Shown: positions 1 through 64,000 of the stretch, in pieces
Layout: each line of letters begins with the position of its first letter
Position numbering within the stretch: the first letter of the stretch is position 1
DNA from: Gemmatimonadaceae bacterium
Lineage (GTDB): Bacteria; Gemmatimonadota; Gemmatimonadetes; Gemmatimonadales; Gemmatimonadaceae
Direction of reading: 5' to 3'
Assembly: GCA_035533015.1 (NCBI GenBank)
Contig: DATLUQ010000015.1
Location: 1 to 64,000 of the forward strand
DNA: 64,000 nucleotides
Notes under the pieces: generated by a model
What the model saw: only the letters and a program-made list of their open reading frames with translations
Told to the model about the DNA's origin: nothing
The model's database searches: none
Position numbers and translations under genes: made by a program

Positions 1-330
1 GCGAACGAGACCCGGCTCGTTCTGGTTGGCCGGAAGCTGGAGGTTGCCCGCGACCATCTGGTCGAAAGGCAGCGCCGCGGCGGTCGCGGCCGTGAAGCCG
101 AGCGCCATCCAAGCGTCGCGCCGCGTGAACAACGGCGGGGATGCGGCCGCGCGGAGCGCGTCGACCGAATCGGTCGTGTCGGCGCCGACCACCGTCTGCG
201 CGGCCGCCCGCGCCGCCGGGAAGCCAACGGCCGCCACCGTCAACAGCGTACGACGGGCCCATCCACTGCACGCCAGCACGAAGCCAGTCCTGGATCGAGG
301 AATTCGGGGAGCCACACGGGGATCCCGCAT
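1..330 (-). CDS. PAP2-like secreted/membrane protein, N-terminal part (cut by window edge)
   Basis: The reading frame is open for 110 codons from an ATG at 330 to the left edge, so only the N-terminus is present. Residues about 14-45 form a signal peptide: a basic start, a hydrophobic stretch and an AAAQ end. After it comes LFTRRDAWMALGFTAATAA followed by LPFDQMVAGNLQ. By memory this resembles the start of PAP2-family phosphatases that have an 'LFTRRDAW...PLD..IA..LQ' stretch before the catalytic core. The catalytic motifs would lie outside the window, so the family is an inference. The gene is divergent from the cupredoxin lipoprotein that starts at 522. Confidence 0.45.
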   Translation of the reverse strand, partial: MRDPRVAPRIPRSRTGFVLACSGWARRTLLTVAAVGFPAARAAAQTVVGADTTDSVDALRAAASPPLFTRRDAWMALGFTAATAAALPFDQMVAGNLQLPANQNEPGLVR

Positions 331-435
331 CACGTCGCAGGTCAGACCCCAGCGCCCGTCTGCGGTTCCTGCGACGTCACAACTTGCGGACCAAGCCCCG
401 CACCGTCAACGGCGCGCGAGCGCTCAGGACGCCCA

Positions 436-464
436 TTGACGCGCGGCCCGATCTGCGCGATTGT
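436..464 (+). promoter_or_regulatory. Candidate sigma70-type promoter for the cupredoxin lipoprotein
   Basis: A -35-like TTGACG (436-441) is followed after 17 nt by GATTGT (459-464), which matches TATAAT at three positions. The expected transcription start would lie about 50 nt upstream of the ATG at 522, in front of a good ribosome site (GGAGG at 510-514). Spacing and the -35 are good and the -10 is weak. Confidence 0.4.
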
Positions 465-521
465 CTCCGGTCTTCCAGCCCCCCCGGCCCCATCCCCACC
501 ATTTTTTTCGGAGGTCACGCC

Positions 522-1364
522 ATGCGAGTCCCCTTCCCGCTCGCTGCACTCGCTGCCACTTTGACCGTGGCCGCGGCGTGCACCAAGAAGGACCAGACCC
601 CCCCGCCGCCCCCGGTGGCCGCCGCACCCACGGTCGTCACCGTCCATGCCAAAGACTTCGCGTACCAGGCCCCGGATTCGGTTCCCGCGGGCTACGTGGC
701 GTTCACGCTAGTCAACGACGGGCCGGGGATTCACCACGGCACGATCATACGCCTGGACAGCGGCAAGACGGCCACCGACCTCGTGACCGCCCTCGCGCAC
801 CCCGGTCCCATGCCCGCTTGGGCCGTGGCCTTGGGGGGGCCGAACGCACCCGCGCCCGGCGCGTCGTCCAACGGCACGGTGCTGCTTACGCCCGGCAATT
901 ACGTGATGTTGTGCTTCGTGGACGTGCCAGGCGGCGTGCCCCATTTCATGAAAGGCATGTTTCACCCATTCGTCGTCACGCCGAGCACGGTCGCCACCGC
1001 AGCGCCCGCGGCTGACGACTCGATCACCCTCGTGGACTACACCTTCCAATTCGCCAAACCCCTGAGCACCGGCCACCACACGTTCGCCATCACCAACGGC
1101 GGCACGCAGCCCCACGAACTCGAGATGGTGAAGCTCGCCCCGGGAAAGACCGCCAACGATCTGCTCGCCTGGCTCAACAAGCCCGAAGGTCCGCCGCCGG
1201 GCGACCCGCTCGGTGGGGCGGCGCTTGAGGCCCCCGGCAATACCACGTACTACTCGGCCGATCTGACGGCAGGCAACTACCTGCTCATCTGCTTCGTGCC
1301 CGACGCGAAGGACGGCAAGCCGCACTTCATGCACGGGATGATGCAGACGATAACGTTGAATTAG
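522..1364 (+). CDS. Lipoprotein with two tandem cupredoxin-like domains
   Basis: The 280-residue product starts at the ATG preceded by GGAGG (nine-base spacing); the open frame upstream of it is non-coding. A lipoprotein signal ends in VAAAC with Cys20 as the lipidated residue, followed by a Pro-rich linker. Two similar halves follow (about 38-155 and 165-280). Each has an early His (IHHG; QPHE), a Cys in a hydrophobic strand (VMLCFVD; LLICFVP) and a late His/Met pair (PHFMKGM; PHFMHGM). The His...Cys...His...Met order is that of type 1 copper sites, though the Cys-His spacing is longer than in plastocyanin. The likely role is periplasmic copper binding or electron transfer at a membrane anchor. 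No oxidoreductase partner lies next to it, so the redox role is inferred. Confidence 0.65.
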   Translation: MRVPFPLAALAATLTVAAACTKKDQTPPPPPVAAAPTVVTVHAKDFAYQAPDSVPAGYVAFTLVNDGPGIHHGTIIRLDSGKTATDLVTALAHPGPMPAWAVALGGPNAPAPGASSNGTVLLTPGNYVMLCFVDVPGGVPHFMKGMFHPFVVTPSTVATAAPAADDSITLVDYTFQFAKPLSTGHHTFAITNGGTQPHELEMVKLAPGKTANDLLAWLNKPEGPPPGDPLGGAALEAPGNTTYYSADLTAGNYLLICFVPDAKDGKPHFMHGMMQTITLN

Positions 1365-1470
1365 CTGAGTCGCGCAGGCCCACTCTCCGGACGAGCCGAG
1401 CCCGGGGAGTGGCCATGCGCCGCGCCATCTCGGGCTGGAACCCGGCGGCGTACGATCCGTACGGTTGGCT

Positions 1471-2202
1471 ATGCCAATCCAGGCGCCAGCCCCCAACAAC
1501 CCGTCAGGACTGCCGACGCAGATCGTGGTCCCAGGACCGAACGGCGCACCGGTAACCGTGCCCGTTCCCATGACACGGTCCGAAGTGCGCGCGCTCGTCG
1601 CACGCCGCGGTGAACTCAGCACGCAGCTCGCCTCGGCGCAGCACCGACGCGACGCGCTCGCCCGGCAACTTCAGGATCCCGGCGCGGTGGACCGCGCGGG
1701 GCTGCAAGCCCAGGTGACCTTTCTCGATAGCCGCATCCTCGGCATCGAGACGGACATTGCCGAGAACGGGAAGGCGCTGGCGAGCATTCCCGCGAACTTC
1801 CGCCAGACGACCGCGGCACCCCCGATCATCGGATCGATCGACGAGGGCCTTGTCCGCGACGTGACGGGGTTGATCGCCGTGGCGATGCTGATCCCATTCG
1901 CCTTGTTGTGGGTCCGCCGGCTCTGGCGGCGCGACCGGGAGCGCGTCGTGGTCGGGATCAGCCCGGACCGCTGGGAGGACGGCCTCGCCCGCATGGAGCG
2001 ACTGGAATCCGCTGTCGGGGCCATCGCCGTTGAAGTGGAGCGCGTCGCGGAAGGCCAACGATTCATCACCCACGTGCTAGCGGAACGCGCGCCGGCCGGG
2101 CTGCGCGACGGCGAGGCCCCGTTCGAGCCCATCATGGCGCGCCAGCCAGACGCGGCGACTCGGCCCGACGACGATCGCGGCAGACGCATGACGGGACGTT
2201 GA
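1471..2202 (+). CDS. Membrane protein of unknown function with N-terminal coiled coil
   Basis: The product has about 243 residues. The N-terminal 30 residues are rich in Pro, Asn and Val. A charged heptad-like helix follows (about 32-100, containing RSEVRALVARRGELSTQL), then one transmembrane segment (about 128-148, LIAVAMLIPFALLWV) with a basic Arg-rich flank on its cytoplasmic side, then a second helical segment and a disordered acidic/basic tail. There is no Shine-Dalgarno sequence. A TACGAT hexamer at 1451-1456 lies just upstream of a TTG at 1465 and this ATG at 1471, so translation may be leaderless from either. No family was recognised. It could be a small scaffold or secretion-associated protein. 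Confidence 0.6.
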   Translation: MPIQAPAPNNPSGLPTQIVVPGPNGAPVTVPVPMTRSEVRALVARRGELSTQLASAQHRRDALARQLQDPGAVDRAGLQAQVTFLDSRILGIETDIAENGKALASIPANFRQTTAAPPIIGSIDEGLVRDVTGLIAVAMLIPFALLWVRRLWRRDRERVVVGISPDRWEDGLARMERLESAVGAIAVEVERVAEGQRFITHVLAERAPAGLRDGEAPFEPIMARQPDAATRPDDDRGRRMTGR

Positions 2203-2217
2203 ACGGCGCGTTACATT
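2188..2217 (+). promoter_or_regulatory. Candidate promoter (ATGACG-N18-TACATT)
   Basis: A TACATT hexamer (2212-2217) has an ATGACG hexamer (2188-2193, four matches to TTGACA) 18 nt upstream. Transcription would start near 2224, giving an 84 nt leader before the lipoprotein ATG at 2308. A GTG at 2224 is in frame, but using it would put 28 residues ahead of the lipoprotein signal, which is unlikely. Confidence 0.35.
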
Positions 2218-2307
2218 TGCGGTGTGGCGAAAGCGCCTAGCTGCCCAACGCCTGGCTCCGTTGTGTACGAACCCCTAGTGCGTGCTCCCCCCGCCGGAGA
2301 CCACCCC

Positions 2308-2862
2308 ATGCATCGCCTCTTTCGAGCGACCGCCTTCGGCATCGTCGGCCTTTCGGCGTTCGCCTGCGGCCCACGCCCCGAAGAAGCGTACGTGCGCGGG
2401 CAAGGCCTCGCCGTGGCCGAACTGCCGGTTCGCGACCAGGTGGCGATCTACCAGGAAGCCGTCGGCGGCGCCTTCACCGTGGGCGATCCGTCGCTCTACC
2501 TACTGCTCAATCCCCGCTTCCTGCCCCGCACGGCGGGGCTGGCGGGCGGCGAACCGCTGGGGCCGGCGCTGCGCAACGGACTACTCGACAGCCGCATCGT
2601 GCAGGGCACGTGCGAACCGGCGGTCGCGAAGGGCTCGTTCACGGTGGCGCACTGCCGGGCGCCGCTGGCCGGCTACGTCGTGCGGTTTTCGCAGATCCTG
2701 CGCCTCCCGGCGGACACGATGGAGGTGTACCTCGTCGTGCAACGCTATTCGACACCCACCAGCGTCGGAATCTCACGGCTGCAGTTCGAGCGCGTGTACA
2801 AAGTGGTCAAGCACGCCAGCGGGTGGGACGCCGTAGCCGAGGGGCGCATCGAGACCCCTTGA
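2308..2862 (+). CDS. Small lipoprotein of unknown function
   Basis: The product has 184 residues. The ATG has a GGAG about nine bases upstream and opens a clean lipoprotein signal (basic n-region, hydrophobic core, LSAFAC with Cys20). The mature part is a compact alpha/beta-looking domain without transmembrane segments. It contains two further cysteines (GTCEP and AHCRAP, about 15 residues apart) that could form a disulfide in the periplasm. The C-terminus (LQFERVYKVVKHASGWDAVA) reads like paired beta strands. I do not recognise the family. It is an isolated plus-strand gene between the coiled-coil membrane protein and a small two-helix protein. Confidence 0.65.
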   Translation: MHRLFRATAFGIVGLSAFACGPRPEEAYVRGQGLAVAELPVRDQVAIYQEAVGGAFTVGDPSLYLLLNPRFLPRTAGLAGGEPLGPALRNGLLDSRIVQGTCEPAVAKGSFTVAHCRAPLAGYVVRFSQILRLPADTMEVYLVVQRYSTPTSVGISRLQFERVYKVVKHASGWDAVAEGRIETP

Positions 2863-2969
2863 GGCCCTGTCGCGGCGGCGAGCGCCGGGGGATCCGCCCG
2901 GGGGTTGCGAAACTCAGCGGCCGGGTGAACTCGTAGGGAGATCGTTCCCCTCTCGCGGAGTGCTGCCCC

Positions 2970-3179
2970 ATGATTGCCGCCCTGTTGCGTCTGTTCGCCC
3001 TGCGTCCGTTCTTCACGATGGCGATCCTGGGTATTCCCGTGGTCCTGCTGATTGCCGTGGGGCTGTTCACGATCCTGGCGCTCAAGTTCATCGTGTTCGT
3101 CGTGCTGCCCGTCGCGCTGGTGGTGTGGTTCATACGGCGGGTGTTCCGCCCTATCCCACCGCCCGCTTCCGCCGACTGA
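2970..3179 (+). CDS. 69-residue membrane protein
   Basis: Almost the whole protein is hydrophobic. Two closely spaced transmembrane segments (about 15-35 and 38-60) are bounded by an Arg before the first and an RRVFRP stretch after the second, giving a hairpin with both ends in the cytoplasm. A CGGAG element lies upstream of the ATG. Its last 29 bases overlap the 3' end of the convergent ABC permease gene on the other strand. No function can be assigned; the hydropathy pattern and the ribosome site support a real small gene. Confidence 0.55.
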   Translation: MIAALLRLFALRPFFTMAILGIPVVLLIAVGLFTILALKFIVFVVLPVALVVWFIRRVFRPIPPPASAD

Positions 3180-4107
3180 TCTCGTCGCCGATCACCGCCA
3201 GTACGATCACCACGCCGAGCGCGATCTTCTGCACGTAGGGATCGACGTTCGCGAGATTGAGTCCGTTGGTGAGCACGCCGATGAACACCGTGCCCCACAG
3301 CGTGCCGGCAATCGTGCCGCGCCCGCCGAACAGCGACGCCCCGCCCACGACCACCGCGGCGATGACGTCCAGTTCATACTGTTGCCCCGCATTGGGTACG
3401 CCGGCACCCAGCCGCGACGCCAGCGTGAGCCCGCCGATGCCGGCAAGCGCGCCGTTGAGCACGTACACCCACCAGATCACCCGCTTGGTATCGACCCCGG
3501 CCAGCCAGGCCGCCTCGGTGTTGCCACCGATGGCGTAGATGTGTCGCCCGAACACCGTGCGGCGCAGCACGAATGATCCGACGAGCATCACAGCCGCCAT
3601 CACCAACACCGGGGCCGGGACGCCGAGCACGACCGAGCCGCCCAGCGCGCCGAACGACGACGGCAGGTCGCCAATGCTCCGTCCACTCGACACGATGAAC
3701 GCGGCGCCTCGCGCAACGGTGAGCATGGCCAGCGTCGAGACGAACGCCGGAACCTGCAGATAGGCGGTGAGGGTGCCGTTCACCACGCCGGTGGCGGTAC
3801 CGACGAGCACGGCCACGACCAGGGCGGCCGTGGCCGGCATCACCCCATGCGCGGCGGCCATGGCGCCGGTCACGCCGGTGAGCGCCACCACCGATCCGAC
3901 CGAGAGGTCGATGCCCGCGGTGAGGATCACCGCCGTCATCCCCACGGCGAGGATGCCCGTGACGGCGATGCTGAGCGCGATGTTCACCGCGTTTCCGATC
4001 GAGAAGAAGCGCGGGGCGATCGCGGCGAACACCCCCACTTCGGCGAGGGTGGCCACGACCAGCATGTAGTCGGTAAGGCGCTGCCAGCGCACGGTGGGGC
4101 GGGTCAT
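3151..4107 (-). CDS. Sugar-type ABC importer, permease subunit (RbsC-like)
   Basis: The product has 318 residues with about eight to ten hydrophobic segments. It carries the family hallmark region TAGIDLSVGSVVALTGV near residue 60 and GGNTEAAWLAGV with VVGGASLFGGRGT further on, typical of BPD_transp_2 permeases for ribose, xylose, galactose and related sugars. It forms the membrane channel of the importer encoded with the next two genes. The start was set at MTRPTVRW, whose ATG overlaps the TGA of the ATPase gene by four bases; the open frame upstream of it is an artefact. The substrate is unknown because no kinase, isomerase or regulator gene accompanies the set. Confidence 0.92.
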   Translation of the reverse strand: MTRPTVRWQRLTDYMLVVATLAEVGVFAAIAPRFFSIGNAVNIALSIAVTGILAVGMTAVILTAGIDLSVGSVVALTGVTGAMAAAHGVMPATAALVVAVLVGTATGVVNGTLTAYLQVPAFVSTLAMLTVARGAAFIVSSGRSIGDLPSSFGALGGSVVLGVPAPVLVMAAVMLVGSFVLRRTVFGRHIYAIGGNTEAAWLAGVDTKRVIWWVYVLNGALAGIGGLTLASRLGAGVPNAGQQYELDVIAAVVVGGASLFGGRGTIAGTLWGTVFIGVLTNGLNLANVDPYVQKIALGVVIVLAVIGDEISRRKRAVG

Positions 4108-5591
4108 GCCGCCGCACTCTCGCCGAGGATGAGCGCGGCCACGCGATCGGGGGTGGCATCGGCGCGCGCCAATTCGCCCACGACGCGGCCGTCGCGCATG
4201 GCGAACAGCCGGTCGGCCATGCCGAGGGCTTCGGGCAGATCGGAGGATATCATCAGGATGGCGGCGCCCTCGTCGGCCAGGCGGCGCATGAGGGCGTAGA
4301 TCTCGGCTTTGGCGCCCACGTCGATGCCCCGGGTCGGTTCGTCGAACAGCAGCACGCGCGCGTGGCGCAGCATCCAGCGAGCGAGGACCACCTTCTGCTG
4401 GTTGCCCCCCGACAGCTGCTCGACCGGGCGGTCCAGCGACGGGGTGCGGACGCCGAGGGCCTCGATCCACCGCGCCACTTCCCCCCGCTCGCGCCCCCGG
4501 TCGACCACGCCGTGCCGGGCGAACGCGGGAAGCGACGGCAGTGATACGTTATCTCTAATAGCCGCCGTGAGCACCAGCCCCTGCCGCTTCCGGTCTTCGG
4601 GGAGGAGCGCCACGCCGGCGGTGATCGCCTCGCGGGGCGTGCGCGGCGCGAACGGACGCCCGTCCAGCCACATGCGGCCGTCGCGCCGCGCGGCGGCCCC
4701 GAAGATGGCGCGCGCCAGCTCCGTGCGCCCCGCCCCGACCAGCCCCACCAACCCCACGATCTCGCCGGCGCGGAGGGCGAGCGACGCGCCGCGCACCGGT
4801 CCCGACGTCACCCCCTCCAGTCGCAGGACTTCGGGCCCCGCCACGGTCGCCCCGCGTGGATAGCCCGCTGCCAACTCGCGCCCCACCATCAGGCGCACGA
4901 CGTCGGCGCGGGTCAGCTCGCCCGCCGGCGCCGACGTCACGAGCCGCCCGTCCCTCAGCACCGTGACGCAGCCCGCGATGCGGAAGATCTCGTCGAGTCG
5001 GTGCGAGATGTAGACGACCGCCACGCCCTCATCGCGCAGTTGCGCGATCACGCGAAAGAGAACGTCGGTCTCCTCCTGCGCGAGGATCGCCGTGGGTTCG
5101 TCCATGATCAGCACGCGGGCACGCGCCGCCACGGCCTTGGCGATCTCGGTCATCTGACGCGCCGCCAGCGGCAGCCCGGCCACGCGGGCCCGCGGATCGA
5201 GCCGCCCCTGGCCCAGCCGCTCGAGTACGGCGCGCGCCAGGTGCTCCTGCCGCTCCCGGTCCACCACGCCGCGCCGAGCCGGCTCGGCGCCGAGAAAGAC
5301 GTTCTCGGCTACCGACAGTTCGGGCACCAGGCTCAATTCCTGGTGGATCATGCGGATGCCGGCGCCGTGCGCGGCGTGGGGCGATTCGAAGCGCACGGGT
5401 CGGCCATCGATGACCAACGTGCCGGCGTCCGGTTGCACGGCGCCGGACAGGACTTTCATCAGGGTGGACTTGCCGGCCCCGTTCTCGCCGGCCACGGCGT
5501 GCACTTCGCCGCCGCGCACGGCGATGCTCACGCCGTCCAGCGCCAGCACCCCCGGATAACGCTTGACCAGCGAGCGAGCTTCGAGCTCCAC
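4104..5591 (-). CDS. Sugar-type ABC importer, double-domain ATPase (RbsA-like)
   Basis: The product has 495 residues in two fused nucleotide-binding domains. Domain 1 has Walker A GENGAGKST (about 35-43), an unusual signature LPLAARQMTEIAKA and Walker B VLIMDEPTA. Domain 2 has the degenerate loop GLVGAGRTELARA, the canonical signature LSGGNQQKVVLARW and Walker B VLLFDEPTRGIDVG. This asymmetric pattern is characteristic of RbsA/MglA/XylG ATPases (here MglA is the galactoside ATPase, unrelated to the GTPase at 49.4 kb). It starts with GTG four bases after the binding-protein stop and ends by overlapping the permease ATG, so the three genes form one operon. Full length for the family. Confidence 0.93.
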   Translation of the reverse strand: MELEARSLVKRYPGVLALDGVSIAVRGGEVHAVAGENGAGKSTLMKVLSGAVQPDAGTLVIDGRPVRFESPHAAHGAGIRMIHQELSLVPELSVAENVFLGAEPARRGVVDRERQEHLARAVLERLGQGRLDPRARVAGLPLAARQMTEIAKAVAARARVLIMDEPTAILAQEETDVLFRVIAQLRDEGVAVVYISHRLDEIFRIAGCVTVLRDGRLVTSAPAGELTRADVVRLMVGRELAAGYPRGATVAGPEVLRLEGVTSGPVRGASLALRAGEIVGLVGLVGAGRTELARAIFGAAARRDGRMWLDGRPFAPRTPREAITAGVALLPEDRKRQGLVLTAAIRDNVSLPSLPAFARHGVVDRGRERGEVARWIEALGVRTPSLDRPVEQLSGGNQQKVVLARWMLRHARVLLFDEPTRGIDVGAKAEIYALMRRLADEGAAILMISSDLPEALGMADRLFAMRDGRVVGELARADATPDRVAALILGESAAA

Positions 5592-5595
5592 GCGC

Positions 5596-6555
5596 CTACG
5601 GCTTGGTGCCGGCTGCCATGGCGCGCACCGAATCGGCGTCGACGATGCGCACCGGCACGGCGATCCGCGCCGGCGGTGCCTTGCCGGCCAGAAAGTCCGC
5701 GATGGCGTCGATGGTCTCCTCGCCGATTACCTTGGGCTGCTGCGCCACGTCGGCCTTGAGTTGCGTGCCGCCGGCAATGGCGCGTTGGGCTTCGGCGCCG
5801 GCGTCGTAGCCGACGATGACGAGCTTGGCGTGGTGGGACTCCGCGCTGGACAGCGCGCCGAGCGCCGACTCATCGTTGATGGCGAAGATCGCGTCGAGAT
5901 GCGGGTGGGCCTGCAGCATGTCGTCGGTCGCTTTGAGCGCGTGGTCGCGGGTCCCCGATCCATTAAGATCGGCCACCAGATGGATGTTGGGATGCGCGCT
6001 GAGGGCGTCCTTGAACCCGCTTTCGCGATCGATCGTGGACTGCACGTCTGGTTCCCCGATGATGCCAACGTTGCCCTTGTCGCCGATCAGCTTGGCGATG
6101 TACTCGGCAGCCAACCGACCGCCGGCCACGTTGTCGGAGGCGACGTGTGACACCACCTGGCCGCCGTCAGCCGCGATGTCCGCGGTGAACACCGGGATCT
6201 TGGCCGCGTTCGCGCGCTCGATGGCCGGCCCTATCCCCTTGGAATCGACGGGGCAGACCACGATCGCGTCCACATGCTGCACGATGAAGTCGTCGATCTG
6301 CGACTGTTGCTTGGCCAGATCACGGTCGCCCGAGTTGAGGACGATCCTGTAGCCGTGCGCCTGGGCGGCCTGGCGAAGGCCGGCTTCGAGTTGCCGGTAG
6401 AACTCGTCCTCGCGCGTGAGCAACGAGACCCCGATGGTCTTTCCGGAGGCGCCGGCGGTCTTGGTGCCGGCTCGACGACAGCCCCACGGCGCCAACGCCA
6501 CGAGGGCCAACAACGCGCTCGCCAGTGGGCGGTAGCGCGATCGAATTGCGGACAT
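5596..6555 (-). CDS. Sugar-type ABC importer, lipid-anchored substrate-binding protein (RbsB-like)
   Basis: The product has about 319 residues. A lipoprotein signal ends in APWGC (Cys26). The mature part is a periplasmic-binding protein of the LacI/RbsB fold: IGVSLLTREDEFYRQLEAGL begins lobe 1, VDAIVVCPVDSKGIGPAI is the typical hinge-side strand, and ASDNVAGGRLAAEYI and IFAINDESALGAL are family-typical. It captures the substrate for the permease/ATPase pair downstream. The ATG was chosen; a GTG 12 bases upstream is in frame and equally possible, since neither has a strong ribosome site. It is the first gene of the operon. Sugar specificity cannot be read from the sequence. Confidence 0.9.
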   Translation of the reverse strand: MSAIRSRYRPLASALLALVALAPWGCRRAGTKTAGASGKTIGVSLLTREDEFYRQLEAGLRQAAQAHGYRIVLNSGDRDLAKQQSQIDDFIVQHVDAIVVCPVDSKGIGPAIERANAAKIPVFTADIAADGGQVVSHVASDNVAGGRLAAEYIAKLIGDKGNVGIIGEPDVQSTIDRESGFKDALSAHPNIHLVADLNGSGTRDHALKATDDMLQAHPHLDAIFAINDESALGALSSAESHHAKLVIVGYDAGAEAQRAIAGGTQLKADVAQQPKVIGEETIDAIADFLAGKAPPARIAVPVRIVDADSVRAMAAGTKP

Positions 6556-6622
6556 GCGGGAGTTCACCGTTGAAAGAGGAACGCGCTGGGAAGCTTGCCA
6601 CGCGTACCCTCAATCTGCAAGC

Positions 6623-7831
6623 TCACGGCATGTGCGCTCGGATGGTCGCCGGCACGCGGCTCGCAGTGTGGAGATCGGCCGACGGCTGGTCAGCCGCGGT
6701 GGCCGCCATGAGTATGCGCAACAGCCTGCTGAAGTTGGCCTGCGCGTGATACACGTTCCAGCGGTTGTTGACGTTGAGCGCCGACGGCCAGATGTGGAGC
6801 ATGTCATTGCGCGCATCGTAGCGCAGTGCGCCCCGGTACCACGTGCGGATACCAAGTCTCTTGGCAGCCGCCATCGCGCGCCACAGAATCGGCACGGGGA
6901 AGACGCGCCACTTCAGGCCGTTGGGGCTGATGGCGAGCCACAGGTCGTTGGACGCGCAGTCGGAGGTGCTCGGGTGGCTGGCCAGCAGGGCGACGAATCC
7001 GGCTCCCCGCGGGAGCGCGGTCACGTCCATGTGCCAGATGGCAAAGCCCGGCTGCGACATCTGGACGCCGACAGAAGGCGACCAGACGGCGTCCTCGAAC
7101 GCTTGGCCGGGATCCGGACTCGCCGTCCGCATGCGCACGCTGGTCGTGCTCGCGGTGCAGCCGATCCCCGACTTAACGTACCACATGTGGGCGTGGCGCC
7201 CAGCGTCGAATACGACCGCAGGCGAAACTGCGTTGTGGTTCAGTTCACGAAATGCCAGCTTCGGCTCGGTCCAGGTTCGCCCGTCGCCGCTGGACGTTAC
7301 TAGGATATTGTTATACACGCCGTCGACCCGGCGATAGAACGTGACGAGCCTCCCCGTCCCAGGATCGAAGGCCTGGTCGGGATCGGAGTTGTACGCGCCG
7401 ACACCAGGCCAGCCGATGACGGGGTTCCGGACGCCGGTCGGCAGCATCCACGACGTGTCGGATCCCGCGTCGAGGAACGAAGGGTTTTCCCAGGTGGGGT
7501 CGGAGTTGAGGTATGGCGTGTAGGTGATCCAGCACCGCGCGCCGTTCCAGGTGCTGTCGCCGCACGCCACGTCCGGATGGACGGCGTCGGATGCGGCCGA
7601 GAATCCGTCGGGTGGAATGGCGATCTGGGTGAGCGACGGTGAGAATGCGGCCTCGACGCGGGACATGACCGGGGTGAGATCAGGCGTCGTGGTGTCGTTG
7701 GGGATCTTGTCCTGTCCCGGCCGCGCCGGGCCGCGCCCCGCATCGGCGTCGACCCGAACGGCGGTGGGCATTGGACGATCGGTGCAGCCAACCAGCAGGG
7801 CTACGGTGACGATGGCGATCGCGGATCGCAT
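6623..7831 (-). CDS. Lipoprotein with probable beta-propeller, glycosidase/sialidase-like
   Basis: The product has 402 residues with a short lipoprotein signal (LLVGC, Cys16) and a low-complexity linker. The body carries repeated blade-like segments with 'W.nP' and 'S.DG.TW' features, including VTSSGDGRTWTEP and AISPNGLKWRVFP. These resemble the Asp-box (S-x-D-x-G-x-x-W) turns of sialidase or GH43-like five- or six-bladed propellers. Paired cysteines (ACGDSTWNGARCW) suggest a disulfide. Catalytic residues could not be placed, so enzymatic activity is unproven. It lies upstream of the ABC importer on the same strand with about 67 nt between them and might feed it released sugars; that link is only positional. 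Confidence 0.5.
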   Translation of the reverse strand: MRSAIAIVTVALLVGCTDRPMPTAVRVDADAGRGPARPGQDKIPNDTTTPDLTPVMSRVEAAFSPSLTQIAIPPDGFSAASDAVHPDVACGDSTWNGARCWITYTPYLNSDPTWENPSFLDAGSDTSWMLPTGVRNPVIGWPGVGAYNSDPDQAFDPGTGRLVTFYRRVDGVYNNILVTSSGDGRTWTEPKLAFRELNHNAVSPAVVFDAGRHAHMWYVKSGIGCTASTTSVRMRTASPDPGQAFEDAVWSPSVGVQMSQPGFAIWHMDVTALPRGAGFVALLASHPSTSDCASNDLWLAISPNGLKWRVFPVPILWRAMAAAKRLGIRTWYRGALRYDARNDMLHIWPSALNVNNRWNVYHAQANFSRLLRILMAATAADQPSADLHTASRVPATIRAHMP

Positions 7832-8345
7832 GGCGCGCTCGATGTCGGCGTCGACGGTGAGAGCGAGGGGCCGGCGGAAGCGGCGGACGGGGGGATCAGC
7901 CCTGGACGTCGCGCGCCGAAGGTTCGGGAAGCGACGGGAATGTAAGGGGCCAATCGACGGCGCGCAGTAAGGGAGAAGCTCCGCAACCCATTGAATGGGA
8001 GCACGTTGAATATCGTGACTTCAGACCAGTTCGAGAGCCGCAGCACCCGGTACGGCGCGCCGGCCAGACCGGAATCGGACAACGTCCCGACCCCGCCCGA
8101 TCATTAGCGGATCAGGACAACTTGATTACGACTTCATGAATGATGATGCGCTCGACACCGGGGCCTCGCATATTGGCGCCGGGCGGAACCGCGGCTCCGA
8201 TGTGCGGGTCGGCGGCTCCGTGCGAGAAACGATCAGGGCGTTCGCGGTGTCGAACCGTCGCGGTGATGCGACCGGCACCGCCCAGGTATCCGCTGACCGT
8301 GTAAGCAGGCCATTTCCGTCCCCGTACCCTGTCGGTGGAGTCGCT
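7832..8345. other. 514 nt intergenic region between divergent genes
   Basis: This separates the propeller lipoprotein (minus) from the export operon (plus). The only sizeable open frame, on the minus strand at 7801-8082, overlaps the lipoprotein start, has no ribosome site and reads as Pro/Ser/Arg-rich noise. The region should hold promoters for both directions, but I see no convincing -35/-10 pair. A GGTGGAG ribosome site sits just before the ATG at 8346. Confidence 0.5.
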
Positions 8346-9689
8346 ATGCGCTTCATCCGCTCTCGCTGGTTCATCGCTGCGGTGGTCGTGGTCCTGCTCG
8401 GCGCGCCTGCCACCTGGGTGTTCGCGCGCAATGAAAAACACGCCGACCCCGCGTTGATCGCGCAGGTGCAGCACGGCGAGTTTCGCGTGCTGGTCACGAC
8501 GTCCGGCGAACTGCGGGCCCGCAAGTTCGTGCAGATCAGCGTGCCGCAGGAGGCCATGCAGGCGCAGATCTACCAGATGAAGATCGCCACCCTCGTGCCC
8601 GAGGGCTCGCTCGTCAAGACGGGCGACGTCGTGGCGACGCTGGACCGGGCCAGTGTCGCGCCCAAGCTGGCCGACGTCACACTCGCCGTGCAGAAGGCAC
8701 AGGCCGACTACGAACAGGCGATGCTCGACTCCACCCTCACGCTCTCGAAGGCGCGCGAGGACATACGGTCGCAGGAACTGGCGCTGGAACAGAAGAAGAT
8801 CATCAAGGAGCAATCGATCTACGAGGCGCCGAGCATCCAGCGCCAGGTAGAAATTGACTACGAGCAGGCGGACCGCGCCCTGGCCCAGTCCAAGGCCGAC
8901 TACAAGACGCAGACGCTCCAGGCCCAGGCCAAAATGAGCGAGGTCGGGGCCGATCTGGCCCGGCAGAAGAACCAACTCGCCATGGTGCAGACGGTGATGG
9001 CCGGCTTCACCATTCGCGCCCCGGCGCCCGGCATGGTCATCTACGTAAAGGAATGGGACGGCAAGAAGCGTACGGTGGGCTCGACGGTCAACCCGTTCGA
9101 CGGCGCGGTTGCCACGCTGCCCGATCTCACCCAGATGGAGTCGGTCACCTACATCAACGAGATCGACGTCCGCAAAGTCGCGGTGGGCCAGAAGGTGACG
9201 ATCACGCTCGATGCCGACCCGTCCAAGGCGCTCCCCGGCACGGTGACGAGCGTGGCCAACGTGGGCGAGCAACGCCCCAATTCGGACGCCAAGGTGTTCG
9301 AGGTGCACATCAACGTGGATCACCCCGATACCACGCTGCGGCCGGGCATGACCACGGGCAACGCCATCACCACGTACGATACGACGGGTGCCAACTTCGT
9401 GCCCATCGAAGCGGTGAGCAGCGACAGCGGAGTTCCCGTAGTGTATGAACAGACCGGCTCCCGGGTGGTGAAGCGTGAGGTGAAGTTGGGGGCGATGAAT
9501 GACGACGACGTGATCATCGCCCGCGGACTGGCCCAGGGCGACGCGGTGCTGCTCAATCCACCGGCCGACCGCTCCACGCTGCGGCTGCAACGCCTGGCCG
9601 GAGCCACCAGCCCCGTGGCAGCACCCCCGCGGGGAGACACCGCCCTGCCCCAGAAGCCGGCGTCGGCGCCGACCAAGCCGCGGAACTGA
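8346..9689 (+). CDS. HlyD/MacA-type periplasmic adaptor protein
   Basis: The product has 447 residues. One N-terminal transmembrane segment (about 8-28) anchors it in the inner membrane. A lipoyl/barrel-sandwich half (about 40-100, with VPEGSLVKTGDVVATLD) is followed by a long coiled coil (about 105-220, rich in KA/QA heptads such as VQKAQADYEQAMLDSTLT), the second lipoyl half (FTIRAPAPGMVIYV) and a beta-barrel (TYINEIDVRKVAVGQKVTI). A Pro/Ala-rich tail closes it. This is the membrane-fusion subunit joining a MacB-like permease to an outer-membrane TolC, both encoded immediately downstream (gaps of four and three bases). The ATG has GGTGGAG upstream. Confidence 0.92.
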   Translation: MRFIRSRWFIAAVVVVLLGAPATWVFARNEKHADPALIAQVQHGEFRVLVTTSGELRARKFVQISVPQEAMQAQIYQMKIATLVPEGSLVKTGDVVATLDRASVAPKLADVTLAVQKAQADYEQAMLDSTLTLSKAREDIRSQELALEQKKIIKEQSIYEAPSIQRQVEIDYEQADRALAQSKADYKTQTLQAQAKMSEVGADLARQKNQLAMVQTVMAGFTIRAPAPGMVIYVKEWDGKKRTVGSTVNPFDGAVATLPDLTQMESVTYINEIDVRKVAVGQKVTITLDADPSKALPGTVTSVANVGEQRPNSDAKVFEVHINVDHPDTTLRPGMTTGNAITTYDTTGANFVPIEAVSSDSGVPVVYEQTGSRVVKREVKLGAMNDDDVIIARGLAQGDAVLLNPPADRSTLRLQRLAGATSPVAAPPRGDTALPQKPASAPTKPRN

Positions 9690-9693
9690 GTCG

Positions 9694-11094
9694 ATGCCGG
9701 CCAACCGGAACCGGTTCGCCTCGCTACGTTCGCAGATCACGGCGCACGTACTGTTCAGTTTTCGCACGGCCATCGAGGCAGTGGGCCACAACAAGCTGCG
9801 CGCCGGACTCACTTCGCTCGGCATCCTGTTCGGGGTGGCGTCGGTGATCGCCATGCTGGCCATCGGTCGGGGCGCCGAACAGGAGATCATCGCCCAACTG
9901 CGCCTGCTCGGCTCGAACAACGTGATCGTCACCCCCATCGTCGTTCAGAAGGAGGAGAAGGCCACCGACGCCGCCGACGCCGAGCGGCAGCCGAAGCGCT
10001 TCTCGCCAGGCCTCACGGCGCTGGACGCGCAGGCGATTGCCGACGTCGTGCCGCACGTGGAAGCGACGAGCGGCGAGATCGTGCTCAACACGACGCTCAC
10101 GCGCGAAGGGCTGCGCCGCTCCGGCAAGGTGGTGGGGGTGGACTCGAGCTACTTCCGCCTGCTCAACCTCGGGATCGCCAGCGGCACGGGGTGGGCGCAC
10201 GGGCAGGTGGCCGACGGCAGTCCCGTGGCGATCATCGGCTGGGGAGTGCGCACGCGCTTCTTCACCACGTCCAATCCGATCGGCAAGTCGATCAAGGTCG
10301 GGAACGTATGGCTCACCGTGGTCGGCGTTCTGGCCGACCGGCCGGTGAGCGCCCAGACGTCGGAGCAACTCGGCATTCGTGACGCCAACATGGACGTGTA
10401 CGTGCCCACGAAGACGATGCTCGTCCGCTACCGCAATCGCGCCCTTCTCACGCAGCAGGACATCGAGGCGGCGTCACGCCAGGTGACCGTGACCCAGGCC
10501 GGCGACACGACTGACGCCGCGACGCGCGCCGAGCAGTCCAACCACAACCAGTTGGACCGCATCATCGTGCGGGTGGACGACAGCCGCTACATGCCGGCCG
10601 TGGCCGACCTGCTGCGCCGCATGCTCACTCGCCGCCACAACACCGTGGTGGACTTCGAGATCACGGTGCCCGAGCTGCTGCTCCGCCAGGAGCAGCACAC
10701 CCGCTCGATCTTCAACGTGGTGCTCGGCGCCATCGCCTCGATCTCGCTGCTCGTGGGCGGCATCGGGATCATGAACATCATGCTCGCCTCGGTGCTCGAG
10801 CGCATCCGGGAGATCGGGGTGCGGCGCGCCACCGGCGCGACGCAGCGCGACATCCTGTTCCAATTTCTCAGTGAAGCACTGTTGATCAGCATCGCGGGCG
10901 GTGTCGCAGGGATCGTCGTCGGAGCCGCGATCAGCGGCGGCATTCAGCACTTCGCCGGCATCCAGACGTCGATCTCCTCGCTGTCCGTATTGCTGGCCTT
11001 CGGCGTTTCCCTCGCCGTTGGCCTGGCGTTCGGGATCGTGCCCGCGTGGCGCGCCGCCCAGCAGGATCCGGTCGTCTGCCTCCGCTACGAGTAG
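9694..11094 (+). CDS. MacB-type ABC transporter permease (no ATPase domain)
   Basis: The product has 466 residues. The first transmembrane helix (about 35-55, LRAGLTSLGILFGVASVIAM) is followed by the large periplasmic MacB_PCD domain (about 65-335) with the typical RFFTTSNPIGKSIKVGNVWL segment. The FtsX-like C-terminal part has three helices, including ISLLVGGIGIMNIMLASVLE and the cytoplasmic coupling motif REIGVRRATGATQRDI. It acts as a mechanotransmitting permease with the adaptor and TolC. MacB of E. coli carries its ATPase in the same chain; here that domain is missing and no separate ATPase gene is adjacent, so the ATPase must be encoded elsewhere. Confidence 0.9.
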   Translation: MPANRNRFASLRSQITAHVLFSFRTAIEAVGHNKLRAGLTSLGILFGVASVIAMLAIGRGAEQEIIAQLRLLGSNNVIVTPIVVQKEEKATDAADAERQPKRFSPGLTALDAQAIADVVPHVEATSGEIVLNTTLTREGLRRSGKVVGVDSSYFRLLNLGIASGTGWAHGQVADGSPVAIIGWGVRTRFFTTSNPIGKSIKVGNVWLTVVGVLADRPVSAQTSEQLGIRDANMDVYVPTKTMLVRYRNRALLTQQDIEAASRQVTVTQAGDTTDAATRAEQSNHNQLDRIIVRVDDSRYMPAVADLLRRMLTRRHNTVVDFEITVPELLLRQEQHTRSIFNVVLGAIASISLLVGGIGIMNIMLASVLERIREIGVRRATGATQRDILFQFLSEALLISIAGGVAGIVVGAAISGGIQHFAGIQTSISSLSVLLAFGVSLAVGLAFGIVPAWRAAQQDPVVCLRYE

Positions 11095-11097
11095 CCC

Positions 11098-12561
11098 ATG
11101 CCCACCATGCGATACCGCCTCGGCGGCGTGCTCTGCGCCGCGATCCTCGCCGCGGCCCCGCCGCTCGGCGCCCAGCATCCGCTCACGCTCCAAGAGGCGA
11201 TCTCCCTGGCCGAGCGACAGGGACTCCAGGCGCAGGCGGCCCGGCAGACGCTGGTCGCCGCCCGGGCGCGCAACCGTGCCTTTGGCGAGCGGCTGCTCCC
11301 GCAGATCTCCCTCGGCGGCACGGTGCCCAACTACAGCCGCGCCATCGTACCGGTGATCCAGCCCGACGGCTCACAGCTGTTCACCCCTCTGCAACAGACG
11401 ACGTCCCAACTCGGGGTCACCGTCTCGCAGCAACTGCCCTTCACCGGTGGCAGCCTCACGGTGTCGTCATCGCTGCAGCGGTTCGAGATGACGGGCGCCC
11501 AACAGGTGCGCACGTGGTCGTCGGCCCCGATGACGGTGAGCCTGCAGCAGGACATCCTGCGCCCCAACACGATGAAGTGGGACGCCCGCGTACAGGATCT
11601 GACCATCGAGATCTCCCGGCGCCAATACGCCGAGGCGCGCGAGGCCGTAGCTCAGCAGACCACCGGCGCGTTCTTCGACCTCTACTCGGCGCAGATGGCC
11701 GAGGCCAACGCGGCCCACAACGCAGCCGTGAACGATACCCTGTACACGCTCAACAAGGGCCGTTTCCAGGTCGGGAAGATCGGGGAGAACGACCTCCTCC
11801 AGAGCGAGTTGGCTCTGCTCCGCGCCCGTACCTCGCTCGACGGCGCCAAGCTCGACCTCGACCGCGCGCTCTCCGCGTTCCGCCTGGCGATCAACGTACC
11901 GGCCGACACGGCGGTGACCATCGCGGTCACATCCGACGTGCCCAAGGTGGAACTCGATACGACGCTGGCGGTCACCGAGGCGCTGCGCAACAGTTCGGCG
12001 ATCGCCGGGTTGGCGCTGCAGGACGTGGAGGCCCGCCGGGCCGTGACGCAGGCACAACTGGCCACGGGAATCGGGGCCAGCATGCAGGCGAGCTTCGGGT
12101 TCAACGCCAGCGGGTCGGGGCCCAGTTCGGTGTATTCGAACCTGCTCCAGGCGCAGCAGTTTTCGCTGGGCATCCAGGTACCGCTGGTGCAGTGGGGCGC
12201 CCACTCGGCCGACGTCCAGGCCGCCCGGGCCGATCAGGATCGCGTGGCCGCCACATCGCGGGCGATGCGGGAGCAGACCGTCCAGAACGCCCGGTTCGCG
12301 GCGCTGAGCGTTGCGCAGGCAGCGCGCAATCTGATGGTCTCGGCCAAAGCTGACACCGTCGCCTCCAAACGCTTCGAGGTCGCCTATGAGCGATACGTCA
12401 TAGGCAAGATCGATATCGACAACCTCTATATCGCACAGAACGACAAGGACCAGGCGCTCCAGCAGTACGTGCAGGCTCTGCGCGGCTACTGGACCGCGTA
12501 CTACCAGCTACGGCAGCTCACGCTGTACGACTTCGCCGCCGGACGTCCCATTCGACCATAG
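11098..12561 (+). CDS. TolC-family outer-membrane efflux protein
   Basis: The product has 487 residues with a signal peptide ending in PPLGAQ (about residue 25). Two homologous halves each consist of long helices separated by strand regions, as in TolC/OEP proteins. First half: LTLQEAISLAERQGLQAQAA, then a beta segment (SLGGTVPNYSR) and helices with ALREAVAQQTTGAFFDL-like spacing. Second half: VTEALRNSSAIAGLALQ onward, ending in ALRGYWTAYYQLRQLTLYD, a typical OEP C-terminus. It forms the outer-membrane exit duct for the adaptor/permease pair encoded upstream, three bases after the permease stop. The cargo is unknown. Confidence 0.93.
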   Translation: MPTMRYRLGGVLCAAILAAAPPLGAQHPLTLQEAISLAERQGLQAQAARQTLVAARARNRAFGERLLPQISLGGTVPNYSRAIVPVIQPDGSQLFTPLQQTTSQLGVTVSQQLPFTGGSLTVSSSLQRFEMTGAQQVRTWSSAPMTVSLQQDILRPNTMKWDARVQDLTIEISRRQYAEAREAVAQQTTGAFFDLYSAQMAEANAAHNAAVNDTLYTLNKGRFQVGKIGENDLLQSELALLRARTSLDGAKLDLDRALSAFRLAINVPADTAVTIAVTSDVPKVELDTTLAVTEALRNSSAIAGLALQDVEARRAVTQAQLATGIGASMQASFGFNASGSGPSSVYSNLLQAQQFSLGIQVPLVQWGAHSADVQAARADQDRVAATSRAMREQTVQNARFAALSVAQAARNLMVSAKADTVASKRFEVAYERYVIGKIDIDNLYIAQNDKDQALQQYVQALRGYWTAYYQLRQLTLYDFAAGRPIRP

Positions 12562-12645
12562 CGGCAAGCCGCGTCGAGCGGGCACGCGACACGGCCGGCG
12601 TCGTGGGACGCGGGCCGTTCGCCCAACTCGGCAGTTCCGCCGCGC

Positions 12646-12834
12646 TTACTGCGCCCCACCCCGTCCGCGGCCCCGTCCTCCACGCCCAGCCCCACCGCCC
12701 GCGCCACTGCCGGCGCTCAGGTGGTCCCAGTTCATGATGGGGTTGAATCCCAGGATGGACGGCAACAGGGGGTTCCCCAGGGGCACGGGGGGCGCAGCCG
12801 GCGGGAAGCTGCCCGACTGAACGGCCCAATGCAT
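12646..12834 (-). CDS. Possible 62-residue protein with Gly/Arg-rich tail
   Basis: This is an open frame in the 354 nt gap (12562-12915) between tolC (plus) and the LIC_10091-like gene (minus). The middle part (PSILGFNPIMNWDHLSAG) reads like protein, while the last 22 residues are an AGGGAGRGGRGRGRGG-type low-complexity run that GC-rich DNA produces by chance. No clear ribosome site is seen. It may be non-coding; nothing else was found in the gap. Confidence 0.2.
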   Translation of the reverse strand: MHWAVQSGSFPPAAPPVPLGNPLLPSILGFNPIMNWDHLSAGSGAGGGAGRGGRGRGRGGAQ

Positions 12835-12915
12835 CCGCGCGGGACCACAATTTCGCGAGGGTGGCTCGCGCGTCTCGCGTGACCCTGTCAGCCTCCTCCC
12901 GTGACCGCCGGCGTG

Positions 12916-14073
12916 CTAGCGCGAGAGGGCGATCACGCCCCAGTAACTGTGGACGCGTCCGTCGCGGTACGCGGCCAGCACAGGATCGATGGGGGTGAGC
13001 CGCGTTTCCTCCCGCATGCCGCCAAACCGGCCGCCAAACCCAGAACCGCCGAACACCGCACGAATGAAGGTGCTGGATGCATCGGTGGGAAGGGTCGCCA
13101 CGTTCTCGAAGAAGCGCCGCCAGCTCGTGTCATTCTGGAACAGAGACCGTTCGACGTTCGAGGTATAGAACGCGGTGACGGTGGCATCGTGACGACGCAG
13201 ATAGTCCCCCACCGCCCGCAGCGTCTTCGGCCCGCCGAAGCCCCCGACCAGTGGCACCACGAGGTTGCGCACCTCGAGCGCCCGGATCACCCGATACCCG
13301 GCGGCACTGGCCAGAAAGCTGTCCGCCCGGCCGGCGCCGTCGGTCGCCATCATCACGTCGGCGAACCCCGGCATCCACCGTCCACGCCGGGCACCGCGGG
13401 GATCGCCCGCATAGGTGATCGTGGGTCCGATCGTGGAGAACGATCCGAACATAGACGCGATGCCGCTCTCGTCGTCGGCCGACAACGCGAATCCGTGGAC
13501 CCGCACGAGCCGGTCGTCGATCTCGCGCAGCGTGCTGTCGCGCAGCGAGGCGCTCGCCGGCACGGCGGCAAAGGCCCGGAACAGCGAATCCACGCCCACC
13601 GAGCGGCCGAGGTCGGCCGGCACCGGCCGCGAGAACAGCCGCGACACGAACGCCACCCGGCTATTAGATATTTCAAATAGCGCCTTGTACATCAGGTGCT
13701 GCAGCATGCCCTGCCGGCACGTGTCGACGATGAACGCCACGCGGGGCTGCAAGGCGGCGATGTACGTGAAGTTCTGCTCCGGCCCGACTCCCAGGTAGAC
13801 CCCACCCCGCGGCGTGGTGGCGACCAGGCGCGGGATCACACGCTCATAATCCGTTTCGTTGGACACGAGGTGGTCTGGCCGGAAATCCCCGCCTCGCTCC
13901 GACATCGTGGTCACCAAGCGCCAGAACGTGCTGTCGGGAAGTTGGGAGGGAAGTGCGGCGGTCCCGGACGCCCGCCGCGGGGGCCCGGCAAGCGCAAGCG
14001 CCAGCATGACGGCGGCGGCCGACCCAGGCCGAGGCCTGGCGAACCCGGCGCGTATGGCGGAATGACGAACCAC
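12916..14073 (-). CDS. Secreted protein of the LIC_10091-like family
   Basis: The product has 385 residues. It starts with GTG behind a strong GGGGAGGG ribosome site. An N-terminal segment up to about residue 40 looks like a signal peptide. The body begins with FRPDHLVSNETDYERVIPRL and VYLGVGPEQNFTYIAALQP, then FIVDTCRQGMLQHLMYKALF. By memory these correspond to the conserved 'SNE...YlGVGPeqNftYi...DiRR.N' core of the LIC_10091 family (named after a Leptospira protein; methyltransferase-like fold, biochemical role unknown). In the usual DIRRQN position this copy has DTCRQG, a difference worth noting. No operon partner was found; a -10-like TATAGT lies about 47 nt upstream. Confidence 0.6.
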   Translation of the reverse strand: MVRHSAIRAGFARPRPGSAAAVMLALALAGPPRRASGTAALPSQLPDSTFWRLVTTMSERGGDFRPDHLVSNETDYERVIPRLVATTPRGGVYLGVGPEQNFTYIAALQPRVAFIVDTCRQGMLQHLMYKALFEISNSRVAFVSRLFSRPVPADLGRSVGVDSLFRAFAAVPASASLRDSTLREIDDRLVRVHGFALSADDESGIASMFGSFSTIGPTITYAGDPRGARRGRWMPGFADVMMATDGAGRADSFLASAAGYRVIRALEVRNLVVPLVGGFGGPKTLRAVGDYLRRHDATVTAFYTSNVERSLFQNDTSWRRFFENVATLPTDASSTFIRAVFGGSGFGGRFGGMREETRLTPIDPVLAAYRDGRVHSYWGVIALSR

Positions 14074-14119
14074 GAAACCCTCCCCTCCCCTGTGCCCGCC
14101 GGGCCGCGCGGGTCCTCCT

Positions 14120-14125
14120 ACTATA
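14120..14125 (-). promoter_or_regulatory. Candidate -10 element of the LIC_10091-like gene
   Basis: TATAGT on the minus strand lies about 47 nt before the GTG start, in an otherwise very GC-rich stretch. No matching -35 hexamer was found at the expected spacing. Confidence 0.3.
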
Positions 14126-14180
14126 ACGGAACAGCTCCGCGCACGCGCGCGGAATACGCCGGATGTGGAGGGGGGTGCGC

Positions 14181-14200
14181 GCCGCGGCCCGGGCCGCGGC
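14181..14200. repeat. 20 bp perfect GC palindrome
   Basis: GCCGCGGCCCGGGCCGCGGC is its own reverse complement. It lies nine bases beyond the stop codon of the gene ending at 14210, so its hairpin could help end that transcript. There is no T-run, so the terminator role is only a suggestion. Confidence 0.5.
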
Positions 14201-14209
14201 CGCGCGCTT

Positions 14210-14644
14210 TCAGCGGAACGGAACCGGAGTCCAGTCGGTGTGCGGGAAGATCAATCCCGCGGCAGCCCCAGCGACCAGGCTCAGCCCGATAAACACGTCG
14301 TGATCGTTGTGCGACGTGATCGGATACAACGCGGCGCCAAGCAGCAGCCCGAGTCCGGTCCCCACGAGCACACTCTTGGCGTACGCCGGTTGCGCGGCAT
14401 CCACGCGCGTTATCCGCGAGACCGCGATGGCGCGCACCGCCTCATTCTCGCCCCGCGGCCGCAGCCATACCGAATCGATCGACTGCTGGTACAGTACACC
14501 GGTGATGGTGGAGCCGGGGCCGTTGACTCGCAGCGTCACTCCGGACGGCAGCGGCGCGATACCGGAAGACTGCGCGGCGGCAGGACGGGCTACCACGCAC
14601 AGGCCGGCAGCCACGAGCAAAAGCGCGACAATTCGACGCATCAT
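14210..14644 (-). CDS. Membrane protein of unknown function with signal peptide
   Basis: The product has 144 residues. The start is the ATG-ATG pair preceded by AAGGA at five-base spacing. A signal peptide (about 1-25, ending in RPAAAQ) precedes a small beta-rich segment (VTLRVNGPGSTITGVLYQ, then IDSVWLRPRGENEAVRAI) that resembles SH3-like or LSM-like strands. A C-terminal hydrophobic hairpin (about 85-130, with two glycine-rich transmembrane segments) follows. The layout, a short beta domain followed by a Gly-rich hairpin, is frequent in uncharacterised envelope proteins. No specific family was recognised. Downstream of recG but probably separately transcribed. Confidence 0.6.
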   Translation of the reverse strand: MMRRIVALLLVAAGLCVVARPAAAQSSGIAPLPSGVTLRVNGPGSTITGVLYQQSIDSVWLRPRGENEAVRAIAVSRITRVDAAQPAYAKSVLVGTGLGLLLGAALYPITSHNDHDVFIGLSLVAGAAAGLIFPHTDWTPVPFR

Positions 14645-14687
14645 CGAAGTCCTTGGGAGTCCGAGAATCAGAGGCACGACACTGCCA

Positions 14688-14693
14688 ATAATA
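14688..14693 (-). promoter_or_regulatory. Candidate -10 element for the gene starting at 14644
   Basis: TATTAT on the minus strand lies 43 nt upstream of the ATG pair, in a locally AT-rich patch. No convincing -35 hexamer was found. Confidence 0.3.
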
Positions 14694-14700
14694 CGCACGG

Positions 14701-14730
14701 CGCGCGGGAACGTTGGAGCCGCCCCGCGCG
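14701..14730 (-). terminator. Possible hairpin after recG
   Basis: CGCGCGGG (14701-14708) pairs with CCCGCGCG (14723-14730) across a 14-base loop, about 50 nt beyond the recG stop codon on the minus strand. The loop is long and no T-run follows, so termination is a weak inference. Confidence 0.25.
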
Positions 14731-14778
14731 TCCTCTAAGCCTCACGGATGGACCCCGCGCGGTCAACCCCGGATCCGG

Positions 14779-16881
14779 TCACCCGACGCGGAACAACGCC
14801 ACGGCGCGCGCGTACCGGGCGCCGAGGACTCGCCGCAGCGGTGCGTTCTCGCGGGCCCGCAGGTCGGGGTCCCTGGCCAGCAGTCGTTCGGCCGCGGCCC
14901 GCGCCCGCTCGCTCAACTCGGCGTCTCGCATCGGGTCCGCCACCTTGAACGTGGGCACCCCGCTCTGGCGCTCGCCGAACAGATCCCCCATGCCGCGCAG
15001 GCGCAGGTCGGCCTCCGCGATGGCGAATCCATCTTCGGTGTCCACAAAGATCTTCAGACGCTGCCGTGCCTCCCGCCCCACGTCGCCCAGCAGCACGCAG
15101 TAGCTCTGCTCGCCGCCGCGCCCCACGCGGCCGCGCAACTGATGAAGCTGCGAAAGGCCGAACCGCTCGGGGTGCTCGATCACCATCACCGTGGCGTTCG
15201 GTACGTCGATGCCCACTTCGATCACGGTCGTCGCCACGAGCACGTCGATCTCGCCGTCGCGGAACCGGCGCATGACGTCGTCGCGCTCGTCGTTCGGCAG
15301 GCGCCCATGGAGCAGCGCCACCCGCCGGTGCGCGAACGGGCCGGTGCGGAGCGATTCGTACATCGTCGTCGCTGCCTTGAGGTCCAGCTTCTCCGACTCC
15401 TCGATCACGGGATAGACGACGTACGCCTGCCGGCCCTTGGCCAGTTCGCGATCCACGAACTGCATCACGCGCTCACGCGACGAGGCGCCGCGGAAGGTCG
15501 TGGTGATGGGACGCCGCCCGGGTGGCCGCTCGTCGAGAAAGCTGAGGTCGAGGTCACCGTAGATCGTGAGGGCCAGCGAACGGGGAATGGGTGTGGCGCT
15601 CATCAGCAGCACGTCGGGCATCTCGCCTTTGGCGGCCAGCGCCTCCCGCTGCTCCACCCCGAACCGGTGCTGCTCGTCGATGGCCACGAACCCGAGACGC
15701 GTGAATGCGGTCGCCTCCTGCACCAACGCATGTGTGCCGATCACCAGTTCCGGCCATTCCCCGTCCGGCGGCGGCTCGCGCTGCGCCAACCGCGCCGCGA
15801 TCGCCTTGCGTTCACGCGTCGGAACGCTGCCCGTGAGAAGCACCGGCTCGACCCCGAGTGGGGAGAGCAGAGTTGTGATCGTTCGGTGGTGCTGTTCGGC
15901 CAGGAGTTCGGTAGGCACCATCACCGCCGCCTGGTACCCGTTCTCCAGCGCGAGCAGGGCCGCGAACACGGCCACGATGGTCTTGCCGCTCCCCACGTCG
16001 CCCTGCAAGAGGCGGTGCATGCGGCGGTCACTGCACATGTCGGACACGATCTCGCGGAGCGCGCGCACCTGGGCATTGGTGAGTTGATAGGGGAGAGACT
16101 CGCGAAGCCGCGTGGTGAGGTTGCGCTTGTTCTCGAACCGGATGCCCCGCCGCGTCTCGCGGGCCAGCACCTTCACGCGCTGGTGAAGCACGTGCACGAA
16201 GAACAACTCCTCGAACGCCAGCCGGTCGCGCCCCGCGATCGCCTCCGCCATCGTGCGCGGCCGGTGGACCATCCGCAGTGCGTCGGCGATGCCCGCCACC
16301 CCGGCCGCCTTGAGGATCTCCGCCGGAAAGTACTCCGTCACCTGTGGCAGCAGCGCGTCGAGGTTGGCGTCCACGATGTGCCGGATGACCTTGAACGACA
16401 GCCCCTCGGTGGCGGGGTACACCGCGAGCACCCGCCCCCTTGCCGTGCCCTCGTCGTCGGGCCCGAGGTTCACGAACTCGCGCGGCGCCAGTTGGCGCCC
16501 GTGGTAGAAACGCACCGTGCCCGAGGCGAGCAGGACGTCGCCCTTGTTGATGGCGCGGTCGAGAAACGGCTGGCCGGGCCAGGCGGCTTCGATCATGCCG
16601 CTGTCGTCCTGCAGCACGGCCTGGAAGATGCGGAGCCCTTTGCGCGTGGGCAGCACGCCCTTGGAGATGACGCGCCCGATCACCGTGGCATCGGCGCCGG
16701 TGCGCAGCGACGCGATGCGCGACACGGTACTGGCATCCTCGTAGCGGTGCGGCACCAGCCACACGAGGTCGCCGGCGGTCTTCACGTTCATCTTCTGGAA
16801 GGCCGTGGCTCGGCGCGGCCCCACGCCCTTCAGGTACGTGATGGGCGTATCGAGGATGACCCGTGGGGCGGCGGTCGCCAT
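14779..16881 (-). CDS. recG: ATP-dependent DNA helicase RecG
   Basis: The product has 700 residues. An N-terminal helix-hairpin segment (TYLKGVGPRRATAFQKM) leads into the wedge/OB domain (about 50-180), which binds branched DNA. The helicase core has the Q-region, Walker A GDVGSGKTIVA (about 290), motif II in the form DEQHRFG, motif III MSATPIPRSLAL, and the conserved C-terminal motifs VYPVIEESEKLDLKA, TVIEVGIDVPNA and QLRGRVGRGGEQSYC. RecG remodels stalled replication forks and Holliday junctions. Its ATG lies one base after the ftsY stop codon, so the two genes are coupled. Confidence 0.97.
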   Translation of the reverse strand: MATAAPRVILDTPITYLKGVGPRRATAFQKMNVKTAGDLVWLVPHRYEDASTVSRIASLRTGADATVIGRVISKGVLPTRKGLRIFQAVLQDDSGMIEAAWPGQPFLDRAINKGDVLLASGTVRFYHGRQLAPREFVNLGPDDEGTARGRVLAVYPATEGLSFKVIRHIVDANLDALLPQVTEYFPAEILKAAGVAGIADALRMVHRPRTMAEAIAGRDRLAFEELFFVHVLHQRVKVLARETRRGIRFENKRNLTTRLRESLPYQLTNAQVRALREIVSDMCSDRRMHRLLQGDVGSGKTIVAVFAALLALENGYQAAVMVPTELLAEQHHRTITTLLSPLGVEPVLLTGSVPTRERKAIAARLAQREPPPDGEWPELVIGTHALVQEATAFTRLGFVAIDEQHRFGVEQREALAAKGEMPDVLLMSATPIPRSLALTIYGDLDLSFLDERPPGRRPITTTFRGASSRERVMQFVDRELAKGRQAYVVYPVIEESEKLDLKAATTMYESLRTGPFAHRRVALLHGRLPNDERDDVMRRFRDGEIDVLVATTVIEVGIDVPNATVMVIEHPERFGLSQLHQLRGRVGRGGEQSYCVLLGDVGREARQRLKIFVDTEDGFAIAEADLRLRGMGDLFGERQSGVPTFKVADPMRDAELSERARAAAERLLARDPDLRARENAPLRRVLGARYARAVALFRVG

Positions 16882-16882
16882 G

Positions 16883-17818
16883 CTACTCCTCGCTCAGCAG
16901 CTCCCGCGCGAACTCCGCAGGATCGAATGGCGCGAGATCCTCGGCCGCTTCGCCCACGCCGAGGAACTTCACCGGCACGTCGATCGCTTCGTGCACCGCC
17001 ACCACCACGCCGCCCCTAGCCGTACCGTCGAGCTTGGTCACGACGAGCCCGGTGACCGGGACGGCAGCCGCGAACGTCTTGGCCTGCACCACCGCGTTCT
17101 GCCCGATCGTGCCGTCGAGCACGAGCAGGGTCTCGTGCGGCGCGCCAGGGAGCCGCTTGGCGATCACGCGCTCGACCTTGCGCAATTCGTCCATCAGACC
17201 GCTCGAGGTGTGCAGGCGACCCGCCGTATCCACGATGAGTACATCCACGCCACGTGAAACCGCGGCGTCGATGGCGTCGAAGGCGACGGCTGCCGGATCG
17301 CCCCCGGGCTGGGCGCCGACGAATTCCGCGCCCGTGCGCTGCGCCCACACCCGCAGTTGATCAATGGCGCCGGCGCGGAAGGTGTCGCCCGCCGCGACCA
17401 TCACGCGCTTGCCCTCGCCGCGGAGCCGGGCAGCGAGCTTGCCGATGAACGTCGTCTTCCCGGCGCCGTTGACGCCGATCACCAGCACCACGGCCGGTTT
17501 CGCGCCGGGCAGCACGAACGCGGGGTCGCTATTTCCGGCGACGAGCGCACGCTCGATGCCTCCGGCAAGGGCGACGCGGAATTCTTCCTCGGTCTTCACC
17601 GTGCCCCGCTTGGCACGATCCTCGACCTCGGCCACGAGGCGCAGCGTGACCGGCACGCCGAAGTCGGCTTCGAGCAGCAGTTGCTCCAGCGGTTCGAGCG
17701 TGCCGTCCTTGACCCCACCGCGCACCATGACGCCCACGTCGCGCAGCGCGACGTCCTTGACCCGCTGCCAGAGAGACTTGCGTGGGGTGTCGCCCGACTT
17801 GCGAAGAAGACGCGGCAT
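16883..17818 (-). CDS. ftsY: Signal recognition particle receptor FtsY
   Basis: The product has 311 residues. An N-terminal helical bundle (about 20-95) has only a short basic start and lacks the long acidic A domain of E. coli FtsY, so membrane contact must depend on the short N-terminal helix. The NG GTPase domain carries GVNGAGKTTFIGKLA (G1), DTFRAGAIDQL, VDTAGRLHT (G3), TKLDGTARGG (G4) and the closing FLGVGEAAEDLAPFDP. It docks SRP-ribosome complexes at the inner membrane. Upstream, TAGATT lies exactly six bases before the ATG, which suggests a leaderless transcript. recG follows after one base. Confidence 0.97.
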   Translation of the reverse strand: MPRLLRKSGDTPRKSLWQRVKDVALRDVGVMVRGGVKDGTLEPLEQLLLEADFGVPVTLRLVAEVEDRAKRGTVKTEEEFRVALAGGIERALVAGNSDPAFVLPGAKPAVVLVIGVNGAGKTTFIGKLAARLRGEGKRVMVAAGDTFRAGAIDQLRVWAQRTGAEFVGAQPGGDPAAVAFDAIDAAVSRGVDVLIVDTAGRLHTSSGLMDELRKVERVIAKRLPGAPHETLLVLDGTIGQNAVVQAKTFAAAVPVTGLVVTKLDGTARGGVVVAVHEAIDVPVKFLGVGEAAEDLAPFDPAEFARELLSEE

Positions 17819-17824
17819 GGCGGC

Positions 17825-17830
17825 AATCTA
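17825..17830 (-). promoter_or_regulatory. Candidate -10 element for leaderless ftsY
   Basis: TAGATT on the minus strand is separated from the ftsY ATG by six bases (GCCGCC), placing the predicted transcription start at the start codon. No ribosome site is present between them and no clear -35 was seen. Confidence 0.4.
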
Positions 17831-17938
17831 GCAGCAATCGGACCGGTGGCGTACGCCGAAGCCGGCCCGCCGAAGCATTCCGCCGCCGCGTGCTTGGGTG
17901 CTCGCTCCAGCGGCACACGCCAGGGGCGCTGCTCTGGC

Positions 17939-19738
17939 CTACCGCAGCCCCGCCCTTCGCCGCAGCAGCCACTCCCCGCACAGCAGGACGACGAGCGCCA
18001 CGTACGGCCACGCGCTATCCCGCGCCGGTGGCGCCGAACCGCGTGCCGGTGAGCCGCCGACCGCCGCTGACGCAACGCCCGGAGGCCGCGGCACCAGCTC
18101 TTCGCTGGCGTTCACGACGAGCACGGCCGAGCCACCAGGCATCGAAGCGTCGTACGTTCCAGCCGGCAGCGGGGAGGAGACGGCGGTGGCCGAACCGCTC
18201 GGGAAACGAAGCTGCAGCGTGTCGACTGCCCTGCTGCCGCGTCGCGCGAGCGCCACCGTCACGGCGCTGTCGCCCGCCGCACCGTGGCGCCAGGTCACCG
18301 GTTGGCCGGCGCGGACGAGCCCTGCGTCGGGCACGGCGGCGCGGCGGTCGGCGCGTTCGGACGCGAGGTAATCGAAGATGCCCCCCCAGAGCGCGGTGAA
18401 GGCATCGGCCGACGCTCCGCCGCGAAACTCCCAGCGCCAGAGGTCGGACGCGGCGACGGTGACGACGCGCCGAGGCGAGTCGTCGCCGGCGATGATCGTC
18501 CGTGTGACCGCCTCGCGTCCCCGCCGGACCTCGAGGGCATGCCAGTGTCCTTTGGGCTCCACCCGGCCCACGAGCAGCGGCGGCAGTGAGTCCCAGACGA
18601 CGCCGCTCAGCGCCGCCGCGAGGGGCGAGACCGGTGCCGCGCTCGCGTACCATTCGTTGCCGTCGCCCGTGGTCGGCACGATGAGCGCCAGCGGCGCGCG
18701 GGTGGCCTCGCGCGGAGGACCGAAGACGGCCGTATCGCCGTGCAGCACGGCCACCGGCGCATCACGGAAGGCCGAGCGGACCTCCGCCTCGGTCACCGGT
18801 GCGTAGCTCCCATCCACTCGCCAGTTACCGGGAGACAGGTAGTAGAATGCCCGCGTGGGCAGGGCGAGCGCCCCGCGGAGGACGGCCAGCGCGTACCGCG
18901 CGTCGTAATCCGGCGATGTGGAGACGAACACGGCGCCTGGCTGCCGGGAGATGTCCATGCCGGTGCCCAACGTGTCGTTGCGTGGCTCGGCGTCCCCGGC
19001 TGCCGACACGACCGCGCGCAACGCGGCGGGGCCCTCGGGTCCCGAAACGCGGATGCGCGTCGAGAGATCGCGCCGGGCGTAGGCTCCGAGCGAGTCGAAC
19101 GGCACGGCGGCCAGGAGGCGGCCGTCGAGGAACAACCGAGCGGTACCGGGCCCGCTCCCACCAGGGCCGGCGCCGATCGTGACCCGCGCCTCGACCGTGT
19201 CGCCGCCCACGACGGCGCGTGGGACGTCGAGGTTCACCGCCGCCACGTCGTGGACGGGCGCATGCGGCACCACGATCACGCGTGAGCCGGCGGGGAGACG
19301 GTGCAGCTGCGCGCGCTGCGCGCCCTCGCCGTCGGTGACCACGACCACTGGCCGGCTGGTGGCCAGCGCCCGTTCGACCACGGGACCGATGTCAGAACGC
19401 GTATCGTCCGGGAGCTTCGGTGGCGTGCCGGCCCGCAGGGAGTCGCCGAACAGGAAGAGGGAGTCGGCGTGGACGGCGCCGGCCGAGTCGACGGCCGCGC
19501 GCCACGCCAGGCTGTCGCCGGCCCGGGCCATGCTCGACGAGGCGTCGAGGGCCACCCAGGGCTTCGGGAGGTGGGCGGGACCGCCCGGCGCGCCGACGAG
19601 GAGTGCGACCACGAGCGCGAGGGCGGCCGCGCGGAGTGCGGCCGGCGCCTTCGCCGCGAGAATGCGGCGTGGCGAGCCCCATCCGTACTGGAGGGCCGCG
19701 CCGGCCAGCCCCAGGAGAACGGCGATCAGCCAGAGCAC
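17939..19738 (-). CDS. Membrane-anchored VWA-like protein (BatA/B-type layout)
   Basis: The product has 599 residues and starts with GTG. A transmembrane segment opens the protein, a second follows (about 38-52), and one closes it (about 575-592), so the bulk faces the periplasm. A degenerate von Willebrand A segment begins at WVALDASSSMARAGDS (about 61), which keeps the DxSxS half of a MIDAS site, and continues to VVVVTDGEG. A large beta-rich middle and a region resembling the glutamine-amidotransferase-like fold of N-terminal double-transmembrane proteins (VFVSTSPDYDARYALAVLRG) follow. Such proteins accompany MoxR ATPases in the Bat/aerotolerance family; no MoxR gene is near. Role unknown. 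Confidence 0.6.
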   Translation of the reverse strand: MLWLIAVLLGLAGAALQYGWGSPRRILAAKAPAALRAAALALVVALLVGAPGGPAHLPKPWVALDASSSMARAGDSLAWRAAVDSAGAVHADSLFLFGDSLRAGTPPKLPDDTRSDIGPVVERALATSRPVVVVTDGEGAQRAQLHRLPAGSRVIVVPHAPVHDVAAVNLDVPRAVVGGDTVEARVTIGAGPGGSGPGTARLFLDGRLLAAVPFDSLGAYARRDLSTRIRVSGPEGPAALRAVVSAAGDAEPRNDTLGTGMDISRQPGAVFVSTSPDYDARYALAVLRGALALPTRAFYYLSPGNWRVDGSYAPVTEAEVRSAFRDAPVAVLHGDTAVFGPPREATRAPLALIVPTTGDGNEWYASAAPVSPLAAALSGVVWDSLPPLLVGRVEPKGHWHALEVRRGREAVTRTIIAGDDSPRRVVTVAASDLWRWEFRGGASADAFTALWGGIFDYLASERADRRAAVPDAGLVRAGQPVTWRHGAAGDSAVTVALARRGSRAVDTLQLRFPSGSATAVSSPLPAGTYDASMPGGSAVLVVNASEELVPRPPGVASAAVGGSPARGSAPPARDSAWPYVALVVLLCGEWLLRRRAGLR

Positions 19739-19786
19739 AGGGGGAGGCCCGGGAAGCAGCGGCGCCGTGCTGGCGCGCCGGCGCCG

Positions 19787-21055
19787 CTAGCGCAGAGCGA
19801 CGGTGGCGGCCGCGCCGCCCGTGCCGGCCAGTAGCTGCCCCATGAGGTGGTCGCGCACAGTGTCGAACGAGGCCATGAGCGTCCGGGGAATCGGTTCCCC
19901 TCCGACGTTCCTGAGCGCCACGCGCGGGTTGCGTTGCACGCCGTTCACCAGGAATTCGAAGTGGAGGTGCGGGCCCGTGGCGAGCCCGGTCATCCCCACG
20001 TAGCCGATCGTCTCGCCGATCGTCACGCGCGCGCCGGCGTGGATGCCCTTGGCGAACGCGCGCAGGTGCCCGTACCGCGACGAGAAGCCGTTGGGATGGC
20101 GGATCTCGATCAGGTTGCCGTAGCCGCTCGCCCACCCGGCGCGCACGACCACGCCATTGCCGATGGCCCGCACCGGCGTGCCGGCGTTGGCCGCGTAGTC
20201 GATACCCTTGTGGTCGCGCCAGAGCTTGAGAATCGGGTGGAACCGGTTGCCGAACCCGCTGGAAATATACTTGAACTGCAATGGCACACGCAGGAAGGCA
20301 GCCTTGAGCGAGCGCCCCTGCTGGTCGAAATAGTCGCCGGCGAGTTTGTCGTTGGTGTAGTGCACCGCGTCGATCTCGGTGCCCGACAGGTCGAGCTGCG
20401 CCGCCACGATATCGCCGATCCGCACGGTCCCATTGGACAGTCTGCTGCGCTCGGCCAACACGCGGAATTTGTCACCGTCCTGCAGGTCGCGGCTCATATC
20501 CACGCGGTACTCGTACACGTCGTCGGCCAACTTGAGGACGATCGCCGTCTGCGCGTCCCGGGGGAGCGTGCTGTCGGCGGCGTCGTACACGGCCTGATAG
20601 AGGTTCGAGTGGATCGTGCCCGCGATCGCGACCGTGTCGGTGGTCCAGGGAAGGCGCTCGTCATGCTCGGTCCAGCCGCTGTCCCCGCGCACGAGGTGCA
20701 GGAAATGGTCCACGGCCAATTGCACTACGATCTGGGTGGGCTGCGAATCGCCGGGCGACGCGTTGAGCACCGCCACGGGCAGTCCCGTGGGAATGCGCCG
20801 CGGATTGAGCGACGTGGCCGCTAGCACCGCATGTCCGGCGGCCGTATCGCTCAGCCCACTGCGCTCCAGCACCGCGACCAGGGTCTCGCCTCGGGCCACG
20901 CTGTCGAACTTGAGTTGCCAGCTGGGCACGGGACCCGAGTCGGCCAACACGGCGGCCGCCGGCAGCTGGGCGAGCGGCGGAGTGGCCCGGATGGCGAAGA
21001 CGACAAGACCCGCCACCACCGAGTACGTGATGGCGCGCGCGGTGCGAACCTTCAA
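19787..21055 (-). CDS. M23-family murein endopeptidase (LytM domain)
   Basis: The product has 422 residues with a TTG start that overlaps the ftsZ stop codon (TTGA). A signal anchor (about 8-30) is followed by a LysM/OapA-like region ([20 protein letters not shown]) and the MepM/NlpD-type middle domain. The C-terminal LytM catalytic domain (about 275-385) has the zinc ligands in [20 protein letters not shown] (His...Asp) and GPHLHFEF (HxH). All four metal or catalytic positions are present, so it should be an active D,D-endopeptidase that cuts peptide cross-links. Coupling to ftsZ suggests septal peptidoglycan splitting or daughter-cell separation. Confidence 0.88.
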
Positions 21056-22248
21056 TCCATCTGCCTCCGGATGAAGGTGGGGATCTCCATGTCGCTGAGA
21101 TCGCTCACCCCTTTGTCCTTGTCGGAAGCGGCCGGCCGCGCCGGACGCTGCGTGTCTCCCGGCTGGGAGCCCGCGCCCCGCGGCGACACCCCACCCGCGC
21201 GCATGGCTCGCGAAGCCGGAAACGGAATGACGGGCGCGCCCTTGCCGAGCATCGGGTGGTCGTGCGCCGGTGTGAGGCCCGTGGCCACCGTCCGGTCGAA
21301 GCCCGTGGCGATGACCGTGACACGCAACTCGCCCTGCATGGCGGGCTCGTGCACGGCGCCGAAGATGATCTCGGCGTCGTCCCCGGCCGCGTCGTGGACG
21401 ATGTCGCTGATCTGCGTGACTTCGCCAAGCGTGAGGTCGCCGCCGCCCGTGATGTTGAGCAGCACGCCGCGCGACCCGGAAATGGACACGTTGTCGAGCA
21501 GCGGGCTCGAGATGGCCTGTTGCGCGGCCTCCATGGCGCGGTTCTCGCCGCGTCCGATGCCGGTGCCCATGAGCGCCGAGCCACCCTCGCGCATCACCGT
21601 GCGCACGTCGGCGAAGTCCACGTTCACGAGGCCGGGCTTGGTGATGAGTGTGCTGATGCCCTGCGTGGCATGGAGGAGCACTTCGTCCGCCTTCTTGAGC
21701 GCATCCTGGAACGGAATGCCCTTGCCGACCACTGCCAGAAGCCGCTCGTTGGGCACGACGATCATCGTGTCCACGTTCTTGCGCATCTCGGCAATGCCCT
21801 GTTCGGCCTGCCGCATGCGCTTGCGCCCCTCGAACAGGAACGGCTTGGTCACGATGCCCACGGTGAGTGCGCCGGCTTCGCGGGCCAACTCAGCCACGAC
21901 GGGCGCCGCCCCCGTGCCGGTACCGCCCCCCATGCCGCACGTGATGAAGACGAGGTCGGCGCCCTGCATCGCCGCGCCCACTTCGTCTCGATTCTCTTCG
22001 ATGGCCTGCCGGCCGATCTCCGGCCGCGCGCCGGCACCCAGACCGCGGGTGAGCTTCTTGCCGATCTGAACCTTGATATCCGACTTCGAGTTCAGGAGGG
22101 CTTGATTGTCGGTATTGACGGAGATGAACTCGATATGCTCGAGACGCTCCTCGATCATGCGATTGACGGCGTTGCCGCCACCGCCGCCGACGCCCACAAC
22201 TTTCATCCGGGCGTGCTCGTGCACGCTTTCTTCGAACTCGAAGACCAT
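21052..22248 (-). CDS. ftsZ: Cell division GTPase FtsZ
   Basis: The product has 398 residues from MVFEFEES; the open frame upstream of this ATG is not conserved in type. The tubulin-like domain has [15 protein letters not shown], the GTP signature [13 protein letters not shown] (about 105), and the T7 loop [11 protein letters not shown] that completes GTP hydrolysis in the neighbouring subunit. A disordered linker leads to the C-terminal peptide [12 protein letters not shown], which binds FtsA and other tethers. It assembles the cytokinetic ring. Unlike the usual arrangement, ftsA is not directly upstream: an oppositely oriented ogt gene lies between, so ftsZ needs its own promoter in the 350 nt gap. 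The M23 peptidase gene is translationally coupled downstream. Confidence 0.98.
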
Positions 22249-22598
22249 GCGAGTGGGACTCCCGCACTTGCGAGGTGGGAACGGTCGGCGCGGAACGGGC
22301 CTACCGTCGAACGGGACGGCGATCGTGGGCACACCCTAATGCTGCGCTCCACAGTCGCTCAGTCGGTTGCGGCAATATAATGCGTTTGCCGTGCCCGACT
22401 ACCCCTGCTTCAAGGACGACGACGATACGAAAAGAGCACGTGCTGTTTGTCCACACACCGGCGATCGACAGCACTTTTTTGATGTGGATTTCTCTTGCCG
22501 CCGAATTGCCCGCCGCTGGTTGACGCGAGGACGCCACACGTGCGAGCATCCAGCTTCACCAAGCCCGGTTGGCCAGTGTTGCCACCTGCACCGTTGGT
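22249..22598. promoter_or_regulatory. 350 nt divergent promoter region between ftsZ and ogt
   Basis: No gene was found here. An AT-rich island at 22373-22381 reads TATAAT on the plus strand (22376-22381) and TATATT on the minus strand (22379-22374). The latter would give ftsZ a leader of roughly 120 nt. A second AT-rich patch lies at 22471-22495. No good -35 hexamer accompanies either, so the individual promoters are tentative, but this gap must hold the ftsZ promoter because ogt blocks read-through from ftsA. Confidence 0.4.
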
Positions 22599-23117
22599 AT
22601 GATGACCGAACCCGTGTATTACACCACAATGCCGAGCCCGGTCGGCACGCTGACGCTGGCGGCTCGCGAAGCCGGCCTGGTGGGCGTCTATTTCGAGCTT
22701 CGACGTCACGGACCGCCGACGCAGGAAGCACTCGCCTGGCGCCCCGACGACGGCACGGCGGAACCGGCGTCGAGAGTCCTCAAGACGGCGCGCCACCAGC
22801 TCGAGGCGTATTTCGCCGGTACCTTGCGTGCGTTCGACGTGCCCCTCGCGGCCCGCGGGACGGCCTTCCAGCGGGCCGTGTGGGCCGAGCTCCGGAAGAT
22901 TCCCTATGGCGGGCGTTCGTCCTACGGAGAGATGGCCCGCCGCTTGGGCAATTCTGGCGCGTCGCGCGCCGTGGGCGCCGCGAACGGACGGAATCCGATC
23001 TCTATCGTGGTGCCATGCCATCGGGTCGTGGGGGCCGATGGCTCGCTCACGGGGTTTGGCGGCGGGATCGAGCGCAAGCGGTGGCTCTTGAACCATGAGA
23101 CACGCCAGGTCGGATGA
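22599..23117 (+). CDS. ogt: Methylated-DNA--protein-cysteine methyltransferase (Ogt/MGMT)
   Basis: The product has 172 residues. The N-terminal ribonuclease-like domain begins [16 protein letters not shown]. The C-terminal winged-helix domain contains the DNA-binding segment [18 protein letters not shown] and the active site [20 protein letters not shown], with Cys of PCHRV as the methyl acceptor. It repairs O6-alkylguanine by suicidal transfer of the alkyl group. Two adjacent ATGs start the frame; a TTG 30 bases upstream is possible. It is the only plus-strand gene inside the 22 kb division cluster and sits between ftsZ and ftsA, which are normally adjacent and co-transcribed. Confidence 0.95.
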
Positions 23118-23169
23118 TCTCGGAACGCAGGTTACCGTCGTTCTGTCCTACTGTCCTACCGTCCTACTC

Positions 23170-24426
23170 CTAGAAGAAGTCCTGCAACCAGAACTTGAGC
23201 TTGGCCACCCACTTCTCCATCCCGGCCCCGCTCACGGAGAGCCGTTTGGCGCTGGTAGTCGCGCCAAGTGCCATGCGCGTAGCGCCGAACTGAGCGAGGC
23301 CGACCACTGTGGCGAACCGCGGCGCTTCGACCGAGTCCGTGAGTCCGCCTATGTTCTCGGCTGGCGACCCCACGCGCACGCCGGCGCCGAACACCTCGGC
23401 GGCCAGCTCGCCCGCGCCCTGCATGGCCGCAGCACCGCCGGTGAGCACGATGCCCGCACTCAACCGGTTGGCGAATCCCGCCTCGCCAATGTCGTTCTGC
23501 ACGAGGTTGAAGATCTCGTCCATCCGCTGGTGGATGATGTGCGCCAGCAGCTCGCGCGGAATCTGCCGCTCGCCCTGGGCCACCGTACTCGGCAGCTGGA
23601 TCGTGTCCTGGGGATCAACCAGGGGTTCGTAAGCACAGCCGTAGCGCTCCTTGAGCCGTTCGGCGTCCGACTGCGTGACGCCGAGCCCATGCACGATGTC
23701 GCTCGTTACATTGTTGCCGCCGAAGGGAATCGTCCCGAGATGGCGGATCTTCCCCTCGTGGAACACCGCGATGTCGGTCGTGCCGGCGCCCATCTCGACC
23801 AGCGCCACCCCCAGCTCCTTCTCATCCTCGGTGAGCACGGCAAGTGCGCTGGCCAGCGGCTCGAGGACGAGGTCGCGCACCTTGTAGCCCGCCCGCTCCA
23901 CACTCTTGCGCAGGTTGATCGCCGGCGAGCTGCCGATGGTCACGAGGTACATCTCCACCTCGAGCCGCATGCCGCTCATGCCGATGGGGTCGCGGATCCC
24001 CGTGTTCTTGTCGACCGTGTATTCCTGCGGGATGGCATGCAGCAGTTCCCGCTCCTGCGGAATGGCCTGCGCCCGGGCCACCTCGTTGGCGCGTTCCACG
24101 TCGGCCTTGGTGATTTCGTCTCCCGACACGGCCACGATGCCCTTACTCGTCATCGCCTGGACGTGTTCGCCGGCGATGCCCGCGTACAGTTCCTGCACCT
24201 GGGCACCGGCCATGCGCTCGGCGTCCTGGAGCGCTTTGCGGATGGAGCGGGTGGTCTCTTCGATGTCGGACACCACGCCCCGCCGCATGCCCGTGGTGCG
24301 GGCTTGCCCCACCCCCAGCACCTTGATCGAGGGATGCCGCGGCAGGTCGCCGACGACTTCGGCGATGATGGCGGTGGTCTTGGCGGAGCCGATGTCGAGA
24401 CCGGCAACGAGGCGTTCTGCGTTCAT
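23170..24426 (-). CDS. ftsA: Cell division protein FtsA
   Basis: The product has 418 residues with the actin/Hsp70 fold. Phosphate-1 loop GLDIGSAKTTAII starts at residue 9, the SHS2 (1C) domain spans about 88-165, phosphate-2 is VEMGAGTTDIAVF, and the adenosine motif is IVLTGGAAAMQGAG. The last 15 residues (EKWVAKLKFWLQDFF) form the amphipathic membrane-targeting helix. It tethers FtsZ to the inner membrane and recruits later division proteins. Its ATG overlaps the ftsQ stop (ATGA). Downstream it converges on ogt with a 52 nt gap, so no read-through into ftsZ is expected. Confidence 0.97.
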   Translation of the reverse strand: MNAERLVAGLDIGSAKTTAIIAEVVGDLPRHPSIKVLGVGQARTTGMRRGVVSDIEETTRSIRKALQDAERMAGAQVQELYAGIAGEHVQAMTSKGIVAVSGDEITKADVERANEVARAQAIPQERELLHAIPQEYTVDKNTGIRDPIGMSGMRLEVEMYLVTIGSSPAINLRKSVERAGYKVRDLVLEPLASALAVLTEDEKELGVALVEMGAGTTDIAVFHEGKIRHLGTIPFGGNNVTSDIVHGLGVTQSDAERLKERYGCAYEPLVDPQDTIQLPSTVAQGERQIPRELLAHIIHQRMDEIFNLVQNDIGEAGFANRLSAGIVLTGGAAAMQGAGELAAEVFGAGVRVGSPAENIGGLTDSVEAPRFATVVGLAQFGATRMALGATTSAKRLSVSGAGMEKWVAKLKFWLQDFF

Positions 24427-25151
24427 TTGAGTCGGGCGATCACTTGGTCACGGAATCGGAGATCCAGCTCGGCGACCGGGAGCCGGCGGACCGCAAGATC
24501 GCGCTCCACGGGTTCCAGGTCCTCTAACCGGCGAACGGTTACATCGGCCATCGCGCGAACGAGGAACGTCGTCAGTGAGAGGTCCAACTCCCCTCCCACT
24601 CGCCGTACGTCGCTCACGCTCTGGTACAACTCGGGCGCCCGTTGCCGGAGCTCCCCCAACAAACGCAGGGCCGCGGTATCACGATGCGCCAGGATCGGCA
24701 CGTCAACCGCGGTTTGGGACGGATCGATTGGCAGCGCCAGTCCGTGCTCGTCGTACGGCCGAAGCCCATGCGGGGTCGGCACCAACGCCACCGGCACCCG
24801 CTCGGTGACCGTGACGACCAGCGTTCCCGGAAGCTTACGCCGAATCGCCGCCGCGCGCACCTCCGGCAGCTGGGCCACCCGGCGTTCGAGGGGCCCGAGC
24901 TTCGTCCATACCGACACCGTGGTATCGACGTGCAACTGGCGCAGAATGTCACGCGCCGACGTGTACCGCGCGCCGTCGATCTGCACGCGGCGCACGCGAA
25001 AGAACGCCATCCGGGCGAGCAGCGGGCGCCCCCAGTACGGCGACCCCGCGGCCGCGACCACGAGCAGCCCGGCGCCGATTCGCTTCCACCGCCGCCGGCG
25101 GGCCGGATCCGCCTCATGCTCCCGGTCGGGCGTCTGGTCGTCCGGTTCCAT
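24423..25151 (-). CDS. ftsQ: Cell division protein FtsQ/DivIB
   Basis: The product has 242 residues: a charged cytoplasmic tail (about 1-27), one transmembrane helix (about 27-45), then a POTRA domain starting FFRVRRVQIDGARYTSARDI, and the FtsQ beta domain (RVPVALVPTPHGLRPYDEHG). It is the bitopic division protein that, with FtsL/FtsB, links the ring to FtsW/FtsI. The start ATG overlaps the murC stop by one base (TGATG) and the stop overlaps the ftsA ATG. Sequence of this family is weakly conserved; position and domain order make the call firm. Confidence 0.92.
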   Translation of the reverse strand: MEPDDQTPDREHEADPARRRRWKRIGAGLLVVAAAGSPYWGRPLLARMAFFRVRRVQIDGARYTSARDILRQLHVDTTVSVWTKLGPLERRVAQLPEVRAAAIRRKLPGTLVVTVTERVPVALVPTPHGLRPYDEHGLALPIDPSQTAVDVPILAHRDTAALRLLGELRQRAPELYQSVSDVRRVGGELDLSLTTFLVRAMADVTVRRLEDLEPVERDLAVRRLPVAELDLRFRDQVIARLK

Positions 25152-26527
25152 CAACGCGCCTCCAGCCGCTTCATGAGTTCGCCGGCGGCCTTCGTGACGT
25201 CGCCGGCGCCCATGGTGACCACCACGTCGCCGTCGCGGGCGAAGTCAGCCAGCGCGGCGGCCAGCGCGGCGCGGTCGCCGCGCCAGCGCAGCCGGCCGGC
25301 GGCCTCCCCGAGGGCGTCGGCGATGAGGCCGGATGTGACGCCAGGAATCGGCTGCTCGCGGGCCGGGTAGAGGTCGGCCAGGAAGATCGCGTCGGCGCCG
25401 CCAAGCGCCGCCGCGAAGGCAGGCGCGAAATCCCGCGTGCGCGAGTACAGGTGGGGCTGGAACGCGACGACCAGGCGCCGCCCCGGAAAGGCCTGGCGCG
25501 CTGCGGCGAGCGTGGCCGCGATCTCGGTGGGGTGGTGCGCGTAGTCGTCCACCACGGTCACCCCAGCGGCATCGCCCACGCGCTGGAAGCGGCGCTCCAC
25601 GCCGCCGAACGCTTCGAGGCCTGGGGCCATCTCCTCCACGGTGCGTCCTTCGGCCAGCCCTGCGCCGAGCGCGGCGAGCGCGTTCTGCACGTTGTGGACA
25701 CCGGGCACGCGCAGCCGCACGCCGCCGATGCGCGCGCCGTCGAACCGCACGTCGAAGCGCGATCCGCCTGCCGCGAATCGAAGGTCGGTGGCGGAGAGCC
25801 GGGCGTCGGACGCCCGCACGCCGAACCGCACGACCTCGGCCGAGTCCGGGGTCGGCAGGGTGCGGGCCTGCTCATCGTCGGCCGATAGCACGATCGCGCG
25901 CGCACCGCGGGCAAATTGGGTGAACGCCCCGCGGATGTCGGCGAGGTCGCGGTAGATGTCGAGGTGATCGGCTTCGATGTTGGTGATCACGGCCACGGTG
26001 GGCGAGAGCGCGAGAAACGACCGATCGTACTCGTCCGCCTCCACGACGTACAGCGTGGGGCTCCCCACGCGGAGGTTGCCGCTCCACTCGTGCACCCGCG
26101 CGCCGACGAGCGCCGTGGGGTTGCGCCCGGCGGCCGCAAGCGCGTCTGCGGCCATGACCGTGGTGGTCGACTTGCCGTGCGTTCCGGCGACGGCCACCAA
26201 TTCGCCGCCCGCGGTGGCTTCGCCCAGCGCTTCGGCGCGCCGGATGACCGGCAGGCCGAGGGCGTGCGCGCGCTCGATCTCAGGATGCGTGCGCGACATA
26301 GCCGATGTGACGACGAGCGCGCGCGCTCCCTCGACGTGGCCGGGATCGTGGCCTGCTGTCACGTGGATCCCGAGGCGGCGGAGATCGTCGACGTCCCCCG
26401 GGGCCGCGTCGCATCCGGTAATTGCCGCTCCCCGGCGCGCCAGCAGTTCGGCCAGCGCGCGCATGCCCGCGCCGGCGATGCCCACGAAGTGGACGGGGCG
26501 CGGGTCGGTGGGATCGATGAGGGGCAT
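25151..26527 (-). CDS. murC: UDP-N-acetylmuramate--L-alanine ligase MurC
   Basis: The product has 458 residues. The N-terminal Rossmann-like UDP-binding domain begins VHFVGIAGAGMRALAELLAR. The ATP site is AVAGTHGKSTTTVMAADAL; the middle domain has VVEADEYDRSFLALSP and NIEADHLDIY; the C-terminal domain has VVDDYAHHPTEIAATL. These are the standard Mur ligase motifs, and GTHGKST marks MurC. It adds L-Ala to UDP-MurNAc in the cytoplasm. The start at MPLIDPTD lies 38 nt after the murG stop, one of the few gaps in this cluster, and a TATATT hexamer 12 nt upstream of the ATG may be an internal promoter. murB, often next to murC, is absent. Confidence 0.97.
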   Translation of the reverse strand: MPLIDPTDPRPVHFVGIAGAGMRALAELLARRGAAITGCDAAPGDVDDLRRLGIHVTAGHDPGHVEGARALVVTSAMSRTHPEIERAHALGLPVIRRAEALGEATAGGELVAVAGTHGKSTTTVMAADALAAAGRNPTALVGARVHEWSGNLRVGSPTLYVVEADEYDRSFLALSPTVAVITNIEADHLDIYRDLADIRGAFTQFARGARAIVLSADDEQARTLPTPDSAEVVRFGVRASDARLSATDLRFAAGGSRFDVRFDGARIGGVRLRVPGVHNVQNALAALGAGLAEGRTVEEMAPGLEAFGGVERRFQRVGDAAGVTVVDDYAHHPTEIAATLAAARQAFPGRRLVVAFQPHLYSRTRDFAPAFAAALGGADAIFLADLYPAREQPIPGVTSGLIADALGEAAGRLRWRGDRAALAAALADFARDGDVVVTMGAGDVTKAAGELMKRLEAR

Positions 26528-26539
26528 GGACGCGCGCGC

Positions 26540-26545
26540 AATATA
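26540..26545 (-). promoter_or_regulatory. Candidate internal -10 element before murC
   Basis: TATATT on the minus strand lies 12 bases before the murC ATG in the 38 nt murG-murC gap, flanked by GC-rich DNA. Its continuation (TATATTGC) is the same as that of the AT island upstream of ftsZ. There is no ribosome site between it and the ATG. No -35 was identified. Confidence 0.3.
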
Positions 26546-26565
26546 GGGGTTACGCGCCCCGCCCC

Positions 26566-27675
26566 TCAAGTCTGCCGAGCCGACCGATCGATAATCGCGA
26601 GGATGTGCTCGGCGATCGTCTCGGCAGCGCGGGGCCGCGCCCGCCGGGCCGCGCCTTCGGCGAGCGCCTGGAGCCGCGGCGGATCGTCGAGGAGACTGCC
26701 AATCAATTCGTGCAGCCTGGGACCCGTGAGTTGCGTCTGCGGCAGGTGGATGGCGGCGCCCGCGTGTTCGAGCGTGGCGGCGTTGGTGGTCTGGTGCTGG
26801 GCAGCGGCAGTGGGCAGCGGGACGAGGATCGCGGGAATCTTCCAGGCGAACAGTTCGCTCGTCGTCATGGATCCGGCGCGGGCCACGGCCAGGTCCGAGG
26901 CGGCGTAGGCATCGGAGATCGGCGCGAGGTAGTCGCGCACGCGAACGCGGGCGCTCTCATACGAGGCGAATTCGGCGAAGGTGCTCCTGCCGGTTCCCCA
27001 GATCACGTACAGATCGTCGGGCAGCCCCAGATTGATCCATCCCGCCACGGCGCGGTTGATGGCCTCCGATCCCTGGCTCCCGCCGTAGACGAGGAGCACG
27101 TGTCCGCCGGCGCGGGGGAAACCCCATTTGGCGCGCGCCGTGGCGCGCGACAGGCTCATCGACGTGGGCGGATCGATCGGCGCGCCGGTGTCGACGAGCT
27201 TGGAGCGGTCGGACACGCGCAGGAGCCGCGCCGCCTCGGGAAAAGTGAGGTAGATCTCGGCGCAGTCGCGCGCGTAGCGGCGCGCCGTGAGGCCCGGGTA
27301 GCTGTCCCCCACCTGCTGCACGATGGGAATGTGCTTGCGCCGCGCGTATTCCAGCATCAACCCCGAGGCGTATCCGCCCGTGCCCACGACGAGCGCGGGC
27401 CGGTGCTCCCGCACCAACTGGCCGATCTTGCGCCACTCCATCACCGCGCTCACCAGCGTGCGCCAGTTCTTCCAGGCTGCGCGCCGGTGGAGCGGATGGA
27501 GATCGAGCAACACATATGGGAATTCAGATTGCGGCAGCACGTGCTTCTCGATGCCGCGCTGCGCGCCCACGAAGAACGGCTCCACATCGGGGCGGGCCCG
27601 CACCAGCGCCCGCGCGATGGCGAGCCCCGGATAGAGATGGCCCCCCGTGCCGCCGCCGGCGAAGATGACGCGCAC
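26566..27675 (-). CDS. murG: MurG glycosyltransferase (lipid II synthesis)
   Basis: The product has 369 residues with the GT-B fold. The N-terminal glycine-rich loop FAGGGTGGHLYPGLAIA contacts the diphosphate, VVGTGGYASG lies in the acceptor domain, and YGGSQGSEAINRAV plus ARAGSMTTSELFAWKIPAILVPLP form the UDP-GlcNAc site. It transfers GlcNAc from UDP-GlcNAc to lipid I on the inner face of the membrane. The usual 'EQN..PG..N' acceptor stretch is replaced by VQQVGDSYPGLTARRYA, a divergence seen here directly. Three bases separate it from the ftsW stop. Confidence 0.96.
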   Translation of the reverse strand: MRVIFAGGGTGGHLYPGLAIARALVRARPDVEPFFVGAQRGIEKHVLPQSEFPYVLLDLHPLHRRAAWKNWRTLVSAVMEWRKIGQLVREHRPALVVGTGGYASGLMLEYARRKHIPIVQQVGDSYPGLTARRYARDCAEIYLTFPEAARLLRVSDRSKLVDTGAPIDPPTSMSLSRATARAKWGFPRAGGHVLLVYGGSQGSEAINRAVAGWINLGLPDDLYVIWGTGRSTFAEFASYESARVRVRDYLAPISDAYAASDLAVARAGSMTTSELFAWKIPAILVPLPTAAAQHQTTNAATLEHAGAAIHLPQTQLTGPRLHELIGSLLDDPPRLQALAEGAARRARPRAAETIAEHILAIIDRSARQT

Positions 27676-27678
27676 CGG

Positions 27679-28887
27679 TCAACTCCGCAGCGGATCGGTG
27701 GCCGAGCTGCCGTACACGCGCTCCTTGGTGCTCCCGATGTTGACCAGCACGCCCGTCGTGAACAGCGTCAGCACCAGATTGGAACGGCCGAACGACACGA
27801 AGGGAAGCGTGAGACCCGTGGTGGGCAGAAGCCCTACGACCACCCCCACGTGGAGCAGCGCCGTGAGCACCGTGACGAAGGTGAGCCCCACCGCCACCAA
27901 CTGCAGGAACGGCGAGCGGGCCTGCCGCGCGATGCGGAATCCGAACAGCCCGAAGGCGGCAAACGCCAGCGTGATCGCCGCGAGGCCGACAAACCCCCAC
28001 TCCTCACCGATGTTGCTGGCAATGAAATCGCTGTACGGGAACGGCAGGAAACCGTACTGTTGGCGCCCCTCACCGAATCCCACCCCGAACAGCCGCCCCG
28101 AGCCCACCGCCACCAACGACTGCTGCAACTGATAGCTCACCGTGGCCGGGGCCGACCCCGGATCGAAGAAGCTGGTGAGCCGCAGCATCGCGTACTGAAA
28201 CTTCTCGGCCTTGGCCCACACCAACGGCATGGCGATCGCGCCGAGAACCACGAAATGCCCGATGCGGGCGCCGCCGGCGTAGAGAATCACGGCCATCAGC
28301 AGCGTATACACCATCGCCACCGACAGGTCGGGCTCGAGAAACGACAGCAGATCGAGGAACCCGATCACGAGCAGGAACGGCACCAATCCCTTGGTCAGGT
28401 GGCGGAGCTGATCACCCTTTTTCACCGTGAGCATGGCCACCCACACGATCACCGCGAACTTGGCGAGCTCCGACGGCTGCAACGACGTACCGAACAGGAA
28501 CCGCTTGGACCCATGGATGCGGGGCGCGATGCTCGCCGGGAGGACGAGGCAAGCCATCATCATCGCAATCGTCAGCCACATGAGCGGCCATGCCCACCGC
28601 TCCCATTTCTGCGCGTCCATCTTGGCAGCGACGGCGAATGCCACCACCCCCACCACCGCGCCCTCGAGCTGCCGCACCAGATAGTAAGCGCTGGAGTGTC
28701 CCTCGTTCATGGCCACGATCGCGCTCGCGCTGTACAGCACGGCGAGCCCGAACGCCAGCACGGCCGCCGTGATCAGCGTCAGCGCCTTGGCCTCCGAGCC
28801 CATGCGCCATCGTTCCCGCACGTCAGCGTGCGCCACGGCTGTCGGTCGTCCAGCGGCGAGACCGTCGGGTGCGCGGCCGCCCGTCAT
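27679..28887 (-). CDS. ftsW: Septal peptidoglycan polymerase FtsW (SEDS family)
   Basis: The product has 402 residues with about ten transmembrane helices. Diagnostic SEDS features are GTSLQPSELAKFAVIVW, FLDLLSFLEPDLSVAMVY with the catalytic-type Asp, the loop FPYSDFIASNIGEEWGFVG and the closing LPTTGLTLPFVSFGRSNL. The usual SYGGS-type end reads SFGRS here. It polymerises glycan strands from lipid II together with FtsI. The ATG overlaps the murD stop (ATGA). A second possible start 28 codons downstream (MGSEAKAL) would remove a non-conserved hydrophilic extension. Confidence 0.96.
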   Translation of the reverse strand: MTGGRAPDGLAAGRPTAVAHADVRERWRMGSEAKALTLITAAVLAFGLAVLYSASAIVAMNEGHSSAYYLVRQLEGAVVGVVAFAVAAKMDAQKWERWAWPLMWLTIAMMMACLVLPASIAPRIHGSKRFLFGTSLQPSELAKFAVIVWVAMLTVKKGDQLRHLTKGLVPFLLVIGFLDLLSFLEPDLSVAMVYTLLMAVILYAGGARIGHFVVLGAIAMPLVWAKAEKFQYAMLRLTSFFDPGSAPATVSYQLQQSLVAVGSGRLFGVGFGEGRQQYGFLPFPYSDFIASNIGEEWGFVGLAAITLAFAAFGLFGFRIARQARSPFLQLVAVGLTFVTVLTALLHVGVVVGLLPTTGLTLPFVSFGRSNLVLTLFTTGVLVNIGSTKERVYGSSATDPLRS

Positions 28888-30278
28888 ACGGACACCGCGA
28901 GGCGCTTGAACTCCGCCCCCCGCTGCTCGTAGTTCGAGAACATGTCATAGCTCGAGCAGGCCGGCGAGAGCAGCACCACGTCGCCAGCGACGGCCGCCGC
29001 GCGGGCGGCGGTGACGACGTCGGCGAACGGAGTGCCCGCCGCGAGTGTGGTGATCGCGGCCACCCGATCGAGATCACGCGCGATGATCGGCGCCGCCTCG
29101 CCGTAGGCGATCACGCGCTTCACGGTGCGCTTCACCTCGCCGGCCAGCGCCGTGTACGGTTCACCCTTGTGCCGGCCGCCGAGCAGGAGCACGGTGGGAC
29201 GCACCATGCCGCGCAACGCGACGAGCGTGGACATCACGTTCGTGGACTTCGAGTCGTTGATCCAGGTCACGCCGCCCGATTCCCCCGCCGGCTCGATGCG
29301 ATGCTCGAGGGCCGTGAATCCGCGTAGCCCCCGCGTGAGCCGGGCCACCGAGAACCGCGTGCGGTGCCCGGGGTCGGCCATCATCACGGCCAACGTCGCG
29401 GCGAGCGCGTTGGCCACGTTGTGATCGCCCACCAACTGGAGTTCGCCGCGCGTGATCACCGGCTCGCCGAGGACCACGAGGCGGTCGTGCTCCCGGTCGT
29501 AGTACGCATCGGCGCGCTGCGATGCGGAAAAATCGGCCCGCACGCCGGCGACGTCGGCGACCATGGCCTGCGACGCGGCGTCATCGCGATTCGTGATCCA
29601 CGTGGAGGCACCCGACGCATTGCGAAAGAGCAGCGCCTTGTCGGCATAGTACTCCTCCACGCCCCTATACCGGTCCAGGTGGTTGGGCGCCAGGTTGGTG
29701 AGCAGCCCCACGTCCGGCGATATCGACGGTGTATCGTGCAACTGGAAGGACGACATTTCCAGCGCCACCCACGGTGCGGGGTCCGGCGACTGCGCCAACT
29801 CGCTCAGGGGACGCCCGATGTTCCCCGCAGCCTCGGCGCGCAGCCCCAGCGCGCTCAACAAGTGCGCGGTGAGCGCCGTGGTGGTGGTCTTGCCGTTGGT
29901 GCCGGTGATCGCGATGTAGCGCAGCGCCGGCAAGAACCGCAGCGCGACTTCCACCTCGCTCACGACGGGAATGCGCGCCGCACGCGCCGCCGCCAACGCA
30001 GGCGCGTCCGGCGGCACGCCCGGGCTGGTCACCACGAGCGAGGCGCGCCCGATGCGCTCGAGATCGTGGCGCCCCACGTCCACCGCCGCACCATCGGCCC
30101 GCAGCGCATCGGCCGCGGCCCGCACCCCCGGAGACGACCCGGTGTCAGATGCGTACACCTCGGCGCCCGTGCGCACCAGCAGCGTGCCCACGGCGCGGCC
30201 GCTTCGAGCAAGCCCCAGCACGGCGATCTCCCCACTCAGCCACCCCCGCTCCATCGCCGCTTCCGAGATACGCGTCAC
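28884..30278 (-). CDS. murD: UDP-N-acetylmuramoyl-L-alanine--D-glutamate ligase MurD
   Basis: The product has 464 residues. The N-terminal domain has IAVLGLARSGRAVGTLL and the following YASDTG; VVTSPGVPPDAP is the substrate-side loop; ITGTNGKTTTTALTAHLL is the ATP loop; LTNLAPNHLDRY and WINDSKSTN are the middle and C-terminal Mur motifs. It adds D-glutamate to UDP-MurNAc-L-Ala. The GTG start at 30278 lies seven bases from the mraY stop; an in-frame ATG at 30254 is an alternative. It is followed by ftsW with a four-base overlap. Confidence 0.96.
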   Translation of the reverse strand: MTRISEAAMERGWLSGEIAVLGLARSGRAVGTLLVRTGAEVYASDTGSSPGVRAAADALRADGAAVDVGRHDLERIGRASLVVTSPGVPPDAPALAAARAARIPVVSEVEVALRFLPALRYIAITGTNGKTTTTALTAHLLSALGLRAEAAGNIGRPLSELAQSPDPAPWVALEMSSFQLHDTPSISPDVGLLTNLAPNHLDRYRGVEEYYADKALLFRNASGASTWITNRDDAASQAMVADVAGVRADFSASQRADAYYDREHDRLVVLGEPVITRGELQLVGDHNVANALAATLAVMMADPGHRTRFSVARLTRGLRGFTALEHRIEPAGESGGVTWINDSKSTNVMSTLVALRGMVRPTVLLLGGRHKGEPYTALAGEVKRTVKRVIAYGEAAPIIARDLDRVAAITTLAAGTPFADVVTAARAAAVAGDVVLLSPACSSYDMFSNYEQRGAEFKRLAVSV

Positions 30279-30285
30279 GGGCTGA

Positions 30286-31431
30286 TCACCGCACCTTCAG
30301 GGTGGCCAGCGCCACGAACGCGCACAGCAGGCCCAGAATCCAGAACCGCACCACAACCTGGGTTTCCGGCCAGCCCTTGAGTTCGAAATGGTGATGGATG
30401 GGCGCGCGCAGGAACACCCGGTGAGCTCTGGCATACTCCACACCGTAGCGGCGGCGCCGGTACTTGAACACCCCGCGTTGAATCATCACCGACAGCGCCT
30501 CGCACATGAACACCCCGCCCACGAACACCAGCAGGAACTCGGACTTGAGGAGAATGGCCACCACGCCCAGCCCGCCCCCCAACGCCAGCGAGCCCGTATC
30601 TCCCATGAAGATCTCGGCAGGGTGGGTGTTGAACCAGAGGAAGGCGAGCAGCGCACCGGCCATGCCGGCACAGAACACCGTCAGCTCGCCGGAGTTCGCA
30701 AGATAGAACAACCCGAGGTAATGGCTCCAGTCCACACGGCCGATCACGTACGCGAACGCCGCAAAGGTGGCAAACGCGATCGCCGACAGCCCGGCGGCCA
30801 GGCCGTCGAGCCCGTCGGTGAGGTTCACAGCGTTGCTCACCCCGGTGAGCACGAAGGTCGTGAACACCACGTACAGCCATGCGAACGCGGCCGAGATCGG
30901 CACCACCAGCACGTACTTGAAGAACGGCAGCGTGGTCGATGCGCCGGGCAGGTCGGGCGAAAGTGGGAACCGCCACACGTACACGCCGAGCAGCAGCCCG
31001 ATCGTCACCTGGCCCGCGAGCTTGTAGCGCTCCACCAGCCCGAGGTTCTTCTCGCCGGCCCGCTTCTGGCGGACCTTCAGCACGTCGTCGATCAGTCCAA
31101 TGGCGCCCATCGCCGCCGTCACGCCCAGCGCCAGCCAGATGTACCGGCTGCTCAGCCGCGCCCACAGCAGCGTGGAGCCGATCGCCGCGAACAGGATGAT
31201 GAGCCCGCCCATCGTGGGCGTCTCCCCCTTGCCGGCATGCGTATCGGGCGTGCCCTCGCGCACGACCTGCGTGATCGACCCGCCGCGCAGGCGCCGGATG
31301 ATCGCCGGTCCAACCACGAACGCGAGCAACAAGGCCGTCACCGCCGCCCCCGCGGCGCGAAAGGTGATGTACGTGAACAGGTTGAGAATTCGGAACTGCC
31401 GGGCGAGCGGAACGAGAAAGTGGTAGAGCAC
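30286..31431 (-). CDS. mraY: Phospho-MurNAc-pentapeptide translocase MraY
   Basis: The product has 381 residues with about ten transmembrane helices and starts with GTG. Signature cytoplasmic segments are GKGETPTMGGLIIL, GLIDDVLKVRQKRA with the Asp-Asp pair, LTDGLDGLAAGLS, FMGDTGSLALGGGLG and RAPIHHHFELKGWPE (the HHHFE motif). It makes lipid I from UDP-MurNAc-pentapeptide and undecaprenyl phosphate. A gap of 107 nt separates it from murF upstream, the largest gap between dcw genes on this strand after that around ogt, and could hold a secondary promoter. Confidence 0.98.
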   Translation of the reverse strand: MLYHFLVPLARQFRILNLFTYITFRAAGAAVTALLLAFVVGPAIIRRLRGGSITQVVREGTPDTHAGKGETPTMGGLIILFAAIGSTLLWARLSSRYIWLALGVTAAMGAIGLIDDVLKVRQKRAGEKNLGLVERYKLAGQVTIGLLLGVYVWRFPLSPDLPGASTTLPFFKYVLVVPISAAFAWLYVVFTTFVLTGVSNAVNLTDGLDGLAAGLSAIAFATFAAFAYVIGRVDWSHYLGLFYLANSGELTVFCAGMAGALLAFLWFNTHPAEIFMGDTGSLALGGGLGVVAILLKSEFLLVFVGGVFMCEALSVMIQRGVFKYRRRRYGVEYARAHRVFLRAPIHHHFELKGWPETQVVVRFWILGLLCAFVALATLKVR

Positions 31432-31538
31432 GGGGGAGGCGGTGGGATTGTCGTTTCATTTCTGGTAGCACGGCAGGAGGGCGTGACGGGAGGACGGCAA
31501 ACGGCGTTCCGCGATTATCGGCCCTACGTCCCACTCTC

Positions 31539-32936
31539 CTACCGGCTGTTCGCCCAACGTTCGATGTCCGGCAGCAGGCGCTCGAGCCGCATCCCCCGCG
31601 ATCCCTTCAACAGGATCGCAGCGTTGTGCGCCAGTCGAGGCGCCAGCGCCTGCCACGCCGAATCGATGTCCGGCGCAGTGATGACGCGCGAAGGGGGCGC
31701 TCCGGCACGGACGAACGCGTCGGCGAACTCGCCGATGCCGACAATCAGTTCCACCGGCCCGGCCAGCACCGACCGCGCGACCTCGTCATGCACCCGCTGG
31801 GTATGCGGGCCCATCTCGCGCATCGTGCCCAGCACGGCCACCCGCGGCCGTCCCTGGCCGGCCTGGGCGAGCAGCGCGACGGCCGCGCGCACCGACTCCG
31901 GGTTGGCGTTGTACGCATCGTTGATCACCAGCGCCGATCCCACCACGGCCACCGATCCACGCATGGCCGGCATCCGAGCCGAGGCGATGCCCCGGGCGGC
32001 ATCCTCGACGGAGACCCCGCAGGCGTCGGCCACGGCCAGCACGAGCATCGCATTGCGGAGATGGTGAACGCCCCCAGTTGGCGGGCGCACGTCCACGCCT
32101 GCCACCACGGCCGTCCCGAGGCCGCCGGCGTTGACGCTCCACCGGTCTGCCCGTAGGTCACCCGCGTCCAGCCCCGCCGCCACCACGCGCCCCGCCCGGC
32201 CGGCCGCGGCGGCCACCACTTCGGGCTGCGAGGCCGGAACCACCGCGAGCGGTACGTGATCCAACGCCGCCAGCTCCTCACGCATCACGCCGGTCAGGTC
32301 GCCCAGCCCCTCGAGGTGCTCCTCGGCTATCGACGTCACGACCACGATGTTCGGCTCGGCGATCGCGCGCAGGGTGGCGATCTCCCCAGGCTGGTTGGTG
32401 CCCAGCTCGACCACCGCGACGTCGGCGTGGTCGGGAATGGCCAGCAGCGTGAGCGGCACCCCCACGAGGTTGTTGTAGTTCGCCTCGGAGGCGTGCACCT
32501 CGAGTCGTGTGCCGAGGGCCGCGCGCAACATTTCCTTCGTGCTCGTCTTGCCGTTGGAACCCACGACGCCCACCAGCGGGCCGTTCCATGCGCGCCGACG
32601 GTACCGGGCCAGCGCACCAAGCGCGCGCTCGGTGTGCGCGACCGCGTACACCGGCACGCCAAGGCCGGCCGCCCGTTCGGGACGCGACACTACGACGCCG
32701 CCCGCGCCCGCCGCCACCGCCCTGGCGAGAAAATCGTGGCCGTCGAAGTTCGGCCCCGAGAGCGCCACGAACAGATCTCCGGTCTGCAGGGTCCGCGTGT
32801 CGGTCCACACGCGGCCAAAGCGGCCCGCGCCGCGCGGGCCGAGACCCAGCGCGTCTGCCACCCGGTCGCGCGTCCAGAAGTCGGCTCCGGACGCCGGGGG
32901 CTCGCGCCGTTCTGGTGCGCGCACGTCGATGCTCAT
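31539..32936 (-). CDS. murF: UDP-MurNAc-tripeptide--D-Ala-D-Ala ligase MurF
   Basis: The product has 465 residues from MSIDVRAP. The N-terminal domain has TDTRTLQTGDLFVALSG; the ATP loop is GVVGSNGKTSTKEML; the middle domain has ANYNNLVGVPLTLL and ELGTNQPGEI; the C-terminal domain has VINDAYNANPESVRAAV and VLGTMREMG. All are MurF-type. It attaches D-Ala-D-Ala to complete the pentapeptide precursor. The ATG overlaps the murE stop (ATGA). An apparent extension of the frame further upstream runs through murE out of frame and is not real. No ddl gene for the dipeptide is present in the window. Confidence 0.97.
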   Translation of the reverse strand: MSIDVRAPERREPPASGADFWTRDRVADALGLGPRGAGRFGRVWTDTRTLQTGDLFVALSGPNFDGHDFLARAVAAGAGGVVVSRPERAAGLGVPVYAVAHTERALGALARYRRRAWNGPLVGVVGSNGKTSTKEMLRAALGTRLEVHASEANYNNLVGVPLTLLAIPDHADVAVVELGTNQPGEIATLRAIAEPNIVVVTSIAEEHLEGLGDLTGVMREELAALDHVPLAVVPASQPEVVAAAAGRAGRVVAAGLDAGDLRADRWSVNAGGLGTAVVAGVDVRPPTGGVHHLRNAMLVLAVADACGVSVEDAARGIASARMPAMRGSVAVVGSALVINDAYNANPESVRAAVALLAQAGQGRPRVAVLGTMREMGPHTQRVHDEVARSVLAGPVELIVGIGEFADAFVRAGAPPSRVITAPDIDSAWQALAPRLAHNAAILLKGSRGMRLERLLPDIERWANSR

Positions 32937-34405
32937 GGCGCCGATCCCCGCAGTTCGTGCACGATTGCCCGCTCGTCGAATGGAACGTTGACGGTGCCGA
33001 TCACCTGGTAGGTCTCGTGCCCCTTTCCCGCAAGCAGGACCACGTCGTCGGGGCGAGCCAGTTCGAGCGCGCGCTCGATCGCGGCGCGCCGATCCGCCAG
33101 CCGAACGAAGTCGGTGCGGCCGATCCCGGCCACGACGTCGTCGATGATGCGTTCGGGATCCTCGCCCCGCGGATTGTCGCTCGTCACCACCACCACGTCG
33201 GCCTTCGCGGCAGCCACGGCGCCCATCAGTGGACGCTTGCCGCGATCCCGGTCGCCCCCGGCGCCGAACACGCAGATGAGGCGGCCTCCAGTGAATGGCC
33301 GCAGGGCGTCCAGCGTGCGCGCCAGGGCATCGGGCGTGTGGGCATAGTCGCGAAGGACGGTGGGGAGCTCGGCCAGGCGTTCGAGGCGGCCCGGTACCTG
33401 CGGCATGGACGCCAGGCGGTGCGCAATGCGGGCCGGCGGTTCGCCCAGCGCCCAGGCCGTGGCCGCCGCGCCGAGCGCGTTGGCGATGTTGAAGTCGCCG
33501 ATGAGCGGCAGCTGCACGCGTGGGTGGTCGCCGACGCCGGCCACGTGGAGCGTGAACGCGCTGCCGTGCGGGCCCGGCTCCACGTCGGTGGCGCGCACGT
33601 CGGCGTCGCGCGATGCCACCCCGAACCGCACGCACCGGCCGCGCACCGGAAGCGCGTCCCACGCGCGGTCGTCGGCGTTCACGATCGTGGCGCCGTCGGG
33701 CGCCAACTGTTCCACGAGCAGAGCCTTGGCGGCCAGGTAGGCCTCCACGGTACCGTGGTAGTCCAGGTGGTCGCGGGTGAGGTTGGTGAATACGGCGGCG
33801 GCATACGTCACGCCCTCGGCGCGGTGCTGGTGGAGCGCGTGGGACGACATCTCCATGGCCACCGTTCGCGCGCCAGCGTCGGCGAGGGCGCGGAACACCC
33901 GCTGCAGTTCCACCGGTCCCGGCGTGGTGAGGCCCGCCCCGCCTTCCACCGGCGTGCCGGCACTGCCCACGAGCACGCCGAGCGTGCCGATCGACGCACT
34001 ACGCGCCTCGGGCGAATCGAGCAGGTGGCGGAGCATGTGGACGGTGGTGGTCTTCCCGTTGGTACCGGTGACCCCGATGGTGCGGAGTCCGTGGGCGGGC
34101 CATCCGTACGCCGCGCCGGCCACCAGCGCGGCGGCGCGACGTCCGTCGCGCACGATGATCGCCGGCAGCGTGGTGCGGGTCGCATTCTCGAGGACTGCCG
34201 CGGCGGCGCCCGCCGCCTGCGCGGCGTCGAGAAAGTCGTGGCCGTCGCGGGTCGAGCCGCGCACGGCGATGAATAGCCCGCCGCGCGCCACGTGGCGGCT
34301 ATCGTCGGTGACCGCCGTGAGCACGGCCGGCAGGTGCCCGCGCGTGCCGGCCAGCAGCCCGGCATGCCGCAGCGCGTGGACCAGAACGTCCGTGTCTATA
34401 CTCAT
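32933..34405 (-). CDS. murE: UDP-MurNAc-L-Ala-D-Glu--meso-diaminopimelate ligase MurE
   Basis: The product has 490 residues. The N-terminal domain has VTDDSRHVARGGLFIAVRG; the ATP loop is GVTGTNGKTTTVHML; SSHALHQHRAEGV and TNLTRDHLDYHG are MurE motifs; VLRDYAHTPDALARTLDAL begins the C-terminal domain. The substrate-selecting motif reads DNPRGEDP; DNPR is the form found in meso-diaminopimelate-adding enzymes (lysine-adding ones differ), so the peptidoglycan should be DAP-type. It starts three bases after the ftsI stop and overlaps murF. Confidence 0.97.
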   Translation of the reverse strand: MSIDTDVLVHALRHAGLLAGTRGHLPAVLTAVTDDSRHVARGGLFIAVRGSTRDGHDFLDAAQAAGAAAAVLENATRTTLPAIIVRDGRRAAALVAGAAYGWPAHGLRTIGVTGTNGKTTTVHMLRHLLDSPEARSASIGTLGVLVGSAGTPVEGGAGLTTPGPVELQRVFRALADAGARTVAMEMSSHALHQHRAEGVTYAAAVFTNLTRDHLDYHGTVEAYLAAKALLVEQLAPDGATIVNADDRAWDALPVRGRCVRFGVASRDADVRATDVEPGPHGSAFTLHVAGVGDHPRVQLPLIGDFNIANALGAAATAWALGEPPARIAHRLASMPQVPGRLERLAELPTVLRDYAHTPDALARTLDALRPFTGGRLICVFGAGGDRDRGKRPLMGAVAAAKADVVVVTSDNPRGEDPERIIDDVVAGIGRTDFVRLADRRAAIERALELARPDDVVLLAGKGHETYQVIGTVNVPFDERAIVHELRGSAP

Positions 34406-34408
34406 TTA

Positions 34409-36451
34409 CTAGTAGTTGTAGCGCAGCCGGACGAGCGCCCCGGCGGGGGCCACGGCACCGGCCGCTGGGGCCGTGCCCGTCGGCGTGCCGGGCACGAGCT
34501 CCACCCGGAACCCGGCGTCGTGCAGGGCGCGTACGGCGTCGCGCAGCGGCAAACCCGCCACGTCGGGCACGGCGCGCGGCGGCGCTGGCGGCCGAGGCGC
34601 AGGGGCGCCGGCGGTGAGCGTGATCGTGACGGCAGGGGGGGTGGCCGCGAGGGCAGCGGCCGCCGCGGTGCGCGCGGCGGTCGATTCGGCGCCCACCGCC
34701 GCCGCCACGGAGTCAGCACCCGCTGCTCCCATCGTCACGCGCACCGGCGTGTCGGCCGCACCCGCAGGATCTGGCGAGCGCGACACCACGTCGCGAATCA
34801 GTTGCGTGCGGTTGAGCGCCGCGTCACGCGCCGCCAGCGCCGCCTGGAGGATGGTCTTCGTGAGCGGTGCAGCGGTGCTGGCGCTGTAGTACTTGCCCTG
34901 CGGACTGTCGAGCTTCACGACGATCACGAACTGTGGCGCATTGCCCGGGAACAGCCCGACGAAGTTGGGCGTGTACGCGTGCGGCGCGTAGCGGCCATTC
35001 ACGGTGCGGCGCGGCGTGCCCGTCTTGCCCCCCAACAGGTAGTCGGCAAGATCGGCGCTCACCGCCGTGCCGTCCGCCACCACGCCGAGCAGCATCTGCC
35101 GCACCTCAGCCGCCACGGCGGGCGTCATGACACGACGCACCACCTGCCGCGTATGCTCGTAGAGCACCCGCCCGTTGGGCGCACGGACCTCCTTCACGAT
35201 CGAGGGCTGCAGCAGCTCGCCGCCATTGGCGATCGCCGCGTACGCCGTGGCCAACTGCAGCGGGGTGACGGCGATCTCGTAGCCCATGGCCATGGAGTTG
35301 GCCGATTGCGTGGACCAGTCTTTGGGCGGGCGCAGGATGCCCGGTGACTCGGCGGGATAGGCCACCTCGGTGGGCGTGCCAAAGCCGAAGTCGCGCAGCG
35401 CCTGGTATTCCTGGCTCGGCGAGAGGCGTTCGGCGAACTGCACGATGCCCACGTTGCTCGAGCGCTGGAGGACGTCGGCGAGCGTCAGGAACTTGGGTTC
35501 GGGCCCTGCTTCCTGGTCGTCGTGGATCGTGCGCGCGTTGATCGTCAACTCACCGCCAAAGGTGGGAACCGTGTCGGTGAGCCGGACGAGCCCTTGGGTG
35601 AGCAGCGATGCGGCGATGAGCGGTTTCATCGTCGAGCCGGGCTCGAAGGGCTCGGTCAGCGCCGTGGCGGACGTCGAGAGCGGATTCTGACGCCGGCTGG
35701 CCATGGCCAGCACGTCGCCCGTCTCCGGGTCGAGGATCACGATGTCGCCGCCCTGCGCGCCCATCTTCGACACCGCGTCGTCGAGGGCACGCTCGGCGAT
35801 CTGCTGGAGGTCGGAATTGAGCGTGAGCACCACGGTGTTGCCTTCACGCGGCGCCACCCCGGGCGACGTCGGTGAGTTGAAGCTGCGCCCCGATCCGTCG
35901 CGCACGAGGGCCGCCGAGCCGTCCCGCCCGCGCAACAGGCTGTCGAGCGCCAGCTCGATGCCGTCCACCGGCTCGCCGGCACCATTGACCCGCCCCACGA
36001 TGCGGCGCGCGGCATCGGAGCCCGGGTACACACGGTCGACCACCGGCTCGGCGTACACGCCGCGCATGGCCGTGAGCGCGGCAACGTCGGTGGCCCGGAA
36101 CTGATCCGGAATCGGCGCCCACTTCCTCGTCGTGTCGGTCGCGCGGGCGATCCACTTGGCGTTCACGCCAGCGCGGCGCAGCGCGTTGGCCGTGGCACGG
36201 CGGCTGCGGAGTTCCTGCGGGTTGATGCCGAGTTGCACCATGTCGCGGCTCTCGGCCAACGTGCGGCCCGCGGCGTCGAGGATTTCCCCGCGCAGCGCCG
36301 GGACCTCGCGGCTCGTGAAGTGCTGGTTGTGCGCCTGCGCGGCCCACGCCTTGCCGTCCACGAGTTGCACCTTGGCCGATTTCGCAATCACGGCCAGCGC
36401 GAACGCAGCGAGCGTGAAGTGGATGATGCCGATGCGGCTATTCTTGATCAT
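34409..36451 (-). CDS. ftsI: Septal transpeptidase FtsI (PBP3) with C-terminal PASTA domain
   Basis: The product has 680 residues. One N-terminal transmembrane helix (about 7-25) is followed by the class B PBP pedestal domain (RGEILDAAGRTLAES) and the transpeptidase domain with the three active-site motifs: STMK at Ser273-Lys276, SSN at 331-333 and KTG at 476-478. An Ala/Thr-rich linker (about 585-625) leads to a single PASTA domain (about 626-680, VPDVAGLPLRDAVRALHDAG). It cross-links septal peptidoglycan and pairs with FtsW. E. coli FtsI lacks PASTA; Gram-positive PBP2x and some diderms have it. Its ATG lies inside the 3' end of ftsL (14-base overlap). Confidence 0.96.
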   Translation of the reverse strand: MIKNSRIGIIHFTLAAFALAVIAKSAKVQLVDGKAWAAQAHNQHFTSREVPALRGEILDAAGRTLAESRDMVQLGINPQELRSRRATANALRRAGVNAKWIARATDTTRKWAPIPDQFRATDVAALTAMRGVYAEPVVDRVYPGSDAARRIVGRVNGAGEPVDGIELALDSLLRGRDGSAALVRDGSGRSFNSPTSPGVAPREGNTVVLTLNSDLQQIAERALDDAVSKMGAQGGDIVILDPETGDVLAMASRRQNPLSTSATALTEPFEPGSTMKPLIAASLLTQGLVRLTDTVPTFGGELTINARTIHDDQEAGPEPKFLTLADVLQRSSNVGIVQFAERLSPSQEYQALRDFGFGTPTEVAYPAESPGILRPPKDWSTQSANSMAMGYEIAVTPLQLATAYAAIANGGELLQPSIVKEVRAPNGRVLYEHTRQVVRRVMTPAVAAEVRQMLLGVVADGTAVSADLADYLLGGKTGTPRRTVNGRYAPHAYTPNFVGLFPGNAPQFVIVVKLDSPQGKYYSASTAAPLTKTILQAALAARDAALNRTQLIRDVVSRSPDPAGAADTPVRVTMGAAGADSVAAAVGAESTAARTAAAAALAATPPAVTITLTAGAPAPRPPAPPRAVPDVAGLPLRDAVRALHDAGFRVELVPGTPTGTAPAAGAVAPAGALVRLRYNY

Positions 36452-36746
36452 GCGCCCGCGGACGCGGCAGGTTGATGACCATACTATCGGCGGGAATGTG
36501 CATGTTCATGCGCTGCAGGATCGGCGCCAGCCGCGTGAGACTCGACGAATCGCGGATCTCGCCAGTGAGGCGGACGCGCTCCGCCTCGAGCGCGTCCCGC
36601 TGCCGCTCGAGGTCCCGGATCGCGCGCTGCTGGCGGATTCCATAACTCCTCCGTGCAATGACGCCCGTAGCCACCAAAACGAAACCCAGCAGCACGAGGG
36701 CAATCACGGAGCGCGGGCTCCATCGACGCTTCACGCGGCGCGCCAT
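36438..36746 (-). CDS. ftsL: FtsL-like bitopic division protein
   Basis: The product has 102 residues starting at MARRVKRRWSPRS, whose ATG overlaps the rsmH stop by 16 bases. A very basic cytoplasmic tail (about 1-13) is followed by one transmembrane helix (about 14-33, VIALVLLGFVLVATGVIA) and a periplasmic coiled coil (about 38-75, RAIRDLERQRDALEAERVRL), then a short tail (MNMHIPADSMVINL). Sequence conservation is low in this family; size, topology and position between rsmH and ftsI identify it. It links FtsQ and FtsB-like partners to FtsW/FtsI. An ftsB gene was not seen. Confidence 0.85.
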   Translation of the reverse strand: MARRVKRRWSPRSVIALVLLGFVLVATGVIARRSYGIRQQRAIRDLERQRDALEAERVRLTGEIRDSSSLTRLAPILQRMNMHIPADSMVINLPRPRAHDQE

Positions 36747-37705
36747 GCCCGGAGCCGCGCGCTGCGCGAGCGAGGGTTGGCGTCGAGCTCGGCCGGTCCG
36801 GCCCGCAGCCCCCGCTTGGTGACCAACGCCCCGAGCGCGCGGCCGCCACACGTGCACACGGGCTGTCGCGGGGGACAGGTGCATGCCGTGCTCCAGTCCC
36901 GAAACGTGCGCTTCACGATCCGGTCCTCCCCGGAATGGTAGGAGATCACGACAAACACCCCCTGCGATTCGAGGCGGTCACGCAGAGTGGGGAGCGCCCG
37001 CTCCAACCCGCCCAGCTCCTCGTTGATCGCGATGCGCACGGCCTGGAAGAGCCGCGCGAACTCGGCCGGCCCGCTGCGGGGGCCGAGCGTCGCGCGGATC
37101 GCCCCGACGAAGTCGTCGCTGGTGGCAAAGGGGCGCGTGGCGCGGCGCTTCGAGACCTCGCGCGCCAGGCGGATGGCGCGCCGTTCGTCGCCGTACTCGC
37201 GGAACACCCAGGCCAGTTCGCCCTCGTCGGCCGCGTTGAGAAAGTCCGCCGCGGTCCGCGTGGCGTCGGGTCCCATGCGCATGTCGAGCGGGGCCCCCTC
37301 ACGAAAGCTGAAGCCGCGCGCCGTGGCGTCGATCTGGTGCGACGACACACCGAGATCGAGGAGGATGCCGTCGTACCGCTCGTGACCGAGCGCGGCGTCG
37401 TCGAGCGTGGCGTAGTTGCCCAACTCGAGGCGCAAGCGCCCATCGCGCACGAACGGGGCCAGACGCTGGCCAGCGGCCGCGATGGCGTCGGGGTCGCGGT
37501 CCACGGCCGTGACGCGCGCGCCGGCGTGCAGCAACGCTTCGGTGTGTCCGCCCCCGCCGAGCGTCCCGTCGAGCACATGGTGCGCATCGGCGAGCAGCGC
37601 CACCACTTCCTGCACCATGACCGGGGCATGATACGAGCTTGCCCATTCCGGCGTGAGCGGGCCGGAGGGCGTCAGGCGCGAAGTGAACGGATCGGCATCG
37701 GACAT
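36731..37705 (-). CDS. rsmH: 16S rRNA (cytosine1402-N4)-methyltransferase RsmH
   Basis: The product has 324 residues from MSDADPFTSR. YHAPVMVQEVVALL opens the family core; DGTLGGGGHTEALL is the SAM-binding loop; ILLDLGVSSHQIDATARGFS and PLDMRMGP are diagnostic; RLFQAVRIAINEELGGLE and VISYHSGEDRIVKRTF close the core. It methylates C1402 of 16S rRNA. It is the first gene of the dcw cluster here: mraZ, which usually precedes it, is absent, and a strong hairpin separates it from the TPR gene upstream. Confidence 0.97.
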   Translation of the reverse strand: MSDADPFTSRLTPSGPLTPEWASSYHAPVMVQEVVALLADAHHVLDGTLGGGGHTEALLHAGARVTAVDRDPDAIAAAGQRLAPFVRDGRLRLELGNYATLDDAALGHERYDGILLDLGVSSHQIDATARGFSFREGAPLDMRMGPDATRTAADFLNAADEGELAWVFREYGDERRAIRLAREVSKRRATRPFATSDDFVGAIRATLGPRSGPAEFARLFQAVRIAINEELGGLERALPTLRDRLESQGVFVVISYHSGEDRIVKRTFRDWSTACTCPPRQPVCTCGGRALGALVTKRGLRAGPAELDANPRSRSARLRAWRAA

Positions 37706-37748
37706 CACGCGATGAAAGCAACACATGGCGGGTGCGCGCCACAAGCGA

Positions 37749-37780
37749 CGAAGCCCGCCGGCGACTGCCGGCGGGCTTCG
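37749..37780 (-). terminator. Strong hairpin between the TPR gene and rsmH
   Basis: A perfect 14 bp inverted repeat (CGAAGCCCGCCGGC and its complement) closes on a four-base loop (GACT). It begins 24 nt after the stop codon of the TPR gene ending at 37804 and precedes the rsmH start at 37705. It has no clear T-run on either side, but the stability and position make termination or transcript-end protection likely. Confidence 0.75.
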
Positions 37781-37803
37781 TCAACGTCCAGGCGCGTCAC
37801 CGG

Positions 37804-39525
37804 CTACTGCTTCTTGCAGTAGGCCTTGACCATCTGGTCGGCGATCGGGGAGTACTTCGCAATTGCCTGCATGACCGCGCCAGCGGTTGCAGCATCGACC
37901 GAGCCGCCGGCGGGCATGTTGATCTGGGACAGGACGAACATGTCCTGCGCCCTCTTCGCGTCGACACAATTCTTGGTGGGCTGCGCGGCTTGCATCGCGG
38001 CGACCGCAAGTTGGAGCGACGCGACGCCGATGAAGAAGTGCGTGGTGGGCGACGACGCCACGGAATCGGCGTGCTGCGCCAGGTCGAGCGACCGCTGATA
38101 GTACTTCGTGGCGTTCGCCGTGTCCGTCTTAGCCTGGCTCATCAGGTTCTGGACCGGCGCGAGCAGCATCGGCCCCCACTTCGCCTTGTCGCCGCCCGCC
38201 GCGATCGCCTGGTTGGCGAGGGCCACGAGACTGTCCGTCTGCCCGAGGTCAACGAACGTTTGGGCCAGGAACAACTCGGCGGTCGAGTCCTTGGGATCGG
38301 CGATCAGCGCACGGCGAAACGCGCCGGCGGCCGCCGGCAACTGGCTCGTATTGCGCAGCGCGACGCCCTGCAGGAACGGGAACTGGGGATCCTTGGGGTA
38401 CTTGCGCTCCGCGTCCGACGCGTACTCCGCCACCTTCGTCCAGTTGCTGTCGGTGGTGGCCATGGCGATCTGGCGATGGTAGTAATCGCTGTCGGCGAGG
38501 GCCGTGTCGATGTGCGCCATCAATTCACCGGTGGCCAGCGCGTCCTTCCACTGTTGCGTGGCCGCGAGCAGCTTCCACTTCTGCTGCAGCATGGTCGGAT
38601 CGCCCGGATTCTGCTTGAGCATGTCCTCGAGAATCGGGAGCGCCTTGGCCGGATCGGATGCGCCCAGCGCGTTGATGATGCGGTTGGCGAGCGCTTGATC
38701 CTGCGGCTCGAGCTTGTACATCTTGAGCATCGTCTGCACGACGGCGTCCTGATCGCCCTTGGCGTCGTAGGCGCCCACGGCCAAGCCGAGCGCGAACAGG
38801 TTGGCGGGATCGATGCGCAGAATTTCGTTGGTGACGGAAAGGACCGAGTCGGGAGGGTACTTCAAGAAGTCGGGCCCGTACGCCGTGGCCAGGCAGAGGC
38901 GCGCCAGCGTGGCCTGCGGGTATTGCTTGATGGCGTCCTGCGCGTTGGCGACCGCCTCCTGCGCCTTGCCGGCGCGGAGGCTGTTCTTGCACTTCTCATT
39001 GCCGGTGATCTGTTTGCGCGCGGCGGAGAGTTCGCGCTCGATCGTCCCGGCGGCGCCGGCCGGATCCTTGGCATCCACCGCGGGAAGCGGCTGGGCCTGC
39101 GTGACGTCGGTGGCCAGCATCAGGCGCGCGCCCTCGCGAATTCCACTCGGCGTGAGGGCGACGTCGCAATCCAGAATCTCGTCGGCGCGCACGATCTTGC
39201 CAAGGGCCCCGAGATCCTGCTGACTGAGCGCGGAGTCCGGCGCGTAACCCGACGCAATGAGCGCGTCATTGACGGTCTTGTTCGGGATGACGTACAGGTC
39301 CCGAATGTTGTTCTCACTCTGGATCCGGTCGCGCAGGGCAGCAGCCGCGGTCACCCCGAGCGTGGCCGGCGTCGCATGGCAGGTCCCAACGAGGAGATGG
39401 GGGGTGTCACGGTCAGGCCCGCGTTGACGTGCGGGGTTGAACCCGTACTGCGCCACGGCGATCGACGGCAAACCCGCCACGATCACCAGACCCAGACCCA
39501 CCATCCGGCGCTGCAATCCCTTCAC
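37804..39525 (-). CDS. Secreted TPR-repeat protein of unknown function
   Basis: The product has 573 residues. The GTG start has a strong GGGGGAGGAG ribosome site and a TACATT hexamer about 43 nt upstream. A signal peptide (about 1-26, ending in SIAVAQ) leads to an N-terminal alpha/beta region (about 40-150) with TPHLLVGTCHAT and IRDLYVIPNKTVNDALIASG, resembling the periplasmic 'sum of parts' domain used to combine named factors. Then about eight TPR-like helical pairs follow (about 175-520), e.g. KALPILEDMLKQNPGDPTML and AFRRALIADPKDSTAELFLA. It probably serves as a periplasmic scaffold. It stands alone between tRNA-Val and the dcw cluster, ended by a strong hairpin. Confidence 0.75.
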   Translation of the reverse strand: MKGLQRRMVGLGLVIVAGLPSIAVAQYGFNPARQRGPDRDTPHLLVGTCHATPATLGVTAAAALRDRIQSENNIRDLYVIPNKTVNDALIASGYAPDSALSQQDLGALGKIVRADEILDCDVALTPSGIREGARLMLATDVTQAQPLPAVDAKDPAGAAGTIERELSAARKQITGNEKCKNSLRAGKAQEAVANAQDAIKQYPQATLARLCLATAYGPDFLKYPPDSVLSVTNEILRIDPANLFALGLAVGAYDAKGDQDAVVQTMLKMYKLEPQDQALANRIINALGASDPAKALPILEDMLKQNPGDPTMLQQKWKLLAATQQWKDALATGELMAHIDTALADSDYYHRQIAMATTDSNWTKVAEYASDAERKYPKDPQFPFLQGVALRNTSQLPAAAGAFRRALIADPKDSTAELFLAQTFVDLGQTDSLVALANQAIAAGGDKAKWGPMLLAPVQNLMSQAKTDTANATKYYQRSLDLAQHADSVASSPTTHFFIGVASLQLAVAAMQAAQPTKNCVDAKRAQDMFVLSQINMPAGGSVDAATAGAVMQAIAKYSPIADQMVKAYCKKQ

Positions 39526-39567
39526 TGTCGGCTCCTCCCCCTAATTGAGTCCTACCCGAACGGCCCG

Positions 39568-39573
39568 AATGTA
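39568..39573 (-). promoter_or_regulatory. Candidate -10 element of the secreted TPR gene
   Basis: TACATT on the minus strand, 42 nt before the GTG start and directly downstream of tRNA-Val. It matches the hexamer upstream of the lipoprotein at 2308. The -35 position falls in the tRNA 3' end and is not consensus-like. Confidence 0.3.
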
Positions 39574-39589
39574 GTTCCTGCGACGCCAA

Positions 39590-39663
39590 TGGGCGAAGAG
39601 GGACTCGAACCCCCGACTTCCTGCGTGTAAGGCAGGCGCTCTAACCAACTGAGCTATTCGCCC
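39590..39663 (-). tRNA. tRNA-Val (anticodon UAC)
   Basis: Read on the minus strand, the gene folds as a complete cloverleaf. The acceptor stem GGGCGAA pairs with TTCGCCC plus discriminator A. The D-arm is AGCTCAGTTGGTTAGAGC. The anticodon arm is CCTGC-CTTACAC-GCAGG with anticodon TAC. The T-arm contains GGGGGTTCGAGTCCC(T)C. CCA is not encoded, since TTG follows the discriminator. Confidence 0.97.
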
Positions 39664-39688
39664 TCTGAGAACGCCGGCGCGCCGCGCA

Positions 39689-39859
39689 TTACTTGAGTAT
39701 GGCCAGCGGGACCAGCACGCAGTACCCGACCACAAGCAGGATCGGCGCGATCGTGTCGCCGCCGCGCGCCAGGTCGGCGTAGCCGGCGGCGAGGGTCACG
39801 AGTGCGATCCCCCACCAAAGCAGCGGTCGAGAGCGGGTCGAAGTGTCGGTTTCTGCCAT
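39689..39859 (-). CDS. 56-residue membrane protein upstream of tRNA-Val
   Basis: The product starts MAETDTSTRSRP and has two hydrophobic segments (about 13-30 and 35-55) joined by a short ARGGDT loop, predicting a helical hairpin. The ATG lies eight bases after the -10 of a near-consensus promoter, so the transcript has almost no leader. The gene ends 26 nt before tRNA-Val, and both could share one transcript. No family was recognised; the promoter and hydropathy support it as real. Confidence 0.6.
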   Translation of the reverse strand: MAETDTSTRSRPLLWWGIALVTLAAGYADLARGGDTIAPILLVVGYCVLVPLAILK

Positions 39860-39867
39860 AAACCTGA

Positions 39868-39896
39868 AGACTAGGGGCCGCAAAGTTTGGTGTCAA
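39868..39896 (-). promoter_or_regulatory. Sigma70-type promoter (TTGACA-N17-TAGTCT)
   Basis: On the minus strand a perfect TTGACA (39896-39891) is followed after exactly 17 nt by TAGTCT (39873-39868). The predicted transcription start falls one to three bases before the ATG at 39859. This is the best promoter in the window. It should drive the 56-residue membrane protein and probably tRNA-Val. Confidence 0.65.
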
Positions 39897-39920
39897 GCCA
39901 ACACTAGAACTGGTGGACGC

Positions 39921-40949
39921 TTACGGTCCTTTGACGTCGGGCTCGTTCCGCTCCCCCGCGGGCCACGGACCGATCAGCTCCGCCAGCGCGCTCTCCCGCT
40001 CCGCCGCATCGGCAGCATCGTCGGCCGCCACCAGCGCCGCGAACCGGGAACGATCGCGGCGGCGCCGCGCGATCCACAGCGGAAGGATGACCACAACCAG
40101 GAGAATCCCGACCAGGGTCAGGTCTTCCATGAGCGCCAGCGCGCCGTAGCGGCGCCGGGCGCGTTTGCGCCAATCCGCCTCGAACCCGTCCAACGTGGTC
40201 CCGTCCGCGCGGCGCAGGGCCTGGTCGAGCGACCCCGTCTCGCGCCACGCCGCGAACACGCGGGTGAGTCCGCGCGACGGATCGAGCGCCGCCATGTCGG
40301 ACACCGCGCTCGCGGCGAGTGCGTATCCGGCACGCGCCGTGGTCGCGCCTCCCGAGAAGTATCCCTCGAGGCCGTCGAGTGTGGGCACGCCCTTCACGGC
40401 CAGCGCCAGGTTGGCGGCCAACGCGTCGTGCCCGGTGAATTCGTGCGCCGAGAAGCTCGCGTACCCCTCGTCGAACCAGCGCGGCGCGCGATCGCCCAGG
40501 TATTCATGCAGCGCCAGGTGCGCCAGCTCGTGCCGCACGACCTCCACCGGGTCGCCGGCGTCGGCACCGGAGCTGCTGCCCTGCAGGATGATCCGTCGAG
40601 TCTCGGGAAAGGCGAGCGCGGCGCCCCATTCCGGCGCGCCGGGTCCCGCCCATTCGTGAAAGCGCGCCGCGTCGGGCGCGATGGCGATGAGCACGTGCTC
40701 CCGCGGCCGCGGGAGGCCGGGAAAGGTGTCGTGCGCCATGGCTACAGCGAGAATGGACCGGGCCAGCGTGGCGTCTTTGGGGTAGGCGACCACCGTGAAT
40801 CGCCCGCGGTCCAGCCGCACGGGCGCCGCGGATTGGGCCGCGGCACGCAGCGGGACGACCAGCACCGCCATTCCCAGCACTGTTACCAATTTCCGTATCG
40901 CCGTCGCGGTCCGGGACTGCCGGGACGGCTCGGCGGCGCATCGGGACAA
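39921..40949 (-). CDS. Secreted MA-type (gluzincin) metallopeptidase with C-terminal anchor
   Basis: The product has about 342 residues. A signal peptide ends in LRAAAQ. The peptidase core holds VVRHELAHLALHEYLG (HExxH zinc site) and, about 14 residues on, RWFDEGYASF, whose Glu is the usual third ligand of gluzincins (peptidase MA family). A transmembrane segment near residue 280 (LTLVGILLVVVILPLWIA) is followed by a charged cytoplasmic tail. Substrates are unknown. The TTG at 40949 was chosen because it gives a full signal peptide; GTG at 40880 or ATG at 40871 would give a very short one. It lies 44 nt after the TPR gene and ends the large minus-strand array. Confidence 0.75.
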   Translation of the reverse strand: MSRCAAEPSRQSRTATAIRKLVTVLGMAVLVVPLRAAAQSAAPVRLDRGRFTVVAYPKDATLARSILAVAMAHDTFPGLPRPREHVLIAIAPDAARFHEWAGPGAPEWGAALAFPETRRIILQGSSSGADAGDPVEVVRHELAHLALHEYLGDRAPRWFDEGYASFSAHEFTGHDALAANLALAVKGVPTLDGLEGYFSGGATTARAGYALAASAVSDMAALDPSRGLTRVFAAWRETGSLDQALRRADGTTLDGFEADWRKRARRRYGALALMEDLTLVGILLVVVILPLWIARRRRDRSRFAALVAADDAADAAERESALAELIGPWPAGERNEPDVKGP

Positions 40950-40993
40950 CGCGGACCGGGCCCCGCGGGGAATCGGTGCCGCACCCGGTGCGG

Positions 40994-41839
40994 TTACGGC
41001 TCCCGTCCCTCCTCCACCTGCCGCAGGACTTCGGCGCACTTCTTTCCCCATGGATTGAACTTGTTCTGGGCGAATCCTTCGCGCCATGCCTGCAGGGCCT
41101 CGTCACGCCGGCCGTTGAACCAGTACGCGCGCCCCAATTCGTAATATGCCTCGATGAGGTTGGGGCCCAGCGCAATCGCCTTCTGGAAGAAGGTCTGCGC
41201 ATCCTCGAACATGTCCCGTTCGAGATACACGAGTCCGAGGTAAAAGTGCGCGTAGAGCGTCGCCTTCTTGTCGTTGTCCAGACGAATGGCCTTCGACAGG
41301 TGCTCTATGGCCTCCCCGAAGATCCCCTTCTTGAGGCAGATGTAGCCGACGTTGATGCGGGCCAGGGCATTCACCGGCTCGCGGATGAGCACCTTCTGGA
41401 ACATCAGCAGCGCGTCGTCGTATTTCTCCTGCAGCATCTGCGCCCAGCCGAGCAACCCCTCGGACTGGGGATCGTTGGGCGACAGCGCGATCGCCCTGTG
41501 CAACGCGACCTCGGCGCCCTCATAATCGCCCAGCGATAGCCGGCTCCACCCCTTCTCGATGAACGTCGACGCGCCGAGATGGTCGGCGTGCACCGCCGGC
41601 CGCGCTGCGTCGAACTCGGGAGCCAGCGACTGGACGCCGAGCGATTTCCACTTGTCGACCAGTCTCTTGACGTTGTCCTTGAGTTGGGTGAGATCGGCCA
41701 CCTCCTGCTCCAGCTGCCTGAACAACGCCACGATCTCGGCTTTCAACGCCTCGCGTTCGTGGTTCGCGTTCGGCGCGTCGAGCCGCGTCTCCAGCGCGGC
41801 GTACTGCGCGCGGCGCACGATGACCGGCGAATCAGGCAT
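40994..41839 (-). CDS. Cytoplasmic TPR protein with N-terminal coiled coil
   Basis: The product has 281 residues with no signal peptide. The N-terminal helices (about 10-75, with ALKAEIVALFRQLEQEVADL) form a coiled coil. TPR units follow from about residue 90: WSRLSLGDYEGAEVALHRAI, WAQMLQEKYDDALLMFQKVL, VGYICLKKGIFGEAIEHLSK, FYLGLVYLERDMFEDAQTFF and LGRAYWFNGRRDEALQAWRE. Its start lies inside the end of cheW (eight-base overlap), so it is produced with the chemosensory genes and is likely a scaffold for that system. No catalytic residues are apparent. Confidence 0.8.
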   Translation of the reverse strand: MPDSPVIVRRAQYAALETRLDAPNANHEREALKAEIVALFRQLEQEVADLTQLKDNVKRLVDKWKSLGVQSLAPEFDAARPAVHADHLGASTFIEKGWSRLSLGDYEGAEVALHRAIALSPNDPQSEGLLGWAQMLQEKYDDALLMFQKVLIREPVNALARINVGYICLKKGIFGEAIEHLSKAIRLDNDKKATLYAHFYLGLVYLERDMFEDAQTFFQKAIALGPNLIEAYYELGRAYWFNGRRDEALQAWREGFAQNKFNPWGKKCAEVLRQVEEGREP

Positions 41840-42314
41840 GCCGGAGTGCCTCTTCGGTCACACGCTCCAGCGTCAGCCGCTCGTCTGAGGAGAGGAGCCG
41901 CTCCACGTCGAGGAATATCAGCAGGTGGTCGCGCAGCCGCACGATACCGCGCAGATACTCCCCGGCCAGCCCGCGAAAGAGGGCGGGCGGTGGCGACAGC
42001 TGCGCCTCATCGAAACTCGCCACTTCGAGCACGGCATCGACCACCACGCCCACCCACTCGCCGCCGGACTTGAGCACCAGGATGCGCGTCTCCGGCGTTG
42101 CCGCGACCGCCGGGAGTTGGAACCGTCGCCGCAGACTCACCACCGGCAGCACGCGGCCCTGATACTCCACCACGCCGTCGATCCATTCGGGTACGTTGGG
42201 CACCGCGGTGGGTGCCTGGAAGCGCAGCACGCGCTCCACTGAAAAGATATCGGCGGCGAAGTAGTCGGTGCCCAGACGGAACGAGACGAGCTTGGCGGTG
42301 CGGGGCTTGGTCAT
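41832..42314 (-). CDS. cheW: CheW-type chemosensory coupling protein
   Basis: The product has 160 residues, a single CheW domain (about 7-145): KLVSFRLGTDYFAADIFSVE at the start, VPNVPEWIDGVVEYQGRVLP in the receptor/kinase interface region and VGVVVDAVLEV in the second half. It would link CheA to receptors or other signalling proteins. Four-base overlap with the second cheW upstream and eight-base overlap with the TPR gene downstream indicate coupling. The window has three CheW proteins but no receptor gene. Confidence 0.93.
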   Translation of the reverse strand: MTKPRTAKLVSFRLGTDYFAADIFSVERVLRFQAPTAVPNVPEWIDGVVEYQGRVLPVVSLRRRFQLPAVAATPETRILVLKSGGEWVGVVVDAVLEVASFDEAQLSPPPALFRGLAGEYLRGIVRLRDHLLIFLDVERLLSSDERLTLERVTEEALRHA

Positions 42315-42958
42315 GCGGTCTCCAGGGCGGGATCGGTGCGGCAGGCTGCCACGAGGGCCTCGGGGTCGAGCACGCCGATCAGATCGGCGTCGCGACGTGC
42401 CACCCCGACCAGCACGCCGTCGCCGAAGTCCATGGGCGCGCGGAGCAACTCCGCCGGCGAAATGGTCATGACGTCGTCAACATCGTCCACGGCCAGCGCC
42501 ACACGGCCTCGCGCCGTGACGAAGATGAGCGCAGCCGCCTGGGAGTCGGCGGTCACCCCGAGCAGCGCCGAGGGCGCGTACAGCGGCACCAGCTCCCCGC
42601 GCAGCGAGACGACGCCAAGCATCGTGGCGCTCATCTCCGGAATGGGTTGCACCTGGTCGAGGTCGATCGCCTCTTCCACCGCATCCAGGGGAAGCGCGAA
42701 CAGCTCGTGTCCCACTCGAAACACCAGATATCCCTCGTCGGCCGCCTCGACGACGGTCTCGACCACCGCTCGCGCCGGGGCCGCCAGATCGGTGTCGGGG
42801 ATCGCCGGTTCGGCGTCGGGGATCGCCGGTTCGACCGGCAACTCGGGGAGTGGGGCGCCGGCCGCCCACTCGACCACCGGTGCGGAGGCGGGGGTGGGGG
42901 AGGCTGCCGGAGTCCGGTTCAGCAGGTCGCGATAGGCGATCTTGAGTGGCTTCTTCAT
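42311..42958 (-). CDS. CheW-domain protein with N-terminal Pro/Glu-rich extension
   Basis: The product has 215 residues. The first 70 residues are a disordered Pro/Ala/Glu segment that includes two copies of a seven-residue unit (EPAIPDA, EPAIPDT) encoded by a 21 bp direct repeat. The CheW domain spans about 73-205: GYLVFRVGHELFALPLDAVE, MLGVVSLRGELVPLY and VALAVDDVDDVMTISP. The interface glycine (VVSLRGELVPL) is retained. It may tether the array or MglA-type machinery through its extension. The start overlaps the stop of the ATPase gene by four bases. Confidence 0.88.
   Translation of the reverse strand: MKKPLKIAYRDLLNRTPAASPTPASAPVVEWAAGAPLPELPVEPAIPDAEPAIPDTDLAAPARAVVETVVEAADEGYLVFRVGHELFALPLDAVEEAIDLDQVQPIPEMSATMLGVVSLRGELVPLYAPSALLGVTADSQAAALIFVTARGRVALAVDDVDDVMTISPAELLRAPMDFGDGVLVGVARRDADLIGVLDPEALVAACRTDPALETA
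42794..42835. repeat. Two tandem 21 bp repeats in a cheW linker
   Basis: Two 21 bp units (42794-42814 and 42815-42835) share a 19 bp identical stretch and encode two copies of a seven-residue Pro-rich unit in the CheW extension. The length is in frame, so copy number changes would alter linker length without a frameshift. Confidence 0.8.
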
Positions 42959-43752
42959 TCGCGGTCGTCTGCCACGTCGTGTACCAGCGCCCCGTCCACG
43001 CGCGCCAGTCCCCGCATCGCGCCCACAAACAGCGCCTGCACGGCCAGGTTATTCACCAGGCGCGGCACGCCGCCGCTACGCACGGCGAGCGCGGTCATGG
43101 CCTGCTCCGTGAAGATTTCATGGGTCGCTCCCGCGACGCGCAAACGATGGAGCACATACTCCCTCACGTCGCCGGCATCGAGCGGATCGAGATGGAAGCG
43201 CAGGCTCACGCGCTGGTCTATCTGCGGACGCTTCACGATGCGGTCGCGCAACTCGGGTTGGCCGAGCAACACGACGTGCAGGTGCTTGTCGGTGCGGTCC
43301 TCGAAGTTGGTGAGCAGTCGCAGTTCCTCGAGGAGGCTGGGGCTGGCGAGCTGTGCTTCGTCCACGATGATCACCGGCCGCCGCCCGGCGGCGTGCTGCT
43401 CCGCCAGCCGCCGCCGCAGCAGGTCGACGAGCGCCGGTTTGCTCCGCCTCGCCTGCGGCAGTTCCGCCGCGGCCGCGACGAACTGCAGCAACTGCGCGCC
43501 GGTGAGCCGCGGATAGGGGATGATCCAGGGTTCGAACGGGGTGCCGGCCAGCCGCTGGCGCAGCGCCTCGACGAGCATCGTCTTCCCGCAGCCGATCTCG
43601 CCGGTGACCAGTGAGAGGCCCCCGCGCAGATCGGTGACATCGTAGAGGAGCCGGGCGAATCCCTCGTCGAACACGGGCGAGTGGTACACGAACTCCGGGT
43701 CGGGGGTGTTCGCGAACGGCTTGGCCCGCAGCCCCCAGTGTTCGTCGATCAT
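42955..43752 (-). CDS. ExeA/GspA-like AAA ATPase in the chemosensory array
   Basis: The product has 265 residues and starts at MIDEHWGLRAKPFANTPDP, the hallmark opening of ExeA/GspA-type AAA proteins. Walker A is GEIGCGKT (51-58), Walker B is PVIIVDEAQ (about 130), and the sensor region is LLTNFEDRTDKHLHVVLLGQ. The C-terminal helical part (GGVPRLVNNLAVQALFVGAM) is the usual lid. ExeA in Aeromonas has a peptidoglycan-binding domain that is missing here. Members of this family move secretins or transposon/prophage complexes; in this location it may assemble polar or envelope machinery. ATGA overlap with cheB and four-base overlap with the next cheW. Confidence 0.82.
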   Translation of the reverse strand: MIDEHWGLRAKPFANTPDPEFVYHSPVFDEGFARLLYDVTDLRGGLSLVTGEIGCGKTMLVEALRQRLAGTPFEPWIIPYPRLTGAQLLQFVAAAAELPQARRSKPALVDLLRRRLAEQHAAGRRPVIIVDEAQLASPSLLEELRLLTNFEDRTDKHLHVVLLGQPELRDRIVKRPQIDQRVSLRFHLDPLDAGDVREYVLHRLRVAGATHEIFTEQAMTALAVRSGGVPRLVNNLAVQALFVGAMRGLARVDGALVHDVADDRE

Positions 43753-44813
43753 ACTACTGTACTCATGGTCGCCAGACACTCCACGATCGCCGATGCCACG
43801 CCGGCCAGCGGCGTGACCCGGTCGGCGCCGGCCAACTGCAGCGCCGCCTGCGGCATGCCGTAGATGGTCGACGTCTCGCGGTCCTGCACCACGCCCCGTC
43901 CACCGGCTTCGCGAATAGCCCGCAACCCGTTGGCCCCGTCGCGCCCCATACCGGTGAGCACCACGCCCACGGCCTGCGCGCCGAACACGCGGGCCACAGA
44001 GATGAACAGCGGATCGGCCGACGGCCGCACGCCCCACAGCGGCGGCGCGTCGTCGAGCACGATCGTCGGCTCGGGGCCGTCGGTCACACGCATGTGGACG
44101 CCGCCCGGCGCGACGTACACGTGCCCCCCCTGCACGACCTGTCCCCGCTCCGCCTCGTGCACCGGCAGCGGCCCCATCGCGTCCAGGCGCTGGGCCAGGC
44201 TCTTCGTGAACCCCGCCGGCATGTGCTGCACCACGAACACCGCCGCATCGAGCGTGCGCGGAAGCGCGGGAAGGACTTCGGTGAGGGCCCGCGGTCCGCC
44301 GGTGGACGCGGCGATCGCGACGGCGCGCGCGGGGGCATGCGGCCTTCGCGGGGCTGCGCGGTGTGCGGGCTCCCGAGGCACGACCGCCGCCTGGAGCGCG
44401 CGCACGTTGGCTTGGCGAGCGGCCTGGAGCGCGGCGGTCAGACGCTCGCCGATCACCGGCAGGTCAATGCTGATCGCCCCCGACGGCTTGCGCACGAAGT
44501 CCACGGCGCCGAGTTCGAGCGCACGCAACGTGGCATCGCGCCCGTCCACCGTGTCGGCCGCGCTGAGCATCACGACTGGACGTGGCGCCTCGCGCATGAT
44601 GACGCCCAATGCCTGCAACCCGTCCAGCTCCGGCATCTCGATATCGAGCGTCACGATATCGGGGTCCAGCGCGTGCACGCGGGCGATCGCTTCCGTGCCG
44701 TTGCGCGCGGTGCCGATTACGGTGAATTCCCCCGACCCGGTGATCAGGTCGGAGATCACGCGCCGCATCAACGCGCTGTCGTCCACGACGAGCACGGTAG
44801 GCCTAGAGGACAC
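43749..44813 (-). CDS. cheB: Chemoreceptor methylesterase/deamidase CheB
   Basis: The product has 354 residues from a GTG that overlaps the end of cheD by 11 bases. The N-terminal receiver domain has VVDDSALMRR and phospho-acceptor Asp57 (TLDIEMPELDG), with FVRKPSG as the conserved Lys. The methylesterase domain has the catalytic Ser in IAASTGGPRAL, the His in VVQHMPAGFT and the Asp in GMGRDGANGL. It removes methyl groups from receptor glutamates when phosphorylated by CheA, opposing CheR. The upstream extension of the open frame overlaps cheD and is not used. Confidence 0.96.
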   Translation of the reverse strand: MSSRPTVLVVDDSALMRRVISDLITGSGEFTVIGTARNGTEAIARVHALDPDIVTLDIEMPELDGLQALGVIMREAPRPVVMLSAADTVDGRDATLRALELGAVDFVRKPSGAISIDLPVIGERLTAALQAARQANVRALQAAVVPREPAHRAAPRRPHAPARAVAIAASTGGPRALTEVLPALPRTLDAAVFVVQHMPAGFTKSLAQRLDAMGPLPVHEAERGQVVQGGHVYVAPGGVHMRVTDGPEPTIVLDDAPPLWGVRPSADPLFISVARVFGAQAVGVVLTGMGRDGANGLRAIREAGGRGVVQDRETSTIYGMPQAALQLAGADRVTPLAGVASAIVECLATMSTVV

Positions 44814-45282
44814 GGGTGCCCCGCACCAGCGATCGGACCTCCATGCGGCCGTCGGCGAGCGAGAGATAAACGCTGCGCCCGTGGTCGGCCCCCACATCCT
44901 CGCCTACCAGCGGGATGCCCGCGATGGCCAGTGTCTCACGGGCCGCCTCGACGTTGCGCGCCCCGATCGTGACCGTGCCCTTGGGGAGCAGCGACGCGAA
45001 CATGCTGGCGCCGCCGGCGATCCGCGCCTTGAGCCGGCCGCGCTCGGCGCCCAGCGCCGCCATCTGCCCCAACAGCACGGGGAGCGCAGTGCCGGGATAC
45101 CGCGCCGGATTATCGTTCGCGCGCCGCGCGTCCGGATCGGGCAGCAACACGTGCGCAAGGCCGCCCACCTTGGACTCGGCGTCATATAGCACGATCGCGA
45201 CGCACGATCCGAGCCCCATCGTGGATAGCGTGCCTTCGGCGGCCGCTGCGAGCTCGGCGATGCCGACGCGGCGGTCGGTCAC
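44803..45282 (-). CDS. cheD: Chemoreceptor glutamine deamidase CheD
   Basis: The product has 159 residues with the catalytic pair in place: Cys in TMGLGSCVAIVLYD (about residue 27) and His in GGLAHVLLPDP (about 44), with GGASMF further on. It deamidates receptor glutamines and binds CheC, stimulating CheC's CheY-P phosphatase activity. A cheC gene lies at 55.6 kb in the same array, so the CheC/CheD pair is complete. It starts with a GTG that overlaps the cheR stop (GTGA). Confidence 0.94.
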   Translation of the reverse strand: MTDRRVGIAELAAAAEGTLSTMGLGSCVAIVLYDAESKVGGLAHVLLPDPDARRANDNPARYPGTALPVLLGQMAALGAERGRLKARIAGGASMFASLLPKGTVTIGARNVEAARETLAIAGIPLVGEDVGADHGRSVYLSLADGRMEVRSLVRGTRVL

Positions 45283-46103
45283 GCCGGGCGCCGGAAGATG
45301 CGCTCGCGTGCGTTGACCGGCTGGAAGAGGTGCCGGGCGTCGCCGAACAGGGTTTCGACCTTGCCGAGTATGAGGAACCCTCCGGGACTGAGCGCCGCGT
45401 AGAAGGCCTCGAACAGGCGTTCCTGCGACGCCCGGTCAAAGTAGATGATCGCATTGCGGCAGACGATCAAGTCGTTGACCGGCCGCACGGCTGGTTCGCG
45501 CAGCATGTCGTGCTCGCGGAAACGCACGAGGCCGCGGATTTCCGGCCGCACGGCAAACGGCGGCGCAGCCGAAAAATATCGCGCCCGCCACTCCGGCGGG
45601 GTCTCGCTGAAATCTGTCTCGTCGAACACGCCGCGCTCGGCGTCGGCCAGACTGCGGCGGTCGATGTCGGTGCCCAGGACGTCGACGCGTCCCACGTCGT
45701 CGAGCGCTTGCTGCTCCTCCGCGTACATGTAGAACAGCGTGGCCAGCGAGTACGGCTCCTCGCCCGACGCGCAGCCTGCGCTCCACACGCGCAGGCGCGG
45801 CCGGGACGATTCCCAGAGCGCCGGCACCACCTCGCGCGCGATCGCCTCATACGCCTCCGGATTCCGGAACAGCTTGGTGACGTTGATCGTGAGCGCGTCG
45901 AGCAGCAGATCGTACTCGGCCGTGTCGTGATCGAGCAGTCCCGCGTAATCGGCGTAGCGGTGCACGCCGCGGGCCCGCATGCGCACGCCGACTCGGCGGC
46001 GGAGGCAGGTGGGTTTGTAGCTCGCGCAGCGGAAGCCTCGATCGCGCGAGATCTTGTCGAGGAGCGCCTGGAACCCGTCGTCCACGGGCTCGACGTCGTT
46101 CAT
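45279..46103 (-). CDS. cheR: Chemoreceptor methyltransferase CheR
   Basis: The product has 274 residues. An N-terminal helical domain (about 8-80) with CASYKPTCLRRRVGVRMRA recognises receptor helices. The SAM-binding domain has VWSAGCASGEEPYSLATL, VLGTDIDRRSLADAERGVF, NDLIVCRNAIIYFD and GGFLILGKVETL. It methylates receptor glutamates with SAM. No C-terminal pentapeptide-binding extension or TPR is attached, though the gene directly upstream encodes a PATAN-TPR protein. Four-base overlaps on both sides. Confidence 0.96.
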   Translation of the reverse strand: MNDVEPVDDGFQALLDKISRDRGFRCASYKPTCLRRRVGVRMRARGVHRYADYAGLLDHDTAEYDLLLDALTINVTKLFRNPEAYEAIAREVVPALWESSRPRLRVWSAGCASGEEPYSLATLFYMYAEEQQALDDVGRVDVLGTDIDRRSLADAERGVFDETDFSETPPEWRARYFSAAPPFAVRPEIRGLVRFREHDMLREPAVRPVNDLIVCRNAIIYFDRASQERLFEAFYAALSPGGFLILGKVETLFGDARHLFQPVNARERIFRRPA

Positions 46104-47722
46104 CCCGGACTCTGCCGCACGGCTTCGAGGTTCGTGCGGACGATCGCGTTGGTCGGATCGAGGGCCAAGGCGCGCTCCCAGAGTTTGACCGCCTCGTCCT
46201 TGCGGTGTTGGCGGAAGTGGATGTTCCCGAGCTTGAGGTAGACGTCGTCGCCCAACTCGGGATCGACTTTGACCGCGCGCTGGTAGGCGGCGAGAGCATC
46301 GTCGAACCGGCTGGCACGGTAGGCAACGTCACCCAGGTTCTTGTGGATCTGGGGGACCGACGGATCTTCGGCCAGCGCGCGGTCGAGCGCCGCGGCGGCA
46401 GCCTCGGCATTGTTCCGGCGCTCCAGCACCACCGCGAGGTTGTTGTGGAGGATGGCGCTGTGGGAATGCGCCCCCACCGCCTCGTCGAGAATCGATTGGG
46501 CGCGCGCGAGGTCGCCGAGCAGCGCCGCCGCGAGCGCCGCGTGGTGATACCAGGCCGACGTGGGCGATCGCGCAGCCCAGAGGGGACGCGCGGCCCGCAG
46601 CGCCACGTCCGCCCCCGGCACGTCGCCCATCTGCAGCGTGACGATGCCGATCGACGTCTGGATCACCGGATTGATGCCGCCGCTGCGCTTGCTCGCTTCG
46701 TGCAGCGCGCGCTGCGCTTCGGCAAAGCGGCCCAGCCGCTCCAGGGCGTACCCCATGTTGTGGAACACGGCTGCCGCGGCGCCGGGACGTGCTGCGGCTT
46801 CCTCATAGACCGCCAGTGCGTCGGCCCACCGCTCCTGGCGCAGCGCCACGAGGCCGAGGAAGAACCGGGCCGCCAGATCGTCGACACGCAGGTCGAGGAC
46901 GCGGCGGAATTCGCGGATCGCCTCGTCGAGCATGCCGGTCTTGTAGAAGGCGACCCCGAGGTTGTAGTGCTCCTGCACGCGCGCTTCGGACACCGCCGGG
47001 TCCGTCGTCTTGGAGGTGCCGATGCGGTGGAGGAACCCCGCGATGGCGAGCCCGTACAGGAGCTTGCCAACGTCGAACTCGCCCATCCCCGACGCATCGA
47101 TGATCTGCTGTACGTCCCGCCGGCCGTCCACCAACTCGACTAGGCCCCGCTGCTCCATGGTCAACTCGAGGTCGCTTTTGGCCAAGCGGACGCGGTCGAT
47201 CTCGAACACGATGTCGAACGTCGGGATCTTCTTCTCGACGAGGGTCCATTCGTCCACGCGCCGAGCACCCTCGAGCAGCAGCGATTCGGGATTGATCGAG
47301 ACGAGGAATTCCTGGCCCTCTGGCTGGACGTCGGCCTCGAAGTTGAACGAGCCTTGGTTCCACGTGAACAGGAAGTAGACCGCCTCCTCGATCTGCTCGC
47401 GGATATGCTGGCGGAGGGCGTCGCGCGACAGGAAGCCCATATCCATGAGCAACTCGCCGATGCGGCGGTCGCGCTGCCGCTCCTGGGCATCGATCGCCGA
47501 CCGCAACTGGTCGCCGGTAATCACGCCGTTCTTCACGAGCATGTCGCCCAGGCGGTCGCGGCGGTTGACGATCGAGGCGTACGAGATGCGACCCTTGTCG
47601 AAGTAGATGTAACCGAAGTTCGTGCGGTAGTTGACGCTCAGGCAGCCGGTCTTCCTGCCCATCGCCAGGAGCTGGAGCACGTCGGGGAGGCTGGCCTCCT
47701 TCAAGCTGCCTTTGATGGCCAT
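46100..47722 (-). CDS. PATAN (DUF4388)-TPR protein, copy A
   Basis: The product has 540 residues from MAIKGSLKEASLPDVLQLLA, the opening of the DUF4388/PATAN domain (about 1-110; FGYIYFDKGRISYASI). A second PATAN-like or GspE N-terminal-like helical region (about 75-150, RIGELLMDMGFLSRDALRQH), then a winged-helix-like segment (about 200-245). From about 250 to the end are some eight TPR units (YNLGVAFYKTGMLDEAIREF, ALAVYEEAAARPGAAAAVFH, ALDRALAEDPSVPQIHKNLG). PATAN domains occur in cyanobacterial PatA and in myxobacterial polarity and gliding proteins; the molecular role is protein interaction. Paralogue of the product of 51742-52884. One base separates it from the DnaA-like gene upstream. Confidence 0.85.
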   Translation of the reverse strand: MAIKGSLKEASLPDVLQLLAMGRKTGCLSVNYRTNFGYIYFDKGRISYASIVNRRDRLGDMLVKNGVITGDQLRSAIDAQERQRDRRIGELLMDMGFLSRDALRQHIREQIEEAVYFLFTWNQGSFNFEADVQPEGQEFLVSINPESLLLEGARRVDEWTLVEKKIPTFDIVFEIDRVRLAKSDLELTMEQRGLVELVDGRRDVQQIIDASGMGEFDVGKLLYGLAIAGFLHRIGTSKTTDPAVSEARVQEHYNLGVAFYKTGMLDEAIREFRRVLDLRVDDLAARFFLGLVALRQERWADALAVYEEAAARPGAAAAVFHNMGYALERLGRFAEAQRALHEASKRSGGINPVIQTSIGIVTLQMGDVPGADVALRAARPLWAARSPTSAWYHHAALAAALLGDLARAQSILDEAVGAHSHSAILHNNLAVVLERRNNAEAAAAALDRALAEDPSVPQIHKNLGDVAYRASRFDDALAAYQRAVKVDPELGDDVYLKLGNIHFRQHRKDEAVKLWERALALDPTNAIVRTNLEAVRQSPG

Positions 47723-47723
47723 G

Positions 47724-49445
47724 TCAGCGCAGCTCCTCGATGGCCCGCGACGGCACATCGCGCCATTCCCAGACGACCTTCTCGTGGTCCAGGAAGAACA
47801 CATCGGCGATGCCACTCACGGCGGGCATCGCACGGACCGGCGTGGGCATGATCAACGGACCGGGTTCCGGACCGTCGAACTCGCGCCGCGCCATCTCCAC
47901 GGTGACGGCCGTGCTCACCGCGTCGGCGGCTGCCGTCAACCGCTGCACGGTCTCGATAATGTCGGACACGCTGCCCACCGGGCGTGAGGCGAGATAGCGC
48001 GCCAGCGGGTCGAGCCGACCGGCCGGCACGCCGTCCAGAAAGCGGCGGTACAGTTGCTCCGTGAGGGCCGCGTCCGGCGGCGCCAACTCCACCACGAGCC
48101 CGGTCTCGAACGCCGAGCGGATCCGGTCGTCGAAGCCCTGCAGGTCCCTGGGTGCGCGCTCGCTGGTCATCACCACCTGCTTCCCCGCATTGAGCAGATC
48201 GTTGATCAGGTGGAAGAGTTCGTCCTGCGTACGCTCCTTGCCGGCTACGGCGTGCAAGTCATCCACGAGCAGTGCGTCGATACGACGGTAGCGCTGCCGC
48301 CAGACGTCGGCCGTACCATCGCGCAGCGCGCCCAGGAACTCGTCGGCCCAGGCTTGCGCCCCCACGCACGCGACCGTCGCGGTCCGTCCGCTCGCTTTGG
48401 CCAGCTCGTTGCCGAGCGCGTTGAGCAGATGCGTCTTGCCCGTGCCCGGCGGCCCGATGAGTAGCAGCGGGTTGTATCGGCGCCCAGGCTCGGCGGCCAC
48501 GGCGTCGGCCGCGTGCACGGCCCGCTGGTTGGACGCGCCCACGGCGAATCCATTGCGCGAGAACTCCACCGATGGACCGGGCAGCTCTGCCGCCCCGCTC
48601 TGCGCGTGCTTGGCCAAGGCCTCGGCCTCGCGCAGCCGCTCGGGATCGCGGAACGGATCGTGGCCGGCCAGCGCCGGGTCGGCCGTCACCGCTTCGGCCT
48701 CGAGCTCCTTGAGCCGGCGCACCGTGGCGCCGAACCCGCGTAGCACCGCCTCATAATTGGCCGGCGGCTCGGCCTGGTCCATGAGACGCTCGAGCGCCGT
48801 CGTGCGGTACCCTGCGGCATTCCAGCTCGACACCGCCTCGGCGACGCGCACCTTCCACGATTCCACGTGGTCGGCCACGGCGCTCGCGATGTCGCTCACA
48901 AAACTCTGGAAGTCGAGCGACACGGCGGATGACGACGTCGGACCACCCGGCGGACTGATTTCCACGCTGACGCCGTGCATCAGTTGTTTCGCCAAGGCAC
49001 TGTCCATCCCCTCCAGGCGGTCGAGCGGCCCGTTGCTCGTCACCACGACCTGCCGGTCCGTCTGTTCGCGTACCGCGATCAGATGCGCCAGGGCGCGCTC
49101 TGCGTCAACGCGGCCCGCCAACCGGTGGACGTCATCGATCAGGAGCACGTCGGCACGCACCAGCCGACGCTCGAGGGCCTCCGTGGCACCGACATCGGAC
49201 GCGATCTTCCACTGCGTGGCGAACTCGTCGGCCGTCAGGTACTCCACCACGGCGGCAGGGTCCGCCACCCCGTTCCCGATGGCCAGCAGCAGGTGGGACT
49301 TGCCGACCCCGGGGCCGCCGTGGATGAGGAGCGGATTGTGAGTGACGCCGGGGGCGCCGGCCACGGCGCGCGCCGCGGCGACCGCCCCGTCATTGGCCGG
49401 CCCCACCACGTAGTTCTCGAACCGCATCCGCGCATCTACCGCCAC
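47724..49445 (-). CDS. Tandem DnaA-like AAA+ ATPase without DNA-binding domain
   Basis: The product has 573 residues with two DnaA domain III-type modules. Module 1 (about 9-170): FENYVVGPAND opening, Walker A GGPGVGKS (43-50), Walker B LLIDD (101-105), sensor-1-like VVVTSNGP (133-140). Module 2 (about 300-520): FAVGASNQRAVHAA, Walker A GPPGTGKT (331-338), Walker B LLVDD (392-396), sensor 1 VVMTSERAP, and the arginine-finger stretch DDRIRSAFETGLVVEL (439-454). In module 1 the equivalent stretch (MDSALAKQLMHGVSVEI) has lost the arginines. DnaA's helix-turn-helix domain IV is absent. A short, aromatic C-terminal peptide (FFLDHEKVVWEW) closes it. Located four bases after mglA's stop; likely a signalling or assembly ATPase, not the replication initiator. 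Confidence 0.82.
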   Translation of the reverse strand: MAVDARMRFENYVVGPANDGAVAAARAVAGAPGVTHNPLLIHGGPGVGKSHLLLAIGNGVADPAAVVEYLTADEFATQWKIASDVGATEALERRLVRADVLLIDDVHRLAGRVDAERALAHLIAVREQTDRQVVVTSNGPLDRLEGMDSALAKQLMHGVSVEISPPGGPTSSSAVSLDFQSFVSDIASAVADHVESWKVRVAEAVSSWNAAGYRTTALERLMDQAEPPANYEAVLRGFGATVRRLKELEAEAVTADPALAGHDPFRDPERLREAEALAKHAQSGAAELPGPSVEFSRNGFAVGASNQRAVHAADAVAAEPGRRYNPLLLIGPPGTGKTHLLNALGNELAKASGRTATVACVGAQAWADEFLGALRDGTADVWRQRYRRIDALLVDDLHAVAGKERTQDELFHLINDLLNAGKQVVMTSERAPRDLQGFDDRIRSAFETGLVVELAPPDAALTEQLYRRFLDGVPAGRLDPLARYLASRPVGSVSDIIETVQRLTAAADAVSTAVTVEMARREFDGPEPGPLIMPTPVRAMPAVSGIADVFFLDHEKVVWEWRDVPSRAIEELR

Positions 49446-49448
49446 ACG

Positions 49449-50054
49449 CTACCTCGCGTTGCCCGACGACGCACTCAGCCGTTTGAGTACGATCTCGGAA
49501 ATGCCCCGGAGCGTCTCGAACACTCCGAGTCCGTGGAGCGCGTCGGCCGGGAAATCCGGCACCCCGCGAAAGTTGATCGCTTCGGAGAGTTCATCCGGCG
49601 CGACGATCAGGTCGCGCGGCAAGTCCTGCTTGTTGTACTGGATGACGAGCGGAACGCCCCGGGCGTCCACTCCCTGTTCGGCAAGGTTGGCGTGCAGGTC
49701 CTGGAAGCTCTCGATGTCCTCGTCCAGTTGGCGCCGCTGGCTGTCGGCCACGAATACCACGCCGTCCGCCCCCTGCAGTACGAGCTTGCGGGTGGACTGA
49801 TAGTAGACCTGGCCCGGCACGGTGTAGAGTTGGAACTTGGTCCGGAAGCCGGAGATCGTCCCGAGGTCCAACGGCAGGAAATCAAAGAAGAGCGTACGGT
49901 CGGTCTGGGTGGCCAGCGACACCATCGCCCCCTTTCGATCGTCGGGAACCTGTCCGTAGATGTAGTGCAAGTTGGTCGTCTTTCCGGACCGGCCCGGTCC
50001 GTAGTAGACGATTTTGCAGGTGATCTCGCGGGTGGCGTAGTTGACGAGGGACAC
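49449..50054 (-). CDS. mglA: MglA-type small GTPase (polarity/gliding switch)
   Basis: The product has 201 residues, the Ras-like MglA family. G1 is YYGPGRSGKTTNLHY (Lys25), switch I lies around MVSLATQTDRTLFFDFLPLD, G3 is LYTVPGQVYYQSTRKLVL, where the prokaryotic TVPGQ replaces the DTAGQ of Ras, and G4 is QYNKQDLP. In Myxococcus MglA-GTP marks the leading pole and drives gliding and type IV pili; MglB, a roadblock protein, is its GAP. Here three roadblock genes lie directly upstream. It starts with GTG and is 23 nt from the nearest roadblock gene. Confidence 0.95.
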   Translation of the reverse strand: MSLVNYATREITCKIVYYGPGRSGKTTNLHYIYGQVPDDRKGAMVSLATQTDRTLFFDFLPLDLGTISGFRTKFQLYTVPGQVYYQSTRKLVLQGADGVVFVADSQRRQLDEDIESFQDLHANLAEQGVDARGVPLVIQYNKQDLPRDLIVAPDELSEAINFRGVPDFPADALHGLGVFETLRGISEIVLKRLSASSGNAR

Positions 50055-50077
50055 GGAAGGATAGGGGTGGTGAGGAA

Positions 50078-50551
50078 TCAGGCCCGGCCGAACAACGCTG
50101 CCAGATTGCGGTTCAGGTCTCGCTCGAAATTCTCGGCCAATACTGGGGTGGATTCGGGCTCGCTTCGGGGCTCGGCGGCCGCCAGGCGGGCCGCGAACTC
50201 GTCAAAATACAGCCTGACGAGCCCGATCGAACTTTCCCTGTCGAACGCGCTCAAGAAAATGTACGTACCGCGGGGCGTCCTCGCTTCGGCCAGGAAGATC
50301 TGCCGGTCCTGGCCGGCGTGGTGCAGTCCGCTGAACGGACGTCCACCGAGCATTCGTCCCAGTTCGGCCCCGGAGGCGTGGATGGCTGCCGCCAGGGCGC
50401 ATGCCGACGCGACGTCCAGCGACCGGGTGAATCCGTGCTCCGCGAGGACCTGGCCGCTGGGCAGCAGGAGCAGGGCGATCGTCACGCGAGCGTCCTCCAC
50501 GAATTGCTGCAGTGGAGCCTGGAGCCACGATTCGACCGAGCGCGTGATCAT
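50078..50551 (-). CDS. Roadblock/LC7-like protein 1 (candidate MglA partner)
   Basis: The product has 157 residues from MITRSVESWLQAPLQQFVED. The fold reads as roadblock/LC7: helix, then ARVTIALLLLPSGQVLAEHG (paired strands), a helix (ACALAAAIHASGAELGRML), and strands QIFLAEARTPRGTYIFLSAF. A longer C-terminal tail (about 118-157) is helical and charged. Roadblock dimers act as GAPs or anchors for MglA. The gene lies just before mglA and overlaps the second roadblock gene by four bases (ATGA). The larger open frame upstream of the ATG is out of the real reading. Confidence 0.78.
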   Translation of the reverse strand: MITRSVESWLQAPLQQFVEDARVTIALLLLPSGQVLAEHGFTRSLDVASACALAAAIHASGAELGRMLGGRPFSGLHHAGQDRQIFLAEARTPRGTYIFLSAFDRESSIGLVRLYFDEFAARLAAAEPRSEPESTPVLAENFERDLNRNLAALFGRA

Positions 50552-50895
50552 GCCAGCGCCCGGACAGCTTTGAGCATCTCGACCCGCACGAGCCCCACAT
50601 TCGCGGCCGGCGCGGCGACCACGACCAACACCATATCCTCGCGCCCCGCGGCGCAGACGCGCCCCGATTCGGCTTCCAGTTCCATGAAGGTCACGCCGCC
50701 CATCCCCGCCGCGCCCGCCGACAGGCGTGCCTTGCGATGGAGCGACGCCGAGAGCGCCGCCACGCGGTCGCCGTCCTGGCCGAATTGCAGCACCGAGTCG
50801 ATGATCGTGCCGTCGTGCTCGTCCACGAGCATGGTGGCCGACACGCCGCGCAGCCGCATGAGCGACTGCAGCATCGTGGTAAACGGGGAGTTCAT
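50548..50895 (-). CDS. Roadblock/LC7-like protein 2 (candidate MglB)
   Basis: The product has 115 residues, the size of a minimal roadblock protein: MNSPFTTMLQSLMRLRGVSATMLVDEHD, then helix (VAALSASLHRKARLSAGA) and strands (GVTFMELEAESGRVCAAG, MVLVVVAAPAANVGLVRVEM). It is the closest match in size to MglB, the GAP of MglA. It is sandwiched by four-base overlaps between roadblock 1 and the TPR-roadblock gene, so the three are co-translated with mglA. Confidence 0.78.
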   Translation of the reverse strand: MNSPFTTMLQSLMRLRGVSATMLVDEHDGTIIDSVLQFGQDGDRVAALSASLHRKARLSAGAAGMGGVTFMELEAESGRVCAAGREDMVLVVVAAPAANVGLVRVEMLKAVRALA

Positions 50896-51755
50896 GCCGG
50901 ATCCTCCGCCGCGTCGGAGGCACCGGGCGCCCATCCACTGCGCGCGAGCCACTCGCGTGCGCGCCACGCGCACCGGTCGAGCAGACGCCGCACGAGCCCG
51001 AGCGGCGTGGCCCGCGAGACGGCGAGCACCAGCAGCCCGTCGCCTGCCGCCGGGGTCATCGCCACCACCGCGATCTCGGTTTCGAACACGATCGATTTCC
51101 ATTCGCCGAGACCGAGATGGCGCGTAGCGCGATCGGCCTCGTCGGACACGCCGCTCAGCTGCGCGCCGACCTCGGCCGCCACGTCGCGCCCCTCGGCCGT
51201 GGGGTAGGCGCCGGCCAGCACGAACCCCGATGCATCGAGCAGCAGCGCCGTCTGCTCGCCGCCCTCGAGCACCGAGGCGAACACGAACAGCGGATCGTCG
51301 GGATCGTACCACGCGGCAGCGGACTCCACGCCGGCCGCGCCCGGAGTGGCCGAATTGCGCCGCACGGTGTCGAGGGCGGCGCTGATGCCGGCGTCGGGAG
51401 CGTCGCCCAGCGCGGCGCGGCGCAGGTAGTCCTCGGCCTCCTCGAAGCGCCCCTGCTGGAAGCACACGAACGCCATTCCCTTTAACGAACCAGTATGGTC
51501 GGGGGACAGGCGCAGGGCCATGTCCCACTCGTCGAACGCGCGCTCGAATTCACCGGCATCCACGTACACCCGGGCCAGCAGATCGTGGGCATCGGGGTGG
51601 TGCGGATGCCGCTGCAGCCCGAGCACGGCCACGCGCCGCGCCGCGTCGAGGTGCCCCTGTCGCCGCAAGGCCTCGGCCAACGGGAGAAACGCCAGGCTGG
51701 CCGGGTCCCGGGCCAGTTCATCGCTCCAGCGGCGGATCGCATCAGGCATCGGCAT
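50892..51755 (-). CDS. TPR-roadblock fusion protein
   Basis: The product has 287 residues. The N-terminal part (about 1-125) has TPR units: LPLAEALRRQGHLDAARRVA, LARVYVDAGEFERAFDEWDM and FVCFQQGRFEEAEDYLRRAA. The C-terminal part (about 155-265) is roadblock-like: LFVFASVLEGGEQTALLLDA, a helix EVGAQLSGVSDEADRATR and strands WKSIVFETEIAVVAMTPA. A fusion of TPR and roadblock could bridge MglA to the scaffold proteins encoded next to it. Two ATGs six bases apart can serve as start; both overlap the preceding PATAN gene. Confidence 0.75.
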   Translation of the reverse strand: MPMPDAIRRWSDELARDPASLAFLPLAEALRRQGHLDAARRVAVLGLQRHPHHPDAHDLLARVYVDAGEFERAFDEWDMALRLSPDHTGSLKGMAFVCFQQGRFEEAEDYLRRAALGDAPDAGISAALDTVRRNSATPGAAGVESAAAWYDPDDPLFVFASVLEGGEQTALLLDASGFVLAGAYPTAEGRDVAAEVGAQLSGVSDEADRATRHLGLGEWKSIVFETEIAVVAMTPAAGDGLLVLAVSRATPLGLVRRLLDRCAWRAREWLARSGWAPGASDAAEDPA

Positions 51756-52884
51756 CGGCTTCCAGCAGGTTGGTGAGTCGGATGAGCGAGTCGAGCGACG
51801 CCTGGACGCGCGCCGCGTCGAGCCCAGCCGGCGACAGGCGCAGGAAATGCTCCCAGCTTGCCCGCGCCGTGGCGAACTCCCCCACCCGCGCCGCCGCGAA
51901 CCCCAACTCGAGGTGTACGCGCGGGGTGAGCGGGTCGGCGTGCACGGCGCGTCGCAGCTCCTCCAGCGCCTCGGGATACCGGCGCAGCTTCACGAGGGCG
52001 CGGGCGACGAGCAGCCGGGCTTCCGTGCCGAACGCGTCAACGGCGCCCCGCGCCGATTCCAGCGCCGCGGCGAAGTCCCCGTACGCCATCGCGCCCCGCG
52101 CCCGCTCGAGCAGCGCCTCGTCTCCCACCACCGCGGGGCGCGGCTCCCGACCACGGCGCGTGGCCGCCTTGAGGTCCACGACCCCCGTGGTGACGAGCCC
52201 GTAGGCCACCTTGGCCACCTCGAATTCGCTGCGGCCCAGCGATCCGGCGATCTCGCGCAGGTCGCGCGTGCCGTCGATCATCGTGAGCACTTCCCACTCG
52301 TGCGGCAGGAGGTCGAGCTGCGTCTCGTGATCGCCAGTCACCGCGGCGAGTTGGGGCACCACGGCCAGATTCGGCACCTTGTCGACGATACGCGACCACT
52401 CGTCGATGCGGCGCGCGCCCTCCATGAGCAGCGACTCGGTGGACACGCTGACCCGGATACTGGAGGGGAGCGCATCGGCGGAGAGTTCCTCGAACGAGAA
52501 GAACCCCTCGCGCCACGACATCAGTTCGAATACGACCGTTTCCACCTGGAGGCGCACCTGGCGTTCCAACTCGCGCTGCGACACGGCGCCGCCAGCCACC
52601 AGTGCACTGGCCAGCGCGCTGGGCGCGGCGTTGGCCCCCGCCCGGCTACGGGCTTCAACCAGATCCGACTCGGTGATCTTGTCCGACGCCAGCAGCAACT
52701 GCGCCAGCGATAGCGGTCTGCTGCGGATGCTCGCTTGAATGATGCGACCGTTCACGAAATGCACCACGCCCTCGTCGTCTCGCAACTCGGAGGTCACGCG
52801 CAGCATCCCCGTCTTGCGGCTCAGATCGAGCAGCTGGAAGACATCGTGGATGCCGAGTTCGCGGAGAGGACCTTCGATCGTCAT
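51742..52884 (-). CDS. PATAN (DUF4388)-TPR protein, copy B
   Basis: The product has 380 residues. MTIEGPLRELGIHDVFQLLD with GMLRVTSELRDDEGVVHFVN and GRIIQASIRSRP is a PATAN/DUF4388 start, parallel to copy A at 46.1 kb. The helical middle (about 60-130) and winged-helix-like part (LLPHEWEVLTMIDGTRDLRE) also align in order. Only about three TPR units remain (AMAYGDFAAALESARGAV, ALVKLRRYPEALEELRRAVH, FAAARVGEFATARASWEHFL), compared with about eight in copy A. Two bases separate it from the large TPR gene upstream. Confidence 0.83.
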   Translation of the reverse strand: MTIEGPLRELGIHDVFQLLDLSRKTGMLRVTSELRDDEGVVHFVNGRIIQASIRSRPLSLAQLLLASDKITESDLVEARSRAGANAAPSALASALVAGGAVSQRELERQVRLQVETVVFELMSWREGFFSFEELSADALPSSIRVSVSTESLLMEGARRIDEWSRIVDKVPNLAVVPQLAAVTGDHETQLDLLPHEWEVLTMIDGTRDLREIAGSLGRSEFEVAKVAYGLVTTGVVDLKAATRRGREPRPAVVGDEALLERARGAMAYGDFAAALESARGAVDAFGTEARLLVARALVKLRRYPEALEELRRAVHADPLTPRVHLELGFAAARVGEFATARASWEHFLRLSPAGLDAARVQASLDSLIRLTNLLEADADA

Positions 52885-52886
52885 GG

Positions 52887-55586
52887 TCAGGCGGTCTTGC
52901 GGGTGGCGAAGATTCGTTGGAGGTCGGTGGCCGAGCGGATTTCGCGCCGCGCCCGTCGCGCATACGCGCCGGACGGTGCCAGCGTCAGGACCCGTGTCCA
53001 TCGCTCGATCGCCTCCCGGAAGCAACGCCGCTCGGCGAGCAGCGCGCCCTGATGAAACAGCGCGCCGACGTGATCCGGATCGAAGCGAAGGACGCGCGTG
53101 AACGCCTTGACCGCGTCGTCCTTGCGATTGAGCACGAGCAGGGTCTCGCCCAGGGAGATCAGGGCATCGAAGTGGTACGGATCGCGCTCGAGCAGGTCGA
53201 TGAGCAGGGGCATCGCCTCGTCGGCCCGTCCCGCCATGCGGCGCAGGGTGGCCAGTTCGAGCGACGCCTCGGCGTACGTGGGCACGGCGTCGAGCGCCGC
53301 GAGGAGTTCGGCTTCGGCCTCGCGCAGTTGCCGCTTCTCGATGAACAACCTGGCCAGTTCGTAGCGCACGCCTGCGAACTCGGGATCGAGCTCCAGTGCG
53401 TGGCGGTAGGCCATGACGGCCCCCTCGCGGTCGCCCAGCCGGCGGGCGATGTCGCCCATCTGTTGGTGGACGTCGGCGCGCATGGGCGCGACGCGGCGCG
53501 CGGTATCGAGCGTGGCCAGCGCCGCCGCCGGGTCGCCCGATGCTGCCCGCACCGCCGCCGCCAGCATGAGCACGTCGATGTCCTCGGAAGCGCGGAGCAC
53601 GAGGGTTTCGACGATCGGCCGCGCCTCGGCCGGCTGGCCCAGCTTGAGCAGCGCCTGCGCCTCCCCCCGCATCGCCCCCAGGTCGTCGGGGACCTGGCGG
53701 CGGGCCTCGCGGTAACGTTCGAGCGCCTCACCATACAGCCCTTGGCGCGCGAACGTCTCGCCCAGCAGCACGTTGCCGACGGTGCGGTCGGCGCCGTGCG
53801 CGAGGGCGCGCCGCGCTTCCATCTGCGCCCGGTCGAAGAACCCCTTCGTGAGGTAGTCCGCCGCCATCCCGTACGGGTCCGTGTCGACGCGCGCCGACGG
53901 GGCGGGCGTCGGCGCGAGTTGCGTGAACACGCCGTCGAGCAGGCCGGGATCGAAGTCGAACTCCTCGATCGCCGCATCGATCCGCTGCTCGCCTCCCAGG
54001 TCGGGCTGGATCGAGAGATCCGGGTCCTCGTACTGGAGGTCGATCGCCAGATCGAACTTCTGTGCCACGTAGTAGGGCTCGATCTCCAACGCCAGCTTGG
54101 TCTCGCGCAGGGCCCCTTCGAAATCGCCGAGATTCGAGAGGGTGAAGCTCAGGTTGTAGTGCGCTTCGGCGTATTCGGGCCGCGCCTGCACGGCACGCGC
54201 GAAAGCGTTGCGCGCATCCTCGAATCGCTGCAGGTCGGTGAGCACGAGCCCCACGCCGTTCCAGGCCACGGGGTGTTCGGGTTCGGCCGACAGAACCTGC
54301 CGATAGGCTTCCAGGGCCTGCTGCAGGCGGCGGGCACGGTAGAGGAGCAACGCCAGGTTGAGGCGCGCCTTGGCCAGTCCGCCCTGCGCGTCGAGGGCGG
54401 CACGGAACTGGGCCACCGCGTCGTCGCCGTCGCCGGCGTGGTAGAGCGCCACACCGAGGTTGTTGTGCGCCAGCGCGTATCCCTCGTCCAGGTCGATGGC
54501 ACGCCGGTAGCTCCGTTCGGCGTCGGCCACCCGCCCCGCCTGGTGCAGGGCCACCCCCCGTTCGTTCCACAGCTTGGGGCTCTCGGGATTGCGGGCGATG
54601 AGTTGGTCGTACAGGGCGAGGGCGGTGGCCGCTTCGCGCGTCACCAGGTGCACTTCGGCCATCGCCTGGCACACGAGGTCCTCATCCTCGCCGCGGTCGA
54701 GCGCCAGTTGGTACTCGCGCAGCGCCTCGGCGTAATATCCCTTCTGGCGGAAGGCGAGCCCGAGATTGTAGTGCGCGAGCTGACCTTCGCGCGCCACCTC
54801 CATGCGGTGCGCCCGGCGCGCGCCGCGCGCCTCCGTCATCTGCTCGTAGCGGAGCGCCTTGTTCTCGTCGATGGACAGGTTGGCCTGGGCGCGCGACAGC
54901 GTCGGGTTGAGCTTGATGGCGCGCTTGGTGATGGCGCGCGCCTCGTCCTGCCGCCCCATGTCGCCGAGCACGAACCCCATGAGGTACAGGGCGTCGTGGT
55001 TCTCGGGATTCAGTTCGATGGCCCGGGTGAGCGACGCGAGGGCATCATCGTTGAGCCCGCGGTTGTAGGCGATCTCACCCAGGTAGAAATGGACGAGCGA
55101 ACTGGAGGGATCGAGCGCACGCGCCTTCTCCAACCACCGCTGCGCCTCCTCCGGACGCTCCAGCGCCCGCTCCGAAAGCCCGAGTTGGAGGATCGCGCCG
55201 ACGTCGTTCGGCGCGTAGCGGAGGAGCGCCGTGAACTCGTCCACCGCGTGCTGGTGTTCGCCGAGCAGGGCATACGTGCGCGCCAGCTCCCACCGCGCTT
55301 CGCCATCGGTCGGGTTCGCGCGCACCCGGTCCCGGAGTTCGGGCACGCGATCATCGTAGTAGCCGGTGTTGAAGTACGCGATCTCGAGGTTCCGCTGGGC
55401 CACCTGCATGCGCGGGTCGATCTCGAGGGCGCGCATGAACGCCTGGACCGCCTCGGCGTATAAGTTTTTGTTGAAGTACAACACCCCCAGGTTGTTGTGC
55501 GCGCCGGCGTCCGACGGGTCGATCCGCCGCGCAAACGACCTCAGAATCTCGTGGTCGCGCTCCGAACCCAGGCTCGTGGCCGCCAT
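52887..55586 (-). CDS. Large TPR protein (899 residues)
   Basis: Almost the full chain is TPR repeats. The N-terminal half (about 25-235) starts AHNNLGVLYFNKNLYAEAVQ and includes WELARTYALLGEHQHAVDEF; repeats resume (about 270-490; NNLGVALYHAGDGDDAVAQF). An acidic interruption follows (about 505-560, containing DLQYEDPDLSIQPDLGGEQR) before the last block (about 575-880), ending GALLAERRCFREAIERWTRV. No signal peptide or membrane segment is visible, so it is cytoplasmic. It is the largest protein in the array and a probable scaffold for the chemosensory/MglA parts. One base after cheC's stop and two bases before the PATAN gene. No domain beyond TPR was recognised. Confidence 0.88.
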   Translation of the reverse strand: MAATSLGSERDHEILRSFARRIDPSDAGAHNNLGVLYFNKNLYAEAVQAFMRALEIDPRMQVAQRNLEIAYFNTGYYDDRVPELRDRVRANPTDGEARWELARTYALLGEHQHAVDEFTALLRYAPNDVGAILQLGLSERALERPEEAQRWLEKARALDPSSSLVHFYLGEIAYNRGLNDDALASLTRAIELNPENHDALYLMGFVLGDMGRQDEARAITKRAIKLNPTLSRAQANLSIDENKALRYEQMTEARGARRAHRMEVAREGQLAHYNLGLAFRQKGYYAEALREYQLALDRGEDEDLVCQAMAEVHLVTREAATALALYDQLIARNPESPKLWNERGVALHQAGRVADAERSYRRAIDLDEGYALAHNNLGVALYHAGDGDDAVAQFRAALDAQGGLAKARLNLALLLYRARRLQQALEAYRQVLSAEPEHPVAWNGVGLVLTDLQRFEDARNAFARAVQARPEYAEAHYNLSFTLSNLGDFEGALRETKLALEIEPYYVAQKFDLAIDLQYEDPDLSIQPDLGGEQRIDAAIEEFDFDPGLLDGVFTQLAPTPAPSARVDTDPYGMAADYLTKGFFDRAQMEARRALAHGADRTVGNVLLGETFARQGLYGEALERYREARRQVPDDLGAMRGEAQALLKLGQPAEARPIVETLVLRASEDIDVLMLAAAVRAASGDPAAALATLDTARRVAPMRADVHQQMGDIARRLGDREGAVMAYRHALELDPEFAGVRYELARLFIEKRQLREAEAELLAALDAVPTYAEASLELATLRRMAGRADEAMPLLIDLLERDPYHFDALISLGETLLVLNRKDDAVKAFTRVLRFDPDHVGALFHQGALLAERRCFREAIERWTRVLTLAPSGAYARRARREIRSATDLQRIFATRKTA

Positions 55587-55587
55587 G

Positions 55588-56208
55588 TCATGTCACGCGA
55601 ATGGCGCGGAGGATCACCTGCAGCGACGCCGGATCGGGCAGCAACAGGAAGAACCCCCGCAGTCGTTGGTCGACGTCCTTGAGCACGAAGTCGCTCTCCA
55701 CGCAGAACACGTAGTCGTGGTCGGTGCCGAACTGCAGATACGCCGTCGTCAGCACCGCCGCCGACATGTCGATGGCCAATGCCGGCGGCGACGGTAGCAG
55801 CAACATGCCCATGAACTCGCTCAGCGCATTCATGTAGGCGCTGCTCAGGATGTTGCCCGCCTCCTTGATCGCTGACTGCTCCAGTTCGCCCAACTCCGCG
55901 GTCGATCCGGCGGGCCGCCGCAGCATCATCTCGGCCAGCTGCACGGCCGCCGACTTCGGGAACACGAGCAGCGTGCGCCCCGACAGATCCCCGAGGATGT
56001 GCAGCAGCACCGCCGCCACTGGCTCCTCCGGGTCGCCCACCAACGGCGCCACGTCCTCGAGCCGCTGGATGTTGATCCGCGGCACGCTGATCATGATCGT
56101 GCCGCCCACGATCTGTGATAGTGCGGTGGCGGCATGTCCGGCGCCGATGTTGGCCACCTCGCGCAGCGCGTCGAGCTGCAACGCCTTGAGGGACGAAAGA
56201 TCTTCCAT
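55588..56208 (-). CDS. cheC: CheC-type CheY-P phosphatase
   Basis: The product has 206 residues with the duplicated CheC motif: LREVANIGAGHAATALSQI (about 15-33) and IKEAGNILSSAYMNALSEF (about 113-131). Both carry the E-x-x-N pair that CheC/CheX/FliY use to dephosphorylate CheY-P, so both sites look intact. It is likely to work with CheD (44.8 kb). Between cheA and the large TPR gene; ten bases after the cheA stop. Confidence 0.93.
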   Translation of the reverse strand: MEDLSSLKALQLDALREVANIGAGHAATALSQIVGGTIMISVPRINIQRLEDVAPLVGDPEEPVAAVLLHILGDLSGRTLLVFPKSAAVQLAEMMLRRPAGSTAELGELEQSAIKEAGNILSSAYMNALSEFMGMLLLPSPPALAIDMSAAVLTTAYLQFGTDHDYVFCVESDFVLKDVDQRLRGFFLLLPDPASLQVILRAIRVT

Positions 56209-56218
56209 GACTGCTCCG

Positions 56219-58129
56219 TTAGGAGAGACTGCTCACATCGAGAATCAGCGCCGGGGCCCCGTCCCCGAGGATCGTCGCGCCGCTGAACGCCTGCATGTGC
56301 GACCGCACCGGATCGTATTGTTTCACGACGATCTCCTCCTGCCCCGCCAGCCCATCCACCACCAGCCCCGCCCGACGCTCGGCCAACTCGAGCACGATCA
56401 CGTGCTCCCGCGTCTCCCCCGCGCGCCGCGGCAACCCCACGATGTCCCGTAGCCGCAGCAGCGGCAGCACCTCCTCGCGCAACGTCAGCACCTCCCGCCC
56501 GCGCAGCGTGCGCAGCCGGTCGGACTTCAGTTCCACCGTCTCGCACACGTGGGTCATCGGCACCGCGTACAACTCCGCGTCCACCCGCGTGAGCAGCGCC
56601 CGCAGGATGGCGAGCGTGAGCGGCAGCCGGAGCGTGACGGTCGTCCCGACGCCCGCCTGGGTCTTCACGTCCACCGACCCGCCGAGCGCCCGGACGCGGG
56701 ACAGCACCGCGTCCAGCCCCACCCCGCGGCCCGAAAGATCGGTCACCCGCTCCGCCGTCGAGAAACCAGGACGCGATACCAGCCGCACCAACTCGTCATC
56801 GCTCAGGTCGGGCTTGGCCGCGTCCATCAGTCCCGCCGCCCTGGCCTTCTCGATCACGCGGACCCGATCGATCCCCCGCCCGTCGTCGGTCACCCTGATC
56901 ACCACCGCGGAGCGGTCGCGCGCCGCCGACAGCACCAGCCGGCCCTCGCGCGCCTTGCCCGCCCGCTCGCGACCCTCGGGCCCCTCGATGCCGTGGTCCA
57001 CCGCGTTGCGCAGCAGATGGACGATTGGATCGCCGATCTCCTCCAACATCGACCGGTCGAGCTCGATGTCCTTGCCCTCGATCGTGAAGTCGATCTGCTT
57101 GCCCAGTCCGCGCGCCGCGTCGCGTACCAATCGTGGAAACCGGTCGAACACCTGCCACACTGGCACCATGCGGCTGGTCACGATCTCGTCGCGCAGGTCG
57201 CCAATGAGGCGCGAAGCCTGGGCCAGCGTCTCGTCGAGTGACGGATCGCCCAGCTGGGCCCCGATCTGCTGTAGCCGCCCCCGCGTGATCACCAGCTCGC
57301 CGATCAGGTTCATCAGCGCATCCAGGCGCCGCAGGTCAATGCGCACGTGCCGCGCGGCGTGGGCCGGCGCCGAGGCCTCGGACGGAGGCTGACGAATCGC
57401 AGTCGCGGCCGGCGGCGTTCCCCGCACCCGTTCATCCACCTGCACCAACGCCACGTCCCCCGCGCTCCGCACCATTCCCGCGATCTCCGCCGGCAATGCA
57501 TCCGTCCGGAGGCGCACTGCAAAATCGAGGTCGAACTCGTTGGCCTGGAGCGACGCGAGCACGGGCGATACCCCGGTCACCTCCCCCAACCGCCCGAGCG
57601 CCTGGACGATGAGAAAGGCCCGCACCCCCCGAAGGGGCGTGTCCTTGACCAGTCGCACGCGCACCACCCGCCCCGTCCCCTCGGGCGCCGGCGCCGTCCA
57701 CAACTGCTCATCCATCGGCCCCGGCGCGATCGCCGCCTCGGCGCGCGGTGTCACACCCCCCATGGCCCGCAGCCGCTCGAGCACCGGGGCAGCGCTCACG
57801 TCATCGCCGTCGCCCGCTACAGCGGCCTCGACCGCCTGCTCCAGGACGTCCGCGGCGCGGAAGAGCACGTCCATCACCTCCGGCGTGATGACCATCGTCT
57901 TGCGACGTACCCGGTCCAGAAGACTCTCCATCTCGTGCGACAGCTCCGCCACGACGCCGTACCCCATGGTGGCGCTCATCCCCTTCACCGTGTGCACGGC
58001 GCGGAAGATGGCGGTCACCGGCTCGTCACCGCCGGCCCCGCGTTCCAACTGCAGCAGCCAATGGTTCACCGCCGAGACGTGCTCCCGGCTCTCGGTGAGG
58101 AAAAGCTCGGCGTAATCAGAAGTATCCAA
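56219..58129 (-). CDS. cheA: Chemosensory histidine kinase CheA
   Basis: The product has 636 residues from a TTG (MDTSDYAELF) eight bases after the cheY stop. P1 (HPt) carries the phospho-acceptor His46 in AVHTVKGMSATMG. A P2-like CheY-binding domain follows (about 165-250, VVRVRLVKDTPLRGVRAFLI). P3 dimerisation begins at RIDLRRLDALMNLIGELVI. P4 (kinase) has HLLRNAVDHGIE (N box), DDGRGID (G1) and GRGVGLDAV (G2). P5, CheW-like, ends the protein and binds CheW/receptors. All catalytic parts are present. The open frame further upstream overlaps cheY and is not used; no ATG is available at this start. Confidence 0.96.
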   Translation of the reverse strand: MDTSDYAELFLTESREHVSAVNHWLLQLERGAGGDEPVTAIFRAVHTVKGMSATMGYGVVAELSHEMESLLDRVRRKTMVITPEVMDVLFRAADVLEQAVEAAVAGDGDDVSAAPVLERLRAMGGVTPRAEAAIAPGPMDEQLWTAPAPEGTGRVVRVRLVKDTPLRGVRAFLIVQALGRLGEVTGVSPVLASLQANEFDLDFAVRLRTDALPAEIAGMVRSAGDVALVQVDERVRGTPPAATAIRQPPSEASAPAHAARHVRIDLRRLDALMNLIGELVITRGRLQQIGAQLGDPSLDETLAQASRLIGDLRDEIVTSRMVPVWQVFDRFPRLVRDAARGLGKQIDFTIEGKDIELDRSMLEEIGDPIVHLLRNAVDHGIEGPEGRERAGKAREGRLVLSAARDRSAVVIRVTDDGRGIDRVRVIEKARAAGLMDAAKPDLSDDELVRLVSRPGFSTAERVTDLSGRGVGLDAVLSRVRALGGSVDVKTQAGVGTTVTLRLPLTLAILRALLTRVDAELYAVPMTHVCETVELKSDRLRTLRGREVLTLREEVLPLLRLRDIVGLPRRAGETREHVIVLELAERRAGLVVDGLAGQEEIVVKQYDPVRSHMQAFSGATILGDGAPALILDVSSLS

Positions 58130-58137
58130 CGCGCCGA

Positions 58138-58500
58138 TTATCCCAGCACGCGCTGGACAGCTTCGAGCACGCGGCTTGGCTGGAAGGGCTTCACGACAAA
58201 GTCCTTGGCCCCTGCCTGGATCGCTTCCACCACGAGGGCTTGCTGCCCCATGGCGCTGCACATGAGGATCTTCGCCTGCGGATCGAACTTGGCGATTTCC
58301 CGCACCGCGTCGATGCCCCCCATGTCCGGCATCACGATGTCCATCGTGACCAGATCCGGACGCAGCTGCTTGTACTTCTCCACGGCCTGAATGCCGGTCT
58401 CCGCCTCACCCACGATCTCGAATCCGGCCGACTGGAGGATGTCCCCTACCATCGTCCGCATGAAGATCGCGTCGTCACAAATCAACACCGTGTGGCTCAT
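58138..58500 (-). CDS. cheY: Single-domain response regulator CheY
   Basis: The product has 120 residues, one receiver domain. Acidic pair Asp9-Asp10, phospho-acceptor Asp54 (TMDIVMPDMGG), the conserved Ser82 position (CSAMGQ) and Lys104 (VVKPF) are all in place. It receives phosphate from CheA and would act on the downstream motility or polarity target. GGGAG lies nine bases before the ATG. A 147 nt gap upstream (58501-58647) is the largest break in this array. Confidence 0.95.
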   Translation of the reverse strand: MSHTVLICDDAIFMRTMVGDILQSAGFEIVGEAETGIQAVEKYKQLRPDLVTMDIVMPDMGGIDAVREIAKFDPQAKILMCSAMGQQALVVEAIQAGAKDFVVKPFQPSRVLEAVQRVLG

Positions 58501-58647
58501 GTCGCTCCCGTTGTGGACTGACTGCCCGCGAGCGCCGCTGCGCTCGTTGGTCTGGCCGACGCCCTGGCGGTAGGAGGTTGGAAGGGAGCAGAGAGGAATC
58601 CGGCGAGCGAGGGTCTCGGTCTTGCCCTCCCACCCTACTACGGAAGT
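58501..58647. other. 147 nt gap before cheY, possible array promoter
   Basis: It is the only gap over 50 nt between 41 kb and the right edge, lying between the third cheW and cheY on the same strand. A promoter for cheY-cheA and the genes after it is likely here, but I found no -35/-10 pair I can defend. No open frame or hairpin of note was found. Confidence 0.35.
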
Positions 58648-59067
58648 TTACAGCAGCACCTGACCTATGAGCGCCGCCACATCAAGTACAATGACGACTG
58701 TCCCGTCCAGATGTCCCAGCCCCCGCACCACCTCGTCGGCCCGTTCATCCGGCACCGGATCCACTTGCAGCGGGGTCACGTCCATCACGTCGCCCACCAC
58801 CAGTCCCAGCCGCCGCCCGTTGATCTCGACGATGATCATCGACCCGTCCGCCGTCGCCGCGGCAGCGGCCGCCAGCCTCACCCCGAGATCCACCACCGTG
58901 ATGATGGTTCCCCGCACGTTCACCAGGCCGTTGACGTACGGCTGGGCGCCCGGCAGTCGGGTGGCCGGCCGGAACGGGACGATCTCGCGCACCGCGGCGA
59001 TATCACAGCCGTATACCGTCGATCCGACGCGAAAAAGCAGCGCCCGCAACTCCTGAGACTCAGCCAT
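58648..59067 (-). CDS. cheW: CheW-type coupling protein (third copy)
   Basis: The product has 139 residues from MAESQELRALLFRVGSTVYG, a minimal CheW domain: VYGCDIAAVREIVPFRPATR, VNGLVNVRGTIITVVDLGVR (conserved Arg-Gly in the interface) and GLVVGDVMDVTPLQVDPVP. It starts inside the end of rluD (eight-base overlap). It is the copy closest to cheA and probably the main kinase partner, with the other two being specialised. The open frame extending upstream is antisense-like noise. Confidence 0.93.
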   Translation of the reverse strand: MAESQELRALLFRVGSTVYGCDIAAVREIVPFRPATRLPGAQPYVNGLVNVRGTIITVVDLGVRLAAAAAATADGSMIIVEINGRRLGLVVGDVMDVTPLQVDPVPDERADEVVRGLGHLDGTVVIVLDVAALIGQVLL

Positions 59068-60055
59068 CGACCCGGTAGAAGCCAAAGTAATCCAAGGGAT
59101 CGGCATCGCCGAACGCAACGTCTTCGCCGGCCACGGCGGCGAGCGCCGCGCGCAAGTCGGCGGGCAGCGCCGAATGGAGTTCGATCCGCTCCCCGGTGAC
59201 CGGGTGCCGGAAGACCAACCAGGCGGCATGCAGAAAATGTCGCTTCGGCGGGAGCGAGACCAGACGCCGGGCGCCGCCACCGCCGTAGGTGTCGTCGCCC
59301 ACCACGGGGTGCCCGATCGACGCCAGGTGTACGCGAATCTGGTGGGTGCGGCCCGTGGACAGATGCGCTCGCAGCAGGTCGACGGCGCTGAATCGCGCCA
59401 GGCGGTGGAAGACCGTCTTGGCGGCGCGCCCCGTGGCAACGACCGCCATTCGTTTCCGGTCCCGCGGGTCGCGGCCCAGCGGACGGTCCACCGTCACTTC
59501 GTCGCCCGCCAGGTGCCCCCAGCAGAGCACGGCGTATCGACGCACGATCTCCCGGCGCGCCAGCGCGGCCCCCAGCATGCGGTGCGCCCGATCGGTCTTG
59601 GCCACGAGCAGCAGCCCCGAGGTCTCCTTGTCCAACCGGTGCACGATGCCCGCGCGGTCCTCGGTTTCGCCCCCGCCCTCGGTCAGTGCGCCGCCGCGTC
59701 CTTTGAGCGCGTTCACCAGCGTGCCGCTCCAGTTGCCGGGCGCGGGGTGCACGACCATGCCCGCCGGCTTGTCGATCACGAGCACGTCGTCGTCCTCGTA
59801 CGCCACCGACAGCGGGATCGACTCGGCGATCACCTCACGGGCCGGCGGCGGCGGCACGCTCACTTCCACCATCATTCCCGGTCCGGCCCGGAAGCTGGCC
59901 TTCTCACGGGCGCCGTTCACCAGCACCCGCCCCTCGGCGATCAGCGTGGCCGCGTGGTTGCGCGAGAGGTCGAGGCGCGTCGCCACCAGCACGTCGAGCC
60001 GCGGTGCGTCATCCGGCGCCGCGAACCGCTCCAGGCGCGGCGCCCGCTCACTCAC
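59060..60055 (-). CDS. rluD: Ribosomal large subunit pseudouridine synthase (RluD-type)
   Basis: The product has 331 residues. An N-terminal S4 RNA-binding domain (about 17-80, LDVLVATRLDLSRNHAATLI) precedes the RluA-family catalytic core with IVHRLDKETSGLLLVAKT, whose Asp is the catalytic residue, and further on LSTGRTHQIRVHLASIGHPV and GDDTYGG. It isomerises uridines in 23S rRNA. RluD modifies helix 69 in E. coli; substrate here is inferred from domain layout. lspA directly precedes it in the operon, a common pairing, with an eight-base overlap. Confidence 0.94.
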   Translation of the reverse strand: MSERAPRLERFAAPDDAPRLDVLVATRLDLSRNHAATLIAEGRVLVNGAREKASFRAGPGMMVEVSVPPPPAREVIAESIPLSVAYEDDDVLVIDKPAGMVVHPAPGNWSGTLVNALKGRGGALTEGGGETEDRAGIVHRLDKETSGLLLVAKTDRAHRMLGAALARREIVRRYAVLCWGHLAGDEVTVDRPLGRDPRDRKRMAVVATGRAAKTVFHRLARFSAVDLLRAHLSTGRTHQIRVHLASIGHPVVGDDTYGGGGARRLVSLPPKRHFLHAAWLVFRHPVTGERIELHSALPADLRAALAAVAGEDVAFGDADPLDYFGFYRVDG

Positions 60056-60548
60056 GCGAGTGCAGCCGCTGGCGCTCCTCCAGCCAGAGCGCCACGGCGA
60101 GGAGGCAGGCGCCGATCGTCACCCCGGAGTCCGCGACGTTGAACGTCCAGAATCGAATCGTCCCCACTCCCAGATCGATGAAGTCCACCACCCCTCGCCC
60201 TGATTGCAGACGGTCCAGCAGATTCCCCGCCGCGCCACCCCAGACCAGGCCCAGTCCCAGGGTCTTGAGCCGCTCCCCCGGCCGGCTCTCCCGTTGGATG
60301 AGCCAGATCCAGACGAGCGCGCCGGCCGCGAACCCTCCGAATACGAGCCGCGAATAGCGGCCGAGCGACATGCTGAACGCCGCTCCCCGGTTGAAGGCCA
60401 GGGTGAGGCGGCCGTACGATCCGAGCACGTCGTGCGGCACGAACGGCGTCAGGTATCGCACGGCGAGCAGCTTGGTGATCACGTCGAGCACGACGATACA
60501 CCCGGCGGCGGTCCAGAACAGGCGGCCGTTGGACTGGGCGCGTGTCAT
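60048..60548 (-). CDS. lspA: Lipoprotein signal peptidase LspA, copy 1
   Basis: The product has 166 residues with four transmembrane helices. Family motifs are LDVITKLLAVRYL, LAFNRGAAFSM, GGAAGNLLDRLQSGRGVVDF and WTFNVADSGVTIG. The two catalytic aspartates (in NLLDR and FNVAD) are both retained. It removes the signal peptide ahead of the lipid-modified cysteine, as needed for the lipoproteins in this window. The preceding lspA copy starts 10 bases away; this copy overlaps rluD by eight bases. Confidence 0.94.
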   Translation of the reverse strand: MTRAQSNGRLFWTAAGCIVVLDVITKLLAVRYLTPFVPHDVLGSYGRLTLAFNRGAAFSMSLGRYSRLVFGGFAAGALVWIWLIQRESRPGERLKTLGLGLVWGGAAGNLLDRLQSGRGVVDFIDLGVGTIRFWTFNVADSGVTIGACLLAVALWLEERQRLHSRE

Positions 60549-60558
60549 CGAGGGCCGG

Positions 60559-61104
60559 TCAGGAGGGTTCGCCAGCGGGATGCTCGCCGATCGCCGGGGA
60601 CGGGGACGGAGCCGCCGCCGCGGCCGCGCGACGGTCCTCGGCCCACAGGACGATGGCGAGTAGCACCGCGCCGACCGTGACCGCCATGTCGGCCACGTTG
60701 AACGTCGGCCAGCGGGCGTTGCGAAGTCCGACGTCGATGAAGTCCACGACGCCCATTCCCGAACGGAGGCGATCGACGAGATTGCCGACCGCGCCACCGC
60801 ACACGAGGGCGAGCGCCAGGGTACGCGGCACGTTGCCCGGACGGGTGGTGGCGTACAGCCGGGACAGGATTGCCAGCGCGGCGACGATCAGCGCCATGAA
60901 GATCCAACGCGAGTAGGGCCCGAAGCTGATGCCGAACGCCGCCCCCGGATTGTACACCAGGGTGAGACGCACGGCATTGCCCAGCACCTCGTGCGGCAGC
61001 AGAGGCAACGGCAGGAAGCGCTGTGCCATCGCCTTGGTGACCGCGTCGGCCGCCGTCACCGCGACGAGCACCGGCCAGAACAACACGGCGTTATTTCTTG
61101 CCAT
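60559..61104 (-). CDS. lspA: Lipoprotein signal peptidase LspA, copy 2
   Basis: The product has 181 residues with the same four-helix layout and motifs as copy 1: ADAVTKAMAQRF, LVYNPGAAFGI, GGAVGNLVDRLRSGMGVVDF and PTFNVADMAVTVG. Both catalytic aspartates are retained, so both enzymes look active. The C-terminus has an Ala/Pro-rich tail (about 155-181) absent from copy 1. The ATG at 61104 was chosen; a GTG nine bases upstream is possible. It overlaps the DksA-type gene by 14 bases. Confidence 0.94.
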   Translation of the reverse strand: MARNNAVLFWPVLVAVTAADAVTKAMAQRFLPLPLLPHEVLGNAVRLTLVYNPGAAFGISFGPYSRWIFMALIVAALAILSRLYATTRPGNVPRTLALALVCGGAVGNLVDRLRSGMGVVDFIDVGLRNARWPTFNVADMAVTVGAVLLAIVLWAEDRRAAAAAAPSPSPAIGEHPAGEPS

Positions 61105-61504
61105 CTTCCTCACGCTGTTTGCACTCGATGCAGTAACGCGCGTGCGGCAGCGCGTCCAGCCGATCGAATCCGATCAGGTTGCCGCACGATTGGCAGAGCC
61201 CGTAGGTCTCGGGCGCCCGGTACAGGCGGCGCAGCGCTTCGTCGATGTGCCAGAGGAACCGCCCCTCCTGGCTCGCGAACAGGAATGCCTTCTCGCGCTC
61301 CATGGCGTCTGTGCCCTGGTCGGCCATGTGGAACGAATAGCTGCTCAACCCGCCGTCGGCGGATTGTGGCGTGGCGCCAAAGGCTTCGTCGTACTGCCCG
61401 AGTTCCTTGAGCACGCGCCGGCGCTCGTCGAGCAGCCGCTTCTCGAAGTGCTGCTGCTGCTTCTTCGACAATCCCTTCACCTTGTTCACGCCTTTGATGG
61501 CCAT
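61091..61504 (-). CDS. DksA/TraR-type C4 zinc-finger protein
   Basis: The product has 137 residues. Residues about 10-45 form a basic helical hairpin (LSKKQQQHFEKRLLDERRRV) as in the DksA coiled coil, and LRRLYRAPETYGLCQSCGNL with ARYCIECKQRE supplies the four-Cys finger. The pattern is that of the small DksA/YocK-like family that sits in front of lspA in many bacteria. DksA-type factors bind the RNA polymerase secondary channel with ppGpp, but in this subfamily the DxxDxA tip is not evident, so the target is uncertain. One base after ileS, overlapping lspA. Confidence 0.85.
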   Translation of the reverse strand: MAIKGVNKVKGLSKKQQQHFEKRLLDERRRVLKELGQYDEAFGATPQSADGGLSSYSFHMADQGTDAMEREKAFLFASQEGRFLWHIDEALRRLYRAPETYGLCQSCGNLIGFDRLDALPHARYCIECKQREEDGKK

Positions 61505-61505
61505 G

Positions 61506-64000
61506 CTACTCCGCCTTGTTTATGGCGATGCGCGCCGTGGCTCCATCGAGCTCCACGGCCTGCATCGTCGCCTGGTCATTCATTGCGGCGTCTTCGCGCC
61601 AGACGACACCCGTCGCCAGCACTTCGCCGCCAATCCACCCACCGTGGGTCTCCACGGCCTCCCGTACGGCGGGTTCGCCGCCGACATACAGCACGATCCG
61701 GTCGCTCACCGCAAGACCCGACTCCTTTCGCATCCGCTGCACCCGGCTGACCAGTTCCCGGGCCAGTCCTTCGAGCCGGAGTTCCGGTGTCACGAGCGGG
61801 TCGAGCGCCGCAAAGAACCCCGCTTCCTCCTGCACCACAAGCGCTCCCGACGCCCGTCGCACGATCGTGACGTCCTCGGCGTCGAGTTGGTGCGTCTCCC
61901 CACCCGCGTCCACGGTTACTGGATCGCCGCGCAGAAACCCGCGCAGTGCGTGGGCCGTCAGCGCCTGGACCGCCCGCGCGGCCAACGGGGTCTGCTTACC
62001 GAATTTCTTGCCCAGCGTGCGGAAGTTGGGTTTCGCCTCCAGCGTCACCAACGCGTCGCCGGTAGTCGCGAAGTCTACACGCTTGACGTTGAGTTCGTTG
62101 GCCAGCAGCTCGACCAGCGGCGCCAGCTCGGATTCCGGCACATCGGGCGCCACGCACACCATCCGGGACAGCGGGTAGCGCACCTTGACCCCGGCATCCT
62201 CGCGCGCCGCGCGGCCCAGCTTGGCCAGGGTGCGCACGGCGGCCATCGCCTGCTCGAGCGCCGGGTCACGGGGCGCCGCTTCGGCGCGCACGTACGGCGC
62301 CAGGTGCACCGACTCGCCGGTCAGTTCGCGATGCATCCAATCGCTGAGAAACGGCGCCAGCGGCGCCAGGAGCCGGCAGGTCGTCACCAGCACTTCGTAC
62401 AGTGTCGCGAACGCCGCCCGATTGTCGGCGGCGTCCACTTCGTAGAAACGGCCGCGGCTCAGTCGCACGTACCAGTTGGCCACGTCGTCGTCCACGAAGC
62501 GCATGAGCAGGCGCGCCGCCCCTGTGGCGTCGTACCGCTCGAGCGCTGCATCCACGTCCTGTTCCACAGTGGCCAGCCGCGACAGCATCCACCGGTCGAG
62601 CGGCGCCCGATCCGCCACCGGCGGATCGGCGGACGAGGGTGCCCACCCGAAATTCGCGTACTGCGCGAACATGCCGCTGTACACGTTCCGCAAGGTGAGC
62701 AGGAATCGGACCGCCTGTTCGCGAATCGCGCGCTCGTCGAACTTGCGCGGCACCGACACATCGGCCGACGCCACGAGGAACAACCGTACGGCGTCCACGC
62801 CATACTCGGCGATCACCGCCCACGGATCCACCACGTTGCCCTTGCTCTTCGACATCTTCTGGCCGTCGGCATCGAGCACGAGGTCGTTGACCACCACGTG
62901 CCCGTACGGCGCGGCGCCCGCCCCCACGCGGCGCGTGGCCACGCCGGCGTTGTTCGGCAGTGCGTCGCCCAACCCGGTCGCGATCGCGAGCAGCGAGTAG
63001 AACCAGCCACGCGTCTGGTCCACCCCTTCGGCGATGAAGTCCGCGGGGTACTGGTGTTCCAGCCGCTCTCGGCTGCCCGCGGTGTGCGGATAGCCCCACT
63101 GCGCGAACGACATCGAGCCCGAGTCGAACCAGGTATCGATCACTTCACTCACCCGTCGCATCGTGCCCGCGCAACCGCTCCGCGCGCACCCCCACGCGTA
63201 GCCGTCCACGTGCGGCTTGTGCGGATCGAAGTCAGCCGGTAGCGCGGCGCCGCCATGCTCCGCCAGATCGGCGAACCCGCCCACCACGTCGACGTGGGTC
63301 TCGTCGGCATCGCACACCCACACCGGCAGCGGCGTACCCCAGTAACGATCACGCGAGATCGCCCAGTCGATGTTGTTCTTGAGCCATTCCCCGAATCGTC
63401 CCTCACCCACCTCGGGCGGATGCCAATCCACGCGCGCGTTGCGGGCCAGCATCTGGTCGCGGTAGGCCGTGGTCTTCACGAACCACGAGGTGCGGGCGTA
63501 GTAGAGCAGCGGGGTGCCGCACCGCCAGCAGTGCGGATACGAGTGCGTGGTCTTGCCGGCCTTCCACAGCACGCCGCGGCGCTTCAACTCCTCGATGAGC
63601 AGCGGGTCGGCGGCCTTGACGAACATGCCACCCACGAGCGGCAAGTCGCTGGGGAACTCGCCCCGCGCGTCCACCGGCTGAAGGAACGCCAGTCCGTGCC
63701 GCTGCCCCGCGGCGTAGTCGTCCGCGCCGAACGCCGGCGACATGTGCACCACACCGGTGCCGTCTTCGGCCGACACGAACTCCTCGCCCACGATGATCTC
63801 GTGCTCTCCCGGGCCGTAGGACACCCAGTCGAAAGGCCGGCGGTAGCGCATGCCCGCCAGTTCGGCGCCGCGCAGTAGGCGCACCAGCTCCCAGCGTGAG
63901 GCGAAGTCCTCACCCAGCACGGCCTTCACCCGCGACTCGGCGAGGATCACGGTGCGCGCGTCCGCGCCCGTCTTGCGCACCAACTCGACGTAGCCCAGAT
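61506..64000 (-). CDS. ileS: Isoleucyl-tRNA synthetase, C-terminal part (cut by window edge)
   Basis: The frame is open for 831 codons to the right edge; the start and HIGH motif lie beyond it. Visible are the editing domain region (GTGVVHMSPAFGADDYAAGQ), the catalytic WFVKTTAYRD and PLPVWVCDADE segments, the KMSKSKGNVVDPW motif, and the anticodon-binding helical domain (DRWMLSRLATVEQDVDAALE). The C-terminus has NVKRVDFATTGDALVTLEAK and GKKFGKQTPLAARAVQALT, the DUF5915-type ending found in the eukaryote-like IleS2 class. The zinc-ribbon end of IleS1 is absent. IleS2 enzymes are known for mupirocin resistance; that property here is inferred. Confidence 0.93.
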   Translation of the reverse strand, partial: LGYVELVRKTGADARTVILAESRVKAVLGEDFASRWELVRLLRGAELAGMRYRRPFDWVSYGPGEHEIIVGEEFVSAEDGTGVVHMSPAFGADDYAAGQRHGLAFLQPVDARGEFPSDLPLVGGMFVKAADPLLIEELKRRGVLWKAGKTTHSYPHCWRCGTPLLYYARTSWFVKTTAYRDQMLARNARVDWHPPEVGEGRFGEWLKNNIDWAISRDRYWGTPLPVWVCDADETHVDVVGGFADLAEHGGAALPADFDPHKPHVDGYAWGCARSGCAGTMRRVSEVIDTWFDSGSMSFAQWGYPHTAGSRERLEHQYPADFIAEGVDQTRGWFYSLLAIATGLGDALPNNAGVATRRVGAGAAPYGHVVVNDLVLDADGQKMSKSKGNVVDPWAVIAEYGVDAVRLFLVASADVSVPRKFDERAIREQAVRFLLTLRNVYSGMFAQYANFGWAPSSADPPVADRAPLDRWMLSRLATVEQDVDAALERYDATGAARLLMRFVDDDVANWYVRLSRGRFYEVDAADNRAAFATLYEVLVTTCRLLAPLAPFLSDWMHRELTGESVHLAPYVRAEAAPRDPALEQAMAAVRTLAKLGRAAREDAGVKVRYPLSRMVCVAPDVPESELAPLVELLANELNVKRVDFATTGDALVTLEAKPNFRTLGKKFGKQTPLAARAVQALTAHALRGFLRGDPVTVDAGGETHQLDAEDVTIVRRASGALVVQEEAGFFAALDPLVTPELRLEGLARELVSRVQRMRKESGLAVSDRIVLYVGGEPAVREAVETHGGWIGGEVLATGVVWREDAAMNDQATMQAVELDGATARIAINKAE

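Follow-up and report, generated by a model that had tools for sequence, protein, structure and literature searches.

The window analysed here, a stretch of 64,000 nucleotides at the start of contig DATLUQ010000015.1, comes from a Gemmatimonadaceae bacterium whose MAG-like assembly comprises 66 contigs with a total of 3.03 Mb and is 95% complete. On its reverse strand, at 47724-49445, lies a gene with a GTG start that encodes a product of 573 amino acids with two DnaA-type AAA+ modules. This open reading frame is real: homologues occur in about 50 of 60 relatives, and comparison with the congener G001 yields a dN/dS of 0.28. The gene forms part of a run of signalling genes in the order CheW, CheY, CheA, CheC, large TPR, PATAN-TPR, TPR-Roadblock, Roadblock, Roadblock, MglA, followed by the tandem DnaA-type gene and then PATAN-TPR, CheR, CheD, CheB, ExeA-like ATPase, CheW, CheW and TPR. 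The features are as follows.

40994-43700, minus strand: ExeA-like AAA_22 ATPase (by domain match), two CheW-like genes and a TPR gene (named from sequence)
43749-46103, minus strand: CheR, CheD and CheB genes (named from sequence; order conserved in relatives)
46100-47722, minus strand: PATAN (DUF4388)-TPR protein, directly downstream of the tandem gene, 1 base apart (conserved neighbour)
47724-49445, minus strand: tandem DnaA-type AAA+ protein, 573 aa, whole gene (open reading frame and homologues)
47727-47795, minus strand: candidate docking peptide at the C-terminus, aa 551-573, FFLDHEKVVWEWRDVPSRAIEELR region, preceded by a disordered linker (conservation in alignments)
47877-48569, minus strand: module 2, complete DnaA domain III core and lid, aa 293-523
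48597-48917, minus strand: mid domain, aa 177-283, all-helical, no Pfam match
48948-49424, minus strand: module 1, aa 8-166, with the core of DnaA domain IIIA; Walker A and B intact, Gln in place of the arginine finger, lid (domain IIIB) deleted
49449-50054, minus strand: MglA-type small GTPase, directly upstream of the tandem gene
50078-51755, minus strand: three Roadblock/LC7 proteins, one with an N-terminal TPR
51742-55586, minus strand: second PATAN (DUF4388)-TPR protein and a large TPR protein (899 aa)
55588-58500, minus strand: CheC/CheX-like, CheA and CheY-like genes (CheA by domain match, the others named from sequence)

The gap between mglA, which ends at 49449, and the start of the tandem gene at 49445 measures 3 bases, one fewer than the initial annotation had given. 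We infer from the tight gene spacing that the run is co-transcribed as an operon. The ExeA-like AAA_22 ATPase, at 42955-43700 between cheB and cheW, was detected in part of the related operons only.

Both modules resemble DnaA domain III

Searches with Pfam Bac_DnaA (PF00308) returned two matches in the protein, at about aa 9-167 and 296-453 (E 1.2e-81), and the score of the whole protein, 273 bits, lies far above the cut-off of 23 for the DnaA AAA+ domain III. The P-loops read GGPGVGKSH in module 1 and GPPGTGKTH in module 2, and the Walker B motifs LLIDD and LLVDD, as first described. Of the solved sequences, DnaA from B. subtilis, T. maritima and A. aeolicus come nearest. Both the window protein (pLDDT 84.7) and a complete congener, L092 (652 aa, pLDDT 84.4), were modelled with AlphaFold, and both models had B. 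subtilis DnaA as their best structural match, with TM-scores by target of 0.91 and 0.93 to domain III in 8bv3, and in the structure comparison of the models no other AAA+ clade came near the likeness to DnaA over a single module.

The domain IV helix-turn-helix (PF08299) found no match in the gene, and elsewhere in the genome it gave just one hit of 13 bits (E 0.31). Domain I is absent from the N-terminus, where module 1 begins at about aa 8 and leaves no room for it. Thus, the description of two fused DnaA-like ATPase modules that lack a DNA-binding helix-turn-helix is borne out by the searches, and the predicted folds place the modules with DnaA domain III and not with a different AAA+ clade. 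The DnaA equivalog model TIGR00362 scored 323.1, under its cut-off of 343.9, with two stretches counted, and we rejected the identity of a canonical DnaA because domain IV is missing. Helicase loaders and IstB were set aside as well, their matches being weaker.

A further candidate, Hda, was rejected as an identity, since the Hda model TIGR03420 scored 129.5, under its cut-off of 194.8, and since the aligned N-termini, inspected by eye, lead straight into module 1 with no clamp-binding stretch. The same observations bear on a regulator of the Hda kind, whose arginine fingers would act on canonical ATP-DnaA and so couple sensory signalling to the timing of replication. Hda is itself a DnaA-like AAA+ protein that lacks domain IV, and it requires its finger R153 to act on DnaA (PMC3836487). 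However, the present gene stays in a signalling operon, its copy in the window has no finger, and short forms exist without any AAA+ part, so that we consider such a role very unlikely.

Architecture of the protein and of its family

In the alignment, the family layout consists of DnaA module 1 with its lid, a linker, a helical mid domain, module 2 with its lid, a disordered linker and a C-terminal peptide. The initial annotation had recognized the two modules and had missed both the mid domain (aa 177-283, about 107 residues) and the conserved tail (aa 551-573). Both are present in the window protein; the mid-domain profile matches it with an E-value of 1.3e-42, the window sequence being itself one row of that profile, and the Pfam search with this domain found no match. 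The tail has the consensus EKxxWxWPxxxxRxxEE and follows a linker with pLDDT below 50 in the predicted structures; no further copies of the motif were found elsewhere in the window.

The window protein departs from the full form in module 1, where the model shows the last core strand (159-163) followed by a disordered linker and then by the mid domain, the lid being deleted. Among three congeners, only G001 has the same loss of the module 1 lid and finger, and G002 and G003 have the full form. Module 2 (aa 293-523) keeps Walker A and B and most of the initiator-specific-motif residues, and carries an Arg to Ala replacement at aa 445 and an Arg to Ser replacement in sensor II at aa 494. The relative orientation of the modules is uncertain in the models (pTM 0.46-0.47).

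Conservation of the gene and of its neighbourhood

The mid domain was found in 176 of the 298 genomes sampled from the phylum Gemmatimonadota, representing 86 of 119 genera. The gene order MglA, tandem DnaA-type gene, PATAN-TPR, CheR, CheD, CheB is strongly conserved across families, and, with few exceptions, the loci examined have the gene between MglA and PATAN-TPR, surrounded by Che genes. This conserved operon slot supports the earlier assignment of the gene to an MglA/chemosensory context and not to replication, and the neighbourhood with mglA and che genes holds in relatives. MglA was not detected within about 9 kb in two loci of family f5 (L149, L150), where the PATAN gene adjoins, nor was it seen near L056 and L057; MglA therefore need not be the partner of the protein.

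In the scan of all taxa with the mid-domain alignment, the relatives that carried titles were Gemmatimonadota, and absence outside this phylum is weakly tested, as the only productive scan of this kind used one short pattern. A scan of genome contigs with a single protein (P0001) gave no confirmed match, and the mid-domain alignment served instead. A contig of 3159 bases titled Planctomycetota (L074) carries a copy of Gemmatimonadota type, whose mid domain shares 81% identity with the query; the contig has probably been assigned to the wrong bin.

Most genomes searched have two MglA paralogues, one in the operon (61-92% identity to that of the window) and a second of about 229 aa elsewhere, at about 60% identity, which in the window's own genome lies at G000:C48:6153-6608. 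In genus g38 (G040, G052, G056) the operon slot holds a diverged MglA (38-41%).

As for a separate canonical dnaA, which the initial annotation had proposed to look for, relatives carry one and the window's own assembly does not. Since yidC, the neighbour of dnaA in G001, is missing too, we rejected a biological absence; the dnaA region most probably falls in a gap of the assembly.

Arginine fingers, sensors and module integrity

The arginine finger is R264 in B. subtilis DnaA (PMC10721633) and R285 in E. coli DnaA (PMC6727663). R264 aligns with residue 445 of the window protein, an Ala within DRIRSAFETGL (SRF in the solved DnaAs), and the equivalent of R260 is kept. The finger position is thus Gln in module 1 and Ala in module 2. 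Module 2 had been credited with an intact arginine-finger stretch; the stretch is there, with the finger itself replaced. The reported lack of this stretch in module 1 stands, and the loss goes further, as the entire C-terminal lid is gone, a trait found only in G001 among the closest relatives.

In most of the family the fingers and Walker A are retained. Of 85 first modules, 72 have the finger Arg, 82 the Walker A Lys and 69 the sensor II Arg; of 75 second modules, 69 have the finger Arg, 69 the Walker A Lys and 51 the sensor II Arg. Both modules are fully intact in 41 of the 85 proteins, which is the commonest form. The window protein and that of G001 are the only two of the 85 to keep all four Walker motifs while having lost both fingers and both sensor II arginines. 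In other members the decay is confined to module 1 (L044, L083, L084, L086, L087) or to module 2 (L149, L150, L153, L057), and in L143-L148, L154 and L160 only one module is present. In L149 and L150, neither with MglA seen nearby, the second module has no P-loop and keeps the arginine-finger box.

The pairing first put forward, with module 1 as a nucleotide-binding regulator and module 2 as the hydrolase, is not upheld by these data: the window protein lacks both fingers and its module 2 lacks the sensor II Arg, 41 of 85 proteins are intact in both modules, and, because the decayed or lost module differs between lineages, a fixed division of labour was rejected.

Module 2 also bears on whether the protein could bind ssDNA or RNA through its initiator-specific motif and thereby anchor the signalling complex on the nucleoid. 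Contacts to ssDNA or to the neighbouring protomer are made in B. subtilis DnaA by I190, I193, R202, K222, E223 and E228 (PMC10721633). Module 2 keeps these residues or replaces them conservatively (R202 in 72/75, E228 in 72/75, and Ile, Val or Leu at 190 in 67/75), whereas several are changed in module 1. Several of them may, however, also act at the protomer interface, so that their conservation need not mean DNA binding. Moreover, domain IV is missing, ssDNA binding by DnaA involves finger-made oligomers and the window protein has lost the finger, and members with a single module or with none stay in the same slot. We therefore regard a nucleic-acid-bound element as improbable.

Evolution of the modules and reduced forms

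A tree of 180 modules and DnaA proteins was built from 158 alignment columns, with FastTree supports. Of 83 first modules, 82 group in a single clade (support 0.989), and the one that does not, L055, has no real module. Second modules form a separate clade (0.975), and the two clades together split from the canonical Gemmatimonadota DnaA (0.949). A. aeolicus DnaA was placed on the module side of the tree, possibly by its long branch. As the two kinds of module form clades of their own that stand jointly apart from canonical DnaA, the tree fits a single capture followed by a single duplication of a DnaA module. Single-module members group among the first modules, which fits the loss of module 2.

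Rates of change differ along the protein. In the pair formed by the window species and G001, dN reaches 0.34 in module 1 and 0.24 in the core of module 2, compared with 0.09 (0.093) in the mid domain and 0.11 in the tail. The mid domain is the most conserved part in this pair (83% identity), and the dN of the modules is 2.5-3.7 times that of the mid domain. The sister pair G002/G003 still has the fingers and the module 1 lid, and there the cores (dN 0.12 and 0.11) change less than the mid domain (0.17). Measured against the mid domain, then, loss of the fingers goes with faster change in the modules, which shows relaxed evolution; dN/dS in the window pair nevertheless stays below 1, at about 0.37 in module 1.

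Several lineages have gone further. In G017 and G033 (L055, L056) just the mid domain and tail are left. In G006, G008 and G009, genomes without a profile match, the slot that separates mglA from the PATAN gene is occupied by an open frame some 70 aa long (L183:8923-9147, L184:8694-8960 and L185:4622-4840). These frames keep the first mid-domain helix and a WP-type tail, for example GEFADFMADISQEIAQRVESL...GLIVEWPNIADRMIEEMR in G006, as read by eye from position and motif with no statistic attached, and they may be the minimal form of the family. The PATAN (DUF4388) proteins of G006 and G008 lack the helical stretch of the window's copy, along with the loss of the DnaA modules; that of G009, which also has the short form, keeps it.

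Because lineages have lost module 2, lost both modules or retain the protein of about 70 aa, the mid domain and tail emerge as the persistent core of the family. Some genomes have MglA without the AAA+ modules, which makes these dispensable in some lineages.

A decaying relic is one way to read the window protein: in its genus only the mid domain and tail would matter, with the modules as passengers on the way to a short form. The window species and G001 lack both fingers, the module 2 sensor II Arg and the module 1 lid; among the structured parts, module 1 shows the highest dN; and short forms occur in three genera of the same family. Against this, the frame is open, all four Walker motifs are preserved in the two species, and dN/dS lies below the neutral value overall as well as in module 1. 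The relic reading would account for the window copy and not for the family, in much of which both modules are intact, and we consider it unlikely.

Proposed function

The presence of two ATP-binding cores of DnaA, lacking its DNA-binding part, in an operon for sensing and polarity suggests that a replication machine has been reused as a scaffold or switch for signalling. We would read the mid domain and tail as docking parts and the DnaA modules as an element for ATP-dependent assembly, which most lineages retain and some have given up. On balance, we think it probable, with considerable reservation, that the protein is a non-replicative, DnaA-derived, ATP-binding scaffold for the MglA/Che complex, the ATPase parts of which are eroding in the window's genus. 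A DnaA-derived protein would have left replication to serve the MglA/chemosensory complex. In the most frequent family form, both domain III modules would bind ATP, and intact modules would stack head to tail through their arginine fingers, within or between molecules, so that the nucleotide state could set the oligomeric state of the scaffold. The mid domain and the C-terminal peptide would tether the protein to products of its own operon, of which the neighbouring PATAN-TPR and MglA proteins or the CheA/CheW array are the most likely partners. On the branch of the window's genus, the coupling parts of both modules have been lost while Walker A/B, the mid domain and the tail remain, and the window protein most likely serves as a scaffold that binds ATP or is nearly static.

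For the family at large, it is quite possible, although we would stop short of calling it probable, that the head-to-tail assembly of DnaA was turned into a switchable scaffold that clusters the MglA/PATAN/chemosensory complex through the helical domain and docking peptide, some lineages being pared down to the docking parts. Oligomerization, docking partners and output are inferred; what the analysis shows is the predicted fold, the architecture, the gene order across the family, the common origin of the modules, the residue losses and the relaxed evolution of the modules. The output would probably be control of type IV pili or surface motility, which is sensible given that the window's own genome encodes PilB/PilT-type ATPases and four MCPs elsewhere.

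Relation to known systems

The family shares with DnaA domain III (PF00308, TIGR00362) the core and lid fold, the DnaA-type surroundings and Walker A/B, and its typical members also box VII and the initiator-specific motif. Unlike DnaA, it has two modules per chain, a new mid domain and tail and no domains I, II or IV, and its gene lies in a signalling operon; the window protein, in addition, lacks the arginine fingers. Hda/HdaA is likewise a DnaA paralogue of the AAA+ type without domain IV, but has a single module, an N-terminal clamp-binding stretch and a role at the replisome. Tandem AAA+ ATPases such as p97/CDC48 and Rix7 also have two modules per chain and appear as whole-chain Foldseek matches, but belong to a different AAA+ clade; the rmsd of about 23-31 Å over the whole chain points to a general AAA+ likeness only. 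To our knowledge, DnaA-type AAA+ modules are known only from replication, in DnaA, Hda and helicase-loader relatives.

The operon itself resembles the MglA-Roadblock-PATAN and MglA-Frz systems of Myxococcus and others (PMC4316618), with MglA, Roadblock, PATAN (DUF4388), TPR and Che genes; PATAN adjoining some MglA genes is described there, but no DnaA-type protein is mentioned. The links described for the MglA system of M. xanthus are RomR, FrzS and AglZ. A search of openly licensed published papers found no description of the tandem DnaA-mid-tail family, in agreement with the initial annotation, which knew of no such arrangement.

A class-wide family of twin DnaA modules in a polarity/chemosensory operon would show plainly that the DnaA fold can be put to use outside replication. 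The series of members with two modules, one or none would offer natural material on which parts a signalling scaffold needs, and the family defines an unnamed domain and a docking-peptide candidate beside MglA. The window also holds, at 60048-61113, two adjacent signal-peptidase II (lspA)-like genes beside a dksA/traR-like gene and an ileS-like gene.
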